From an uncultured Alistipes sp. (GTDB lineage Bacteria > Bacteroidota > Bacteroidia > Bacteroidales > Rikenellaceae): a stretch of 64,000 nucleotides of DNA. The stretch covers positions 20,289 to 84,288 of the forward strand of contig CAOJSG010000002.1 of NCBI GenBank assembly GCA_948442615.1, given 5' to 3'. The notes under the pieces are model-generated. The model was not told the origin of the DNA. It was given only the letters and a program-made list of their open reading frames with translations, and ran no database searches. Below, in pieces: positions 1-64,000 of this stretch. The position numbers and the translations under genes were made by a program. Position 1 is the first letter of the stretch. The number at the start of each line of letters is the position of its first letter.

Positions 1-252
1 ATCGGTGTGGACGCGGAAACCACGCATTCCGTTGCCGATATCACCAGACTTCCGCGTGCGATTCGCCGAGTATTGTATATGAAGACTTACGAATGCGAAT
101 TGCCGTTGAAGCATCCGAAGTATATACAGGCAGATTATGCTTATTGGAAGAAGGCGCAAACCCTTCTTAGGGGCAACTGGTTCGTGAGAACGTTCCAGAT
201 ACGCAGAATCGAGGCATTGTTATACAGAATATTCCCGGCGTTAGGTAAATGA
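1..252 (+). CDS. C-terminal fragment of an unidentified protein in the capsule locus (5' end outside window)
   Basis: Frame is open from base 1 to the stop at 252 and abuts the next capsule gene; no family recognised. Confidence 0.55.
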   Translation: MGVDAETTHSVADITRLPRAIRRVLYMKTYECELPLKHPKYIQADYAYWKKAQTLLRGNWFVRTFQIRRIEALLYRIFPALGK

Positions 253-253
253 C

Positions 254-1204
254 ATGAGCAGTCCCAAAGAAAGATACATATTCATCGACATACTTAAAGG
301 CATCTCCATTCTGCTGGTAGTGTATGGGCATATTATCCCCGGATCCATCCCCTTGTTCACCGAATATGCCGGTATTTTCAGAATGCCCTTGTTCTTTTTT
401 GTAAGCGGTGTTCTGTTCAGTAATACGAGATACCAGAATAACTTTAAAGAATTTTTGTACAAGCGGTACAAAGGTTTGGTGATTCCGTTTTTCTATTTCA
501 GCATAATAGTCGCACTCGGATATTTTTTTATCGAGGATGATTACCGTGCTTTTATCTTCAAGTTGGTCACCTGGGGATGGGGCGGATATGCCTTGTGGTT
601 TATCCCCGTTTTGCTGGGGTCGCAAATCATATACTATGCCGTTTGTAAGCTGCCTCCGTATGTCCGTCTGATTTCGATCGTATCGCTGGGTATCCTGAGT
701 TTCTTGTCGAGCAGGTATATCGGTTATATACCCTATAACCTGTGCCTGTGTCTGTGCGGCGCATACTTTTTCGGTATGGGTAATCTCTGCAAAAAATATT
801 TGTCGTTCACGAAAAAGTGTACGGGCGGCATTCCGATTATAATTTTCGTGTCGGGTTTCGCAATATCGTTGATCTACTTGTTGTCGGATAGGCAACCCCA
901 GTGGTTTATCAATGACATCCCGTCTTTGGTCTTCTATGTGGCGCCTTTGGGATCGATCGCATGCCTGGCCGTGATAGCCTTGCTTATCGAGAGGGGGGGG
1001 GTATCCGTAATACACAGATTCTTCTCCGTGTGCGGCAGACAGAGCTATATCATCCTTGCATTCCATCAAATCATTTGTATGATAGCCCAACGATATGTCC
1101 CGTCGAAAATCGCGATCATGATCATGATCGTATCGCTGGCATTCCTCGTGTGGTTTATCCCTAAATATCTGCCTTGGATGTTGGGCAAGTCTAAAGCGCA
1201 ATGA
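254..1204 (+). CDS. Acyltransferase family 3 membrane O-acyltransferase (capsule modification)
   Basis: N-terminal FIDILKGISILLVVYGHI motif, multiple TM segments, AFHQI near C-terminus; contains a G9 tract at 993-1001. Confidence 0.85.
   Translation: MSSPKERYIFIDILKGISILLVVYGHIIPGSIPLFTEYAGIFRMPLFFFVSGVLFSNTRYQNNFKEFLYKRYKGLVIPFFYFSIIVALGYFFIEDDYRAFIFKLVTWGWGGYALWFIPVLLGSQIIYYAVCKLPPYVRLISIVSLGILSFLSSRYIGYIPYNLCLCLCGAYFFGMGNLCKKYLSFTKKCTGGIPIIIFVSGFAISLIYLLSDRQPQWFINDIPSLVFYVAPLGSIACLAVIALLIERGGVSVIHRFFSVCGRQSYIILAFHQIICMIAQRYVPSKIAIMIMIVSLAFLVWFIPKYLPWMLGKSKAQ
993..1001 (+). repeat. G9 homopolymer tract inside acyltransferase CDS
   Basis: Direct read: GAG AGG GGG GGG GTA (9 consecutive G). 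Confidence 0.97.
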
Positions 1205-2700
1205 ATCAGATTAGAACGGGTGCAATAATATCCTATGTGGCGTTGTTCCTCAACATCGTCATAGGATTGTTGTATATTCCATGGATGATAAACACGATAG
1301 GCAAAGCGGATTACGGACTTTATACGCTCGCGATGTCCGTTATTTCGCTTTTCGTCTTCGACTTCGGATTGGGCAGCGCCATCACTCGTTTCGTGTCCAA
1401 GTTCCTGGCCGAGGGCAGACAGGACAAGGTCGACTGTCTTTTAGGCATGGTTTTCAAATTATACCTTCTGGTCGATTTGGTCATCCTGCTCGGTCTTGCC
1501 GTCATCTATTTCTTTCTGCCTTCGATCTACCATGGTCTGACTCCGGAAGAGATGGCGAACTTTAGGATCGTGTACATCATCGCCTCCATGTTCTCCGTCA
1601 TTTCTTTTCCTTTTATTCCGCTGAACGGCATCATTACCTCATACGAGAAGTTCATCCAGCTCAAATCCTGCGATCTGATCCACAAGCTGATTATAGTCGG
1701 ATTGATGACCGCCTGTTTGCTTTTGGGCGGAGGCCTGTTCTCGCTCGTTATCGTAAACTCCGTTGCGGGTATTATTATTATCGTTTTGAAATTATGCGTG
1801 CTGGGCAGGGTGCGAATCGCCGCTATCCAGTGGCGTTACTGGGATAAAGCACTGCTTCGCACCGTATTCGGTTTCTCTGTGTGGGTGACGGTGATACAAC
1901 TCGCTCAGCGTTGCATATTCAATATCGCGCCGTCCATTCTTGCCGTATTTGCCACATCCACCGCTATCACGATACTTGGTATCGCGATTTGCCTCGAAGG
2001 TTACACATTCAGTTTCGCCAGCGCCATCAACGGAATGTTCCTTCCGAGAGTATCGCGTATGATCGCCAATAATGATCGTGATGAAATCCTGAAACTGATG
2101 ATCCGCATCGGCCGAATTCAGATTTATATTATTGGTCTGATGTGCGTCGGGTTCATTTGCGTCGGGCGTGAATTTATCCGGATATGGCTGGGCGATGGGT
2201 ACGAAGAGGTGTATGCCTGTGCACTGCTCATCATCCTTCCTTCATTCTTGCAGCTCCCGCAGGAGATCGGCAGTACGACTGTCGTTGCCGAAGGAAAAGT
2301 CAAGCTACAGGCATACGCATTCATGATCATGGCTGCCCTGAATCTGGCGTTCGCCTATCCTCTCACAAAATTCTGGGGAGTGCAGGGGCTGTGCACCTCC
2401 ATTATGATAGCCTATGTGGTTAGGACGATTCTCATGGACGTAATCTTTTACCGTGAGGTGCACATTAATGTATATCGGTTTTTCCGCGAGTCGTACTTGC
2501 GCATACTGCCGTCTTTAGTTATCGCGACGGCAGCGTCTCTTTTGATAAATATGTTCATTCATTACGAAGGGTTGGCCGGCTTTATTGCCAAGAGCATCGC
2601 GTGTGTTCTCGTCTATGCCGCTTCTGTATGGTGTATAGCGATGAATGCCGATGAAAAACAGTTGTTTGCCGCACCGGTAAAACGAATATTTATAAGGTAG
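1201..2700 (+). CDS. Oligosaccharide flippase (Wzx/MATE-like)
   Basis: About 500 aa polytopic protein, N-term GAIISYVALFLNIVIGLLYIPWMINTIGKADYGLYTLAMSV typical of polysaccharide flippases. Confidence 0.88.
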   Translation: MNQIRTGAIISYVALFLNIVIGLLYIPWMINTIGKADYGLYTLAMSVISLFVFDFGLGSAITRFVSKFLAEGRQDKVDCLLGMVFKLYLLVDLVILLGLAVIYFFLPSIYHGLTPEEMANFRIVYIIASMFSVISFPFIPLNGIITSYEKFIQLKSCDLIHKLIIVGLMTACLLLGGGLFSLVIVNSVAGIIIIVLKLCVLGRVRIAAIQWRYWDKALLRTVFGFSVWVTVIQLAQRCIFNIAPSILAVFATSTAITILGIAICLEGYTFSFASAINGMFLPRVSRMIANNDRDEILKLMIRIGRIQIYIIGLMCVGFICVGREFIRIWLGDGYEEVYACALLIILPSFLQLPQEIGSTTVVAEGKVKLQAYAFMIMAALNLAFAYPLTKFWGVQGLCTSIMIAYVVRTILMDVIFYREVHINVYRFFRESYLRILPSLVIATAASLLINMFIHYEGLAGFIAKSIACVLVYAASVWCIAMNADEKQLFAAPVKRIFIR

Positions 2701-2704
2701 GAAG

Positions 2705-3811
2705 ATGTGGTTGCAATTATTCTTGATGGCCTTGGCTTATTTGGTAATGACAACTTACCAGAGGCGGGGCGATACTTCGGTTAGCCGGCATAGATACGTT
2801 ACATTCTTAATATGGGTTCTCGTCCTGCAATCGGCTCTGCGCCATCTCGATGTCGGTGTCGATACAGCCAGTTACTGCCGTGATTTTGAATATACGCGGG
2901 ATTTCAGAACATGGGACGTTATCTGGCAGAACTTCTATGACGTATATGTTCAGGGAGAAGGCAAAGATGCCGGCTATTGGCTGTTGATGAAAGCGTTCAG
3001 TACCGTATGTCCTTCTTTCAGAATATATCTGTTTTGTGTAGCCATCTGCTTTTTCGTCCCATTTTACAGGTTGGTGGAGAAAAAACTCACCTCGCTGAAA
3101 CAATTGTACATGTCCTTTTGCGTGTACCAGGTGATGTTCTACAGTTTCTTCTCGATTACAGGAATAAGACAGACAATAGCCACTATCGCCACATTTTATT
3201 GCGTTAAGTTCATAGAAGAAAGAAAACTATGGAAATTCGTCGCAGTATTGGTCCTCGCCGGCTTTATCCATAAATCCGTATTCTTGTTCCTCCCGTTCTA
3301 TTTCATATTGAAGTATGCTAACAGTCGGGTCGTATTGCTCGGTTCATTGTGTTCGCTTCCGTTCGTATTTGGAGTGGCTCGCCAATTGGCTACGTTTATG
3401 GTCGATATTTCGGGTGCCGAGACATACAGAATGTATGCGGAATCCGAAATGGAGACAGGTGGCGCCGCGAACTTTCTGGTATTCATGGTTGCCGCGGCGG
3501 TAATGACCCTTATCGCTAAATACAAGAATCCGGACAAGGTGTCAGACCTGCTGACATGCGCAATGGCATTGGCTGTATTTTTTACCCCTATGATGTGGGT
3601 AGATACCTCATTGATGCGGGTAATCCAATATTATTCCATTTTTACCGTAATTGCGATACCGTTGTCGATTGATTGTATCAGCTCGAATCCGGAAACGAGA
3701 AGGCAGTTGTACATTGTCCTAATCGTCGTATTCTTGTTGACTACGATCCGGCACAATTATGATTATGCATTCTTCTGGGAGGAGATGCAACTTGAACAAC
3801 AATATCTGTAA
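2705..3811 (+). CDS. EpsG-family / Wzy-like polysaccharide polymerase
   Basis: Polytopic 368 aa; GVDTASYCRDF and SITGIRQTIA motifs typical of EpsG family. Confidence 0.82.
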   Translation: MWLQLFLMALAYLVMTTYQRRGDTSVSRHRYVTFLIWVLVLQSALRHLDVGVDTASYCRDFEYTRDFRTWDVIWQNFYDVYVQGEGKDAGYWLLMKAFSTVCPSFRIYLFCVAICFFVPFYRLVEKKLTSLKQLYMSFCVYQVMFYSFFSITGIRQTIATIATFYCVKFIEERKLWKFVAVLVLAGFIHKSVFLFLPFYFILKYANSRVVLLGSLCSLPFVFGVARQLATFMVDISGAETYRMYAESEMETGGAANFLVFMVAAAVMTLIAKYKNPDKVSDLLTCAMALAVFFTPMMWVDTSLMRVIQYYSIFTVIAIPLSIDCISSNPETRRQLYIVLIVVFLLTTIRHNYDYAFFWEEMQLEQQYL

Positions 3812-3813
3812 AT

Positions 3814-5049
3814 ATGCGGCTCTCTCAAATTAACGTAAATTACGGCTTCGGCAGTACGGGTATAATCGTCAAGGATCTGCAGACGTTGTGCAAACACGAG
3901 GGGATAGATTGCGAGGTCGTATTTTCCGAAGCGCGAGAAGATGTGCTTTCCGATACATACCATATGGGCAACGTTGTCAGTAACAAACTGCATGCGTTAT
4001 TGTCCCGTATCAGCGGCAAGCAAGGGTATTTTTCGAAGATCTCCACCTGGCTGCTCCTGCGCCATTACGATAGCTACAAGCCGGATATTATCCACCTGCA
4101 CAATCTTCACAGTTGCTACATCAGTTTGCCGATGATACTGAAGTATGCAGCTCGAAAGCATATCGCCGTAGTGGCGACCCAACACGACTGCTGGCTCTAC
4201 ACCGGAGGATGTTGCCACTACACCAGCACCGATTGTTTCAAGTGGAAGGAAGCGTGCGGCGACTGCCCTGCCCGCAGATCGGTCAATGCGCTCCTGTTCG
4301 ACGGGACAAAACGGATGCTCGCAGACCGGTACCGCCTGTTCGGCGGTATCAGGAACCTTACGGCCGTCGGCGTTTCCCGGTGGATCGCGGACGAAGCCCG
4401 GCAGTCGGTCTTCAAGAATGCGAATTGCATTGCGATTCATAACGGGATAGATACCGAGTTTTTCCGTCCTGTACGCAAAGAAGAGTTCGCGGGGTTCGAG
4501 CGTCTAAGAAGTTTAAGGGCATTGAAAGAAACGAATCCCGGCATATTCCTTATTCTCGCACCGTCCAACAAATGGTTCCTGGATATCAATCGAGAGACGT
4601 TCGAACACTTTGCCTGCCGCATGACGGAGGACATGCGTATGATATTCATTGGCAATGGCGTTGATAAGAGCCGTTTGACCGACAAGATGATCGATGTCGG
4701 GTTCGTTTCGTCCCGCGAGGAGATACGCGCCATTTACAATATGGTCGATGTTATGGTCAACTGCACACGCGAGGAGTCTCTCTCGCTGCTCAATGTCGAG
4801 GTACAAGCCTGCGGTACCCCTGTCGTCACCTATTCCAATACCGGCGTAAAGGAGACCGTTGACGGCAAGTGCGGCTTTGCGGTAGAGAACGGAAACCCGG
4901 CGGCCGCATGGAATGCTATGTCGCAGATTAAGGAGCGGGGAAAAGCCGAATATTCGGACGCTTGCCGGCAATGGGTGAGGAAGGAGTTTGACAAGGATAC
5001 CAATTACAAGAAATATATCGAATTATACAAGTCGATAAGTCGATCGTAA
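3814..5049 (+). CDS. Glycosyltransferase family 4
   Basis: MRLSQINVNYGFGSTGIIVKDL; DIIHLHNLH; C-terminal EESLSLLNVEVQACGTPVVTYSNTGVKE motif. Confidence 0.9.
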   Translation: MRLSQINVNYGFGSTGIIVKDLQTLCKHEGIDCEVVFSEAREDVLSDTYHMGNVVSNKLHALLSRISGKQGYFSKISTWLLLRHYDSYKPDIIHLHNLHSCYISLPMILKYAARKHIAVVATQHDCWLYTGGCCHYTSTDCFKWKEACGDCPARRSVNALLFDGTKRMLADRYRLFGGIRNLTAVGVSRWIADEARQSVFKNANCIAIHNGIDTEFFRPVRKEEFAGFERLRSLRALKETNPGIFLILAPSNKWFLDINRETFEHFACRMTEDMRMIFIGNGVDKSRLTDKMIDVGFVSSREEIRAIYNMVDVMVNCTREESLSLLNVEVQACGTPVVTYSNTGVKETVDGKCGFAVENGNPAAAWNAMSQIKERGKAEYSDACRQWVRKEFDKDTNYKKYIELYKSISRS

Positions 5050-5213
5050 GATTCAATTTATGCTCGGCGGCATCGAGGATCCGATATCGGGGACTACCCA
5101 TATCGCTGTCATGATCCCGGTTGCAGCGATTGCAGCGGCCGATCTCTCGAGTTCGACATGGTTGCGCAAGGAGACATAAGAAAAAATAGTTTCCAACATA
5201 TACTATTATCAAC

Positions 5214-6278
5214 ATGGTAAAAGATAAGATTTCGATCATTGTTCCTGTTTATAATGTGGAACCATTTCTCCGCGAAAGCCTGGATAGTCTGGTTAATCAG
5301 ACCTACAGGAATATCGAGATTATCGGCATTAATGACGGCAGTCCCGATCATTGTTTGGATATTCTTAAAGAATATGCGGCGAAAGATGACCGCATCGTAA
5401 TTCTCGACAAGAAGAACGAAGGCGTTGCAGCCGCCCGTAATGACGCAATGAAAGTCGCTACCGGCGAATACTTCATGTTTGCCGATGGGGATGACTGGCT
5501 CGAGTTGAACGCCTGCGAACGTTTGATGCAGGTAATGAAAGAGCATAATCCGGACGTCATTATGTTCTCGTATTTCCGCGAGTATGCCGACAAAACTTTG
5601 ACTAAGGACAATATTTTTCCTAAGGATTTCATCATCTTTGATGAGAATGAGTGTCGTCAGCTCCACCGCCGTCATGCGGGTGCCATCGGCGAAGAACTGC
5701 GTCATCCGGAGAACTTCGATGCCATCTGTTCTCTCTGCACCAAGCTGTTCAAGGGCGACATCATTCGCGAACATAGCGAGATTCGTTATATCGACAACAA
5801 GATCATCGGCACATACGGCGACGGCCTGATGAATATGTTCTACTATAAGTATGTTAACAAGGCCGTCTTTATCGGCGACCATCTGTATCACTATCGCAAG
5901 ACGAACGAGAACTCCGTCGTAACTGCATACAAGAAGGATTTCCAGAAGCGTTGGAATAACCAGTTCGACATCATTCAGCAGTATATAGACGAGAACCACC
6001 TCGGCGACGATTTCAGGGAAGGTCTTCGTAACCGTATTGCAGTCAGTTCAATGGGACTCGGATTCAATGCAATCCACGCGAAGACGAATTTCCGGAGCAA
6101 GTACAAAGAGCTTAAGGCCGTTCTCTACGACAAGCGTTATCACGAGGCCGTGAAGGGCATAGAGTTACGTTTGATGCCTCTGCACTGGAAGATCTTCTAT
6201 AGTGCATGCCGCTATAAGATGGTATTGATGTATTATTTCCTTTCTTGTGCGATACGTTATTTGAGAAGTAAGAAATGA
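5214..6278 (+). CDS. Glycosyltransferase family 2
   Basis: KISIIVPVYNVEPFLRESLDSLVNQTYRNIEIIGINDGSPD and DGDD motif. Confidence 0.93.
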   Translation: MVKDKISIIVPVYNVEPFLRESLDSLVNQTYRNIEIIGINDGSPDHCLDILKEYAAKDDRIVILDKKNEGVAAARNDAMKVATGEYFMFADGDDWLELNACERLMQVMKEHNPDVIMFSYFREYADKTLTKDNIFPKDFIIFDENECRQLHRRHAGAIGEELRHPENFDAICSLCTKLFKGDIIREHSEIRYIDNKIIGTYGDGLMNMFYYKYVNKAVFIGDHLYHYRKTNENSVVTAYKKDFQKRWNNQFDIIQQYIDENHLGDDFREGLRNRIAVSSMGLGFNAIHAKTNFRSKYKELKAVLYDKRYHEAVKGIELRLMPLHWKIFYSACRYKMVLMYYFLSCAIRYLRSKK

Positions 6279-7282
6279 AACCGAATCAAAGAAATTTATC
6301 CTTTGACCTGTTGAGAGCCGTGGGTCTTTTGTGTATTATATTGGCCCATGTAAATCCACCCGATTGGCTCTTGCAGCTTAGGTGTTTTGATGTGGTAATG
6401 ATGGTTTGCATATCGACCGTATCCTATACCGAATACTCAAAGCCCAAACCGTATTTGCGATATTTGACAGGACGCATAAAGAGGCTGCTGCTTCCTGCGT
6501 GGGAATATATTCTGTTGTTAGGCGTTGTATTTTACGTAATAGCATTGATGACGGGAACCTCTACACCATATCCTTTGAAGACACTGGTGATAGGTATATT
6601 CACGCTCAGTAGTGTCGGGTACCTGTGGATAATTCGTGTATTCTTATATAACGCATTCATAAACCCATTTATACCAAAGATAGCTAAAATTAATAGGGGG
6701 GGTGCTTGTTTGATAATTCTTTACGCGTTGTACTCCGTTGTTCGGGATTTTTGCATGGACAGCAGCGTCCCGCATTTGGCAACTCTCTCCGAGGCATCTT
6801 TCCTTGATTTTTGGTCTTACGGATTAATTGCGGTCGCGGCTTATCTGCTTTATCATCTAAAAACGAAGAGTCTTATCTATGTTATTGGAGGCATTGCCTT
6901 TGCGTTGATTGCAATAGTTTGTATTGATGGCGGCTTCATCCCCAATACATTCAAATATCCGCCTGCATTGCAGTATGTATTATGGGGGTTGCTGGTAGTG
7001 AGTTCGTCATTCCTCCTTACAAGGTTGTATCCTATAAGGAAGTTGCCCGCATTTTTGACATTTATCTCTGCAAATTCGATGTGGGTGTATTTCTGGCATC
7101 TCATACCTGTAAATTTCATTGCGCATTACAGGAGTATGTGCCCGCAACTGCTTGTGGATTCATGGTGGATGAAATGGATTTCGATCGTGCTTTTTGCTAC
7201 GTCCGTGACATACATCCAGAATATGATAGTAATATATTTAAAACGAATAAAACATAAAGTTTTAAGTTATGCAAGAAATTAA
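6275..7282 (+). CDS. Acyltransferase family 3-like membrane protein
   Basis: SFDLLRAVGLLCIILAHVNPP N-terminus, polytopic, WVYFWHLIPV; contains a G7 tract. Confidence 0.75.
   Translation: MKPNQRNLSFDLLRAVGLLCIILAHVNPPDWLLQLRCFDVVMMVCISTVSYTEYSKPKPYLRYLTGRIKRLLLPAWEYILLLGVVFYVIALMTGTSTPYPLKTLVIGIFTLSSVGYLWIIRVFLYNAFINPFIPKIAKINRGGACLIILYALYSVVRDFCMDSSVPHLATLSEASFLDFWSYGLIAVAAYLLYHLKTKSLIYVIGGIAFALIAIVCIDGGFIPNTFKYPPALQYVLWGLLVVSSSFLLTRLYPIRKLPAFLTFISANSMWVYFWHLIPVNFIAHYRSMCPQLLVDSWWMKWISIVLFATSVTYIQNMIVIYLKRIKHKVLSYARN
6696..6702 (+). repeat. G7 homopolymer tract inside acyltransferase CDS
   Basis: Direct read: AAT AGG GGG GGT GCT. Confidence 0.95.
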
Positions 7283-8537
7283 AATTTGCGTAATCGGTCT
7301 TGGTTACGTAGGCTTGCCCTTGGCGCGCCTTTTCTCGACAAAGTACAAGACGGTCGGCTTCGACATGAACCAGAAGCGCTGTGAGGCTCTTATGGGTGGC
7401 CACGATGCGACGCTTGAGGTCTCTGACGAACTCTTGCAGGATGCCATCGACAACCATGGCTTCAGATGTACTTCAAACCTCGAGGAGGTAAAGGATTGCA
7501 ACTTCTACGTTGTCGCTGTCCCCACTCCCGTCGATTCGGATAATCGTCCGGATCTGAGACCTCTTTGGGGCGCATCCGAGACTGTCGGCAAGGTCATCGG
7601 CAAGGGCGATATCGTGGTTTACGAGTCGACCGTTTACCCGGGTGTTACCGAGGAGGAGTGCCTTCCTGTAGTCGAGCGTGTGTCCGGCCTCAAGTTCAAT
7701 GAGGACTTCTTTGCTGGTTACTCTCCCGAGCGTATCAATCCGGGCGACAAGGAGCATACCGTAGAGAAGATCAAAAAGGTTACTTCTGGTTCTACGCCGG
7801 AGATTGCAGACATCGTGGATGGCGTTTATAATTCGGTTTTGATAAATGGTACCCACAAGGCTCCGTCGATGAAGGTCGCCGAGGCTTCGAAGATCATCGA
7901 GAACAGCCAGCGCGACGTTAACATCGCCTTCATGAACGAGCTTGCCAAGATCTTCAATGCGATGGGGATCGATACCAACGACGTGATCGAGGCCGCTTCC
8001 ACGAAGTGGAACTTCATCAAGCTGAAGCCCGGTCTCGTAGGCGGTCACTGCATTTCGGTCGATCCGTACTACCTCATTCAGAAGGCTCAGGTTTATGGCG
8101 TGCTTCCCCGCATCATGTCGTCAGCCCGCCGTCTCAATGACGGCATGGGCGCATATGTCGCCAACCAGACCATTAAGTGCATGAACAAAAAGGGCGTGAT
8201 GGTCAAGGATGCGAAGATCCTTATCCTGGGTATCACCTTCAAAGAGAATTGTCCGGATCTGCGCAATTCGAAAATCGTGGACATTTACACGACCCTCGAG
8301 GAGTATACCTCCAACATTTCCGTTTACGATCCTTGGGCTGATTCGGCGGTCGTTAAGCACGAGTACGGGATCGATGTCACGAACACGCTTCCCGCCGAGA
8401 AGTTCGATGCCGTTATCCTCGGTGTCGCCCACAAGCAGTTCCTGGAGCTCGACGTGCGTTCGCTGGTTCGGGACGGCGGTGTGATTTACGATGTCAAAGG
8501 GCTCCTGCCCCGAGCTATTGTTGACGGACGTCTCTAA
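7269..8537 (+). CDS. Nucleotide-sugar dehydrogenase (UDP-glucose/GDP-mannose dehydrogenase family, TviB/WbpA-like)
   Basis: KICVIGLGYVGLPLARLFSTKY, KLKPGLVGGHCISVDPYYL. Confidence 0.93.
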   Translation: MQEIKICVIGLGYVGLPLARLFSTKYKTVGFDMNQKRCEALMGGHDATLEVSDELLQDAIDNHGFRCTSNLEEVKDCNFYVVAVPTPVDSDNRPDLRPLWGASETVGKVIGKGDIVVYESTVYPGVTEEECLPVVERVSGLKFNEDFFAGYSPERINPGDKEHTVEKIKKVTSGSTPEIADIVDGVYNSVLINGTHKAPSMKVAEASKIIENSQRDVNIAFMNELAKIFNAMGIDTNDVIEAASTKWNFIKLKPGLVGGHCISVDPYYLIQKAQVYGVLPRIMSSARRLNDGMGAYVANQTIKCMNKKGVMVKDAKILILGITFKENCPDLRNSKIVDIYTTLEEYTSNISVYDPWADSAVVKHEYGIDVTNTLPAEKFDAVILGVAHKQFLELDVRSLVRDGGVIYDVKGLLPRAIVDGRL

Positions 8538-8791
8538 AATTAAGGTCAGGCAGCTCTGCAAGTAGTCATCCGCAAGCCTGTTTGGGGCTTGACGGAATGA
8601 TGTGGTGCGATACCACGGGCTGCTGCAAAACGGGATCATGAAGGCAGGGTTCTACGTTTAGCTTGCTATTCACGGGCGCATAGGGCACTTGCTATATGGA
8701 ATGATTCCTTTTCGGCACTTTGGCATATCTTATTTGATTCGTCTATGTTGCTGTGATTCATAGGTTGGAAACGAAAATAACATAAATATAT

Positions 8792-9859
8792 ATGAAACCC
8801 CAATTAAGTGTTATCATACCGGTATTCAAGGTTGAGGATTATCTGGAAAGATGCGTGAAGAGTGTGTTGACGCAGGATTATCGCGATCTTGAAGTAATTC
8901 TTGTGGATGACGGCAGCCCGGACCGCTGTCCGCAGATCTGCGATGAGTTGGCTGAAACGGATGAACGTATCATCGTCATCCATAAACCCAACGGAGGATT
9001 GTCTTCAGCCCGCAACGCCGGCATAGAAAAGGCGACCGGCGAGTACCTCGCATTTCTGGATAGCGACGATCAGTGGGCCGAGGGCAAACTGAAGACGCTG
9101 ATGAGCGAAGTCGTACAGTCCTCATCCGATATTGTTTTTTATGCGAGCCGCAGTATCTATGAGGATGGGGCTCTATATCAAAGAGCAGAGTCGAACTTTT
9201 TTACAGGTGTTTTTAGAACGACCGATTCTGTGAATTTATATAAAGAACTTATTGATTCGGGGAATCTACATGAGTCTGCATGTACGAAGATCGTCAAGCG
9301 CAATTTTATTCTCGACAACGGTCTGAAATTCAAAAGCGGAATGCTTTGCGAGGATACGGAATGGATGTTTAGAGTACTTCGGACTGCTGATAACGTTGCC
9401 ATATCGTCGGTTCCGTTGTTTATCTGCACGGAGAACCGCGCAGGTTCTATCACGAATACGGCATCTACGAGAAGCATTCGGGACATGCTTTCGATCATCG
9501 AGGGCTCTTTGGCATTCTACTCGAATTCCGATAGCATAACCAAACAATACGAGTTGGCGCATTGTGCATATCTGTGGTCTATCTGTGTCGGCTTGTATAA
9601 CACCATACCATCTACCCCCCCCCTTCGGCAGACGGGGGTGCGGGGCATGCCATCCACCGACAGGAAGGAAATACGAACGAGGCTGTGCGTGGTGGCAAAG
9701 TCGCTTGACTTGAATTCGCACCCGAAGTCGAGAAAGGTGAGCATGGTGTATCGTCTTTTAGGATTCCGGTTCACCGCAAATATACTTGGATTGTATTTGA
9801 AATTATTACGCAAGAACTTGGTCAATAAAAAGAAACCGGTGAATGGAAAAGAAAATTAA
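8792..9859 (+). CDS. Glycosyltransferase family 2
   Basis: QLSVIIPVFKVEDYLERCVKSVLTQDYRDLEVILVDDGSPD, LDSDDQW; contains a C9 tract. Confidence 0.93.
   Translation: MKPQLSVIIPVFKVEDYLERCVKSVLTQDYRDLEVILVDDGSPDRCPQICDELAETDERIIVIHKPNGGLSSARNAGIEKATGEYLAFLDSDDQWAEGKLKTLMSEVVQSSSDIVFYASRSIYEDGALYQRAESNFFTGVFRTTDSVNLYKELIDSGNLHESACTKIVKRNFILDNGLKFKSGMLCEDTEWMFRVLRTADNVAISSVPLFICTENRAGSITNTASTRSIRDMLSIIEGSLAFYSNSDSITKQYELAHCAYLWSICVGLYNTIPSTPPLRQTGVRGMPSTDRKEIRTRLCVVAKSLDLNSHPKSRKVSMVYRLLGFRFTANILGLYLKLLRKNLVNKKKPVNGKEN
9615..9623 (+). repeat. C9 homopolymer tract inside GT2 CDS
   Basis: Direct read: TCT ACC CCC CCC CTT. Confidence 0.97.
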
Positions 9860-11177
9860 GGTTCTGCTTTTGGTCGCAGAGCCATGGAGATCGGACGATT
9901 CCGGAGGCAATACGTTGGACAATTTCCTCGGAGGAATGGAAAACATCGAACTCGCACATGTCTTTTGCAGCGATAGCATGCCCGATAACAATATGTGCAC
10001 GCGATATTTTCAGATTCCTCAGAGCGCTGTCATACGTAATTTCCTTACCCGCCGGAAGGTGGGGCACGTGCTGACGATGGATGATATTTCGCGCGCCAAA
10101 CGGAATATGTCCGACGGGAACGGCGGCGGTGCGGTGAACAATAAGACCGGGCTGAAGGCCAAACTATTCAGATGGATCAAGAACATACGTCCGGAGGTGC
10201 TGATAACGGCGAGAATGTTCATATGGCGTTATTGCAACTGGAAAACCCCCGAACTCAGGCAGTTTATTCTCGATTTCGATCCCGATGTCGTATATGCGCC
10301 CTGTTATGGGTTTCCCCAGCATCTGGCTCTCGCCAGATACGTAAAGGAGCTGACAGGTTGCAAGATTATCACCTGGTCGGCGGACGATTGTTATTCCTTG
10401 CGCCATTTTAATCTCGATCCATTCTTCTGGGTGAATCGTTTCTGGAACCGCCGTTGTTTGAGGAAGACGTATCCTTATTATGACGAATTCTATAGCATCA
10501 GCGAGGAAGAGGCCGTGGAGTTGGAGCCCGTGGTTGGCAAAAAGATCGGGGTTTTGAGAAAAGGGGTTGATGTGCCGGAGACCTTTGTTCCGCGTGAGGT
10601 GCATAAGCCGATCCGGTTCATTTATGCCGGCGGTCTATATCTGAACAGGCACAAAAGTCTGATTGCGATTGCGGATGCACTGCGAAAACTCAATGCGGAT
10701 GGCCCTGTCAGGGCGGAACTCCATATCTATACCGGCAGTCAGTTGAAGGATAAGGATGCGAAGTCGCTGAACGACGGTACATCCGTGTTCAACCACGGTC
10801 TGATTCGCCCCGAAGAATTGTCGAAGATCTATCGGGAAAGCGATGTGGCGATTCATTGCGAGTCGTTCGACCTGAAATATCGCCTTATGACGCGTCTTTC
10901 ATTCTCCACCAAGATCATCGATTGCTTCCAGAGCGGATGCGCCATACTGGCCATCGCATGGGAAGAGCACACCGGCATGAAGTGTCTGAAGCGCGAGGAT
11001 GCCGCTATCTGCGTGACGAGCGTTAAGGACATCGAAGCGGCGGTGACCCGCATCGTCGAGAATCCGGAGCTGATAAAGGAGTATGCCATGAAGGCTTATG
11101 AGTGCGAGAAGCGGAATCATAGGATTGAAGATGTACAAAAGAAACTATATGATGCATTTGTAAGATGTAGTAAATAA
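9843..11177 (+). CDS. Glycosyltransferase (GT4-like)
   Basis: VLLLVAEPWRSDDSGGN, later FIYAGGLYLNRHKSL and KIIDCFQSGCAILAI glycosyltransferase features. Confidence 0.78.
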   Translation: MEKKIKVLLLVAEPWRSDDSGGNTLDNFLGGMENIELAHVFCSDSMPDNNMCTRYFQIPQSAVIRNFLTRRKVGHVLTMDDISRAKRNMSDGNGGGAVNNKTGLKAKLFRWIKNIRPEVLITARMFIWRYCNWKTPELRQFILDFDPDVVYAPCYGFPQHLALARYVKELTGCKIITWSADDCYSLRHFNLDPFFWVNRFWNRRCLRKTYPYYDEFYSISEEEAVELEPVVGKKIGVLRKGVDVPETFVPREVHKPIRFIYAGGLYLNRHKSLIAIADALRKLNADGPVRAELHIYTGSQLKDKDAKSLNDGTSVFNHGLIRPEELSKIYRESDVAIHCESFDLKYRLMTRLSFSTKIIDCFQSGCAILAIAWEEHTGMKCLKREDAAICVTSVKDIEAAVTRIVENPELIKEYAMKAYECEKRNHRIEDVQKKLYDAFVRCSK

Positions 11178-11182
11178 ATGAC

Positions 11183-12205
11183 ATGAGCAAAGAATATACT
11201 GGTTACTTAAAAGGTGTTGCCATTTTGCTGATGGTTTTCCTTCATCTTTTTACAAATAAGGAGGCGGATGGAAATTTGGGATTTCTGTTATCAGTTAACG
11301 ACACACCTTTAATATACTATTTAACACGGTTGTGTAATCCTGTTCCATTCTTTCTTATATTGAGTGGTTATGGATTGTATGCCATATATAGCAAATGGGG
11401 GGGGGTAAATCCCTGTAAACGAACAATCTATCTATATTTGCATTTGTGGATAATTTATCTTTTGCTCGTCCCTTTAGCTTGCTGTGTGCGACCTGACATG
11501 TACCCTGGCAATTTTGCTATTTTCGTAAAAAACGCTACCAGTTGGCAATGTTCTTACATTGGCGAGCAATGGTTCTTTCTTCCCTATGTTTTATTGATGG
11601 CATCCTCTAAATGGATTTTCAGACTATTTGATAAGGTAAACTGGTATGCGACTTTCTTGATAGGCTTGATTGTATATGGATTTTGTGTATATATGTTAAA
11701 AAGATATGGCGAAGCTACGCTGGCCGGCAATATGTTATTTTACAATATTTTTCTATCCTTTTATATGTTGTTCCCGTTCCTCCTGGGATATATGGCCAAA
11801 AAGTATCAATGGATAGAGCGCGCGAATGCTTTTGTTAATAAACGGATATGCAGCAAGCCATTTATACCAGTGACAATGCTCCTGGTTCTATGTACGATCC
11901 GTTGTTTTGTTCCAAATGCTTCTGTTGATCCGTTTTATGCTATCATATTTGTTGTACTTTTCTCTATGATTTCGGTACCAAAAGTATTAGGTGCTGTTTT
12001 ATCGTATCTCGGAAAACATTCAATGAATATTTGGTTAATACATACTTGGTTCAGCACTCGTCTTTTTCATGATTTTTTGTACGATACAGTACATTATCCC
12101 ATAGCAATGTATGTGAGCCTAATGGTGGTTAGTTTAGCAATTTCTCATATTGTGGAGATGCTCTACAAACCAATAGGAAAATACGTTAATAAGATTAATT
12201 TTTAG
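11183..12205 (+). CDS. Acyltransferase family 3 membrane O-acyltransferase
   Basis: YTGYLKGVAILLMVFLHLF, FFLILSGYGLYAIY, HSMNIWLIHTWF; AT-rich gene with a G9 tract. Confidence 0.85.
   Translation: MSKEYTGYLKGVAILLMVFLHLFTNKEADGNLGFLLSVNDTPLIYYLTRLCNPVPFFLILSGYGLYAIYSKWGGVNPCKRTIYLYLHLWIIYLLLVPLACCVRPDMYPGNFAIFVKNATSWQCSYIGEQWFFLPYVLLMASSKWIFRLFDKVNWYATFLIGLIVYGFCVYMLKRYGEATLAGNMLFYNIFLSFYMLFPFLLGYMAKKYQWIERANAFVNKRICSKPFIPVTMLLVLCTIRCFVPNASVDPFYAIIFVVLFSMISVPKVLGAVLSYLGKHSMNIWLIHTWFSTRLFHDFLYDTVHYPIAMYVSLMVVSLAISHIVEMLYKPIGKYVNKINF
11397..11405 (+). repeat. G9 homopolymer tract inside acyltransferase CDS
   Basis: Direct read: AAA TGG GGG GGG GTA AAT. Confidence 0.97.
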
Positions 12206-12217
12206 CTAATAAACTTA

Positions 12218-13207
12218 ATGGAAATAGGCTCATTTATAGAGCTTCAGCTCAGGAAAGGATCGGAGTGGTATGATCAGACAACGGATATCGCAAGACTGAA
12301 TACGGCCCGCCAGGGTATCTGGCATGCGTTCAGGGTGACTGGATGCAAGCGGATATGGATACCCGTATACCAATGTGACTCGATCCGGGAGACTTTTGAG
12401 AAGCACGGTGTGGAAATGAAGTTTTATCATCAAGACCGTAACTTCAATCCTACCGACATTGCGGCAGAAGAGGACGATGCGGTATTGTTGTGCAACTACT
12501 ACGGTATAATGTCCGCGGAGAGGATGCGGTTTTTGGCTCGGACCTTCGCCCATCCGATCATCGACTGCGCTCAGGCATTCTTCTGCAAACCGTTGGAAGG
12601 CGCATTGAATGTGTACAGCTGCCGTAAGTTCGTGGGTGCTCCGGATGGCGCTTACGTCGTGGGCAAGGATGCGCACCTGTTTGTGGAAGAGTATCCGCAA
12701 TGCTATAGTTCGGATACCGCTGCCTTTTTGTTGAAACGCATCGAATACGGTTGCGAGGGGAAGGGCTATGAGGCTCGGGGGCTGAACGAGAGCCGGATTG
12801 ACCATGAGGGCTGTATGAAGATGTCGAAGCTGACTCGCGTGTTGATGGATGCGGAGGATTATGACTACAACATCAAGAAACGCAAGGAGAATTTTGCATA
12901 CGCGCATGAGTTGTTGGGGAGTATCAACCGGATCGATCCGACGATGTATATGGATGACGGGACCGTGCCGATGGTTTATCCGCTGGTGGTTGAGGAGGAT
13001 GCGTGTATCCGACGTCTGTTCGAGGCGAAGCATTTCCAGGGCCATTGGTGGAGCTATATCTGCGGGGAGCAGCCGGAGGATAGTTTCGAATACTGGATCA
13101 GCCGATATGTAATTCCCATCACCATCGACCAGCGATACGGCAAAGAAGAAATCGATTATTTGGTGAACGTAATCAGGAATCGTCCGACAGAGTCGGAATC
13201 CGAATAG
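12218..13207 (+). CDS. PLP-dependent (DegT/DnrJ-like) aminotransferase-fold protein
   Basis: PIIDCAQAF followed by NVYSCRKFVGAPDGAYVV, resembling the catalytic Lys region of DegT-like enzymes. Confidence 0.6.
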   Translation: MEIGSFIELQLRKGSEWYDQTTDIARLNTARQGIWHAFRVTGCKRIWIPVYQCDSIRETFEKHGVEMKFYHQDRNFNPTDIAAEEDDAVLLCNYYGIMSAERMRFLARTFAHPIIDCAQAFFCKPLEGALNVYSCRKFVGAPDGAYVVGKDAHLFVEEYPQCYSSDTAAFLLKRIEYGCEGKGYEARGLNESRIDHEGCMKMSKLTRVLMDAEDYDYNIKKRKENFAYAHELLGSINRIDPTMYMDDGTVPMVYPLVVEEDACIRRLFEAKHFQGHWWSYICGEQPEDSFEYWISRYVIPITIDQRYGKEEIDYLVNVIRNRPTESESE

Positions 13208-13230
13208 AAACTAAAACAATATAAAAAAAC

Positions 13231-14376
13231 ATGAACGATCAGTATAACGGGCACTTGTGCATTGTGTTTGCGCTGGAGCATTACAATCCTCTGAACATGA
13301 TTCGCGCCTTGGGGGAGAACGGCATCAATCCGGTGTATATCTCGGTGAAGAGACGCTATGAGGTGGCTACGAAGAGTAAATATATCTCGGCGCTGCATCG
13401 TGTGGATTCGGTGGAGGAGGGCTTCAAGCTGCTGATGGCTGAATACGGTCATCTGGCAGCGGAAACGGGCAAGAAGCCTTATATCGTATTCTCGGACGAC
13501 AAGTCGGTAGGGTATTTCGACGAGCGCTATGACGAGTGGAAGGACAAGTTCATTACCTATAATGCCGGCCGTACAGGTCGCATCAACGAGTTCATGGACA
13601 AGTATGAGATTCAGCAATGTGCGAAGCGCCATGGCTTCAATGTGCTGGATTCGTACGTAATCGGCAAGGATGACGAGCTGCCTGAGAATCTGTGGTATCC
13701 TATCATTACGAAAGATATCTCGCCTAACTCCGGCTCGTGGAAGTTCGACGTGTATATCTGTCAGAACGAGCAGGAGCTGAAGGAGGCCGTCCGGAAGATC
13801 GAGAGTCCGCTGATTATGATTCAGCACTTCGTAGACAAGCAGAACGAGATGGCTCTGGAAGGTTACACCATCAACAAGGGCAAGGAGATGCAGATCGTGA
13901 CCGAGATGAAGTGGAAGTACCTGATCCAAGGATACTATAGCCCTTATCACGACGTGAAGATGTTCCAGGACAAGGAGATGGAGAAAAAACTTCGGGCGAT
14001 GTTCGAGGAGATCGGGTTCGAAGGCGTGTTCGAGGTCGAATTCCTGATCGACAAGGACGGTACGTACTACTTCATGGAGACCAACTTCCGGGCTTCGGCC
14101 TGGAATCCGACGGGCAAATTTGCGGGGATGCCGTTGCCTTACCTATGGATCAAGGGTATGGAGAACGGTGCCATCGATCCTGCCGACCGCAAGGAATTCG
14201 AGCCTTTCACCAGCATGAGTGAGGTGATAGACTACGCCAAGCGTGTGGAGGGCGGCATGTGCTCGCTGGCCGAGTGGCTGCGGGACTTCAAAGATGCGAA
14301 GTGCGTGTATATCTACGATAAGGAGGATCGGGGCCCCTGGGACGAGGTGATAAAGAACTTCGAGAGCTTCAAGTGA
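13231..14376 (+). CDS. ATP-grasp family ligase
   Basis: FEGVFEVEFLIDKDGTYYFMETNFRASAWNPTG ATP-grasp metal/ATP-binding pattern; central SPLIMIQHFVDKQNEMALEGYT. Confidence 0.82.
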   Translation: MNDQYNGHLCIVFALEHYNPLNMIRALGENGINPVYISVKRRYEVATKSKYISALHRVDSVEEGFKLLMAEYGHLAAETGKKPYIVFSDDKSVGYFDERYDEWKDKFITYNAGRTGRINEFMDKYEIQQCAKRHGFNVLDSYVIGKDDELPENLWYPIITKDISPNSGSWKFDVYICQNEQELKEAVRKIESPLIMIQHFVDKQNEMALEGYTINKGKEMQIVTEMKWKYLIQGYYSPYHDVKMFQDKEMEKKLRAMFEEIGFEGVFEVEFLIDKDGTYYFMETNFRASAWNPTGKFAGMPLPYLWIKGMENGAIDPADRKEFEPFTSMSEVIDYAKRVEGGMCSLAEWLRDFKDAKCVYIYDKEDRGPWDEVIKNFESFK

Positions 14377-15506
14377 TGAAACGGGCTTTGATGTTGGCGC
14401 CGATGGGATCGGTCCATCGACGCTTTAATAAGGCTAACATAGATGCCTTGCAGGCGATGGGATATGAAGTGGAGCTTTGCGCGAACTTCGAGAATGGCGA
14501 AGGCCCTGAGATTCATAACCGAAAGTATGCGGAGGAATGCACAAAGAATGGAATCAAGATCCATTCGATTCCGTTCGCTCGCCACAGTCTGACCGGTAGT
14601 CTGAGATGCTTGCCGCAGCTGAAGGAACTGCTCAGGACGGAGCGGTACGATTTGGTGCATACGCATACCGAAACGGGCGGCCTGTTGCTGAAACTGGCGC
14701 ATTGCGTAAAGGGGAGGACGAAGTTCTTCTATACTCCTCATGGCATGTCGTTCTGGAAGGGAAGCGGCCTGAAGTCGCAGCTGGTGTATAAGCCGCTGGA
14801 GAGATGGATCTGCTCGGGCATGGATATGAATCTGGGTATGAACCTGGAAGAGGTGGAGAACCTGCACCGCTGGAATAAGAAGACGGGGGTGTATGTACAT
14901 GGCATCGGGCTGAATGTCAGCCGTATGCGATCTCCTATCCGCAAACGTGAAGATTTGCGCGAGGAGTTCGGTCTGGCGGACGGTGATAAGTTCATAGCTT
15001 CCATTGGCGAGCTGGACGACAATAAGAACCACATTACCGTTATCAGGGCTTTGGCGCTGTTGGGCAGAAAGGATCTGAAGTATGTGGTATGCGGCGTAGG
15101 CCCGAACAGGGATATGCTGATGCGGGAGGCTGAACGTATGGGACTGAAGGACAATGTGCTATTGGCAGGATACAGAAGCGACATCCCCGATGTGTTGAAT
15201 GCTGCGGACATATTCGTGTTCCCGTCGTTTCATGAAGGCATGCCAGTGAGCGCCCTGGAGGCTATGGCTTGTGGATTGCCTGTGATCTGTTCGCAGATCC
15301 GCGGTAATGTGGATATCGTCGAAGAGGGCGAAAACGGTTATCTGTTTGCGCCTGCCGATAGTGACGCCCTTAGCCGGAAAATCGGTTTGTTGATGGATGA
15401 TGCCGACAAGCGCAAGACTATGGGGGCGAAAAACAGGAAGATAGTCGAGGATTTCAGTCTGGAGACCGTGACCGAGGAACTTAAGAGGATATATTCTATG
15501 ATTTAG
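14373..15506 (+). CDS. Glycosyltransferase family 4
   Basis: YDLVHTHTETGGLL; VFPSFHEGMPVSALEAMACGLPVICSQIRGN. Confidence 0.93.
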   Translation: MMKRALMLAPMGSVHRRFNKANIDALQAMGYEVELCANFENGEGPEIHNRKYAEECTKNGIKIHSIPFARHSLTGSLRCLPQLKELLRTERYDLVHTHTETGGLLLKLAHCVKGRTKFFYTPHGMSFWKGSGLKSQLVYKPLERWICSGMDMNLGMNLEEVENLHRWNKKTGVYVHGIGLNVSRMRSPIRKREDLREEFGLADGDKFIASIGELDDNKNHITVIRALALLGRKDLKYVVCGVGPNRDMLMREAERMGLKDNVLLAGYRSDIPDVLNAADIFVFPSFHEGMPVSALEAMACGLPVICSQIRGNVDIVEEGENGYLFAPADSDALSRKIGLLMDDADKRKTMGAKNRKIVEDFSLETVTEELKRIYSMI

Positions 15507-15507
15507 G

Positions 15508-16605
15508 ATGAAACCAAAGAGGTCCGAAGAGGTGTTCATACAACTGTTGAAGGGTTCGGTAACCGGAACGACCGGATACCGGACCTTCGAACCGTTGTCT
15601 AAAAAGGAGTGGGCGGAAGTATATCGTCTGGCGAAAATGCACGGAATGGTATCCGTGCTGATGCGAGAGCTGGAGAAATTACCGAAAGAGTCTCGTCCTC
15701 CCATGGATATGCTGATGTTTTGGTTGGGACAGGCCGCGTACAGAGAGACGACATACGGGCAACAACTGGATTTGTCGTGTGAATTTGCAGCCGCTTTGGC
15801 CAACGAGGGTGTAAAGTGTCTTGTGCTGAAGGGGCTGGCCGTGGGATCGTATTATCCGGTTGAGAAAGCGAGAGAATTCGGAGATCTGGATTGTTTCCTG
15901 GTTAAGGAGGGCGAGCTCGCCTTCAAAGAAGGCAATTCCGTCGGCAGACGGTTGGGTGCAAAGGTGGAACGATCGGGATACAAGCATACGCACATTCATT
16001 ATAAAAATCTGCTGATAGAAAACCATGAATATCTGACGAACTTCAATGGGACGAAGCAAGGAGTCGTAATTGAGAAAATCATGCGTTCGCTGGCTTTGGG
16101 AGGCGGTCACAGGCAGATCGGGGAGACCAATCTTTGGATTCCGAACGCGGAGTTCAATGCGTTGTTCTTGCTGAGGCATTCGCTGGGGGATTTTCTGGCC
16201 AATGACATGACGATAAAGGCGGTCTATGATTGGGCGGTGTTCCTGAAAGCGGAACAGAAGAATATTGATTGGAAACACCTCGGACGGTTGTTGGAGGAGT
16301 GCCGGCTGATGGCGTTCTTCGAACTGATGACAGAGGTTGCTATGACGTATCTGGGATTGGAGTTATATAGCGGAGGGATGAACATCACTTCGCATGGACG
16401 GATGGTGGATTGGCTGATGGCTGATGTGCTGGACATAGCCGTTGCGTCCGAAAAAAAGACGGTATGCGTGAAAGCGAAACGGCTGCTGGACAGGGTGAGA
16501 CGTATGGTGAAGTACCAAGGAATTGCCACTGAACGGATCTGCACGGCACTTTGGACGACGGTCAGGTATCGCCAGAATTTTGATCGAAATATGAATTTGG
16601 ATTGA
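15508..16605 (+). CDS. Nucleotidyltransferase-like protein (NTP_transf_5 family)
   Basis: Central VKCLVLKGLAVGSYYP...REFGDLDCFL motif characteristic of the family. Confidence 0.78.
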   Translation: MKPKRSEEVFIQLLKGSVTGTTGYRTFEPLSKKEWAEVYRLAKMHGMVSVLMRELEKLPKESRPPMDMLMFWLGQAAYRETTYGQQLDLSCEFAAALANEGVKCLVLKGLAVGSYYPVEKAREFGDLDCFLVKEGELAFKEGNSVGRRLGAKVERSGYKHTHIHYKNLLIENHEYLTNFNGTKQGVVIEKIMRSLALGGGHRQIGETNLWIPNAEFNALFLLRHSLGDFLANDMTIKAVYDWAVFLKAEQKNIDWKHLGRLLEECRLMAFFELMTEVAMTYLGLELYSGGMNITSHGRMVDWLMADVLDIAVASEKKTVCVKAKRLLDRVRRMVKYQGIATERICTALWTTVRYRQNFDRNMNLD

Positions 16606-16608
16606 CCT

Positions 16609-17541
16609 ATGCCGATCCTTTTTCTTCCATGGCTTCTGCTCCTGCTTTTGCCGGCGATAGCGGGGTGTGCATTGAAACGATGGCGGAAAACTGCCGCTGG
16701 CCTGCTTTTGGTCGGAATCTCGCTCAACTACTATGGATCTATCATCCCTATACGCTTTCCTGTCCATTGGGGATCTTTTGCGTCCGACTCTCGTGAAGGC
16801 CGTTTTTCCGTTCTGGCCTGGAACATACACGGCGGGGATAAGGATACGGTCAGATATGAGGCAATCGCCGATAGGATAATTGAGGCCGATGCGGATGTGG
16901 TGTTTTTGTCGGAAGTGTTTACGGAAACGGCATACGTGATGGATGCGTTGTTAGCCGACAGGTATCCTTACCGAACGACGAACTTTCAGTGGTGCGCCCA
17001 TTATTTCTATAGCAAATATCCGATAACCGATTCTGCTCAGATTGCCGTAGAGGGCGGCAATGAGGTGATTGTATGCAGCAGATTTGCGATGGGCGGTCGT
17101 GAGCTGGATATATACGGCTGCCATCTTACGAGCAATAACTGCGAGGCATCCGGTCTCGGATACCCGAATGCGAGGAACGTGGGTGGCGGGAGTTCGCTTC
17201 GGAGCTATATGAAGGGCATCGATTACGCTTCGCGGCAAAGAGCCCGTGAAGCCTGCCGAATATGCGATACGATTGCTGCCAGACCTTGCCCGCATTTGGT
17301 AATGGGCGATATGAATGACGTATGCGGTTCCGAGGCACTGAAGATTTTTGCTGGTATCGGGCTGAAAGATGCCTGGTGGCAGGGCGGCTGCGGATATGGC
17401 GCAACGATCCATCGTCCGCTGCCCTATAGAATAGATCATGTGATGTATGATGGTGGCACGAAGCTTCGGCATATCTCAAAGATCCCTGCCGATGGGTTGA
17501 GCGATCATGATGCTTTAAGGGCCGTGTTCGAATTTGAATAA
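16609..17541 (+). CDS. Membrane-anchored endonuclease/exonuclease/phosphatase family protein
   Basis: Two N-terminal hydrophobic segments then VLAWNIHGGD, DVVFLSEVF, LVMGDMNDV, ADGLSDHDAL. Confidence 0.85.
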   Translation: MPILFLPWLLLLLLPAIAGCALKRWRKTAAGLLLVGISLNYYGSIIPIRFPVHWGSFASDSREGRFSVLAWNIHGGDKDTVRYEAIADRIIEADADVVFLSEVFTETAYVMDALLADRYPYRTTNFQWCAHYFYSKYPITDSAQIAVEGGNEVIVCSRFAMGGRELDIYGCHLTSNNCEASGLGYPNARNVGGGSSLRSYMKGIDYASRQRAREACRICDTIAARPCPHLVMGDMNDVCGSEALKIFAGIGLKDAWWQGGCGYGATIHRPLPYRIDHVMYDGGTKLRHISKIPADGLSDHDALRAVFEFE

Positions 17542-17783
17542 AAGGCGATGGATATCGATTGTTTGCGATGTGCGTGGCCGCCATTGCCGGATTTTGCCGT
17601 TGTGCCGGAGAGTCTTCAGCGCTTGAATTTGGCGGTTGGCCCCCATGGATAGTCTGTCTTCGGAATGTCGCGCTCCTTGTATTCATGGGTCGATGCGACC
17701 GGTAATGTTCGCTGAGACATAGATCGGCAGGCTATTGATCGTCGTATTCCGCATAAGTATAAACAAACAATAAATAAACAGTT

Positions 17784-18461
17784 ATGAATTACCTGATTGT
17801 AGTTGCTCATCCGGACGATGAGGTGTTGGGTGCCGGTGCATCCATCAGAAAATGGTCGCAGAATGGTGACAAAGTGGATATCGCCATCTTGTGTACTGAA
17901 GCAAAGGCGCGGGCATTCCGTCCTGAGGATAACGAGCTGGAGGCCGATACGGATGAAAGCACGAAGTTTCTGGGCGTGAATAAGAAGTTCGAGGCCACTT
18001 TCCCCAACATTGAAATGAATACCGTTCCGCACCTCAAGCTGGTTCAATTCATCGAGCAGGCTATTCGTGAGAGCCAGCCGGACGTAATCATCACTCACCA
18101 TGCTGCGGATACGAACAACGACCATCTGATGACTTCGATGGCTTGCCAGGAGGCATTCCGTCTGTATCAGAGGCGTCCCGAGCAGAAGCCTCTGAGCGAA
18201 TTCTGGTATATGGAGGTGGGATCGGCGAGCGATTGGAATGTGAACAGCGCATTCAATGCTTTCCGGCCGAATGTCTATGTGGAGATCGGTAAAGAGGGTG
18301 TTGAGGCTAAAATCAAGGCGTTGAGTATGTATCGCGGTGTGATGCGTCCCTATCCGCATCCTCGTAGTGACGAGGCGATGGAAGGTCTGGCTGCCTGGAG
18401 AGGCAGCCAGGTGGGCAGTATGTATGCCGAAGCTTTCGAATGTGCGATGAGAAGAATCTGA
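17784..18461 (+). CDS. PIG-L family N-acetylglucosaminyl deacetylase-like protein
   Basis: YLIVVAHPDDEVLGAGASI and ITHHAADTNNDH motifs. Confidence 0.92.
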   Translation: MNYLIVVAHPDDEVLGAGASIRKWSQNGDKVDIAILCTEAKARAFRPEDNELEADTDESTKFLGVNKKFEATFPNIEMNTVPHLKLVQFIEQAIRESQPDVIITHHAADTNNDHLMTSMACQEAFRLYQRRPEQKPLSEFWYMEVGSASDWNVNSAFNAFRPNVYVEIGKEGVEAKIKALSMYRGVMRPYPHPRSDEAMEGLAAWRGSQVGSMYAEAFECAMRRI

Positions 18462-19084
18462 TGGATATGGGAAAGTTGATAAAAAGACTCTTTGATCTGG
18501 TGCTGGCATTGCTCCTGTTCATTCCTGCATCGTTGGTGCTGCTCTGTGGCATCATTTTCGTCAAGGTGGTTTCGCCCGAGTCCTCGCCCATCTTTAAGCA
18601 GGAGCGTGTGGGATATAGGCGCAAGCTGTTCACGCTGTACAAGCTTCGCTCCATGACCAACGAACGTGACGAGAAGGGTGAATTGCTGCCGGACGAGGCT
18701 CGACTGAAGAAGTGGGGCCGAATTGTGCGTGCCACCAATATGGACGAGTTGTTCCAGATCTGGAATATCCTGAAAGGGGAGATGTCTTTCATCGGGCCGC
18801 GTCCCATCCTGGCCAAGGAGATGCTGGTGATGACGGACGAGGAACAGGCCGAGCGCCAGTCTATGCGTCCCGGCATTACGGGGTGGGAGGCCGTACACGA
18901 AGGTGAGTCGGAAAACCGCAGACAGATGGCTGAATTCGACCTGTACTACGTGCGCAACTGGTCGCTTAAGATCGATTGGCTGGTGTTCTACAAAACTTTT
19001 CAGATCGTGCTCGGTTTCCAGCGCCCGGATGACAGCGTTCGAGCTCCGAAGATGACAGATGATCAGATCGTCGACAAGAAATGA
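18461..19084 (+). CDS. Initiating undecaprenyl-phosphate sugar transferase
   Basis: KRLFDLVLALLLF, PIFKQERVGYRRKLFTLYKLRSM, MSFIGPRPIL; ATG at 18461 overlaps the TGA of the PIG-L gene. Confidence 0.93.
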   Translation: MDMGKLIKRLFDLVLALLLFIPASLVLLCGIIFVKVVSPESSPIFKQERVGYRRKLFTLYKLRSMTNERDEKGELLPDEARLKKWGRIVRATNMDELFQIWNILKGEMSFIGPRPILAKEMLVMTDEEQAERQSMRPGITGWEAVHEGESENRRQMAEFDLYYVRNWSLKIDWLVFYKTFQIVLGFQRPDDSVRAPKMTDDQIVDKK

Positions 19085-19447
19085 CGATGAGAACATACCG
19101 AAGCAATGGGGATTCTCCTCTCTTGTCTTTTGTTGTCTCAGATACGGGCCGGTACGGTTAGAGTTGAACGCGATTGAGATGATATCGATCGCCGACTCTC
19201 TTGTATTGCTCGACTTCTTGCAACCTTGAGTTTTCGGGCCACCCGAAGATAAGTTATGACGGCGAGAAGTAATTGGTATGCGTTGTTCCGATTTCGATAG
19301 TTGATTTCGGTCAGCCATGATAAAAATCTGTCTATCGGCTCGGATTCCCGATATGCCGATTTATGATGGCCTGCTGTCGGGGGACATTCCGAGAAACGAT
19401 GCAATAACACGTGTAAACGGTCGGAGCCGAGAGTGACGGGCAAAAAG

Positions 19448-19476
19448 AAAAAGCACCTGTGCAGGGTGCTTTTTTT
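19448..19476. terminator. Bidirectional rho-independent terminator between capsule operon and mnmE
   Basis: AAAAAGCACC-loop-GGTGCTTTTTTT hairpin between convergent genes. Confidence 0.85.
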
Positions 19477-19514
19477 GTGAAATGCGATTTTTGTCGATCG
19501 GTTATAATTTCAGA

Positions 19515-20864
19515 TTATTTGCCGATGCAGAACTTCGAGAAGATGTTGCCGAGTATCTGATCCGTCGTGATCTGGCCGGTGATGGTCCCCAGGTGGTGCG
19601 TCACCAGACGGATCTCTTCGCTCAGCAGATCCGTCGGAAGTCCCTCCGACAGCCCGTAAAGTGCGTTTTCGAGCGCCTCGGCCGCGGCCGTGAGCGCTTC
19701 GTAGTGGCGGCTGCTCGAGACGATCGTGTCGCCCCGGCGGAGCGGCGAGGCGTCGACGGCCCGGCACAGCGCCTCGCGCAGCGCGGAGATGCCCTCGCCC
19801 AGCTTGGCGGAGATGCCGATCGTGTCCGGAGGCAGCGGCGCCGTCGGTGCGGCGTCCAGCTTGTTGACGACGGTCAGGAGCGTCTGGTCTCCGCGGATTT
19901 CGAAATCGGGGGCTGCGAGCGGCGACCCGTCGAGCGACGCCGCGTCGACCATGCGGATGACGATCCGTGCGCGTGCGATGCTCGTCAGGGTGCGTTCGAT
20001 CCCCATGCGCTCGAGCCGGTCATCCGTCGCGCGGATGCCTGCCGTGTCGAGGAACCGGAAGCGGACGCCCTCGATGACGCAGCTCTCCTCGATCACGTCG
20101 CGCGTCGTGCCGGCGATGTCGGAAACCAGGGCGCGGTCGTCGTTCAGCAGGCGGTTGAGCAGTGTCGATTTCCCGACGTTGGGGGCGCCGGCGATGGCTA
20201 CGGCGACCCCCTCCTTGAGCGCATTGCCCAGCCGGAACGATTCGCGCAGGCGGTCGATGCGCCCGGCGATCCGGCGCATTGTTTCGCGCAGGCGGTCGCG
20301 GTCGGCGAACTCCACCTCCTCCTCCGAGAAGTCCAGCTCCAGCTCCAGCAGCGAGGCCAGGTGCAGCAGTTCGCCGCGCAGTTCGCCGAGGGCCGACGAG
20401 TAGCCGCCCCGCATCTGGTTCGAGGCCAGCGCATGCGACGCCTCCGTCGACGATGCGATCAGATCGGCGACCGCCTCGGCCTGCGCCAGGTCCATCTTCC
20501 CGGCGAGGAAGGCGCGCACGGTGAACTCGCCCGGATCGGCCATGCGGGCGCCTGCGGCGATCAGCAGCCGCAGCGTTTCGCCGACGATGTACGACGAGCC
20601 GTGGCACGCGATCTCCACCGCATCCTCGCCGGTGTAGGAGTGCGGCGCGCGGAATACCGTCGCCAGCACGTCGTCGATCGTGCGCGCGCCGTCGACGATG
20701 CGTCCGTAGCGGACGGTGTAGCCCGCTGTCTCGGCGAGCGCCGCCTTTCCGCGGAAGATCCGGTCGCAGACGGCGAAGGTGTCGGCGCCGCTGATCCGGA
20801 TGACGGCGATGGCGCCTCCCGTGGCGGTCGCCGGAGCGACGATGGTGTCGTGGTCGTGTATCAT
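19515..20864 (-). CDS. mnmE: tRNA modification GTPase MnmE (TrmE)
   Basis: DTIVAPATATGGAIAVIRISG N-term, GAPNVGKSTLLNRLL, DIAGTTRD, C-terminal FSKFCIGK. Confidence 0.98.
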   Translation of the reverse strand: MIHDHDTIVAPATATGGAIAVIRISGADTFAVCDRIFRGKAALAETAGYTVRYGRIVDGARTIDDVLATVFRAPHSYTGEDAVEIACHGSSYIVGETLRLLIAAGARMADPGEFTVRAFLAGKMDLAQAEAVADLIASSTEASHALASNQMRGGYSSALGELRGELLHLASLLELELDFSEEEVEFADRDRLRETMRRIAGRIDRLRESFRLGNALKEGVAVAIAGAPNVGKSTLLNRLLNDDRALVSDIAGTTRDVIEESCVIEGVRFRFLDTAGIRATDDRLERMGIERTLTSIARARIVIRMVDAASLDGSPLAAPDFEIRGDQTLLTVVNKLDAAPTAPLPPDTIGISAKLGEGISALREALCRAVDASPLRRGDTIVSSSRHYEALTAAAEALENALYGLSEGLPTDLLSEEIRLVTHHLGTITGQITTDQILGNIFSKFCIGK

Positions 20865-21200
20865 TGCGTATTTTTATGACGGTGGTTCCGGGCCCGGCAC
20901 CTACGGACCGGGAGCTGTCGGGCCGGCTGGTTTCGCCCGATGCCTGCGGATCGGGACTTTCCGTTCGCGGCCGCATTTTTCCGGGTTCGGGACCGAAGCG
21001 GTCGGACTCTCTCCCTCCCGATCCCGCAGCGCGTTCGGCCGGGATCGCGAACCGGCTTGCCGGGGACCGGGCTCCGCCCGATTCGGAGCCGATCGCGCTT
21101 CCGTGTGGCTGTTCAGCGGGTGCGGCGCGGACTCCGATCGACCCGTTTCCGCATGCTGCTGCGGCACGCGCCCGATCCCGCTCTGCGGCCCGTCGTCCGT

Positions 21201-22571
21201 TTACCGCCCTTCGATGCGCAGTTTCTGCCCGATGCGGAGCTTGTGGGCGCTCTTGAGCTTGTTCCAGCGCATCAGCTGGGCCGTGGTGACGCGGTAGCGG
21301 CGGGCGATGCCGCCCAGCGTATCGCCTTTCTTCACCGTATAGACCGTTCCGGTCCGTTCCTGACGCTTCTTGTCGAGGTTCGCCGGATTCAGGTATTCCT
21401 TCAGGTACATCGAGTCCTTGGCGTGGATCTCGGCTTCGCGGGCGATGTACGCCGAGACGCTGCGCTGGGGCAGGATCAGCGTGTAGGGTTTGGTCGTGGC
21501 GGGAATGATGTCCTGCTTGTACTGCGGATTGAGCTGGCGCAGCGTCTCGATGGGGACGTCGATCGTCGAGGCGACCTGTCCCAAGTGCAGCAGCCGGGCC
21601 ACGCGGATCGTGTCGGTCGCCAGCGGCAGGGGCGACGGCGTGGGGTCGATGGCGTGCTGGCGGTGGTAGGCATAGGCATAGGAGGCGCCGATGAAGGCCG
21701 GGACGTAGCCGCGCGTCTCGCGGGGCAGGTAGTCGTAGATGTCCCAGAAGGTCCGGCCGCTGCCGCCGGCCCGGGCGATCGCCTTGTTCACGTTGCCGGG
21801 GCCGCAGTTGTAGGCGGCGATGGCCAGCGACCAGTCGCCGTAGATGGCGTAGAGGTCCTTCAGAAAACGGCAGGCCGCCCGCGTCGAGAGCACGGGGTCG
21901 CGCCGTTCGTCGACCAACGAATTGATCTCCAGTCCGTAGCTCTTGCCCGTCGAGGGCATGAACTGCCACAGGCCGGTCGCGCCCATGGGCGATACGGCGA
22001 CGGGCGACAGCGCCGATTCGATGATCGGCAGCGCCCGCAGCTCCACGGGCAGCTCTTCGCGGATCAGCTCCTCCTCGATGAGCGGAAAGTAGTACTGGGA
22101 CATGCCCAGGATGCGGCTGATCGTCCCGTATCGGGAGTCGGTGTAGCGGTTGATATAGCCCTGTACGATGCTGTTGTAGGGCAGCTGGATGGGCGAGGCC
22201 AGGTCGCGGAGCCGCCGGGCGTAGAGCGAGTCGGCCGGGCAGCCGGCGCTCGCCGTGCTGTCCGCGAGGATGTACTGTTTGAAGAACTCGGTGTAGGCGT
22301 CCTGCTTCTGGCGTTCGTGCCATACGGCCACCAGCGAGTCGATCTGCGCCGGATCGAGGTCGCGCGCCGGCTCCATGCGCGGCGCGGCGGTGCGTGCCGG
22401 CTTCGTGTTCTCCTGTGCGGACGCGACGGGCTGCTGCGGAGCTTGTGCCGGGGGCGTCGCGACGGTTTCGGTCGGGGTCTTGTCGCGCTTCTTGCGGGGA
22501 CGCCGGTAGAGATCGTATGCGTTGGCGGCCGTTGTGGCGAACAGCAGGACGAGGGTCAGGAGCGTTTTCAT
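21201..22571 (-). CDS. Lytic transglycosylase (SLT) with C-terminal LysM domain, MltD-like
   Basis: Signal peptide from ATG at 22571; ESALSPVAVSPMGATGLWQFMPSTGKSYGL; C-terminal YTVKKGDTLGGIARRYRV LysM. Confidence 0.93.
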   Translation of the reverse strand: MKTLLTLVLLFATTAANAYDLYRRPRKKRDKTPTETVATPPAQAPQQPVASAQENTKPARTAAPRMEPARDLDPAQIDSLVAVWHERQKQDAYTEFFKQYILADSTASAGCPADSLYARRLRDLASPIQLPYNSIVQGYINRYTDSRYGTISRILGMSQYYFPLIEEELIREELPVELRALPIIESALSPVAVSPMGATGLWQFMPSTGKSYGLEINSLVDERRDPVLSTRAACRFLKDLYAIYGDWSLAIAAYNCGPGNVNKAIARAGGSGRTFWDIYDYLPRETRGYVPAFIGASYAYAYHRQHAIDPTPSPLPLATDTIRVARLLHLGQVASTIDVPIETLRQLNPQYKQDIIPATTKPYTLILPQRSVSAYIAREAEIHAKDSMYLKEYLNPANLDKKRQERTGTVYTVKKGDTLGGIARRYRVTTAQLMRWNKLKSAHKLRIGQKLRIEGR

Positions 22572-22573
22572 GT

Positions 22574-23782
22574 TCAGAATTTGATTCCGAGGTTGAATCC
22601 GAAGACCGGCCGGTTGCCTCCGGCCGCGGGCACGTAGGCGTAGTCGACCATCGGTTCGAGGTTCATCGACAGGTCGTCGGAGATGTCGTAGTCTTTCAGG
22701 TGGGCGTCCACGTGCGCGTCGACGATCTGCAGCACGTAGAGGGCGCCCGTGATGATGATGCAGAGGTCGCGGTTGCGGCGGTAGTTGTTGCGCAGGTTCC
22801 GCAGGAACGAGGCCTGGTAGCGGCCGCCGAACTCGTCGGTCGAATGGGCGGGCGGCTGCGGATTGTGCTCGGGATCCTTCTGGTAGGCTTCGTTGGCCTT
22901 GTCCCACGACGCGCGCAGGTTGTAGGCCTTCTTGAACCGCTGGTAGCCGCGGTTGTTCCAGTCGATGCAGTAGATCATCGAGGCGAAGCCGCCGACCACG
23001 AACGGAACCTTCCAGTAGCTCTTGTTGTAGATCTGTCCCGCGCCGGGGAAGATGCAGGCCAGCGTGGTGGCTTTCTTGACGTTCGACACGTCGTTGGTGG
23101 AGTAGTTCACCGCGGCGTCGCCCAGGAAATAGATGTACGAGGCGATCGTCACGCCCAGATAGACCTGACGCCGCGTGTTGCTGCGGATCATCTCGGTCTG
23201 CAGTGCGTCCAGCTTGGGCGACCGGACGTTGCTGATGTCCGTGAGCGCCTCGTATTCGCGCTTGAGCGGGCGGTAGCGGTTGTTCTCGTGGATGAAGAGG
23301 GCCAGTCCGGTGCCGAGCGTGCCGTAGAGCACGGGCAGCTTCCAGTACTGTTTGTTATAGACCTGGCCGTAGCCGGGCAGCGCGGCCGAGATCCAGCACA
23401 CCTTCGAGAGCGACATCGAGTCGCTCATGAAGCCGCCCCGCCTGCGGAGCCCTTTGGCCGCGCCCGGGAGCGGGCGCCCCAGCGAGTCGATGTCGGTGCG
23501 CAGTGCGGCGAGCGCCGCGGAGTCGGCCGCGAAGTCGGCGACGAACATCGAATCGAGGTCGGTGAGCATCTGCACCTTGGCCAGCGAGTCGGTCCTCGTG
23601 CGCAGCGAGTCGCGGCGCTGCATGAGCCCTCCGCGCACGAGACTCTTGGTGCTGCGGTAGCGGTGCACCTCCACGGCGGGTTGAGCCGCGGGTGCCTGCG
23701 CCCGCGCCTCCGTCTCCGGGAGGAGGGCGCAGCCCAGGGTCGCGAGCAGGGCGATCGTCGCTGTGCGGAGCCAACGCTTCAT
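22574..23782 (-). CDS. DUF5683-like domain protein
   Basis: Signal peptide; repeated SALPGYGQVYNKQYWKLP and IFPGAGQIYNKSYWKVPFVVGG segments; sits between parB and mltD-like genes. Confidence 0.8.
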   Translation of the reverse strand: MKRWLRTATIALLATLGCALLPETEARAQAPAAQPAVEVHRYRSTKSLVRGGLMQRRDSLRTRTDSLAKVQMLTDLDSMFVADFAADSAALAALRTDIDSLGRPLPGAAKGLRRRGGFMSDSMSLSKVCWISAALPGYGQVYNKQYWKLPVLYGTLGTGLALFIHENNRYRPLKREYEALTDISNVRSPKLDALQTEMIRSNTRRQVYLGVTIASYIYFLGDAAVNYSTNDVSNVKKATTLACIFPGAGQIYNKSYWKVPFVVGGFASMIYCIDWNNRGYQRFKKAYNLRASWDKANEAYQKDPEHNPQPPAHSTDEFGGRYQASFLRNLRNNYRRNRDLCIIITGALYVLQIVDAHVDAHLKDYDISDDLSMNLEPMVDYAYVPAAGGNRPVFGFNLGIKF

Positions 23783-23789
23783 GCTGCGG

Positions 23790-24659
23790 TCACGATCTTT
23801 TGCCGATGCGTTCGACGAATGTTTCGATATCGCGGTCGTCGGTGAATTCGATGACGATCCGGCCGCCGCCGTTCTTCGAACGTTTGATCGAGATCTCCTG
23901 CGTGAAGAACTTTTCGAGCTGCTCGACCAGCCGCGAGTAGGATTCGGGATACTCCTCGTCCTCGGCCGGCTGTGCGGCCTGCGCCGGGCGTTCGGCCAGC
24001 ATCCGGGCCAGCTCCTCGACCTGCCGCACCGACAGGCCGCGTTTGATGCAGCGCTTGAGCAGCCGCAGCTGGTGCGCGGCCGGCGCGCCGGCGATGGCTT
24101 TGGCGTGACCCATCGAGATGAGCCCCTCCTTGAGCGCCAGCTGGACCTCGTCGGGCAGCTTGAGCAGCCGCAGGTAGTTCGAGACCGACGAGCGTTTCTT
24201 GCCCACCTTCTCCGACAGGGCGTCCTGCGTGAGGTGGCATTCGTCGATCAGGCGCTGCATGCCCAGGGCGATCTCGATGGCGTTCAGATCCTGGCGCTGG
24301 ATGTTCTCGACCAGCGCCATGGCGTGCAGGTTCTCGTCGTCCACGTCGCGGATGTAGACCGGCAGCCTCTTCAGGTCGGCGCGCTGTGCGGCCCGCCAGC
24401 GCCGTTCGCCGCTGATGATGACGTATTTCCCGTCGGCGCCCTTCTTGACGGTGACGGGCTGGATGACGCCCCACTGGCGGATCGAATCGGCCAGTTCGTC
24501 GAGCGCCTCCTCGTCGAACTGCGTGCGCGGCTGCGTGGGGTTGGGGACGATCATGTCGATGTCGATCTCCGCCATTTCGCTCATCGGTTTGAGCTTGGCG
24601 TCCGGCAGGTCGTTGCCGAATATGGCGTCCAGCCCGCGTCCTAATCCCTTCTGTTTCAT
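23790..24659 (-). CDS. parB: ParB/RepB/Spo0J family chromosome partitioning protein
   Basis: [13 protein letters not shown]-term; [37 protein letters not shown]. Confidence 0.97.
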
Positions 24660-25441
24660 CGGTTATCGGTCGTTTTGTTGCGTTTGCGCTCCCGCTTGAG
24701 GAACTCTTTGGCGAGATTGAGGTAGTTCTCCGATCCCACGGCGCCCGCGTCGTAGAGCATGACGGGTTTTCCGTGCGAGGGGGCTTCACCCAAACGGATG
24801 TTGCGCTGAATTATTGTGTCGTAGGCCAGCGGCCCGAAATGTTCGCGCACCTCGTTGACCACCTGGTTGTTCAGCCGGTTGCGCATGTACATCGTGAGCA
24901 GGAAGCCCTCGATCTCGAGCGACGGGTTCAGGGCGCTCTTGACCTTGCGGATGGTGTTGAGCAGTTTCGACAGCCCCTCGAGCGCCAGGTACTCGCACTG
25001 CACGGGGATCAGCACCGCGTCGGCGGCCGTGAGGATGTTGACCGTCGTGTAGCCCAGCGAGGGCGAGCAGTCGATGAAGATGTAGTCGAAGCGGTCGCGG
25101 ACCTCGTCGACGATGCGCTTCATGACGTGGTGGGCATCCTCCATCGCGGGCAGCTCGGTGTCGGCGGCCACCAGGTCGATCGACGAGGGCAGCACCCAGA
25201 GCCGTTTGATGTCGGGGCTCTGCAGCATCGTCTCCGACGCCTTGCGCGAACCGCTGATGCACTCGTAGATGCCTTCGAGGTTGATGTCGAAGCCCAGTCC
25301 GGAGGTGGCGTTGGCCTGCGGGTCGGCGTCGAGCAGCAGCACCTTTTTGCCCAGCAGCGCCAGCGATGCCGCCAGATTGATGGCCGTGGTGGTCTTTCCG
25401 ACCCCTCCCTTCTGATTCGCCAGTGCGATGACCTTTGCCAT
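24656..25441 (-). CDS. parA: ParA/Soj family ATPase
   Basis: [28 protein letters not shown] Walker A; likely ATG at 25441. Confidence 0.97.
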
Positions 25442-25465
25442 TTTCGATTCGGATTTATAAGCAGG

Positions 25466-25473
25466 CAAATTTA
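25466..25473 (-). promoter_or_regulatory. Putative Bacteroidota -7 box (TAAATTTG) upstream of parA
   Basis: Minus strand matches TAnnTTTG about 25 bp upstream of the parA start. Confidence 0.55.
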
Positions 25474-25515
25474 GTGAAATTATGCGGAAATCCGCAATCG
25501 TATGCGAAAAATGCT

Positions 25516-25523
25516 TATCTTTG
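25516..25523 (+). promoter_or_regulatory. Putative Bacteroidota -7 box (TATCTTTG) upstream of CPBP protease
   Basis: Matches TAnnTTTG; divergent to the parA promoter. Confidence 0.6.
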
Positions 25524-25557
25524 AAGTCGGAATATACTGAAAATAAGAGGGGATTCT

Positions 25558-26589
25558 ATGGAAGAAAAAAAGTCCGTGCCGGCTCCGGAGATCGAGCCTT
25601 CGGCACCCGCCGCAACGCCTGCGGGCGAGCGTGCCGCCGCTCCCGCCGTGCGGCGGTCGGCCTTCCCCGATCTGCTGGATTTCCTGGTGATCGTGGGCAT
25701 CTATTTCGTGGCGCAGGGCATCGGCGCCCTGGTTGCGTGGTCGGTGGCCGGATGGCCCGACATGGGCCTTCTGCTGCGGGCTTCCGAGGCGATGCGCGAG
25801 CCTGCGGCCGTGGCGGCCGACACGCTCATGGCGGCCGATTCGGTCGGCGGCGTGACGTTCGTCGAGACGGCTGCGGCGGCGATCGATCCGGCTGCGGTCG
25901 AGGCGCAGCAGACGGTCATGGCGCACTTCAACGCCCTGTCGTTCTTCGTGTCCATGGCCCTGACGCTGGGCGGCGTGCTGCTCTACCGCAAACGGCGGGG
26001 CGGAACGCGCACGATCGCGCATCTCTCGAAGCGCGGATTCAACCCGCTGCTGCTCCTGTGGGGGCTGGCGCTGATGGTCTCCGCCACGATCGTGACGGAG
26101 CCGGTGCTCGATCTGCTGCCCGCCGTTCCGAACGTCTACGGCCGCGGCGTGTGGGCCCTGGTGACGCTGGTGGTGATGGCGCCGCTGTTCGAGGAGACGC
26201 TTTTCCGCGGGGTGATTCTCGAATCGGCGCGGGCGCGCTACGGGACGCTCGCGGCCTGGGCGATCTCGTCGCTGGTGTTCGGCCTGGCGCACTTGCATCC
26301 GGCGCTGGTCGTCAACGCGTTCGTTCTCGGCCTGGTGCTGGGCTACATCTACATCCGCACCGACTCGCTCTGGTCGACGGTCATTCTGCATGCGGTCAAC
26401 AATGCGCTGGCCTATCTGATGCTGGTGGCCGGCTGGCAGGACGTGATGCTGATCCGCCTGATCGGCAACCGCTCGCTCTACATCGCCGTCTACTGCGTGG
26501 CGCTGGCGGCTTTCGCGGCGTCGGGCTATATGGTTTACCGGACCCTCCGGCGCATGGAGGCGGAGGAGAAAAGTGCCGGCGCCGCGTAA
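25558..26589 (+). CDS. CPBP family intramembrane metalloprotease
   Basis: PLFEETLFRGVIL, LVFGLAHLHPALVVNAFVLGLVLGYIYIRT motifs. Confidence 0.93.
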   Translation: MEEKKSVPAPEIEPSAPAATPAGERAAAPAVRRSAFPDLLDFLVIVGIYFVAQGIGALVAWSVAGWPDMGLLLRASEAMREPAAVAADTLMAADSVGGVTFVETAAAAIDPAAVEAQQTVMAHFNALSFFVSMALTLGGVLLYRKRRGGTRTIAHLSKRGFNPLLLLWGLALMVSATIVTEPVLDLLPAVPNVYGRGVWALVTLVVMAPLFEETLFRGVILESARARYGTLAAWAISSLVFGLAHLHPALVVNAFVLGLVLGYIYIRTDSLWSTVILHAVNNALAYLMLVAGWQDVMLIRLIGNRSLYIAVYCVALAAFAASGYMVYRTLRRMEAEEKSAGAA

Positions 26590-26628
26590 TAAACCGCGCG
26601 CCGATGCGTTAGTTACGAGTAAAAAACC

Positions 26629-26636
26629 TATCTTTG
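26629..26636 (+). promoter_or_regulatory. Putative Bacteroidota -7 box (TATCTTTG)
   Basis: TAnnTTTG immediately upstream of ATG 26648. Confidence 0.55.
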
Positions 26637-26647
26637 CCGACCGAACG

Positions 26648-27523
26648 ATGAGAATGCGCGTGAAAATAGCGGTTGCCGCATTGTCGCTGGCGGTCGCGGG
26701 CTGCCGCGAGCTGCCGGACTATTTCGTGGGCGACCGGACGCTCGCGCGCGTCGGCCGTGCTGAGCTGCAGCTCAGCGAGGTGGCCTCGGTCGCGCCCGAA
26801 GGCGTGACGGGCGAGGACAGCGCGGCGTTCGTGAAGCTCTACGTCGACCGGTGGGTGCGCCGCCGGCTGAAGCTGCGCGAGGCCGAGGAGCTCTTCTCGG
26901 ACGCCGCCGCCGACATCGAGCAGCAGGTCGAGGCCTATCGCCAGGCGCTGCTGATCCGCAAGCTGGAGCGCTACTGCGTGGACCGCGAGGTCGATACGGT
27001 CTTCACCGAGAAGGACATCGCCGCCTATTACGATGCGCACAAGGAGGATTTCCGGCTCGACGGCACGCTGGTCAAGGGGCGCATCCTGCGTTTCGCCGAG
27101 GGCTACCGCCAGTCGAAGAAGCTGCTGGAGCTGATGGCCTTGCCGCAGGAGTCGCGGCAGAAGGAGCTGCGCGACCTGTGCGAGAAAAACGACTTCACGA
27201 TGACCGACTTCACCGGCTCGTGGGTCGATTTCCAGGAGTTCCTGAGCTACCTGCCCACGCTGCGGTCGCAAAGCTACGATCCAGTGCTCGCGTCGGCCGC
27301 CGTGCAGCAGATGCGCGACAGCCATTCGCACTACTATTTCCAGATCACGGGCGTGCGGCGCGCCGGCGAGCCCATTCCGCTCGAACGGCTGCGCCCCACG
27401 ATCCGGCGCATCCTTTTCAACCAGCGCCAGAACGAGGTGATCCGCCGTTACGAGGAGGAGGTCTATGCGCGCGGCGTGGAGGAGAAGGAGGTGAAAATTT
27501 ACGATTGCGATACCAATGAATAA
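26648..27523 (+). CDS. Lipoprotein of the SurA/PpiC-like (peptidylprolyl isomerase-associated) class
   Basis: Lipobox-like LAVAGCRE; SurA-like helical architecture; immediately precedes a SurA-like PPIase. Confidence 0.65.
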   Translation: MRMRVKIAVAALSLAVAGCRELPDYFVGDRTLARVGRAELQLSEVASVAPEGVTGEDSAAFVKLYVDRWVRRRLKLREAEELFSDAAADIEQQVEAYRQALLIRKLERYCVDREVDTVFTEKDIAAYYDAHKEDFRLDGTLVKGRILRFAEGYRQSKKLLELMALPQESRQKELRDLCEKNDFTMTDFTGSWVDFQEFLSYLPTLRSQSYDPVLASAAVQQMRDSHSHYYFQITGVRRAGEPIPLERLRPTIRRILFNQRQNEVIRRYEEEVYARGVEEKEVKIYDCDTNE

Positions 27524-28946
27524 ACACGTACGTACTATGTTCCGAAAAATGGTCCTGCTGGCGGTTTCCGTGTCGGCGGTTCTGGGCGCCGCGGCCCAAA
27601 AGCGGGAGGTGATGCTCGACAAGGTGGTCGCCGTGGTGGGCGGCTCGGCGATCCTCCATTCGCAGGTCGAGGAGGCCGCGCGCGAGATGGTCGCGCAGCG
27701 CCGTGCCCAGGGGTACACCTCCGACCGCGATCCGTTCAACGAGGCGCTCGAGGGGCTGATGACCCGCAAGCTGCTCTACAACCAGGCGCAGATCGACTCG
27801 GTCGATGTCAACACGGGCGAGATCGTCTCGCGCGTGGAGGAGCAGGTGCAGCAGATGATCGACATGGCCGGCTCGATCCGCGAACTGGAGACGCAGCACC
27901 ACATGGCGATCTTCAACATCCGCGAGATCCTGCGGCAGAACGCCGAGGAGCAGGCCTACGCCAACGCCATGCAGGGCGAGGTGGTGAACAAGGTGAAGGT
28001 GATCCCGGGCGAGGTCGAGCGCTTCTACAAGACGATCGACAAGGACAGCCTGCCGATGATCGCCGAACAGTACGTCTATGCGCAGATCACCAAATACCCC
28101 AAGTCGATGGTCGAGGCCAAGCAGCGCACGCGCGAACGGCTGCTCGACATGCGCGAGCGTATCATCACGGGGCAGGCGCGGTTCGAGAACCTGGCGCGCA
28201 TGTACTCGGTCGACGGTTCGGCCATGCGCGGCGGCGAGCTGGATCCCACGCCGCTGGCCGGTTTCGACAAGGCCTTCGGCGATGCGCTGGGCGAGCTGAA
28301 GCCCGGGCAGATCTCGGAAGTCGTCGAATCGCAGTTCGGGTTCCACATCATCCAGATGATCGAGAAGCGCGGCAACCTCTACCGCGCGCGCCACATCCTG
28401 CTGCGCCCGGTCTATACGTCGGACGAGCTGGGCGCCTCGCTGCAGACGCTCGACAGCCTGGCCGCGGCGATCCGCTCGGACTCGATCACCTTCGAGAAGG
28501 CCGCGCTGCGGCATTCGGACGACGCGTCGTCGAAGATGAACGGCGGCATCGTCTCGAACCACGACATTCTGGAGCGCTACAACGCCTACGACGCGCGCCT
28601 CACGCAGACCAAGTTCCTCAAGGAGGACTTCGGCAAGATGGGCTACAAGAGCATCGACGACTACAACGCCATCAGCCGTCTCGAGGTGGGCGGGGTCTCC
28701 GACGCCTATCTGACGGAGGACATGCTCGGCAACCAGCTGGCCAAGATCGTCAAGCTGGTCGAGGTGATCCCCACGCACAAGGCCTCGCTCAACGAGGATT
28801 ATCTCAGTCTGGAGGAGATGGCGCTCAACGCCAAGCAGGAGCGGGTGTTCCGCGACTGGCTGTCGAAGCGGATCGACGCGATGTACGTCTACATCGCGCC
28901 CGAATACCGCGACGGGGCGTTCGAGAACAAGCTCTGGGTAAAGTAG
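27516..28946 (+). CDS. SurA-like peptidylprolyl isomerase
   Basis: DKVVAVVGGSAILHSQVEEAA; rotamase segment LARMYSVDGSAMRGGELDPTPL...KPGQISEVVESQFGFHIIQMIEKRG. Confidence 0.93.
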   Translation: MNKHVRTMFRKMVLLAVSVSAVLGAAAQKREVMLDKVVAVVGGSAILHSQVEEAAREMVAQRRAQGYTSDRDPFNEALEGLMTRKLLYNQAQIDSVDVNTGEIVSRVEEQVQQMIDMAGSIRELETQHHMAIFNIREILRQNAEEQAYANAMQGEVVNKVKVIPGEVERFYKTIDKDSLPMIAEQYVYAQITKYPKSMVEAKQRTRERLLDMRERIITGQARFENLARMYSVDGSAMRGGELDPTPLAGFDKAFGDALGELKPGQISEVVESQFGFHIIQMIEKRGNLYRARHILLRPVYTSDELGASLQTLDSLAAAIRSDSITFEKAALRHSDDASSKMNGGIVSNHDILERYNAYDARLTQTKFLKEDFGKMGYKSIDDYNAISRLEVGGVSDAYLTEDMLGNQLAKIVKLVEVIPTHKASLNEDYLSLEEMALNAKQERVFRDWLSKRIDAMYVYIAPEYRDGAFENKLWVK

Positions 28947-28953
28947 GCGCGCC

Positions 28954-31389
28954 GTGTTCCGAAGATGCGTCATAGCGGCCGCGGTGCTCGCGGCGGGCGG
29001 TCTGATCTTCGCCCAAGGCGGTGGCCCTGCGCCGGACGGGCAGACTGAGAAGAAGCTCATCGACCTGCGGGCCGACCTCACGGGGCCGATCGCTCCGGGC
29101 GATTCGGTGATCTTCCTGGTGGGGAACTTCGCCGCGCAGCACAACGGCGCCGTCATCACGTGCGACAGCGCCGTGCGCTATTCCGACCGGCGGATCGAGT
29201 TCTTCGGCAACGTGCTCATCAACAAGAACACCACTTATATCTACGGCGACCGCGCCGACTACAACGGCGACCTGAACGAGGCACGCGTCTACTCCGATCT
29301 GATCAAGGTCGTGGACGGCGACGCGACGCTCTACACCTACGAATTCGCCTTCAACACGCTCGACAACGTCGGCCGCTTCGGCGGCGGGGGCATCCTCGTC
29401 AACCGCGAGAACCTGCTGGAGTCCGAGCGCGGCTACTACTATGCCGACACGAAGGAGCTGGTCTGCGTCGAGCGGGTCGAGATGCGCAACGACGAATACG
29501 AACTCCGGGGCGACTCGGTGGTCTACGACATGGCCACCGACCACGCCTACTATTTCGAACACACCAACATCTGGAACCGCGACGGCGATTACCTCTATGC
29601 CGACCGGGGGGCCTACGACAAGGCCGATACGCTCTATTCGGTCACGCGCAACGGCTATCTGCTGACCGAACGGCAGGAGGTGTGGAGCGACAGCATCGAC
29701 TATTACCGCGCGGCGGAGCACGCCGTGCTCAGACGCGACATCCAGATCGACGATACGGAGCACAAGGTGCTGGCGTTCGGCGATTACGGGGCCTACTGGA
29801 AAGAGCCCGGCAATGCGTTTCTGACGCGCCGCCCGTCGGTCGTAAGCTACGACACCGAACAGGGCGATTCGCTCTTCATGCGGGCCGATTCGATGTTCCT
29901 CTTCACGCGCAATACGCTGGATGACAGGCGCGAAGCCGAGGCGCTGGCCCGCGAGGCCGCCGAAGGACGCGAGGCGGCTGCGCCCGATGCGCAGACGCCG
30001 CGTCTGCCGCAGCCCGGGGACGAAGACCCGTCGCAGGGCGGTGCGGAGGCCGATGCACCGGCACCGGGCGACGGTGCGGAGGAGGGGGCGGAGCACCTTC
30101 CGGAGCCGGGAGCCGTGCCGCCGGCGGATTCGACGCGACACGTCGCAGGGGCCGATTCGCTTTCGCGCGATGCGGCCGACTCGGTGCAGCTGCCCGCGGC
30201 CGATGCGAAGGCGCTCCGCAAGGAGGCCGAAGCCCGGGCGAAGGCCGAGGCGCGTGCGGCGAAGGCGGCGGCGCGCAAGGAGAAGCTCGAACGGATCGCC
30301 GAGGAGCGGCAGGCCCGGACCACGGCCCGCCTGCTGAAGGAGAAGGAGCGGGAGGAGGCGCGGCTGAACGCCCTCCGGCTGAAGGCCGAGTCGAAACTGC
30401 GGGCGCGTCAGGCGCGGGCCGCACGGCGCGGCAAGTCCGTGGAGACGGACTCGACGGCGCTGCAGCGGATCGATTCGCTCATGGCCGGAAATGCGCACGA
30501 ACAGGATTCGCTGGCCCGGGTGCTGGGCGACTCGACGACGGTCGATTCCGCCGCGCTGCTGCCGGCCGGCGGTGCGGACTCCGTCGGGCTGTCGGCTGCG
30601 GATTCGGCCGCGGCGGATACGGGAATGGTCTACCGGCTGGTGAAGGGTTACCGCAACGTGAAGATCTACCGTTCGGATTTCCAGTCGGTTTGCGATTCGC
30701 TGGTCGCTATCAGCACCGATTCGACGATCCATCTCTATATCGATCCCGTGCTGTGGAACCAGAACAACCAGATCACGTCGGACGTGATGGATGTCTACAC
30801 GGCCGGCCGGCAGCTGGTGAAGGCCGACTTCATCGGTACGCCCATGATGGCGAGCGAACTGGATACGGCGCACTACAACCAGGTGACGGGCAAGGCGATG
30901 ACGGCCTTTTTCCGCGACAACCAGATCTATCGCAACGACGTGAACGGCAATGCCCAGACGATCTACTACATGGAGGACGGCGAACCGCCCGAGATCGTCA
31001 TGATGGGTGTGGTCGAGAGCGGCAGCATTACGTTCTATATCGAGGAGAAGCAGGTGGCCGGCATCACCTACCGCGGGAATCCGGCCTATAAGTTCTATCC
31101 GATCGACAAGGTGCCGGCCGACGAGCCGACCGAACTGAAGGGATTCCGCTGGGAGGGGGCGCGGCGTCCGGCGAAGACCGAGGTGTTCGACCGCGAGATA
31201 CGGCCTTCCGAGCGCGGGATGCGTTCGGAATTGCCGAAACCCGATTTCCCGATCGCCCACCGGATCGAGGAACACAAGCGGCGGCTGATCGAGGAGCGCC
31301 GCTGGGCGGACCGCGACGATGTGCTCGCGCCGCAGATCGACGAGTGGATGCGGTCGTTGGGATTCGTCCCGGGCGAGCCCCGCAAGTAG
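28954..31389 (+). CDS. OstA/LptA-like N-terminal domain protein (LPS transport/outer membrane biogenesis)
   Basis: GTG start; VITCDSAVRYSDRRIEFFGNVLINKNTTYIYGDRADYNGD repeats; downstream of SurA-like gene. Confidence 0.87.
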   Translation: MFRRCVIAAAVLAAGGLIFAQGGGPAPDGQTEKKLIDLRADLTGPIAPGDSVIFLVGNFAAQHNGAVITCDSAVRYSDRRIEFFGNVLINKNTTYIYGDRADYNGDLNEARVYSDLIKVVDGDATLYTYEFAFNTLDNVGRFGGGGILVNRENLLESERGYYYADTKELVCVERVEMRNDEYELRGDSVVYDMATDHAYYFEHTNIWNRDGDYLYADRGAYDKADTLYSVTRNGYLLTERQEVWSDSIDYYRAAEHAVLRRDIQIDDTEHKVLAFGDYGAYWKEPGNAFLTRRPSVVSYDTEQGDSLFMRADSMFLFTRNTLDDRREAEALAREAAEGREAAAPDAQTPRLPQPGDEDPSQGGAEADAPAPGDGAEEGAEHLPEPGAVPPADSTRHVAGADSLSRDAADSVQLPAADAKALRKEAEARAKAEARAAKAAARKEKLERIAEERQARTTARLLKEKEREEARLNALRLKAESKLRARQARAARRGKSVETDSTALQRIDSLMAGNAHEQDSLARVLGDSTTVDSAALLPAGGADSVGLSAADSAAADTGMVYRLVKGYRNVKIYRSDFQSVCDSLVAISTDSTIHLYIDPVLWNQNNQITSDVMDVYTAGRQLVKADFIGTPMMASELDTAHYNQVTGKAMTAFFRDNQIYRNDVNGNAQTIYYMEDGEPPEIVMMGVVESGSITFYIEEKQVAGITYRGNPAYKFYPIDKVPADEPTELKGFRWEGARRPAKTEVFDREIRPSERGMRSELPKPDFPIAHRIEEHKRRLIEERRWADRDDVLAPQIDEWMRSLGFVPGEPRK

Positions 31390-31744
31390 TCGGGGAGCAC
31401 GGCGGGCGGTGCGGCTTTGCAAATAGGCGGTCCGGTCTTCGCGACGGGCGGAGGTGGGCCGAACAAGGGGCTTCCGGGCCCGGTGTTCGGTTGACGGATG
31501 CTGATGCTCCGGGGCGCATCGGCGCGACGGATTTTGCCGTGTCGTGCGGCGCAGACGGCCGGCGGGTTGTTGCGGCCGGCGAAACGATCGGCGGGCAGGT
31601 CCGGCTTGCAGGCTGTGCGGCTCTGCGGAGCTCCGCAGAGGCAGGTTCCGGAGGCGCCGACTCCGCGGACCTCTTCGTCCGGGCCGTCGTCCGATGACGG
31701 CGGCCCGGGCGTGGCGTTTTTCATCGATCGAAATACCTTTTGCG

Positions 31745-32275
31745 ATGCCTTGCGATAACGACAAAGAACTTTTCCCGGTGGTCGATGCCGAGGGGCGGGT
31801 GACGGGATGCGCCACCCGGGGCGAATGCCACGGCGGAGCCATGCTCCTGCATCCGGTGGTCCATCTGCACCTGTTCGATCCGAACGGGGCGCTCTACCTC
31901 CAGAAACGTCCTGCCTGGAAGGACATCCAGCCCGGGCGGTGGGATACGGCGGTCGGCGGGCATGTCGATTTCGGCGAGACGATCGACGAAGCGCTGCGCC
32001 GGGAGGTCCGCGAGGAGTTGGGCATCACGGATTTCGAACCGGAGTTCGTGACGCGCTACGAGTTCAGGTCGGAGCGCGAACGCGAGCTGGTGCATGTGTT
32101 CCGCACGGTCTACGGCGGGGAGGTGCGTCCGAGCGCAGAGCTGGACGGCGGCCGGTTCTGGTCGCCCGAGGAGATCGTGCGGATGAAGGGCCGCGGCGTC
32201 TTCACCCCAAATTTCGAGGGCGAGGTCGGGGCGGTGCTGCATCTCCCGCGGCGCGAATGTTGCGGAACGGAGTGA
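31745..32275 (+). CDS. NUDIX hydrolase
   Basis: GGHVDFGETIDEALRREVREELGI Nudix box; ATG at 31745. Confidence 0.95.
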   Translation: MPCDNDKELFPVVDAEGRVTGCATRGECHGGAMLLHPVVHLHLFDPNGALYLQKRPAWKDIQPGRWDTAVGGHVDFGETIDEALRREVREELGITDFEPEFVTRYEFRSERERELVHVFRTVYGGEVRPSAELDGGRFWSPEEIVRMKGRGVFTPNFEGEVGAVLHLPRRECCGTE

Positions 32276-32552
32276 GCGGCGCGCCTGCGGCCGAATCCGT
32301 CTGGGTTTTGCGGATGGATGACCGGGCGGGTTTCCGGCTGCCGCGCGGAGGCGCGGTGCGGATCGCGCACGGCGGACGGTCGGGCCGGGAGGCGGTGTTC
32401 CCGCGGTTGCCGGACGGCTCCGGCAGCACGCGTATTGCGGGTTTTCCGAGGGACGGCGTGCATCGTTTGCGCTGTTTGCGGTCCGGCGGGCGCGCTCCCG
32501 GGACCGGCTGCGCACGGCGGCCGTCGACGGCGGTAATTTCTTTCATCGAGAT

Positions 32553-33893
32553 ATGCAGGATGTACTGAAAAAGTGGACCGATGCCCTGCTCGACTGGCTG
32601 GGCGCGACGACGCAGCAGCACGACGATTGGGACCGTTGGGTGGCCGTGGCGCTGGTGCTGGCGGTGGTCGTGCTTTTCGATTTCGTATGCCGTTTCATTG
32701 CGGTGCACAGCATCCGACGCGTGGTGCTGCGGACGAAGATCACGTGGGACGACGAGCTTTTCAGCGTCGACGTGCTCGACCGGGCCTGCCACATCCTGAG
32801 TGCCCTGCTGCTTTGGGGCATGCTGCCCGTGGTGTTCGATGACGGCCGCTCCGGCCTGCATCTCTTCGTCGTGCGGCTGGTGCAGTCGTATGTCGTGTTC
32901 ACGGTCTTCCGGTTCGTGAGCGCGCTGCTCTATGCGGCGTTCCGGATCGTTTCGGCACGCCCGGCCTGGCAGAACAAACCCATCAAGGGGCTGCGGCAGA
33001 CGGCGCAGGGAATCGCGCTCTTCATCTGCGTGATCCTGATCGTCTCGATCCTCATGGACAAGTCGCCGACGATCCTCTTCACCGGGCTGGGAGCCTCGGC
33101 GGCCATCGTCATGCTCATCTTCAAGGACAGCATCCTCGGCTTCGTGTCGGGCATCCAGCTATCGGCCAACGATATGCTGAAGGTGGGCGACTGGATCCAG
33201 ATGCCGAAGTACGGAGCCGACGGCACGGTGATCGAGGTGACGCTCACGACGGTGAAGGTGCGCAACTGGGACAATACGATCGTCACGCTGCCGCCCTACG
33301 TGCTGGTGAGCGACTCGTTCCAGAACTGGCAGGCTATGAAGCGGTCGGGCGGCCGCCGGGTGATGCGTTCGATCGCGATCGACATGAACAGCGTGCGGTT
33401 CTGCACGCCCGAGATGCTCGCGCGCTATCGCCGGATCGGACTGGTGAGGGAGCATATCGATGCGGCCGAGGAGCGCCGCGCCGCGCGGACCCGTGATGCC
33501 GGTACGGTGCCGGACGCCGATCTCGCGCGCCAGACCAACCTGGGGATCTTCCGGGCCTACGTGGTGAACTATCTGCGCCGCGAAGTGCCCGTGAATCCGC
33601 ATATGACACTGATGGTGAGGCAGCTGCAACCCACCGATTCGGGGCTGCCGCTCCAGCTCTACTTCTTTACGAACACGGTGGACTGGATCGAGTACGAAGG
33701 CATCCAGTCCGATGTGTTCGATCATCTGCTGGCCGTGATCCGCGAGTTCGATCTGCGGGTGTTCCAGCGTCCTGCGGGCTACGACGTCGATCTGCTGCAC
33801 GCTCCGGGCCCCGTGTCAGAGCAGGCACATGAGCATGACCTGGATGACGACCACGCGCAGGAACATGCAGACGGGATAGACCGTGGCGTATGA
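32553..33893 (+). CDS. MscS-family mechanosensitive ion channel
   Basis: GASAAIVMLIFKDSILGFVSGIQLSANDMLKVGDWIQMPKYGADGTVIEVTLTTVKVRNWDNTIVTLPPY. Confidence 0.95.
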   Translation: MQDVLKKWTDALLDWLGATTQQHDDWDRWVAVALVLAVVVLFDFVCRFIAVHSIRRVVLRTKITWDDELFSVDVLDRACHILSALLLWGMLPVVFDDGRSGLHLFVVRLVQSYVVFTVFRFVSALLYAAFRIVSARPAWQNKPIKGLRQTAQGIALFICVILIVSILMDKSPTILFTGLGASAAIVMLIFKDSILGFVSGIQLSANDMLKVGDWIQMPKYGADGTVIEVTLTTVKVRNWDNTIVTLPPYVLVSDSFQNWQAMKRSGGRRVMRSIAIDMNSVRFCTPEMLARYRRIGLVREHIDAAEERRAARTRDAGTVPDADLARQTNLGIFRAYVVNYLRREVPVNPHMTLMVRQLQPTDSGLPLQLYFFTNTVDWIEYEGIQSDVFDHLLAVIREFDLRVFQRPAGYDVDLLHAPGPVSEQAHEHDLDDDHAQEHADGIDRGV

Positions 33894-35477
33894 CACCGAA
33901 GGGTTGTCGCCCTCGATGGTGTCGTCGGCGTAGTTGAGCGCCATGGGGTTGGCCATGGCGCCGCAGACCATGCCGGCGGTCGATCCGAAGTCGAGGCGCG
34001 AGATCCGCAGCGATGCGAGCGCCGTCAGCACGACCGGAACGAACGTCAGCACGAAGCCGGCCGCCAGCCACAGCATCCCTTCCGGCCGGACGATGGTTTC
34101 GAAGAAATGGGCGCCGGCGTCGAGCCCCAGGCAGGCGAGGTACATCGAGAGCCCCAGGGCGCGCAGCATCAGGTTGGCGCTCTGCGTGGTGTAGGTGATC
34201 ATGTGGATCCGGGGGCCGAACGTCCCGATCAGGATCCCCACCACGATCGGTCCGCCCGCCAGCCCCAGTTTCACGGGGATCGAGACGCCCGGTACCGAGA
34301 GGGGGATGCTGCCCAGCGTCAGCCCGAGAATCAGTCCGATGAATACGGCCGCCAGATTGGGTTCGTCGAGGTTCTTCACGGCATTGCCGAGGATCTTCTC
34401 GACGTTCTGGATCGCCGCGGCCTCGCCGACCACGGTCAGCCGGTCGCCCATCCGCAGCGTCAGGTCGGGCGTGGCCAGCAACTGCACGCCCGAGCGGTAG
34501 ACGCGGCTGATGTTGATGCCGTAGTTGTTGCGCAGGCGCAGCGACGAGAGCTTGCGGCCGTTGATCTCGGGGCGCGTCACCACGATGCGCTGCGAGATGA
34601 GCTGGCTGTCCACGGCGTTCCAGTCGATGCCGTCGCGGTTCCAGTCCTTCTGCTCCTGTTCGCCGAAGATCAGCCGCAGACCGTCGGCGTCGGCGGCCGT
34701 CGTGACCACCAGGATGATGTCGTCGCGCTGCAGGATCTTGTCCGACGTGGGGATCGACACGCGGCCGTCGCGCCATACGCGCGAGATGACGAAGCGGTGG
34801 TGGCTGTGTTCGGCGATCTCGTGCACGCTCTTGCCGAATACGGCCGGGTTGGTCAGGTGGTAGCTGGCGATGAAGACGTTCTTGCGGTGTTCGGCGTCGG
34901 GCCCGGGAAGGTCCGCGGGGCGGACGAAGAGCTTGCGTACGACGATCAGCGCCAGAATCACGCCCACCACGCCCAGCGGATAGGTCAGCGCGCAGCTGAG
35001 CGCGGCGCCGTTGGAGGGCATTCCCAGCTGTTCGAGGGTCTGCTGCGCCGCACCCAGCGCAGGGGTGTTGGTCGTGGCGCCGCAGAGGATGCCGGCCATG
35101 TCGGAGATCGGGATGTTCAGCGCGAGGCTCAGCGCCACGGCCAGCAGAGTCCCGGCCAGCACCAGCAGGACGGCCGGCGTGACGAGGCGGGTCCCCTCGC
35201 TGCGCAGCGAGTTGAAGAATCCCGGTCCTACCTGCAGCCCGAGTGCGTAGACGAAAAGCACCAGCCCGAAGCTTTGGGCGTAGACGAGCATCTGCGGATC
35301 GATCGAAAGGCCGAAGTGGCCCGCCAGGATGCCGACGAAAAAGATGAAGGAGGCGCCCAGGGAGACGCCGCCGAGCCGTATCTTGCCCAGCCCGATTCCC
35401 AGGGTCGCGATCAGCGACAGGACCACCACGGCCTGCAAGGCCGAATGTTCCGTGAACAGGGTGTCAAACCATTCCAT
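33816..35477 (-). CDS. AspT/YidE-type transporter with RCK_C (TrkA_C) domains
   Basis: FVYALGLQVGPGFFNSLR, GATTNTPALGAA, two RCK_C-like segments, AGMVCGAMANPMALNYA; ATG at 35477. Confidence 0.93.
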   Translation of the reverse strand: MEWFDTLFTEHSALQAVVVLSLIATLGIGLGKIRLGGVSLGASFIFFVGILAGHFGLSIDPQMLVYAQSFGLVLFVYALGLQVGPGFFNSLRSEGTRLVTPAVLLVLAGTLLAVALSLALNIPISDMAGILCGATTNTPALGAAQQTLEQLGMPSNGAALSCALTYPLGVVGVILALIVVRKLFVRPADLPGPDAEHRKNVFIASYHLTNPAVFGKSVHEIAEHSHHRFVISRVWRDGRVSIPTSDKILQRDDIILVVTTAADADGLRLIFGEQEQKDWNRDGIDWNAVDSQLISQRIVVTRPEINGRKLSSLRLRNNYGINISRVYRSGVQLLATPDLTLRMGDRLTVVGEAAAIQNVEKILGNAVKNLDEPNLAAVFIGLILGLTLGSIPLSVPGVSIPVKLGLAGGPIVVGILIGTFGPRIHMITYTTQSANLMLRALGLSMYLACLGLDAGAHFFETIVRPEGMLWLAAGFVLTFVPVVLTALASLRISRLDFGSTAGMVCGAMANPMALNYADDTIEGDNPSVSYATVYPVCMFLRVVVIQVMLMCLL

Positions 35478-35497
35478 CGTGCGTGCGATTGTGTCGG

Positions 35498-35505
35498 CAA
35501 AAGTA
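35498..35505 (-). promoter_or_regulatory. Putative Bacteroidota -7 box (TACTTTTG)
   Basis: Minus-strand TAnnTTTG about 20 bp upstream of the AspT-type start. Confidence 0.55.
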
Positions 35506-36016
35506 GGGTAAATTTTTCGGATGATCGCCCCGATGGGATGCTTTTCGTACCGTGGAGGCGGAAAATCCCGCCTTTCGCGCCGTGCGGCGGGGCGTCGGGC
35601 GGTTGTGGGGCGTCCGCCGGCGCGGTTTCGCACGAAGAGGATGCTCCGGGGCGGCGGCTGTCTGCGGCGGGCAGCCGCTCCGGCCGTTTGCTGACATGTC
35701 CGGGGCGTTTTGCAGAATTGCCGGCCGCAGAAGCGGGACCGGGAATCGGTCGGATCGGCTGCGGCTGCGGACCGAATGACTGACTCCGGACCGAATGGTC
35801 GGCCGGGAGAGCGTATGCGGTCCGTCGGCAGGAGGCGTCCGTGCGGACCGGAGATGCGTCGTCCAGCCTTCCGTACGTGAACACGGAAGGCCGGACGCAC
35901 CGGGTGATCCGGCTGCGGTCCGCAGACGGCCCCGCCTGTCCGAGGCCGTCGCCGGACGGGCGGCTGCCGCCCGAAGCCGGATCTGCGGCTGTTCGCGGGG
36001 AACGTCGTCCTCCGGG

Positions 36017-37366
36017 CTACAGCGTCAGCGGTTCGCCGCGGTAGTAGTCGAGAATCTTGCTCCGGAACACGAACTCGTATTTGGCCTGCACGAGTTCCGA
36101 TTCGGCGCGCTCCATGCGGGTCTTGGCCTCGCCGAAGTCGAAGATCGTCGAACGCCCGGCCTCCGCCTTGCGCTCCTCGTAGGCGAATGCGATCCGTGCC
36201 GAACGGAGCGCCTCGTCCGCCGAGCGGTATTTGGCGAAGGCCGCCTCGGCATTGTAGTAGGCCTGTTCGATCTCCTTGCGCAGCGCCTGCCGGGCTTCGG
36301 TCAGGGCCAGCTCCTGATTCCGCAGTGCGAGGCGTGCCGAACGGATGTTGTTGCGCGAGGCGCGCCGGTTGAAGATGGGGATTTGCACCGACAGCCCGAC
36401 GTATTCGCGGCTGTTGTTGCGCATCTGCGCCCAGAAATGCTCCTTGTCCGCGCTGTAGACCCCCGTGCCGTAGCCGCCCGAGAGCGAGATCGTGGGGTAG
36501 AGCGCCGAGCGGGCGATGTCGACGGCATTCTCGCGGCTCTCGACCCGCAGCAGTTCGGCCCGGATGTGGGGGCGCTCCTGCTCGGCGCGGGCGTAGACGG
36601 CGTCGGGCGATCCCAGCCGGTGCATCGCGTCGACGGCGAGGCTGTCGAGCTGCGGCGTCTCGACGTCGAATCCCGCGGCGCTTTCGCGGTCGAGCGCCTG
36701 GCTCAGGGCCAGCAGCGCCAGCTGCAGGTCGTTGCGGGCCTGGGTCAGCGTCAGTTCGTCTTTGGCCCGGAGCGCCGAACTCTCGTAGAGCGCCGATTCG
36801 GGCTGGCGGCCCGTGGCGACCAGTTCGCGCGAACGCGTCTCCTGGCGGGCGCTCAGGGCGGCCTGGCGTTCGGCGACGCCCTCCAGCTCCCGGGTGTAGA
36901 GTACCTGCAGGTAGAGCGACATGACGTTCACGGCGACATCCTCGCGGATGCGCTCGAGGTCCTGCACGGCGGCCGCGAGGTCGAGCCGGCCCCCTTCGAT
37001 CTGGCGGTTGATCCGGAATCCCTGGAACAGCGGCATCGAGGCCGAGATATTGAGCGATCCCGACTGCTGGTTGTAGTCCTGGTAGGTGTTGTCGCTCGAG
37101 AGCACGCGGCCGAACGAGGCGTCGGCGCCGACCGAAGCGTTCAGGTCGGGCAGCCGGCTGAACCGCGCCGTCGAGAGCTGCACCTCCTGCTCCTGCACGG
37201 CGACCGAGCGCTGCCGCACGGCGATGTTGTGCTCCTGCGCATGGCGGATGCAGTCGTCGAGCGACCACGTGCGGGCGGTCGTGTCCTGTGCGGCGGGTCG
37301 GGTCTGCGCCGCGAGCCGCGGCGCGGCGATCAGGCATGCGAGCAGCATGCAGAGGATTCTTTTCAT
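36017..37366 (-). CDS. TolC family outer membrane efflux protein
   Basis: WSLDDCIRHAQEHNIAVRQRSVAVQ; coiled-coil pattern; in operon with HlyD/MacB-type genes. Confidence 0.93.
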   Translation of the reverse strand: MKRILCMLLACLIAAPRLAAQTRPAAQDTTARTWSLDDCIRHAQEHNIAVRQRSVAVQEQEVQLSTARFSRLPDLNASVGADASFGRVLSSDNTYQDYNQQSGSLNISASMPLFQGFRINRQIEGGRLDLAAAVQDLERIREDVAVNVMSLYLQVLYTRELEGVAERQAALSARQETRSRELVATGRQPESALYESSALRAKDELTLTQARNDLQLALLALSQALDRESAAGFDVETPQLDSLAVDAMHRLGSPDAVYARAEQERPHIRAELLRVESRENAVDIARSALYPTISLSGGYGTGVYSADKEHFWAQMRNNSREYVGLSVQIPIFNRRASRNNIRSARLALRNQELALTEARQALRKEIEQAYYNAEAAFAKYRSADEALRSARIAFAYEERKAEAGRSTIFDFGEAKTRMERAESELVQAKYEFVFRSKILDYYRGEPLTL

Positions 37367-37374
37367 GGTACGGG

Positions 37375-38487
37375 TCACTGTTTCGGGTTGTCGATGCGGG
37401 CGCCGCGGACACGTTCGTCCGGGGTGACGCCGTCGGTGATCTCGATGTTGATGCCGTCCGACAGGCCGATCCCGACCTTGCGTCGTTCGAAGGTCTGCGG
37501 GTCGGCGCCCTCCGGGCCCGCGAGCACCTGCACGTAGGTGTCGCTCCCCTCGAACTCGATGGTGCTCTCGGGTAGCGTGACGATGCCTTCGCGGCTCTGG
37601 ATCATGATGTTGGCGTTTGCGCTGTAGCCCGCGCGGACGAAGATCGAGTCGGGCACCGCTACGGCCGCCTTCACCTCGAACATCACCACGCCGTTCTCCT
37701 CGGAGGCCTTGGGCGACACGTATTCCAGCCGGGCGTCGAGCTCGACGTTCTGCATCGCGCCGATCGTCAGCTTCACGGGCATGCCGTCGCGGAGCTTGCC
37801 GACGTCCGTTTCGTCGATCTTGCCCCGGAAGAGCATGTCGCCCATGTCGGCCACCGTGGCGATGGTGGTGCCGTCGTTGAACGTGTTGGCCTGGATCACC
37901 GAGTTGCCGACCTTGATCGGCACGTCGAGGATCATGCCGTCGATGGTCGAACGGATCTGGGTGTTGCTCATCTCCTTGTAGCGGCTGGTGATGCCGTTCT
38001 GCACGATCTCGAGGTTGTCGCGCGCGTTTTGCATCTCCTCCTCGGCCTTGGCCAGCGCCGCGAGGCTCTGCTCGAACTCCTCCTGCGAAACGACGCCCTT
38101 TTCGTGCAGCGCCGCCGTGCGCTGGTGCTCGCGGCGGGTCTGGTCGAGCGAGATCGCGGCCACCGACACCCGCGATTCGGCGCTGTTGAGCTGGCCCATT
38201 TCGGGAATCACCTTCACCAGGGCGATGATGTCGCCCTTGCGCACGGTCTGTCCGGCCTCCTTGCGCACCTCGGAGACGATGCCCGAGATCTGGGGTTTGA
38301 TGAGCACCTCGTCGCGCGGTTCGACCTTGCCCGTGGCCACGACGAACTGGCGGATGGTGTCGATCTTGGGCTGCACCACGGCGTAGACGATCTTCACCGG
38401 ACGCGTCTTTTGCCACAGGAACCAGAACGTGCCCAGCAACAGCAGGGCGAACAGCAGGGCTGCGGCGATCTTCAGAATTCTTTTCAT
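37375..38487 (-). CDS. Periplasmic adaptor (HlyD/RND/MacA-type) subunit
   Basis: VVATGKVEPRDEVLIKPQISGIVSEVRKEAGQTVRKGDIIALV. Confidence 0.93.
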   Translation of the reverse strand: MKRILKIAAALLFALLLLGTFWFLWQKTRPVKIVYAVVQPKIDTIRQFVVATGKVEPRDEVLIKPQISGIVSEVRKEAGQTVRKGDIIALVKVIPEMGQLNSAESRVSVAAISLDQTRREHQRTAALHEKGVVSQEEFEQSLAALAKAEEEMQNARDNLEIVQNGITSRYKEMSNTQIRSTIDGMILDVPIKVGNSVIQANTFNDGTTIATVADMGDMLFRGKIDETDVGKLRDGMPVKLTIGAMQNVELDARLEYVSPKASEENGVVMFEVKAAVAVPDSIFVRAGYSANANIMIQSREGIVTLPESTIEFEGSDTYVQVLAGPEGADPQTFERRKVGIGLSDGINIEITDGVTPDERVRGARIDNPKQ

Positions 38488-38545
38488 AGGGGTTCGTATT
38501 GATTTTTCCGATTGTTGCATGCGGTTTCGGGGGCTTTCGGCGGCG

Positions 38546-39805
38546 TCACTCCTCGCGGATGGCGTCGACGGCTTTGATGTGCAGGGCGCGGGTCGCGGGG
38601 ATGATGCCCGCGACGAGGCTCCCCGCCACCAGGATGGCCAGTGCGAGCAGCCCCGTGCCGAACGAGATCTGCCACGAGATGTCGGTGCCCTCCTGCGCGA
38701 CGGTCACCAGCTGGTAGTAGATGCGGTCGGCTGCGGAGAGCACGCCCACGGCGGCCGTCAGCCCCAGCACGCCGGCGATGAACGTCAGCACGAAGCTCTC
38801 GGAGAGGATCTGCGACAGGATCGTGGCCGGCGAGGCCCCCAGCGCGCGGCGGATGCCGATCTCCTGCGTGCGCTCCTTGACGAGCACCAGCATGATGTTG
38901 CTGATGCCGACGATGCCCGCCAGCAGCGTCCCCAGGCCGACGAACCAGGTCAGCAGCGAGATGCCGCGGAAGAGGCTCTGGATCTTGGCGAAGAATTCGG
39001 CCGTGGACATGACCCAGACGGCCTTCTCGTCGTCGGGCGAGATGAGGTGGCGGGCGAAGAGCTTCTCCTTGCAGGCCTTCTCGACCGCGGCGCTCGGCGT
39101 GTCGTCGTAGCCCGCGACGGCGAGCATGTGGATCTGGCGGCCCCGGCGGTACATCTGCTGGGCCAGCGAGATCGGCACCACGGCCGTGCGCTCCACGTCG
39201 CTGAAGGTGACGAACGAACTCTGGCGCTTCATCACGCCGACGACCGTGAAGTAGCTGTCGTTCATCTTGATGACCTTTCCCGTCGGATCGCCGCCGCCCG
39301 GAAAGAGGTCTTTCCAGAGCTGCGTGCCGATGACGCACACCTTGCGACGCTGGACGAGGTCCACGTCGTTGACGAACCGGCCGTAGAGGATCTTCTGCGG
39401 GTTGATCCGCTGATAGTCGGGCGAGTAGCCCATGAGCGTGTAGTCGCCCTTTCGGCTGTCGTGGCTGCAGTGGACCTCGCCGCCCCAGAAGATTCCGGCG
39501 GCGTAGCGCACCTCGTCCAGCGTGCGGACCGTCTCCACGTCGTCGTTGTCCATCTGCCACCAGCGGTTGACCGGCATGCCGCGGTAGGGCACCGAGGTCT
39601 GCACGGCCTGCATCAGGACCGTATTGGTGGTGCTTTCGCCCAGCTGCGCGCGGAAGAGCCGCCCCAGCCCCAGCCCCGCGCCCAGCAGCACGATGAGCAT
39701 GAAGATGCCCCAGAATACGCCCAGTGCGGTCATGACGCTGCGTCGGCGGTTGCGGGTGATGGTTTGCCAGATTTCGTTCCAGCGGTCGGTGTCGAAGAAT
39801 CTCAT
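38546..39805 (-). CDS. MacB-type ABC transporter permease
   Basis: MacB_PCD-like N-terminus; LLAGIVGISNIMLVLVKERTQEIGIRRALGASPATIL. Confidence 0.95.
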   Translation of the reverse strand: MRFFDTDRWNEIWQTITRNRRRSVMTALGVFWGIFMLIVLLGAGLGLGRLFRAQLGESTTNTVLMQAVQTSVPYRGMPVNRWWQMDNDDVETVRTLDEVRYAAGIFWGGEVHCSHDSRKGDYTLMGYSPDYQRINPQKILYGRFVNDVDLVQRRKVCVIGTQLWKDLFPGGGDPTGKVIKMNDSYFTVVGVMKRQSSFVTFSDVERTAVVPISLAQQMYRRGRQIHMLAVAGYDDTPSAAVEKACKEKLFARHLISPDDEKAVWVMSTAEFFAKIQSLFRGISLLTWFVGLGTLLAGIVGISNIMLVLVKERTQEIGIRRALGASPATILSQILSESFVLTFIAGVLGLTAAVGVLSAADRIYYQLVTVAQEGTDISWQISFGTGLLALAILVAGSLVAGIIPATRALHIKAVDAIREE

Positions 39806-39810
39806 GGCCT

Positions 39811-41069
39811 CTATTTGTTATGACGCAGCGCATCGATGGTTTTGAGCCGGGCGGCCCTGCGGGCGGGGATGTAGCCGGCGATCAGCCCCGCGACGACCAG
39901 CACGACCGTGGCGCTCACGGCCACCGAGAGGTCGAGCGTGGGATCGAGGAAGATCGTGGGGGCGAAGCCTGCGCCGTCGGTCTCGGCGGGACGGTGGGTG
40001 ATGACGTAGTCCACGGCCTCCATGGCCGCCACGCCCAGCACCATGCCGATGTAGCCGAAGAAGGCTGTCACCAGCACCGATTCGGTGAGGATCAGCCGGA
40101 TGATCGACGCGGGTTTGGCGCCGAGCGCCTTGCGGATGCCGAATTCGGCCGTGCGCTCGGTGACCGTCACCAGCATGATGTTGCTCACGCCGACGATGCC
40201 GGCCAGCAGCGTGCCCAGGCCGATGATCCACACGAAGAGCGCGATGCCGCGGAAAACAGTGGACATGGTCTTGTAGCGCTCCATGTTGTTGTTGAGCCAC
40301 AGGGCGCTTTCGTCCGTGGGGTCGAAGTGGTGCTCGGCCGAGAGACGGCGCACCACGCGTTTCTCGAACGCCTCCATCGCCGCATCGGTCTCGATGCCTT
40401 CGATCGTGAAGACGGCGTTGTTGACCACCGGATCGTTGGCGGCGTAGAGGAGCTGGCCCGTGGTCAGCGGGATGTAGCAGGAGGCGCCCGAGCGGTTGGC
40501 GTCCGCCTCGTAGATGCCCACCACGGTGAAGGTGCTGTTGTCGATGCGGAGCGGGGCGCCCAGCGGGTCGCGGTCGGGGAAGAGCACCGGGACCATCTGA
40601 GTCGGGATGACCGCCACCTTGCGGTAGAGGCGGATGTCCGACTCGTCGACGAAGCGGCCGCGCACGACGTTCACCCCTTCGATCCGGCGGATCTTGGGCA
40701 GCGAGCCGCGCAGGAAGATCTTCATGAACCGGGTGCCGCTGCTGGCGTTGCGGTCGTTGAACCACGAGTTGGCGGCCATTTCGCGCACTTCGGGGAACTC
40801 GCGGACGAGAATCTCCAGGTCGCTGTTGCGCAGCGTGATGCGGCGGCCCTTGTTGTAGCCCATCCAGGGTTTGGAGGTCCATCCGCCGTAGAGGTCGATC
40901 GAATTCACGGCGTAGGAGCCGAAGTTGGAGATCACGCCGTGCTGCAGTCCGTTGCCCGAGCCGAGCAGGATCACCAGCATGAAGATGCCCCACGCCACGG
41001 AGAATCCCGTCAGGAACGTGCGCAGCTTGTTGCGCCGGACCGAGGTCCCTATTTCCAGCAGCAGCTCTC

Positions 41070-41073
<4 letters not shown>
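39811..41073 (-). CDS. MacB-type ABC transporter permease
   Basis: LLAGIVGVSNIMLVTVTERTAEFGIRKALGAKPASIIRLIL; ATG at 41073. Confidence 0.95.
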
Positions 41074-41759
<686 letters not shown>

Positions 41760-41827
41760 GAGGCGGTATGGGGTTGTTTGAGAGACGCTTGTCGTGAGGT
41801 CCAACGCGAAATGCGTCAATAATATTG

Positions 41828-41835
41828 CAAAGGTA
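41828..41835 (-). promoter_or_regulatory. Putative Bacteroidota promoter (-7 TACCTTTG; -33 TTTG at 41855-41858) for efflux operon
   Basis: Minus-strand TAnnTTTG with TTTG 19 bp upstream. Confidence 0.65.
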
Positions 41836-41861
41836 ACGGAATATTTTTGCAAAACAAATAA

Positions 41862-41884
41862 ATTTTATCGTTTTTCGATAAAAT
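41862..41884. promoter_or_regulatory. Perfect inverted repeat ATTTTATCG-TTTTT-CGATAAAAT, candidate operator
   Basis: 9-bp perfect arms, 5-nt spacer, directly upstream of the efflux operon -33 element. Confidence 0.55.
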
Positions 41885-42000
41885 ATTCTTTTCCCGCAAT
41901 ATATTTGGAAGGTATTTTCCGGCGGTCCATGGTCATTCGTTGCGGTGCGGCGGCGCGAAAATACCCCGAAATGGGGATTGTGCGGCGGTGCGGCGCGCGG

Positions 42001-42008
42001 TATTTTTG
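42001..42008 (+). promoter_or_regulatory. Putative Bacteroidota promoter (-7 TATTTTTG, -33-like TTG about 20 bp upstream) for TonB locus
   Basis: TAnnTTTG with suitably spaced TTG. Confidence 0.6.
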
Positions 42009-42098
42009 CACCCGGATAGATTCCGAAAATGAAAAATGTCGGCGGAATGTACGATTTATCCGATATTTTTTACTATATTTCGGAGCCATGACAATCCT

Positions 42099-44936
42099 AT
42101 GAAAAGACTTTTACTGCTGTTGTTGAGTGCGGTCGTGCCGCTGGCGTTGCATGCGCAGCGATACGACGTATCGGGAACGGTCCTGGTCAAGGGTACCGCG
42201 AAACCGATCGGGCAGGCGGTGGTCGAACTGCCACACGACGGGCTGTGGGCGGTGGCCGACAACGACGGCCGTTTCACCGTGCACGGCGTGCCGCGCGGAA
42301 AGAACGAGTTCGTGGTGTCGTGTCTGGGCTATGTCACCACGGTCTGCGAGGTGGAGGTGACCGGCCGCACCGATTCGCTGCGGCTCTATGCTCCGGAGGA
42401 CAACCTCACGCTGGAGAGCGTGGTGGTGACGGCCAAGGAGGCGCCCAACGCCATGTCCACGTCGCGGACCATCGGTTCGAACGCGCTCGATCACCTGCAG
42501 GTCGTCGATGCGTCGGACATCTCCTCGCTGCTGCCCGGCGGCAAGACGGCCAATCCCGATCTGACGTCGGCCAACGAGGCGAAATTTTCGCTGCGCAGCG
42601 GCGGCTCCACGGCCGGCAACGCCCAGTTCGGCACGGCCGTCGAGGTGGACGGCGTGCGGCTGTCGACCAACGCCTCGATGGGCGATCCGTCGGGCGCGAG
42701 CACGCGCAACATCGCCTCGTCGAACATCGAGGAGGTGGAGGTGATCACGGGCGTGCCCTCGGCCGAGTACGGCGACATCTCGTCGGGCATCGTCCGCATC
42801 TCGACCCGCAAGGGCCGCACGCCCTATACGATCGTGATGGCGACCAATCCCAATACCAAGCAGATCTCCGTGTCGAAGGGCTTCGACCTGGGGCGCGAGC
42901 GCGGCGTGCTGAACGCCAACCTGGAGTATACGCGCGCCACGAAGAACCCGGTCTCGCCCTATACCTCCTATACGCGCCGGAGCCTGTCGCTCAACTACCA
43001 GCGTACGTTCCGCAAGGTGCTGCGCTTCAACTTCGGCGTGACGGGCAACCTCGGCGGCATGAACAGCGAGGACGATCCCGACGCCTTCGTGGGCGACTAC
43101 GAGAAGCGGCGCGACAACGCCCTGCGCTCGAACGTGTCGCTCAAGTGGCTGCTCGACAAACGCTGGATCACGAACATCGACTTCTCGGCCTCGCTCAACT
43201 ACGAGGACGACCTGTCGGAGGTGCGCAAATACAACTCGGCCACTTCGCCGGCGCCGGCCGTGCACAGCACCGAGGAGGGATATTTCGTGGCGCAGATGCT
43301 GCCCACGACCTATTTCTCCAAGCAGCTGGTCGATTCGAAAGAGCTGGACTACGCCGCCAACCTCAAGGCCACGTGGGTGCGCAGCTGGGGCGGCGTCCGC
43401 AGCAGCGCCAAGGCGGGCGTCGCCTGGACGGCCAACGGCAACGTGGGTGCGGGCGAGTACTATGCCGACCCCGCGCTGGCCAAGGACGGCTACCGCCCGC
43501 GCCCCTATACCGACATACCCTATATGCACAACCTGGCCGGATACGTCGAGGAGACGCTGACCCTGCCGCTGGGCAAGGCGTCGCTGCAGCTGATGGCCGG
43601 CCTGCGGGCCGAGAAGACCTATATCGCCGGCTCGATGTACGACCGGACGGCCAACCTCTCGCCGCGTCTGAATCTGAAGCTGCACCTGTCGGACCGTCTG
43701 TCGCTGCGTGCCGGCTGGGGCATCACCGAGAAGCTGCCTTCGTTCAATATCCTTTACCCCCCCCCGCAATACAGGGATACGCGCATCTTCAGCGCGTCGT
43801 ACGGCTCGCAGAACCTCTACGTCTACCATACGCAGCCCTACACCACGCTCTATAACCCCGATCTGCGCTGGCAGCGCAACCGCAACGCCGAGGTGGGCGC
43901 GGAGTTCGAAGCGGCCGGGATGCGGGTCTCGCTGGTGGGCTATTTCAACCGGACGAGCTATCCGTTCACGCTCGAGTCGGAGTACGATCCGTTCACTTAC
44001 CGCATGGGGTCGGTCCCCGCGACGCTGCCCGACGGCACGCCCTATGCGTTTCCGTCCAATCCGCGGTTCAAGCTCGACCGACAGACGGGCGAGATCTTCG
44101 TGCGCGACGCCGATGCGCCCGACCGGGGCTGGGTGGCGATGAACTCCGTCGAGCGCCGGACCTTCGTGCGGAACACCTTCCAGGCGAACAGCTCGCCCGT
44201 CGACCGCATGGGACTGGAGTTCGTCGTGGACTTCCCCGAAATCAGACCCGTGCGCACCCAGCTGCGGCTCGACGGGACCTACGGCTATACGCGCTACGTC
44301 GAGGAGGGCGAGGCGTGGTACTACCCCTCGGTGACGCTGCGCGGCGAGCCCTATCCCTACGTGGGCGTCTATCCCGACAACGGCGGCTCGGCGACGGTCA
44401 CCTACAACGGCCGCGAAACCCACCGGCTCGATGCCAATCTGACCGCCATCACCCGCATTCCGTCGATCCGCATGGTCGTCACGCTGCGCCTGGAGGCGTC
44501 GCTGCTCTACCGTTCGCAGAACCTCTCGCTCTACGACGGCAAGACCTGGGCCTACACGGTGACGGACGACGGCACGAAGACCCCCACGGGCGGCAATATC
44601 TACGACGGCGGAAGCTACACGGCGATGCGGCCGATCGCCTACGTCGATCTCGACGGCCGGCGCCGCCCCTTCACGCAGGCCGAGGCCGACAACCCCGACT
44701 TCGCCCCGCTGATCCTCCAGTCGGCCAACGCCTACCAGTTCGCCGCCGACGGCTACGATCCCTACTTTTCGGCCAATCTGAGCGTCACGAAGGAGATCGG
44801 CGACCATGTCTCCGTGTCGTTCTACGCCAACAACTTCACCAATGCGCGCACCGCGGTGAAGTACTATGCCACGGGGGTCCGTCAGATTCTGACGCCCCGC
44901 TTCTTCTACGGTCTGACGGTGCGCCTGAAATTCTGA
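42099..44936 (+). CDS. TonB-dependent outer membrane receptor with N-terminal carboxypeptidase-regulatory-like domain
   Basis: Signal peptide; SGTVLVKGTAKPIGQAVVELP; plug DASDISSLLPGGKTANPDL, EVITGVPSAEYGDISSGIVRISTRKG; terminal RFFYGLTVRLKF. Confidence 0.94.
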   Translation: MKRLLLLLLSAVVPLALHAQRYDVSGTVLVKGTAKPIGQAVVELPHDGLWAVADNDGRFTVHGVPRGKNEFVVSCLGYVTTVCEVEVTGRTDSLRLYAPEDNLTLESVVVTAKEAPNAMSTSRTIGSNALDHLQVVDASDISSLLPGGKTANPDLTSANEAKFSLRSGGSTAGNAQFGTAVEVDGVRLSTNASMGDPSGASTRNIASSNIEEVEVITGVPSAEYGDISSGIVRISTRKGRTPYTIVMATNPNTKQISVSKGFDLGRERGVLNANLEYTRATKNPVSPYTSYTRRSLSLNYQRTFRKVLRFNFGVTGNLGGMNSEDDPDAFVGDYEKRRDNALRSNVSLKWLLDKRWITNIDFSASLNYEDDLSEVRKYNSATSPAPAVHSTEEGYFVAQMLPTTYFSKQLVDSKELDYAANLKATWVRSWGGVRSSAKAGVAWTANGNVGAGEYYADPALAKDGYRPRPYTDIPYMHNLAGYVEETLTLPLGKASLQLMAGLRAEKTYIAGSMYDRTANLSPRLNLKLHLSDRLSLRAGWGITEKLPSFNILYPPPQYRDTRIFSASYGSQNLYVYHTQPYTTLYNPDLRWQRNRNAEVGAEFEAAGMRVSLVGYFNRTSYPFTLESEYDPFTYRMGSVPATLPDGTPYAFPSNPRFKLDRQTGEIFVRDADAPDRGWVAMNSVERRTFVRNTFQANSSPVDRMGLEFVVDFPEIRPVRTQLRLDGTYGYTRYVEEGEAWYYPSVTLRGEPYPYVGVYPDNGGSATVTYNGRETHRLDANLTAITRIPSIRMVVTLRLEASLLYRSQNLSLYDGKTWAYTVTDDGTKTPTGGNIYDGGSYTAMRPIAYVDLDGRRRPFTQAEADNPDFAPLILQSANAYQFAADGYDPYFSANLSVTKEIGDHVSVSFYANNFTNARTAVKYYATGVRQILTPRFFYGLTVRLKF
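43757..43765 (+). repeat. C9 homopolymer tract inside TonB receptor CDS
   Basis: Direct read: CTT TAC CCC CCC CCG CAA. Confidence 0.97.
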
Positions 44937-44940
44937 TGCG

Positions 44941-46173
44941 ATGAAACGAACGATACCGATCTTATTGCTGAGCCTGCTCTTCGCGGCATGCACCTCGTTC
45001 GGCGACGATGCCTACGAGGGCGACGTGCACCGGCTCGTCGTGCAGGCGGCCTATCCCGCCGGGTGGGAGACGCACCTGCGCGCCGGCGTGGAGGTGCGCG
45101 TGAGCGAAGTGAGTGCGGGCATCGGCTACACGTCGACCACCGACGAGCGCGGCGTCGCCGAGTTCCGGCTGGCCAACGGCATCTACCGCGTCGCGGTCTC
45201 CGACCGGCCGCTGCCTACGGCCGTCTTCAACGGGTCGGCCGAACGCGTGCAGGTGATCGACGCCGACCGGCAGCTCACGTTGCCGCTGACCTATTCGCGC
45301 ACGAGCGCGCTGGTCATCAAGGAGATCTACTGCGGCGGCTGTTCGCGGGCGCCCGAGCAGGGGACCTTCAACTACGATCAGTACGTCATCCTGCACAACA
45401 ACAGCGCCGAGACCGTCTACCTCGACGGCCTGTGCTTCGGCTGCGCCGATCCGTACAACTCGACGGCCGGCGGCGGCAACGTGTGGGTGGATATCGATCC
45501 GGATACGGGCGAGACGGTCTTCCCCGGCTACGTCCCCGTCATCCAGGCCGTCTGGCAGTTCAGCGGCGGGGGGCGGGACTTCCCGCTGGCGCCCGGGGCC
45601 GATGCGGTCATCTCGATCAACGGCGCCCTGGACCATGCGGCCCAGTATCCGCAGTCGGTGAATCTGAACCGCGAAGCCTATTTCGTCCTCTACAACGAGG
45701 CCGAATTCCCCAATACGAGCTACCATCCCACCCCCGGCGACCGGATCCTGCGGTCGCACTATCTGCGGGTCGCCGCCAAGCTGGGGCAGGCGAACGCCTA
45801 CACCTATTCGCAGAACTCGCCTGCGACGGTGATCTTCCGTCCGGTGGGGATGACGATCGACGAGTTCCTGGCCGATCCGGCCAACGTGCGGCAGAAGCCC
45901 GGTTCGGCCGTCGACCGCTGCGCGCTGGTGCCCGAGGCGTGGATCGAGGACGGCGTGGAGGTCTTCGCTACGCCGTCGGATCGCGTCAAGCGTCTCTCGG
46001 CCGAGGTGGATGCGGGATTCGCCGTGCTGAGCGAGACCAAGAAGAGCCACACCGTGCACCGGCATCTCGACGAGGAGGCCACGGCCGAGGCGGGCTACGA
46101 GGTCTATGTCGATACGAACAATTCGTCGAACGACTTCTACGAGCGTGCGACCCAATCCCTGCGCGACCTATGA
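44941..46173 (+). CDS. DUF4876-like lipoprotein
   Basis: Lipoprotein signal LLFAACTSFGDD; LVIKEIYCGGCSRAPEQGTFNYDQYVILHNNSAETVYLDGLCFG. Confidence 0.8.
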   Translation: MKRTIPILLLSLLFAACTSFGDDAYEGDVHRLVVQAAYPAGWETHLRAGVEVRVSEVSAGIGYTSTTDERGVAEFRLANGIYRVAVSDRPLPTAVFNGSAERVQVIDADRQLTLPLTYSRTSALVIKEIYCGGCSRAPEQGTFNYDQYVILHNNSAETVYLDGLCFGCADPYNSTAGGGNVWVDIDPDTGETVFPGYVPVIQAVWQFSGGGRDFPLAPGADAVISINGALDHAAQYPQSVNLNREAYFVLYNEAEFPNTSYHPTPGDRILRSHYLRVAAKLGQANAYTYSQNSPATVIFRPVGMTIDEFLADPANVRQKPGSAVDRCALVPEAWIEDGVEVFATPSDRVKRLSAEVDAGFAVLSETKKSHTVHRHLDEEATAEAGYEVYVDTNNSSNDFYERATQSLRDL

Positions 46174-47741
46174 GACGGATGCTTTTGTTGCTGATGCTGG
46201 CGTGGGGCGCGGGTGCGGTCGCCCAGCCGCGGTTCGAGGAGGTGCGGCACCGCAATCCGTGGAACGACGGCGCCAACGCCGCGGGCGTGCGGGCGGACAG
46301 CCTGAGCCGCTCCTATGCCGAGGCCTACTTCACCAAGCAGAACGGCGGCTGGATCGACCATTCGGGGTCGGACGACAGCTGGAACGCCGGTGCGCGCACC
46401 GCTTCGATCCGCCATTTCGAACGGGTTTCGTTCTTCGGCGGCTTCTCCTACGACTATTTCGAGGGGCGGAACATGTGCGGCTCGATGCTTTCGCGGCCCG
46501 GTTACTACCCGGTGGATATTCTGGAGTTCACGCCCGGCCGCAAGGTGCGCGAGACCTATGCCTTCACGGGCGGGCTGGCCGTGCGGCTGCACCGGCGGTG
46601 GACGGCCGGTCTGCGGATGGATTTCGAGGCGCAGAACTACGCCAAGCGCCGCGACCTGCGCCATAAGAATACGATGCTCGATTTCCGGGTCGCTCCGGGC
46701 ATCCTCTACGAGGCGGGGCGCCTGCGGGCGGGTGCCGCCTATCTTTTCGGGAAGAATTCCGACCGTGCGGAGGCCGAGCAGATCGGCCTGAAGGGCACGT
46801 CGTACTACGCCTTCTTCGACAAGGGGCTCTACTACGGCACGCAGGAGCTGTGGGACGGCAACAACATCCACCTCAAGGAGTCGGGCATCGACGGATTCCC
46901 GCTCAAGGAGCTGATGCACGGCGTGGCGGCGCAGCTGCAGTACGGCGCGGCGTATGCCGAGGCGACGTACGGCCGTACGCACGGCGACACGGGCGAGAAG
47001 GACCTCACGTGGCACGAGTTCGAGGGCGAACGCGCCGCCGTGCGGGGCGTCGTGACGCTGCCGGACGGCGGGCGGCTGCACATCGTGCGGGCCGGGTTCG
47101 AGTGGTATCGCCAGGACAACCGCGAGATGCTCGTGGGCAAGGAGAACGTCGACGGCGTGACCACGAACCGGATCTACGGCTCGACGCCCGTCTTCGGACG
47201 CCGGGGCGCCCGGGCGAGCGGCGAGTACGAATTGTCGGCCGAACGCGCGGTCTTGCGGGCGGGCGGCAGCTACACGCAGATCGAACGCCGCTCGACGCTG
47301 CGCTACCCCGAGACGCGCGGCCAGGAGCTGCACTTCACGGAGTGTTTCGTGCGCGGCCGGCGCAGCTGGGGCCGGTTCGACCTGGAGCTGGGGCTCGACT
47401 GCCGCTGGGGCGGCAGCGAGGAGAAGTCGCTGCGCAGCATGCAGTTATGGGGTAAGTGGGAGCCGGTCTATCGTCCGCTCGGGATCGACGGCGGCCTCCT
47501 GTTCCGGTCGGACGACACGACCGTGGCCGGCGACGGCTATCCGCAGCAGCTGACGGACTATTACGAGCGCGAGCGCGAGTGGCTGACGGCCACCCGCATG
47601 GGGGTCGACGCCGGCGTGCGGTGCCATATCCGCAGGTTCTATATCGACCTGTCGGGGCGTTACGAGCGCGGCTTCGGCGTCCGCTGCACCCCGGGTGCGC
47701 AGCGGGGGACGCTGACGCTCGGCGTGGGTTACGATTTCTGA
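46170..47741 (+). CDS. DUF6850-like outer membrane beta-barrel protein
   Basis: Signal peptide; RHRNPWNDGANAAGVRADSLSRSYAEAYFTKQNGGWIDHSGSDDSWNAGART; terminal LTLGVGYDF; start overlaps upstream stop. Confidence 0.75.
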   Translation: MRRMLLLLMLAWGAGAVAQPRFEEVRHRNPWNDGANAAGVRADSLSRSYAEAYFTKQNGGWIDHSGSDDSWNAGARTASIRHFERVSFFGGFSYDYFEGRNMCGSMLSRPGYYPVDILEFTPGRKVRETYAFTGGLAVRLHRRWTAGLRMDFEAQNYAKRRDLRHKNTMLDFRVAPGILYEAGRLRAGAAYLFGKNSDRAEAEQIGLKGTSYYAFFDKGLYYGTQELWDGNNIHLKESGIDGFPLKELMHGVAAQLQYGAAYAEATYGRTHGDTGEKDLTWHEFEGERAAVRGVVTLPDGGRLHIVRAGFEWYRQDNREMLVGKENVDGVTTNRIYGSTPVFGRRGARASGEYELSAERAVLRAGGSYTQIERRSTLRYPETRGQELHFTECFVRGRRSWGRFDLELGLDCRWGGSEEKSLRSMQLWGKWEPVYRPLGIDGGLLFRSDDTTVAGDGYPQQLTDYYEREREWLTATRMGVDAGVRCHIRRFYIDLSGRYERGFGVRCTPGAQRGTLTLGVGYDF

Positions 47742-47826
47742 GCCGCCGGACCCGCCGGGGCGAGGAACCGGCGGGCGCGATGCCGGACCGGAACGATGAT
47801 TATCAATCAACTAAATACACAGGCGT

Positions 47827-49410
47827 ATGAAAAGACTATTTTTGACGATGACGATCGCGGCGCTCGGTTTCGCCGGCTGTTCGAAAGAGGAGAGCGCTCC
47901 GTTCGCGGGCGAGAAACAGGTGCGGATCGATCCGACGATCGTGTCGCGTGCCACGGAGGTGGACTTCGAGACGGGCGACCGGATCGGACTGACGATCGCG
48001 GCGAGCGATGCCGCGCTCGGCTCGGAGAACAACTGCCTGACCTTCGACGAGACGACGGGCGTCTTCTCGTCCGACCTGAAATGGTTCTCGAAAGAGGGCG
48101 CCACGGCGTCGCTCGCGGCTTACTACCCCTATGCGGAGGCCGGCGTGCCGACGACGTTCGCCGTGAAGGCCGACCAGACGGCGGCGGCCGACTATACGGC
48201 GTCGGACTTCATGACGGCCTACAAGGCCGATGTGGAGCCGACGGCTGCGGCCGTGGGCATGACGTTCCGCCACCGCATGACCAAGCTGCTCCTGCGTGTG
48301 AACAACACGACCGGAACGAAGGTGGCGCGGGTGCTCGTCGGCAACTTCATCGGCACGGGTAAGGTCGACGTGGCCGCCGGAACGGTGACGGCCGATGCTG
48401 CGGCCGAGAAGATCGAAGCCGCGGCCAATGCGGTCGAGGCCGACAAGACCTACCGCGTGCTGGTCGTTCCGCAGTCGGCGGCGCTGACCGTGACCGTGGA
48501 GATGGCCGACGGCAAGACGATGACGCAGAAGCAGACGATGACCGAACTGAAGTCGGGCGGTCAGTATTCGGTGGTGCTGGAGCTGGCCGACGATTCGTTC
48601 GACGTGACGATCTCGGGCGACATCGAGAACTGGACCGACGAGGGGACCATCGAACCCGAGCCCGTCGTCGACTTCGAGGAGGGCGAGACGTCGTTCACCT
48701 ATGCCGGTGCGACCTACGGATTCAAGACCCTGGCCGACGGCAACACCTGGATGACCGAGAATCTCCGCTACGTGCCGGCCGGGAAGACCCCGTCGGCCGA
48801 TCCGAAGGAGGAGGCCGGAATCTGGTATCCGCAGGCGGTCGTTGAGACCGACGGCACGTATGCCGCTGCGGTTTCGACCGATGCGGACTACATCGCCCGC
48901 GTGGGGTATTACTACGATTTCCGCACGGCGGTCGGCGTCGATGCGATCACGGCCGAGAACTCCACCTCCTTCGAGGGTGCGCAGGGCATCTGCCCCTCGG
49001 GCTGGCACATCCCGACGGGCGCCGAATTCACGGCGCTGGTCGCTGCCTACAAGTCGTCGGACGGCAAGACCTACTGGGCCGACCTGGACGAGGCGGGCTT
49101 CAACACGACCCTGATCCAGCTGCGCATGCGCAACACCACGGCGCAGACCGGCTCGTGGTCGACGGCCGTCAATGCCCAGAGCCACGAGTTCTCGGGCGGC
49201 TGGCTCATGTCCTCCACGGCCAACACCACCGGCGGAAACAACTACAAGGTGAACGAGACCACCGGCGCCGTCACTTCGCAGAACAAGGCGTTGATGTTCC
49301 TCAACACCTATGTAGCGAATACGGGTGCCACCAACGTTTCGATGTCGGTGTCCAACGCCTCGAACTTTGCGGGCATTCCCGTGCGGTGTGTGCGCGACAC
49401 GGCCAAATAG
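47827..49410 (+). CDS. Fimbrillin-family (Mfa/FimA-like) lipoprotein with C-terminal FISUMP domain
   Basis: ALGFAGCSKEE lipobox; MTFRHRMTKLLLRV fimbrillin-like motif; C-terminal GNTWMTENLRYVP...GICPSGWHIPTGAEFTAL. Confidence 0.85.
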   Translation: MKRLFLTMTIAALGFAGCSKEESAPFAGEKQVRIDPTIVSRATEVDFETGDRIGLTIAASDAALGSENNCLTFDETTGVFSSDLKWFSKEGATASLAAYYPYAEAGVPTTFAVKADQTAAADYTASDFMTAYKADVEPTAAAVGMTFRHRMTKLLLRVNNTTGTKVARVLVGNFIGTGKVDVAAGTVTADAAAEKIEAAANAVEADKTYRVLVVPQSAALTVTVEMADGKTMTQKQTMTELKSGGQYSVVLELADDSFDVTISGDIENWTDEGTIEPEPVVDFEEGETSFTYAGATYGFKTLADGNTWMTENLRYVPAGKTPSADPKEEAGIWYPQAVVETDGTYAAAVSTDADYIARVGYYYDFRTAVGVDAITAENSTSFEGAQGICPSGWHIPTGAEFTALVAAYKSSDGKTYWADLDEAGFNTTLIQLRMRNTTAQTGSWSTAVNAQSHEFSGGWLMSSTANTTGGNNYKVNETTGAVTSQNKALMFLNTYVANTGATNVSMSVSNASNFAGIPVRCVRDTAK

Positions 49411-49436
49411 GCGGCTCGCCCGGACATGATGCGGAT

Positions 49437-49462
49437 AAGCCGGCCCGTTCGCGGGTCGGTTT
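49437..49462 (+). terminator. Stem-loop terminator candidate with TTCG tetraloop
   Basis: AAGCCGGCCCG-TTCG-CGGGTCGGTTT (G-U tolerant) just after the fimbrillin stop. Confidence 0.6.
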
Positions 49463-49627
49463 ATGCCGTTTCGGCGCCGACCTTCGCGAACCCGTGCGGG
49501 ACGGTCGCGGCGCGGAGGCTCCGTTCGCGCAACGGCGTGCGGACCGTGCGGACCGCGACCGCTCCGGCCGGATGCGGCGGGCGGCGCTGCGGATACGAAC
49601 ACAACACAAACTCAATACGAACGATCG

Positions 49628-51580
49628 ATGAAAAGAAAACCGAACTACTTGAAACACCTGCTGCAATGGGGCGTGCTGATCGCCATTGCGGGCACGGTGT
49701 CGTGGGCCGCGTGGGGCGATCAGCCCGTGGACGTGGAGAAGTATTGTCCTTTCGGCGGGTTGCAGGCTTTCGGCACCTATCTGGTCAACAATTCGCTGGC
49801 CTGCTCGATGTCGATGCTCCAGATCATGATGGGACTCGTGCTGGCCGCCGGAGTCATCCTCTTCTCGAAGCTCTTCTGCGGCTATCTGTGTCCGCTGGGG
49901 ACCCTCGGCGAATGGATGGGCAAGGCGGGCCGCAAAATGCGGCTGCAGATCGACGTGCGGCCGGGCGGCGCGGCTGACCGTGCGCTGCGTATCTTCAAAT
50001 ACGCGCTGCTGTTCACGATCCTCTATTTCACGCTCTCGTCGAGCGAACTTTTCTGCAAGAAACTCGATCCCTACTACGCGATGGCCACCGGTTTCCGGGG
50101 CGAGATCGTGCCGTGGATGGCCGCCGTGTCCGTCGTGCTGCTCTTCCTGGGGTCGTTCGTCGTGCGGATGTTCTGGTGCAAATACGTCTGTCCGCTGGGC
50201 GCCGCGAGCAACATCTTCAAGTTCACCCCCGTGTTCGCTGCGGCGGGCCTCGTCTGCTGGGGCCTGAGCGCCGCCGGCATCGAGGGCGCCTGGGTGTGGG
50301 TGATCGCCGCCACGTGCGCGGTGTGCTGGCTCGTGGAGATCGTCAAGCTGCGCAGTTGCCGCTTCCCGCTGCTGACCGTGGTCCGCGACGAGGCGGCCTG
50401 CAACGGTTGCAAGCTGTGCGAGAAGAAATGTCCCTATAACATTCCGCTGCACGACATGACGAAGGTCCGCCACGTCGACTGCACGTTGTGCGGACAGTGC
50501 GTTGCGGCCTGTACGACCGATGCGCTGCAGATCGGCGGCCGCCGTTCGCTGCGCTGGGTGCCGGGGCTGCTGGCCGTCGCGCTGTTCGGCGCGGCCGTAT
50601 GGCTGGGTACGAGCCTCGAGCTGCCCACCATCGACGAGAAGTGGGGCGACTACGAGCAGGTCGAAGGGCTGCGGACCTACGAAATGGAGGGCTTGCAGAC
50701 GATCAAGTGCTTCGGCTCGTCGAAGGCTTTCTCGGCCAAGATGCAGACCGTGCCCGGCGTCTACGGCGTGAAGACCTTCGTGAACCGTCACGGCATCGAG
50801 GTGCTCTACGACCCGTCGCGGACCGATACGCTGAAGATCCAGGAGGCGATCTTCACCCCCACGCAGCGCAAGTTCGCCACGCCCGGCGAGGAGCTGTCCG
50901 AGCTGCAGCTGTTCGCGCTCGGCGTCGAAGGGCTGCGCGACAGGATGGATATGGTCTATTTCGGCATGGTGCTCCAGCGCATCGAGGGGGTCTACGGCTT
51001 CACGGCCGAGTTCGCCTGCCCGGTGGACGTGAAGGTCTATGCCGATCCGGCAGCGGCCGTCACGCCCGAGCGGTTCGCCGAGGCGATCGACGCCGAGGAG
51101 CTGGTGATGAAGGTCAAGGACGGCGAGAAGGTCGTGCCGCTGCACTTCGAACTGAAGAGCTGCGCCGCAGCGGGCACGGTCCCGAGCGACGATTTCGTGC
51201 GCGAGATGTTCCGCGACGTGGAGAAACTGTCGGGCCGCTTCGTCGAGAACATCGGCAAGTGGGGCGACGAGACGCAATTCCCGCAGGCGGTCTACGAAAT
51301 GCCGCTGCCGAGCATCGAGAAGATGCCCGTGCGGCTGGGATTCCCCTATTTCAAGAGCTTCCTGTCGTGCACGGAGGGTATTCTTTCGGTCGATTTCGTG
51401 CTGCGCGGGCGCGTGCCGACCCTGCGGCTCCACTACGTGGAGTCGATGTGGGATGATGCGCGCATCTGGCAGGAGATCTTCCAGGCGCCCGTGTGGACGC
51501 TGCGCATGGCCGACGGCACCTTCAAGGAGTCGGAACCCCGGCTGAAGTTCATGCAGGAGGGGGCCACCGTCGAAGAGTAG
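49628..51580 (+). CDS. NapH/NosR-type polytopic 4Fe-4S protein with C-terminal HMA-like region
   Basis: YCPFGGLQAF, FCGYLCPLGTLGEWMG, WCKYVCPLGAASN, CNGCKLCEKKCPYNI, CTLCGQCVAACTTDAL. Confidence 0.9.
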   Translation: MKRKPNYLKHLLQWGVLIAIAGTVSWAAWGDQPVDVEKYCPFGGLQAFGTYLVNNSLACSMSMLQIMMGLVLAAGVILFSKLFCGYLCPLGTLGEWMGKAGRKMRLQIDVRPGGAADRALRIFKYALLFTILYFTLSSSELFCKKLDPYYAMATGFRGEIVPWMAAVSVVLLFLGSFVVRMFWCKYVCPLGAASNIFKFTPVFAAAGLVCWGLSAAGIEGAWVWVIAATCAVCWLVEIVKLRSCRFPLLTVVRDEAACNGCKLCEKKCPYNIPLHDMTKVRHVDCTLCGQCVAACTTDALQIGGRRSLRWVPGLLAVALFGAAVWLGTSLELPTIDEKWGDYEQVEGLRTYEMEGLQTIKCFGSSKAFSAKMQTVPGVYGVKTFVNRHGIEVLYDPSRTDTLKIQEAIFTPTQRKFATPGEELSELQLFALGVEGLRDRMDMVYFGMVLQRIEGVYGFTAEFACPVDVKVYADPAAAVTPERFAEAIDAEELVMKVKDGEKVVPLHFELKSCAAAGTVPSDDFVREMFRDVEKLSGRFVENIGKWGDETQFPQAVYEMPLPSIEKMPVRLGFPYFKSFLSCTEGILSVDFVLRGRVPTLRLHYVESMWDDARIWQEIFQAPVWTLRMADGTFKESEPRLKFMQEGATVEE

Positions 51581-51666
51581 AGAGTCGAACGATCGGCGGG
51601 GAGCTTGCGGCGCCTCTTTCGGGGGCGTTCCGCAGGCTTCCCGTGCGATGAACGGATGCGAATACG

Positions 51667-53841
51667 ATGAAAAAGTGGATGATGGCGGTCGTGTGGGGGT
51701 TGCTCGCGTTGCAGCCCGCCGCGGCCGACGAAGGAATGTGGATGATCCAGCAGCTGGACGGCGATCTGTTGGCGCGGATGCGTGCCAAGGGACTGCGGCT
51801 CGGGCCGCGCGAGATTTACGACGAGAGCCGCCCGTCGCTGAGCGACGCCGTGGTGGCGATCGACGGAGGCGTGGGCACGGGAAGCATGATCTCCGACGAG
51901 GGGCTGATGATTACCAATCACCATGTGGCCTACAGCGACATCTGCGCGCTCTCCACGCCCGAGGCCAACTACCTCGAGACGGGATTCTGGGCGCAGAGCC
52001 GCGCAGAGGAGCTGCCCGTCGAGGGAAAGACCGTGTCGTTCCTGCGCAAGGTGATCGACGTGACGGACGAGGCGCAGGCACTGATCGCCGAGATGAAGGC
52101 CGCCGGACGGTGGACCGTGATGTCGACGCGAAGGCTTTTCGCCGACCTCGAACGGCGCCACGGCGAAGGCACGCCCTACGAGGCCAGCTGCGTCTCGCTG
52201 TGGAGCGGCCGGCGCTACCTGATCTATTTCTACGAAGTCTACCGCGACGTGCGGCTCGTCGGGGCGCCCCCCGTCTCGATCGGAGCCTTCGGCGGCACGA
52301 CCGACAATTGGGGGTGGCCTCAGCACAAGGGCGATTTCGCCCTCTATCGGGTCTATGCCGACCGCGAGGGCCGGCCGGCCGCCTATTCGCCCGACAACGT
52401 GCCGCTGCATCCGCGGCGGGTGCTGACGGTGGCCGCATCGGGCGTGCACGACGGCGACTTCACGATGGTGATCGGCTTTCCGGGCCGTACGCACCGTTAC
52501 GATTCGTCGTTCGCCGTCGAGGAGAAGCGTACGGTGAAGAATCCGGTCGTCGTGGCGTGCCGTCACGAGCGGATGGAGGTCATCGACCGGCGCATGCGCG
52601 CGAGCGACGAGGTGCGGATGAAGTATTCCGACGCCTATTTCGGACTGAGCAACTACGCCGATTACGCGCTGTGGGAGAATAAATGCCTGGGGCGCTTCGA
52701 CGTGGTCGCCATCCGTGCGGAGGAGGAGCGGCGCCTGCAGGCGTGGATCGAGGCCGATCCGGCGCGCACCGCGCGCTACGGCGAGCTGCTCGGCGGACTG
52801 AAGCGCGGATTCGATGCGCGCCGCGAGGCGATGCGTACGCGCACGTGGTTCCAGGAGTCGTGGCTCGGACCGAGCGAGGCGCTGCTGACGGCCAACCGCG
52901 TGGCCTCGTACGTCGCCAAGCTGCTCCGCGAACGGCGCGACACGCTCGACATCGCGGCCCGGGATGCGCAGAACGTGGTGTCCGGGTCCTGGCGGCTGAA
53001 CAAGAACTACGATGCGGCCACCGACCGCGAGCTGCTGGTCCGGATGGCGGACCGCTTCACGAAACATGTCGACCGTGCGTTGTGGGGCGAGGAGCTGGAG
53101 CGGATGTACGACCGCTATGCCGGCGATGCGCGGCGCATGGCGGGCGAGGCGTTCGATGCCTCCTGCTGCTCCGATGCCCGGCGCTACGAGGCGTTCTTCG
53201 CGCAGAACCGTCCGGTCGCCGAGCTGCTGGCCGATCCGCTGGTGGCGCTCGCCCGGTCGGTGAGCATTCCGCGCTTCGCCGCCATCGTCGAGCGGGCCGA
53301 GAAGGAGGCCGGAGTCGACGTCGGGGAGCTGACGCGCGAGTACGTGCAGGCGCTCTACGAGTTCCGCGAGGCGCAGGGCACGGCGCAATATCCCAATGCC
53401 AACTCGACCATGCGGCTGTCGTACGGTACGGTCGGGCCGGTCGATCCGGCCGACGGCGTGCATTACGATTCGCGTTCGACCGTGCGCGGCTATGACGAGA
53501 AGTACGACCCGGCCGACTACGAATTTCGGGTCGACGAACGGATGCGGTCGCTCGTCGCGGCGAAGCAGTGGGGCCGCTGGGGCGAACGGGGGACGCTCTA
53601 TGTCGATTTCCTGACCGACAACGACATCACGGGCGGCAATTCGGGCAGTCCCGTGCTGGACGGACGCGGCCGGCTCGTGGGGCTGGCCTTCGACGGCAAT
53701 CGCGAGTCGATGGCCAACGACCTCTATTTCGAACCCGACTGCTCGAAAACGGTCTGCGTGGACATCCGCTTCGTGATGTGGACGATCGAACACTATGCCG
53801 GGGCCGGCCGTCTGCTCGACGAACTGCGGTTCGTGCGGTAG
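51667..53841 (+). CDS. S46 family dipeptidyl peptidase (DPP7/DPP11-like)
   Basis: DEGMWMIQQL, GTGSMISDEGLMITNHHVAY, DITGGNSGSPVLDGRGRLVGLAFDGNRESM. Confidence 0.96.
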   Translation: MKKWMMAVVWGLLALQPAAADEGMWMIQQLDGDLLARMRAKGLRLGPREIYDESRPSLSDAVVAIDGGVGTGSMISDEGLMITNHHVAYSDICALSTPEANYLETGFWAQSRAEELPVEGKTVSFLRKVIDVTDEAQALIAEMKAAGRWTVMSTRRLFADLERRHGEGTPYEASCVSLWSGRRYLIYFYEVYRDVRLVGAPPVSIGAFGGTTDNWGWPQHKGDFALYRVYADREGRPAAYSPDNVPLHPRRVLTVAASGVHDGDFTMVIGFPGRTHRYDSSFAVEEKRTVKNPVVVACRHERMEVIDRRMRASDEVRMKYSDAYFGLSNYADYALWENKCLGRFDVVAIRAEEERRLQAWIEADPARTARYGELLGGLKRGFDARREAMRTRTWFQESWLGPSEALLTANRVASYVAKLLRERRDTLDIAARDAQNVVSGSWRLNKNYDAATDRELLVRMADRFTKHVDRALWGEELERMYDRYAGDARRMAGEAFDASCCSDARRYEAFFAQNRPVAELLADPLVALARSVSIPRFAAIVERAEKEAGVDVGELTREYVQALYEFREAQGTAQYPNANSTMRLSYGTVGPVDPADGVHYDSRSTVRGYDEKYDPADYEFRVDERMRSLVAAKQWGRWGERGTLYVDFLTDNDITGGNSGSPVLDGRGRLVGLAFDGNRESMANDLYFEPDCSKTVCVDIRFVMWTIEHYAGAGRLLDELRFVR

Positions 53842-53877
53842 CGCCGTCCCGGGAGAAACGTCTCCGGGAGGAAACGG

Positions 53878-53910
53878 ACGAGGGGACCGACACATCGTCG
53901 GTCCCCTCGT
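53878..53910 (+). terminator. Strong stem-loop terminator
   Basis: Perfect 14-bp stem ACGAGGGGACCGAC / GTCGGTCCCCTCGT with 5-nt loop after the S46 gene. Confidence 0.85.
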
Positions 53911-54208
53911 TTCGTGCGGATCCGGCAGGGACGGTTGCGGGGCCCGGCGGGCCGGATCGAGCCGATGGATTGTACCGAGCCGGCGGGTCGGCGGATGCCG
54001 CTTCGCGGTGCGGCGGCGGTCCGGGTTCGCGGGGACGGCACGCGGATGCGTGGTCCGGACATGCGGCGGACGGCTCCGGGACGATGGCGGGCAGGGATTC
54101 GCAGAGGCGGTACGGAGGGTCGCAACCACCCCTGCGGCGGCGGATAGCCGGGCGCTGTGGGGTGTCGGTCCCGGGGCGCGACGGCGATTGGGCGGCTCGG
54201 GCGGCGGA

Positions 54209-55510
54209 TCAGGACCGGGTGCCGAGCCGCAGGAACGAATAGCCGTAGCGTTTCGCGGCCTCGCGCTCGAGCTCTTCGCGCACCGAGGGGTGGGCGATGT
54301 CGATCAGCGCCCGCGCCCGCTCGGCCAGGTTGCGGCCCCGCAGCTGCGCCACGCCATACTCCGTGACGATGTGCTGCACCATGTGGCGGGTCGTCACCAC
54401 GCCTGCGCCCGGAGCGAGCAGCGCCCGGATCTTCGATTCGCCCCGGGGTGTGGTCGAGGGGATGGCGATGAAGGTCTTGCCCCCTTCGGAGAGCGCGCCG
54501 CCGTACATGAAGTCGTGCTGGCCGCCCACACCCGAGATGATGCGCGTACCGACCGAATCGGCGCATACCTGCCCCGTCAGGTCGACCTCCACGGCCGAGT
54601 TGATCGCCATCACCTTCGGGTTCTGCCGGATGCGGAACGGATCGTTCGTCCACGCCACATCCTTCATCACCAGCTCCTTGCGGTAATCCATGTAGTCGTA
54701 GAGCCGCCGCGATCCCAGGGCGAGCGAGGCGACGTTCATGCCGGGCAGCACCCGTTTCTGCGAATTGTCGATCACCCCCTTTTCGATGAGCGGCAGCACG
54801 CCGTCGGTCATCGCCTCGGTGTGCAGCCCCAGGTGCTTGTGCCCCTCGAGGGCCGCGAGCACGGCGTTCGGGATGCCGCCGACGCCGATCTGGAGCGTGG
54901 CTCCGTCGGGAATCAGCTCGGCGATGTAGTTGCCGATGCGGCGCTCGGTCTCGGAGGGGACGACGCTCGGCACCTCGACCAGCGGATCGTCGACCTCGAC
55001 GGCCGCGGCCAGCCGCGAGACGTGGATGCGGGCGTCGCCGTAGGAGTAGGGCATGGCGCGGTTGATCTGCGCGATGACGGTGCGGGCGCACTCCACGGCC
55101 GGGACGGCCAGGTCGGCCGACACGCCGAACGAGCAGTAGCCCTCGGCGTCGGGCGGCGAGACGTTGAGCAGCGCCACGTCGACCGGCAGCGTGCCGTCGC
55201 GGAACAGCCCCGGAATCTCGCCCAGGAAGGCCGGGATGGTCTGTCCGTAGCCGTCGGCCAGCCAGCTGCGGATGTTGTTGGCCACGAAGAGGCTGTTCAC
55301 GAGGAACGTCTCGCGGAACTCGGGCCGGCAGTAGGGCGCTTCGGCGCGGCCTACGGCGAAGGCCGAGTAGACGGTCACGTCGGTCAGTTCCGCGGCGCGG
55401 TCGGCCAGCGCCGCGACGAGCACCTCGGGGATGGAGGTGCTGCCCTGGATGTAGATGCGGCTGTGCGAACGGATGAGGGCGACGGCCTCGGCGGCTGTGG
55501 TGCAGTGCAT
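54209..55510 (-). CDS. Acetyl-CoA hydrolase/transferase family protein (4-hydroxybutyrate CoA-transferase-like)
   Basis: DGATLQIGVGGIPNAVLAAL, SGVGGQHDFMYGGALSEGGKTFIAIPST. Confidence 0.94.
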   Translation of the reverse strand: MHCTTAAEAVALIRSHSRIYIQGSTSIPEVLVAALADRAAELTDVTVYSAFAVGRAEAPYCRPEFRETFLVNSLFVANNIRSWLADGYGQTIPAFLGEIPGLFRDGTLPVDVALLNVSPPDAEGYCSFGVSADLAVPAVECARTVIAQINRAMPYSYGDARIHVSRLAAAVEVDDPLVEVPSVVPSETERRIGNYIAELIPDGATLQIGVGGIPNAVLAALEGHKHLGLHTEAMTDGVLPLIEKGVIDNSQKRVLPGMNVASLALGSRRLYDYMDYRKELVMKDVAWTNDPFRIRQNPKVMAINSAVEVDLTGQVCADSVGTRIISGVGGQHDFMYGGALSEGGKTFIAIPSTTPRGESKIRALLAPGAGVVTTRHMVQHIVTEYGVAQLRGRNLAERARALIDIAHPSVREELEREAAKRYGYSFLRLGTRS

Positions 55511-55610
55511 GGGCGGGGTGTTTTGGTCCGTGAATGGGGTGTGTCGTGCGGTTTGCGGCGTATGCGGAGGGAGGATCCGGACCTGGTCGCAGCCGGATCC
55601 TCCGCGCGGG

Positions 55611-56933
55611 TTACAGGTGCTCGTGGGGATGTGCGGCGGCGAATGCGGCCAGACGCTCGTCCAGCAGCTCGAACTGCTCGGGCCGGTTGAGCTGCGACAC
55701 GCATACCCGGATGCCCTGCTGACGGCTGCCCGTCGAGTCGAGCGAGATGGCGCAGATGCCGTAGCGCAGCAGTTCGCCGAGCAGCTCGGCGCTCGTCAGC
55801 GCACCGTAGCCGACCGTGTAGAAGAAACCGTCGCCGACCGGCTCTTCGCCGTCGCGGTCGTAGACGATGCGGAATCCGTGGCGGACGAAGAGTTCCTTGG
55901 AGCGCTGCGCGCGGCGGGCGTACTCCGACGCATCGGCTACGAAGTCCATCCGCCCCTCCGTGGCCGCGGCGAACATCGCCGCCAGCGCATGCTGGGCCGA
56001 GTGGCACGTGCCCGACGAGAGGGCATAGAGGATCGACAGCACGTAGGCGTCGCCCAGGCGGCTCATGCCGTAGCGTGCCTCGAGGGCAGGGTAGCTGCGC
56101 GTGCGTAGCGCTTCGGGGATGGCGGCCACGGCGATGCGCTGGCCGGCGTAGCTGAAGATTTTCGAGGCCGAGAGCATCAGGATGCAGTGCTGCGTGTAGC
56201 GGGCTACGGTCGCCTGGAAGGGCGGCCGTCCCGGCTGCCCGAGCGGCTTGCGGAAATCCATGCAGAGGTAGGCCAGGTCCTCGACGACCACGGCGCCGTG
56301 GCGTTCGGCCAGCGTGCCGATCGTCCGCAGTTCCTCCTCCGTCAGGCAGATCCAGGCCGGATTGTTCGGGTTCGAGTAGACGATGGCGGCGATGCGGCCC
56401 GTGGCCAGGTAGCTTTCCAGTTTGGCGCCCAGCCGCGCGCCGCGGTGTTCGTAGATGTCGAACGACTGGGTGGGGATGCCCAGCACGCGGGCCTGGGTGC
56501 GCTGCACGGGGAATCCCGGGTCGATGAAGAGAATCGTGTCTTTGGCCGGATCGAGCTGCGTGCAGAGCAGGAAGACCGAGAAGGTCCCCTGCATCGAGCC
56601 GACGGTCGGGACGCATCCCTCGGGGGCGATGTCGACGTCGAGGAACGCCTTGATGAAGCGCGAGGCTTCGCGCCCCAGTTCGGGCGTCCCGTACATGTTG
56701 GGATATTGCGAGGCGACGCCCCGCTGCAGGGCGCGGCATTCGGCCTCGACGCCGATGCGCTGGGGCGGCAGCCCGGGGATGCCCTGCTCGAGATGGAGGA
56801 ACTCCAGCCCGGTCTCGCGCTCGAGCGCGCGGGCGATGTCGCCCGACTGGCGGATGGTGGCACGGGCGATGTCGGCGATGCCCAGACGCTCCGTGACGGC
56901 GTGCAGCAGCGCTGCGGGGATGGGCGTTTTCAT
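55611..56933 (-). CDS. PLP-dependent aminotransferase (class I/II)
   Basis: HLEQGIPGLPPQ, PTVGSMQGTFSVF, VYSNPNNPAWICLTEEELRTIG, LSASKIFSYAGQRIAVAAIP; ATG at 56933. Confidence 0.93.
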   Translation of the reverse strand: MKTPIPAALLHAVTERLGIADIARATIRQSGDIARALERETGLEFLHLEQGIPGLPPQRIGVEAECRALQRGVASQYPNMYGTPELGREASRFIKAFLDVDIAPEGCVPTVGSMQGTFSVFLLCTQLDPAKDTILFIDPGFPVQRTQARVLGIPTQSFDIYEHRGARLGAKLESYLATGRIAAIVYSNPNNPAWICLTEEELRTIGTLAERHGAVVVEDLAYLCMDFRKPLGQPGRPPFQATVARYTQHCILMLSASKIFSYAGQRIAVAAIPEALRTRSYPALEARYGMSRLGDAYVLSILYALSSGTCHSAQHALAAMFAAATEGRMDFVADASEYARRAQRSKELFVRHGFRIVYDRDGEEPVGDGFFYTVGYGALTSAELLGELLRYGICAISLDSTGSRQQGIRVCVSQLNRPEQFELLDERLAAFAAAHPHEHL

Positions 56934-57517
56934 GGCAGGATGGTTTTGCGTGCGTGTGCGCAGCCGGCGCGGAAGGCGGCGAGGTTGGCCTCGACGACCG
57001 CCTCGCCCTTGCGGCCGAAGATGGCGCGGATGCCCTCCTCCAGTCGTTCGGCCGGCAGCCCGAGGAGGGGCGCGGCGGCACCCAGCAGGACGATGTTCGC
57101 CGCGCGCGGCGAGGCGCTGTCGCGGGCGATGGCTTCGGCATCGAGCGTCACCGTGTGCGGCAGACGGTCGAATTCGCGGCGGAGCGACGCGGCGTCGGGG
57201 TAGTCGGGGATGTTGACCAGCGGAACGGTGTTGGCGATGACCCATCCCGTTTCCGAGAGCCACGGCAGGTAGCGCAGGGCCTCCATCGGTTCGAGCGAGA
57301 CGATCAGATCGGCGCCGCCCTGCGGGATCAGGTCCGAGGCGATCGGCGACGACGAGAGACGCAGGTTCGACTGCACGTCGCCGCCGCGCTGGCTCATGCC
57401 GTGCACTTCGGCCTGCTTGAGGTGCAGCCCTTCGGCCAACGCCGCGTGGCCGATGACGGTGGCGATCGAGAGGATGCCTTGTCCTCCTACGCCCGAGAGT
57501 ATGATGTCTTTTTTCAT
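56930..57517 (-). CDS. iorB: Indolepyruvate oxidoreductase subunit beta
   Basis: DIILSGVGGQGILSIATVIGHAAL, EVHGMSQRGGDVQSNLR; adjacent to iorA. Confidence 0.94.
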   Translation of the reverse strand: MKKDIILSGVGGQGILSIATVIGHAALAEGLHLKQAEVHGMSQRGGDVQSNLRLSSSPIASDLIPQGGADLIVSLEPMEALRYLPWLSETGWVIANTVPLVNIPDYPDAASLRREFDRLPHTVTLDAEAIARDSASPRAANIVLLGAAAPLLGLPAERLEEGIRAIFGRKGEAVVEANLAAFRAGCAHARKTILP

Positions 57518-57658
57518 AAGAGTCGGTTGGTCGGTTGGTGGTTCGGCGGCCTGTCGTGCGCACGGCGTGCCGAGGCGTACGCGGGGCCGGAGGGGATGCT
57601 CTTCGTCGGCGGGAGGCGGACCGCAGGATCGCGGCCGGCCCGCCCCGCCGTGCGGGCG

Positions 57659-59260
57659 TCACGCCTGCCGGATTTTCGTCTTGCGTTTCGCGGTCTGGAT
57701 GCACTCGCGGCGCGGGATGACGACCGACACGCCGTCGTAGGCGATCTCCTCGCGGAGCAGCCGCTTCATCTCCTCGCGGTTCTTCGGGAGCGGCACCACC
57801 GTGCGGATGTGGGCCGGATCGACGCCCAGACCGGCGCAGATCTGCTCGAGACGCCCCGTGCCGGCCGAATCCTGGCCGCCGGTCATGCCCGTGGTCAGGT
57901 TGTCCGAGATGACGACCGTGATGTTCGACCGTTCGTTCACGGCGTCGAGCAGCCCGGTCATGCCCGAATGGGTGAAGGTCGAGTCGCCGATCACGGCGAC
58001 GGCCGGATGTACGCCCGCGTCGGCCGCTCCCTTGGCCATGGTGATCGAGGCGCCCATCTCCACGCAGGTGTCGATGGCGTGGAACGGTGCGAGCCACCCC
58101 AGCGTGTAGCATCCGATGTCGCTGAAGACCTTGGCCCGGTCGTATTCGCCTACCACCTCGCGCAGCGCCGCGTACATGTCGCGGTGGCCGCAGCCCTGGC
58201 ACAGCGCGGGCGGACGGGCCGCGACGATGTCGCTCGGGGCGTGCGTTTTGCGGGGCGGCAGCCCCAGCGCCCGGCGTACGTTGTCGGGCGTCAGCTCGCC
58301 CGTGCGGGGCAGGGCGCCGCTCAGCCGCCCTTCGACCGGAACGGGGGCGGGAAGCACGCCGCGCAGCAGCTCCTCGACCAGCGGCTGCCCCTCTTCGAGA
58401 ACCAGCAGCCGCTCGCACGCGGCGGCCAGGCGCCGGACGAGGGCGGCGGGCAGCGGATACTGGGAGATCTTCAGCACCGGATGGGGACAGCCGTCGGGAT
58501 AGTTCTCGGCGAGGTAGTTGTTGGCGATGCCGCAGACGACGATCCCCGTCGAGCGGTCGGTGCCGTCGGTATAGGCGTTGAAGGGGCTTTCGGCGGCTGC
58601 GGCTTCGAACCGCGCGTTGTCGTCGATCAGCCGGACGTAGCGTGCGCGCGAGTTGCCGGGCATCAGCACCCATTGCCGCGCATCGGCCGGGAATCCCGGT
58701 TCGTTCTGCGGGCGGATCTCCGCGGCGGTGACGATCGCGGCGCGCGAATGGGCCATGCGGGTGGTCAGGCGCATCAGCACCGGGATGCGGTACCGTTCGG
58801 AGAGGTCGAACGCCGCGCGGGCCATGTCGTAGGCCTCCTGCTGCGACGAGGGCTCGAAGACGGGAATCATCGCGAATTTGCCGTAGAAGCGCGAGTCCTG
58901 CTCGTTCTGCGAGGAGTGCATCGACGGGTCGTCCGCCGCAACGACCACCAGACCGCCGTGCGCGCCGGTCATCGCCGAATTGACGAAGGCGTCGGCCGCC
59001 ACGTTCATCCCGACGTGCTTCATGCAGACCAGCGCCCGGCGGCCGGCGAACGACATGCCCAGGGCCGCCTCCATGGCGGTCTTTTCGTTGGCCGACCAGG
59101 TGCAGTGGATGCCGCGTTCGGCCGTGAGCGGATGCTCCTGGATGAATTCGGTGATTTCGGTCGAGGGGGTGCCCGGATAGGCGTAGACGCCGGAGAGTCC
59201 GGCATGGAGCGCGCCCAGGGCGAGCGCTTCGTCTCCCAATAGCAGTTCTCGATTCTTCAT
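57659..59260 (-). CDS. iorA: Indolepyruvate ferredoxin oxidoreductase subunit alpha
   Basis: GDEALALGALHAGLSGVYAYPGTPSTEI, CQGCGHRDMYAAL, GDSTFTHSGMTGLLDAV. Confidence 0.95.
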   Translation of the reverse strand: MKNRELLLGDEALALGALHAGLSGVYAYPGTPSTEITEFIQEHPLTAERGIHCTWSANEKTAMEAALGMSFAGRRALVCMKHVGMNVAADAFVNSAMTGAHGGLVVVAADDPSMHSSQNEQDSRFYGKFAMIPVFEPSSQQEAYDMARAAFDLSERYRIPVLMRLTTRMAHSRAAIVTAAEIRPQNEPGFPADARQWVLMPGNSRARYVRLIDDNARFEAAAAESPFNAYTDGTDRSTGIVVCGIANNYLAENYPDGCPHPVLKISQYPLPAALVRRLAAACERLLVLEEGQPLVEELLRGVLPAPVPVEGRLSGALPRTGELTPDNVRRALGLPPRKTHAPSDIVAARPPALCQGCGHRDMYAALREVVGEYDRAKVFSDIGCYTLGWLAPFHAIDTCVEMGASITMAKGAADAGVHPAVAVIGDSTFTHSGMTGLLDAVNERSNITVVISDNLTTGMTGGQDSAGTGRLEQICAGLGVDPAHIRTVVPLPKNREEMKRLLREEIAYDGVSVVIPRRECIQTAKRKTKIRQA

Positions 59261-59282
59261 GGCTGTAAACTTCGCTTGTTTA

Positions 59283-59290
59283 CAAATATA
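59283..59290 (-). promoter_or_regulatory. Putative Bacteroidota -7 box (TATATTTG) for iorA-iorB-aminotransferase-CoA-transferase cluster
   Basis: Minus-strand TAnnTTTG about 25 bp upstream of the iorA start. Confidence 0.6.
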
Positions 59291-59417
59291 TGATTAAAAT
59301 CGGGAAAAACCTACCGGATCGTCGTTAAAAAACGGCGATCTGCGAAAAACGGAAACTCCGCGGATCCGGATGTGCGCCGCACGCGGAGTTTGGCATGCGG
59401 TTTGCAGGAATAAAAAA

Positions 59418-59485
59418 CAGCGGCAGGCGAGTGACGCGCAACTGTTCATCAGTGACTATGAAGAGTAAAAGGAGGCCTGCCGCTG
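59418..59485. other. Stem-loop candidate, CAGCGGCAGGC...GCCTGCCGCTG (possible ncRNA or leader)
   Basis: Perfect 11-bp complementary arms separated by 46 nt in a 557-bp intergenic region. Confidence 0.4.
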
Positions 59486-59817
59486 CAAAAAGTTATCGGA
59501 ACGGCACGAATCCCGAAACGCGCAAAGAGGGGGAGTGCCGATTTGTAGTTTCTAAGGCTTGCCATTTCTCTTTTTTCAGCAAATACAGCACACACCCCGA
59601 AGGTGCGAAACCGTATCATCGTGAAAAAAGAATGGTAAATTTGGCGAAAATTCAGAAACTCTTTGATACTATCGCATATTGTAAAAGATATGTAAAGAAC
59701 CTGTTTTTCGGTCCTCGGTCGGCGAGGGCCTCGTTTCGTGCGGTAAAGATAATAATTTATTCGCTAACTGCAACCTGCCGGGGCCGAATGAATTATTAGT
59801 AGGACTTTGCCGCTTAC

Positions 59818-62076
59818 TCATCGCCTCTTTTCTTCGCTCAGCCTGCGTATATGGCCCGATTCTCCGGCCAGCCAGACGATGTCGCCCCTCTCGAACCGGG
59901 TGTCGGCCGGGGGATTCGTCAGCGTTTCGCCCCGCCGCTCGATGCCCAGCAGCAGGCAGGCGACCCGCGTGCGCAGTTCCGTCTCGCGGATCGAGTAGCC
60001 GATCAGCGGCGACGTCTCGTCGATGCGGAACCGTTCGATCCGGATCCTCTCCAGCGGCTGTGCGGCGAGCGAGCGCTCGCGTGCGCGGTCCTCGTCGTCC
60101 CGGCGGCGGAAGGCTTCGATCTCGGCTTCGCTCCCCACGACGGTCAGCCGGTCTCCGGGATAGAGCGTCGTCGCTCCTCCGGGAATGTTGATGCGCCGGT
60201 GTCCGCGCGTGATGGCCACCACGCTGATTCCGCAGCGCTGGCGCAGGCCGCTTTCGCGCAGGCTCAGCCCCGCGAGCGGCGAGGAGGGGGCGAGGGTGAA
60301 GTCGGCGAGCCGCAGGTGTTCGAACGGGAGTTCGCCGAGCACCCGCTCTTCGGCCGGCGCCTCGGCCTCACGCCTGTCGTTGCCGTTGAAGTTCTCCAGG
60401 AAGCGGTGCTCCATGTCGAGCGAGTGGCGCCGGATGCGCCGCGAGAAGATCAGCACGCAGAGGATGGCCAGCGACAGGGCGAAGCCCACGCCCGCGGCGA
60501 TGTCGAAGAGCCGGATCACGGCCGACATGAGGATGGCGATGCAGAGCGCGCTCTTCAGGACGATCAGCGAGACGAGCGGCCCGCGGTTGAACTTGCTGTC
60601 GTTCCACAGCTTGAGGAACTCGGCCGACCGGTTTTTCTTCATGAAGATCATCCATACGAACGGGGCGATGATCGACAGCAGCAGCGCCAGGTTGACCAGC
60701 GAGCCGCCTGTGCCGGGGAGATGCGATGCGACGGCCGGGGCGGCGTAGCGGAAATACATCCCCTCGAAAATCAGGCACAGGACGGCGTAGAGCGCCACGG
60801 GCGGCAGCATCGAGCGGAGCAGTTTGTGCCAGGTGCTCTTCTGCCGGACGGTGGAGCTCCCCGCGGCGTAGCGGGCGAGTGCGGCTTTCCAGGCGAGGGG
60901 GAGCCGCCGCTCGACGCGGCGGTAGGCGGGATCGGCCGCGCGGATCATGTAGGGGGTCAGGAAGGTGGTCAGCACCGATACGGCCACGATCACGGGGTAG
61001 AGCGTGCCGTCGGTCACGCCCAGCGTCAGACCGAGCGAGGCGATGATGAAGGCGAATTCGCCCACCTGCGTGAGCGAGAATCCCGCCTGCATGGCGATGC
61101 GCAGCGGCTGCCCCGCCAGGACCGTGCCCAGGGTCCCGAATACGACCTGTCCGGCCAGCACCAGCAGCGTGAGCGTCAGGATGGGCAGCCATTGGGCCGT
61201 CAGCACGCCCGGGTCGATCATCATGCCCACCGAGACGAAGAAGACCGCGCCGAAGAGGTTCTTGACGGGCTGCAGCAGCTTCTCGATCGCGACGGACTCG
61301 GCGGTTTCGGCCAGCAGCGACCCCATCACGAAGGCGCCCAGCGCCGACGAGAACCCGGCCTTCACGGCGATCATCACCATGCCGAGGCAGAGCCCGAGCG
61401 CTACGATGAGCAGCGTCTCGTCGTCGAGCGTCCGGCGCAGCCTGCGCAGCAGGTTCGGCAGCAGGTAGATGCCCGACAGCGACCAGAAGAGCAGGAAGCC
61501 GGCCAGCTTGAGGATGCTGGCGAACATCTCCGTCCCTTCGAACCGTTTGCTCACGGCCAGCGTCGAGAGCAGCACCATCAGCACCACGGCGACCAGGTCC
61601 TCGATCACCAGGATGCCCATCACCACGCCGGCGAACCGGCGGTCGTGCAGTTTCATCTCGTCGAAGGCCTTGAAGACGATGGCCGTGGACGACATCGACA
61701 GCATGCCGCCCAGAAACAGCGCGCTCAGGTGGCCGAAGTCCAGCAGATGCCCGGCCAGGTAGCCTGCGGACATCATGCCCGTCACGATGACGGCGGCCGC
61801 GATGACGGCCGTGCCGCCCACGCCGAGCAGCTTGCGGAACGAGAACTCCAGCCCCATGGCGAACAGCAGGAAGATGACGCCGATGTCGGCCCAGATCTTG
61901 ATGTTGGCGGGGTCGGTGACCGAGGGGACCCACGGGACGGCCGGGCCGGCGACGAGTCCTGCGACGATGTAGCCCAGGATGACGGGCTGGCGCAGCCGTT
62001 TGAAGAGTAGGGTGAAGATGCCGGCAGCGACCAGAATGACCGCCAGGTCGGAGATGAAGGGGGCTATTTCGGACAT
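59818..62076 (-). CDS. Kef/CPA2-type cation:proton antiporter with C-terminal TrkA_C domains
   Basis: QPVILGYIVAGLVAGPAVPWVPSV, polytopic; two C-terminal RCK_C-like segments (LYPGDRLTVVGSEAEIEAF; FERGDIVWLAGE). Confidence 0.95.
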   Translation of the reverse strand: MSEIAPFISDLAVILVAAGIFTLLFKRLRQPVILGYIVAGLVAGPAVPWVPSVTDPANIKIWADIGVIFLLFAMGLEFSFRKLLGVGGTAVIAAAVIVTGMMSAGYLAGHLLDFGHLSALFLGGMLSMSSTAIVFKAFDEMKLHDRRFAGVVMGILVIEDLVAVVLMVLLSTLAVSKRFEGTEMFASILKLAGFLLFWSLSGIYLLPNLLRRLRRTLDDETLLIVALGLCLGMVMIAVKAGFSSALGAFVMGSLLAETAESVAIEKLLQPVKNLFGAVFFVSVGMMIDPGVLTAQWLPILTLTLLVLAGQVVFGTLGTVLAGQPLRIAMQAGFSLTQVGEFAFIIASLGLTLGVTDGTLYPVIVAVSVLTTFLTPYMIRAADPAYRRVERRLPLAWKAALARYAAGSSTVRQKSTWHKLLRSMLPPVALYAVLCLIFEGMYFRYAAPAVASHLPGTGGSLVNLALLLSIIAPFVWMIFMKKNRSAEFLKLWNDSKFNRGPLVSLIVLKSALCIAILMSAVIRLFDIAAGVGFALSLAILCVLIFSRRIRRHSLDMEHRFLENFNGNDRREAEAPAEERVLGELPFEHLRLADFTLAPSSPLAGLSLRESGLRQRCGISVVAITRGHRRINIPGGATTLYPGDRLTVVGSEAEIEAFRRRDDEDRARERSLAAQPLERIRIERFRIDETSPLIGYSIRETELRTRVACLLLGIERRGETLTNPPADTRFERGDIVWLAGESGHIRRLSEEKRR

Positions 62077-62155
62077 GGATCTGCGGGATTTCGCCCTGCG
62101 GAACGGCCGCTGTTCGATCGGGCGGCGGCGGTGCGTCCGGAGGGGGTTTGTCGTG

Positions 62156-62163
62156 CAAAGATA
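62156..62163 (-). promoter_or_regulatory. Putative Bacteroidota -7 box (TATCTTTG) for antiporter
   Basis: Minus-strand TAnnTTTG upstream of the antiporter start at 62076. Confidence 0.55.
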
Positions 62164-62277
62164 GGAATTTGCCGCGGAATGTGCGCGGGTCGTAGGTAGG
62201 CTTCGGCGTTTTTCGGCGAGGGATGGGTACGGGAGATGAAAAAGACAATTTGTTATTCATAAATACAATATAATATT

Positions 62278-62285
62278 TATATTTG
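62278..62285 (+). promoter_or_regulatory. Putative Bacteroidota -7 box (TATATTTG) upstream of long leader and small ORF
   Basis: TAnnTTTG in an AT-rich stretch; no ideal -33 seen. Confidence 0.4.
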
Positions 62286-62587
62286 TGTCCGGATGCCGGA
62301 TTCCGTGCGCCGGACGGAACACGGCGGCGGCCCGCAGGGCCGACGGGCGCCTCCGCGGCGAACGACGGCGCTGCGGGACCTCCGGCGGCCGGGTGCGGCG
62401 GCCCGGGGCGGCCGCATGCGAAAAAAGAGTGCAAAAGATTTACCCGTCGTTTTCTTTCCGGACCGGAAAGCGGCAATTTTGCATGCGGTCCGGTTCGCCG
62501 GACGGGAGCCGGACCGGACACGGGCGTGCGGAGACGCAGTTCGGCCTGCGGTTGCGAACGAAGTGACTTTTTGAAGAGATACGAAGT

Positions 62588-62797
62588 ATGGAGTACGACA
62601 AGACCGGCTATGCCATCCGGATGAAGAACATCCTCGACATCACCCGCCGCCATTACGAGCCGGAGCGCCAGGATCGGTGCTACAAGATGGTCTGGCGCAA
62701 ATACATCAATCCCGTCTACGGAATCGGGTACCGCACCTATCTCAACTACCTGCGTCGTGCGGGCGGCATGTGCCGCCAGGGCGAAGCCGAACGCTGA
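62588..62797 (+). CDS. Small conserved-looking hypothetical protein (69 aa)
   Basis: Balanced-composition ORF MEYDKTGYAIRMKNILDITRRHYEPERQDRCYKMVWRKYINPVYGIGYRTYLNYL, unlike the GC shadow ORFs. Confidence 0.7.
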   Translation: MEYDKTGYAIRMKNILDITRRHYEPERQDRCYKMVWRKYINPVYGIGYRTYLNYLRRAGGMCRQGEAER

Positions 62798-62858
62798 CCG
62801 GCGGCGTGTGCCGGCCGCGGGCGTTTCACCGGGTCCGTGCGGTGCGGCCATTCGCGCC

Positions 62859-63998
62859 TCAGCGCAGCGAGGGGCGTTCGGGACCGAAGAGGCGTGCGCG
62901 GGGATCGGGCCGGCCTTCGATCGCACGGGTCAGGATGCGGGCGGCGATCATGCTGAAAACGATGCCGTTGCCGCCGTATCCCAGTGCGTAGTGCATGCGC
63001 GGATCGTCCTGCATCGCGCCGATCAGCGGCAGGCCGTCGGCGGTCGAACTGAACGTTCCGGCCCACGACAGCTCGGCGTCGAACGGAATATCGGGATAGA
63101 GACGCCGGAATCGCCGTTCGAGCCGCGCGGCCTTTCGGGGGAGGAGCCGGCTGCGCTGTGCGGCACGGTCGGACGGGATGTCCTCGCCGCCCACGATGAT
63201 GCGGTTGCCGTCGGTGCGGACGTAGAGATAGGGGGCGCGCGTCTCCCAGACGAGGGCGCGTTCGGGCCGGAGCAGCCGTTCGTCGAGCGGGTGGGAGGCG
63301 ACGGCGAAGGTCGAGGTGAGCCGCATCGGCCGCACGGGCAGGAACGGCGACGCCTCGAATCCGCAGGCCACGATCGCATGGTCGCAGCGGATCTGCCGGC
63401 CGTTCTGCGCCGTGAGCAGGTAGCCGTCCGGCAGCCGCTCCCAGCCCACGATCTCCGTGTGGCTGAAGAGACGCAGCCCCGCGTGGCGCAGGTCGTGTTT
63501 CATCAGTCCGGTTGCGGCCCGGTAGGTGTCGATCTGGGCCGAGACGCGGTTGTACAGCGCGCACGGGGCTTCGATTCCCGTCGTGCGGCGGAGCGCCGCG
63601 CGGTCGAGGTAGTCGACCGGAAGAGCATGGCGTCTGCGGATGTCGTACTCTTCGCGGATCAGCCGCGCTCCCTTGCGGTCGCTGGCGTAGAAGACGCTGG
63701 GGACGCGGCGGAACGCGGCGTCGATCTTCTCGCGGGCGAAGAGCCGCTCCAGCTCGTCGATCGCCTCCAGACAGGAGCGGTAGGCCGTGACGGCATCCTT
63801 TTCGGGCATCAGCTTCGCCATGCGGCACAGCGGGACGTCGATCTCGTACTGCAGCAGTGCCGTGCTCGCGCAGCTGCTGCCGGTCGCCGGCGTACGTTTG
63901 TCCACCATGCAGCAGGCGATGCCGCTGCGCAGCAGCTCGTGGGCGACAAGATATAAAATTATATAATAAACTGATTTACTATATTTTATAGAGTGCAT
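62859..63998 (-). pseudogene. FAD-dependent oxidoreductase (DAO-like) apparently truncated or fused at its 5' end
   Basis: C-terminal LSWAGTFSSTADGLPLIGAMQDDPRMHYALGYGGNGIVFSMIAARIL is clear, but the N-terminal GxGxxG FAD motif is replaced by an AT-rich-encoded leader. Confidence 0.6.
63952..63990. repeat. Imperfect AT-rich inverted repeat at the right edge (TATAAAAT...ATTTTATA)
   Basis: 8-bp perfect outer arms around an AT-rich core inside an abrupt compositional change. Confidence 0.45.
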
Positions 63999-64000
63999 AA

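Follow-up and report, generated by a model that had tools for sequence, protein, structure and literature searches.

A poly-G tract as a putative on/off switch of a capsule acyltransferase in an uncultured Alistipes sp. and a genus-wide excess of runs of nine G

A run of nine G inside a membrane acyltransferase gene of a capsule locus is, in all likelihood, a poly-G contingency locus. Through slippage in this tract, the acyltransferase would be turned on in some cells and off in others, which would then differ in the acylation of their capsule, and neighbouring tracts would do likewise for other decorations. As far as sequence evidence goes, the switch is well supported by the tract itself, by its effect on the reading frame, by a 58%-identical gene with the same tract, by frameshifted sibling genes and by an enrichment that extends across the genus. 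The window referred to below is the whole stretch of 64,000 nucleotides that was analysed; positions without a contig name are positions in it.

Results

The G9 tract of the acyltransferase gene

The gene (11183..12205, + strand) encodes an Acyl_transf_3 membrane O-acyltransferase of 340 aa (PF01757, E 1.7e-15) and is intact, that is ON, in the assembly. The protein scores 57.4 bits against a curated cut-off of 31 and matches the profile from position 6 to 323 of 326. The original prediction of a G9 tract in an AT-rich acyltransferase is correct both in position (11397..11405, +), where the recomputed frame gives codons W72-G73-G74 and the first base of V75, and in composition, the gene having 35.9% GC compared with about 45-55% in the surrounding locus and about 65% in the core genome. 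Recomputation of the product as a function of tract length gave 77 aa for G7, 74 aa for G8, 340 aa for G9, 78 aa for G10, 75 aa for G11 and 341 aa for G12. Gain or loss of a single G thus abolishes the product, and the null product of 'about 75 aa' expected after either indel agrees with these lengths.

Both GGG codons of the gene sit in the tract (W-G-G-V), with none among its other glycines (18 in total). Only 0.54% of synonymous-codon permutations within the gene produced a run of at least nine (P = 0.0054), and the same type of permutation applied to 23 genes of the locus gave 0.13 expected runs of at least nine against 4 observed, which bears out the claim that nine consecutive G would be unlikely by chance. 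It had further been argued that the flanking stops make a clean binary switch. Both shifts do truncate the protein, but close off-frame stops after the tract are ordinary for this gene and carry little weight: at 8.7% of its positions, both frameshifts run into a stop in no more than 7 codons. In the 58%-identical relative described below, the same off-frame stops follow from the conserved residues V-N/K-P-C-K-R. What does speak for the proposed slippage switch is comparison, namely the same-site tract in that relative, the broken siblings, the clustering in the locus and the peak in the genus.

In a structural model of the protein (m8dee4d1fd7d2, mean pLDDT 69.7), helices are predicted at 53-72 and 76-102, with the tract-encoded residues 73-75 in the turn that joins them. 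A Foldseek search with this model gave no significant match, human HGSNAT ranking third (probability 0.82, TM 0.40, E 0.42), and a PDB sequence search with the acyltransferase gave no match. The conserved histidine expected towards the end of the first membrane helix is present as H21 and is invariant across 11 sequences. Two acyltransferases from genomes G004 and G034 (L099 and L106), 18-19% identical to the target, have a G9 tract encoding Gly-Gly in the same loop.

Further tracts in the capsule locus

Positions 1..19084 (+) of the window belong to a capsule/exopolysaccharide locus with Pfam matches to a flippase, EpsG, glycosyltransferases, a UDP-sugar dehydrogenase, acyltransferases and a sugar transferase, and this locus extends upstream of the window on contig C2 (L032). 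The tract at 11397..11405 is one of several in it, the others having been overlooked in the original prediction. Five tracts of nine are present, in three acyltransferases (the target included), one glycosyltransferase and one pyruvyl transferase. A second Acyl_transf_3 gene (254..1204, +; PF01757 E 1.2e-25) is intact and carries G9 in frame at 993..1001 (+; R-G-G-V-S). An intact family 2 glycosyltransferase gene (8792..9859, +; PF00535 E 8.4e-42) has an in-frame C9 tract at 9615..9623 (+). Upstream of the window are a polysaccharide pyruvyl transferase with G9 at C2:17436 and a frameshifted Acyl_transf_3 gene (C2:12.85-13.79 kb) with its break at the G9 at C2:13183. The first piece of this sibling covers profile positions 6-99 and, joined with the downstream frame, positions 6-320; its halves are otherwise open and the frame is lost exactly at the tract. 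Hence the assembly shows one tract of the locus OFF and the remaining tracts ON. The fourth acyltransferase of the locus, which is the third Acyl_transf_3 gene of the window (6275..7282, +; PF01757 E 1.9e-15; intact), has G7 only (6696..6702, +; R-G-G-A), a run shorter than the putative switching tracts. Outside the locus, an in-frame C9 tract is found at 43757..43765 (+) in a TonB-dependent receptor (L006 frame: PF00593 E 3.6e-15, PF07715, PF13715).

The clustering of these tracts exceeds expectation. The 27.8 kb locus has 5 tracts of nine against 0.6 expected from genome density (P = 4e-4), and G9 is present in 3 of the 4 capsule acyltransferases of the source genome, where 0.023 would be expected per gene (P = 4.6e-5). 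Dinucleotide shuffles of the 64-kb window gave 0.81 expected runs of at least nine against 4 observed; this test has less force, as about 65% GC prevails over two thirds of that sequence.

Related acyltransferases

A scan of genome contigs returned one close relative of the target (L058), with 58% amino acid identity, on a contig of 35% GC. It has G8 at the same codons (K-S-G-G-V, against K-W-G-G-V in the target) and its frame is kept by the base that precedes the run, a C where the target has G; L058 is therefore no OFF allele of the target gene. Its contig (JAQVYH010000178.1, coverage 1.5) is filed as an Eubacteriales MAG, while its acyltransferase and adjoining glycosyltransferase genes are most like those of the Bacteroidales-type source locus, and the contig is probably misbinned. 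The target protein had no match in 60 relatives of the source genus, and a search of viral contigs returned nothing either. OFF alleles were found in sibling acyltransferases only and none was of the target gene itself.

Capsule-type acyltransferases of other species of the genus have tracts of G8-G10, which are in frame in genomes G004, G034, G078, G005 and G070. In the last two, the tract occupies the same site of another acyltransferase and differs in length, with G8 in one (L093) and G9 in the other (L095). The sister species G071 has an acyltransferase broken at G10, and in G023 one is probably broken at a C9 near the gene start. Across the genus, a tract lies inside the gene in 5 of 18 capsule-type acyltransferases, as opposed to none of 32 high-scoring ones (Fisher P = 0.004); the 18 had been drawn by weak score, and two chosen with a tract or truncation already noticed were left out.

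A genus-wide peak at nine

Exact run counts in 61 draft assemblies of the source genus were 428 for G7, 552 for G8, 1410 for G9 and 97 for G10, whereas 118 other draft genomes of the order had 4623 G7 and 350 G9. G9 outnumbers G7 in 54 of the 61 genomes of the genus, compared with 1 of the 118 others, and the median number of exact G9 tracts per genome of the genus is about 17. The peak at nine is absent from the only other sampled genus of the same family (5 against 12).

Other tracts of the source genome lie in TonB/SusC receptors (L006, L013, L022 and L155) and in surface proteins with DUF4988, BACON or DUF3868 domains; surface lipoproteins are also among the carriers. The presence of SusC-type receptors, DUF4988 and BACON points to the Bacteroidales. 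In the SusC/TonB receptors L022, L155, L013 and, from genome G077, L127, the tract is found inside the CarboxypepD_reg-like domain or close to its beginning, or else directly behind the signal peptide. The G9 at G000:C5:55103-55111 (1745 in L009, 1501 in L011) stands upstream of an ATG between TTTG and TAATTTTG, which are separated by an 18-base spacer. From this arrangement of Bacteroidales-type promoter elements, the tract is a candidate promoter-spacing switch.

About half of the sampled tracts in genome G077 look intergenic or non-coding by a noisy coding call, so that mutation rather than adaptation may account for part of the G9 excess. Scoring the frames near tracts by codon usage was too noisy, misplacing known genes, and was left out of the counts. 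Tract orientation in G077 is uniform over hundreds of kilobases, with 13 of 13 tracts on the + strand in C5 and, in C6, 11 on the + strand followed by 8 on the - strand. Most of the tracts in this genome (33 of 44) are on the G-poor strand, as if tied to replication direction; the source genome has no such bias. The idea that G9 follows the G-rich strand was rejected, with only 11 of 44 tracts there in G077 and 15 of 36 in the source genome. Loss of mismatch repair was also rejected as the cause of slippage, as mutS and mutL are present in the genus, scoring above cut-off in 57 and 60 of the 61 genomes, respectively.

Two assembly features were noted in passing. At G000:C21:25529-25680, G and C runs of 12-24 bases are clustered within 150 bases, possibly as an assembly artefact, and in G077 (L127, C6 at about 240.6 kb) the segment from the G9 tract onward occurs twice, on either side of an N, which is likely an artefact of scaffolding at the tract.

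Discussion

Proposed mechanism and alternatives

In the proposed mechanism, the replicating polymerase would slip on the G9 run and add or drop one G, and the gene would alternate between the full-length enzyme of 340 aa (G9, or G12) and a truncated product of 74-78 aa. Given that the gene codes for a membrane acyltransferase within a cluster for capsule biosynthesis, switching would likely leave the capsular polysaccharide acylated, probably O-acetylated, in part of the cells only. With several tracts in one locus, a single capsule would occur in combinatorial variants. We infer that slippage is frequent and reversible, and likewise the identity of the acylated substrate and of the selective agent, which may be phage, host immunity or mucus binding.

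Chief among the rivals is a neutral mutational equilibrium: a G-run copying bias of the genus would drive runs to nine in any G-rich stretch, without selected switching. We consider this unlikely as an explanation of the acyltransferase tract, although the peak at nine does hold genus-wide, apparently intergenic tracts included, and the orientation of tracts along long chromosome stretches in G077 suggests a replication-linked process. Against it, the tracts are enriched in capsule acyltransferases (the 5 of 18 against 0 of 32 above) and in the source capsule locus, the same-site tract has been retained at 58% identity in a gene that is AT-rich and has no other GGG codons, and selection would normally be expected to eliminate a neutral bias that disrupts genes. 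Neutral copying bias may thus account for part of the intergenic tracts and for the orientation in G077, but not for the acyltransferase enrichment. Protein constraint has the least to recommend it: a Gly-Gly turn would be required between two helices and its GGG codons would have arisen by chance. The tract does fall in such a predicted turn, two GGG codons suffice for the run, and yet both GGG codons of the gene are found there (P = 0.0054). Moreover, the G9 of L099 and L106 encodes Gly-Gly in the same loop, and the tracts of other acyltransferases are elsewhere in the protein.

Two further readings seem very improbable, each to a similar degree. The acyltransferases of the locus might be in the course of being lost, with G-run indels as ordinary pseudogenisation and the target merely still intact, as the one frameshifted acyltransferase among intact paralogues could suggest; but the halves of that sibling are open and break exactly at the tract, the same is seen in G071, and the majority of tract-bearing acyltransferases are in frame. 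Slippage might instead be transcriptional or ribosomal and yield a mixture of products with no change in the DNA, given that polymerase and ribosome alike can slip on homopolymers of nine. The target DNA is already in frame, however, and slippage of that kind would merely reduce the yield, whereas the broken relatives carry changes in the DNA itself. The reading that we prefer remains a switch by slippage at the level of the DNA.

Poly-G slippage as a mechanism is already known (Campylobacter, Neisseria, Akkermansia), and the apparent novelty is that a poly-G phasome would extend across a genus whose order is known for inversions. A search of the open-access literature returned no report of such phasomes in Bacteroidales, most subscription papers and all preprints lying outside the search. 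In our estimation it is evenly balanced whether the genus indeed has such a phasome, with tens of exact G9 in each genome, placed in the genes of capsule enzymes and SusC/TonB receptors and in some promoters, replacing or standing beside inversions, with MutS and MutL intact and with copying that keeps tracts sharply at nine and in certain species orients them along the chromosome. A 2025 review asks why genomes rich in phase-variable loci seem restricted to pathogens (PMC11868660). If the phasome is real, a genus outside the classic pathogens, in an order known for inversions, would make that question directly testable. Its poly-G tracts would also account for variation in capsules and receptors that matters to phage and host, and draft annotations of the genus will label switched-off surface genes as pseudogenes.

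Comparison with known systems

Campylobacter, Neisseria and Helicobacter are well-established carriers of poly-G contingency loci. Like the genus studied here, Campylobacter has tens of poly-G tracts per genome, most often nine long and located in genes that modify surface glycans, and its translational switching by ±1 shifts is what is proposed for the target. In its phasomes 53% of poly-G tracts are at nine, 26% at ten and 5% have C on the coding strand (PMC6321876), whereas in the source genus G10 accounts for about 4% of the runs that are 7-10 long, and the coding strand carries C at several tracts; the source genus also belongs to another phylum and has mutS and mutL.

Akkermansia muciniphila, again from another phylum, is similar as a gut commensal with G9 in an exopolysaccharide gene and a long G/C run in a capsule acyltransferase. 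The G9 of Amuc_1413 gains a G, which truncates the product, and varies in length among strains (PMC13055324), and the acyltransferase Amuc_2098 has C10 (PMC3048395). In contrast to the target, however, the Amuc_2098 repeat is at the gene end and without demonstrated switching, and long homopolymers, of whichever base, occur in 17 genes of that genome.

In Bacteroides, probably of the same order, phase variation affects capsules and SusC/SusD-type surface proteins as well, through invertible capsule promoters and SusC/SusD inversions (reviewed in PMC11868660). There, recombinases invert DNA and whole operons are switched, whereas in the source genus tract slippage would act inside single modifying enzymes. 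Meningococcal porA, finally, has a poly-G promoter tract that controls transcription by spacer length (PMC3639595). In porA too a poly-G run switches expression, and the tract at G000:C5:55103 is likewise placed between promoter elements; the porA switch is transcriptional, whereas that of the target acyltransferase would be translational.
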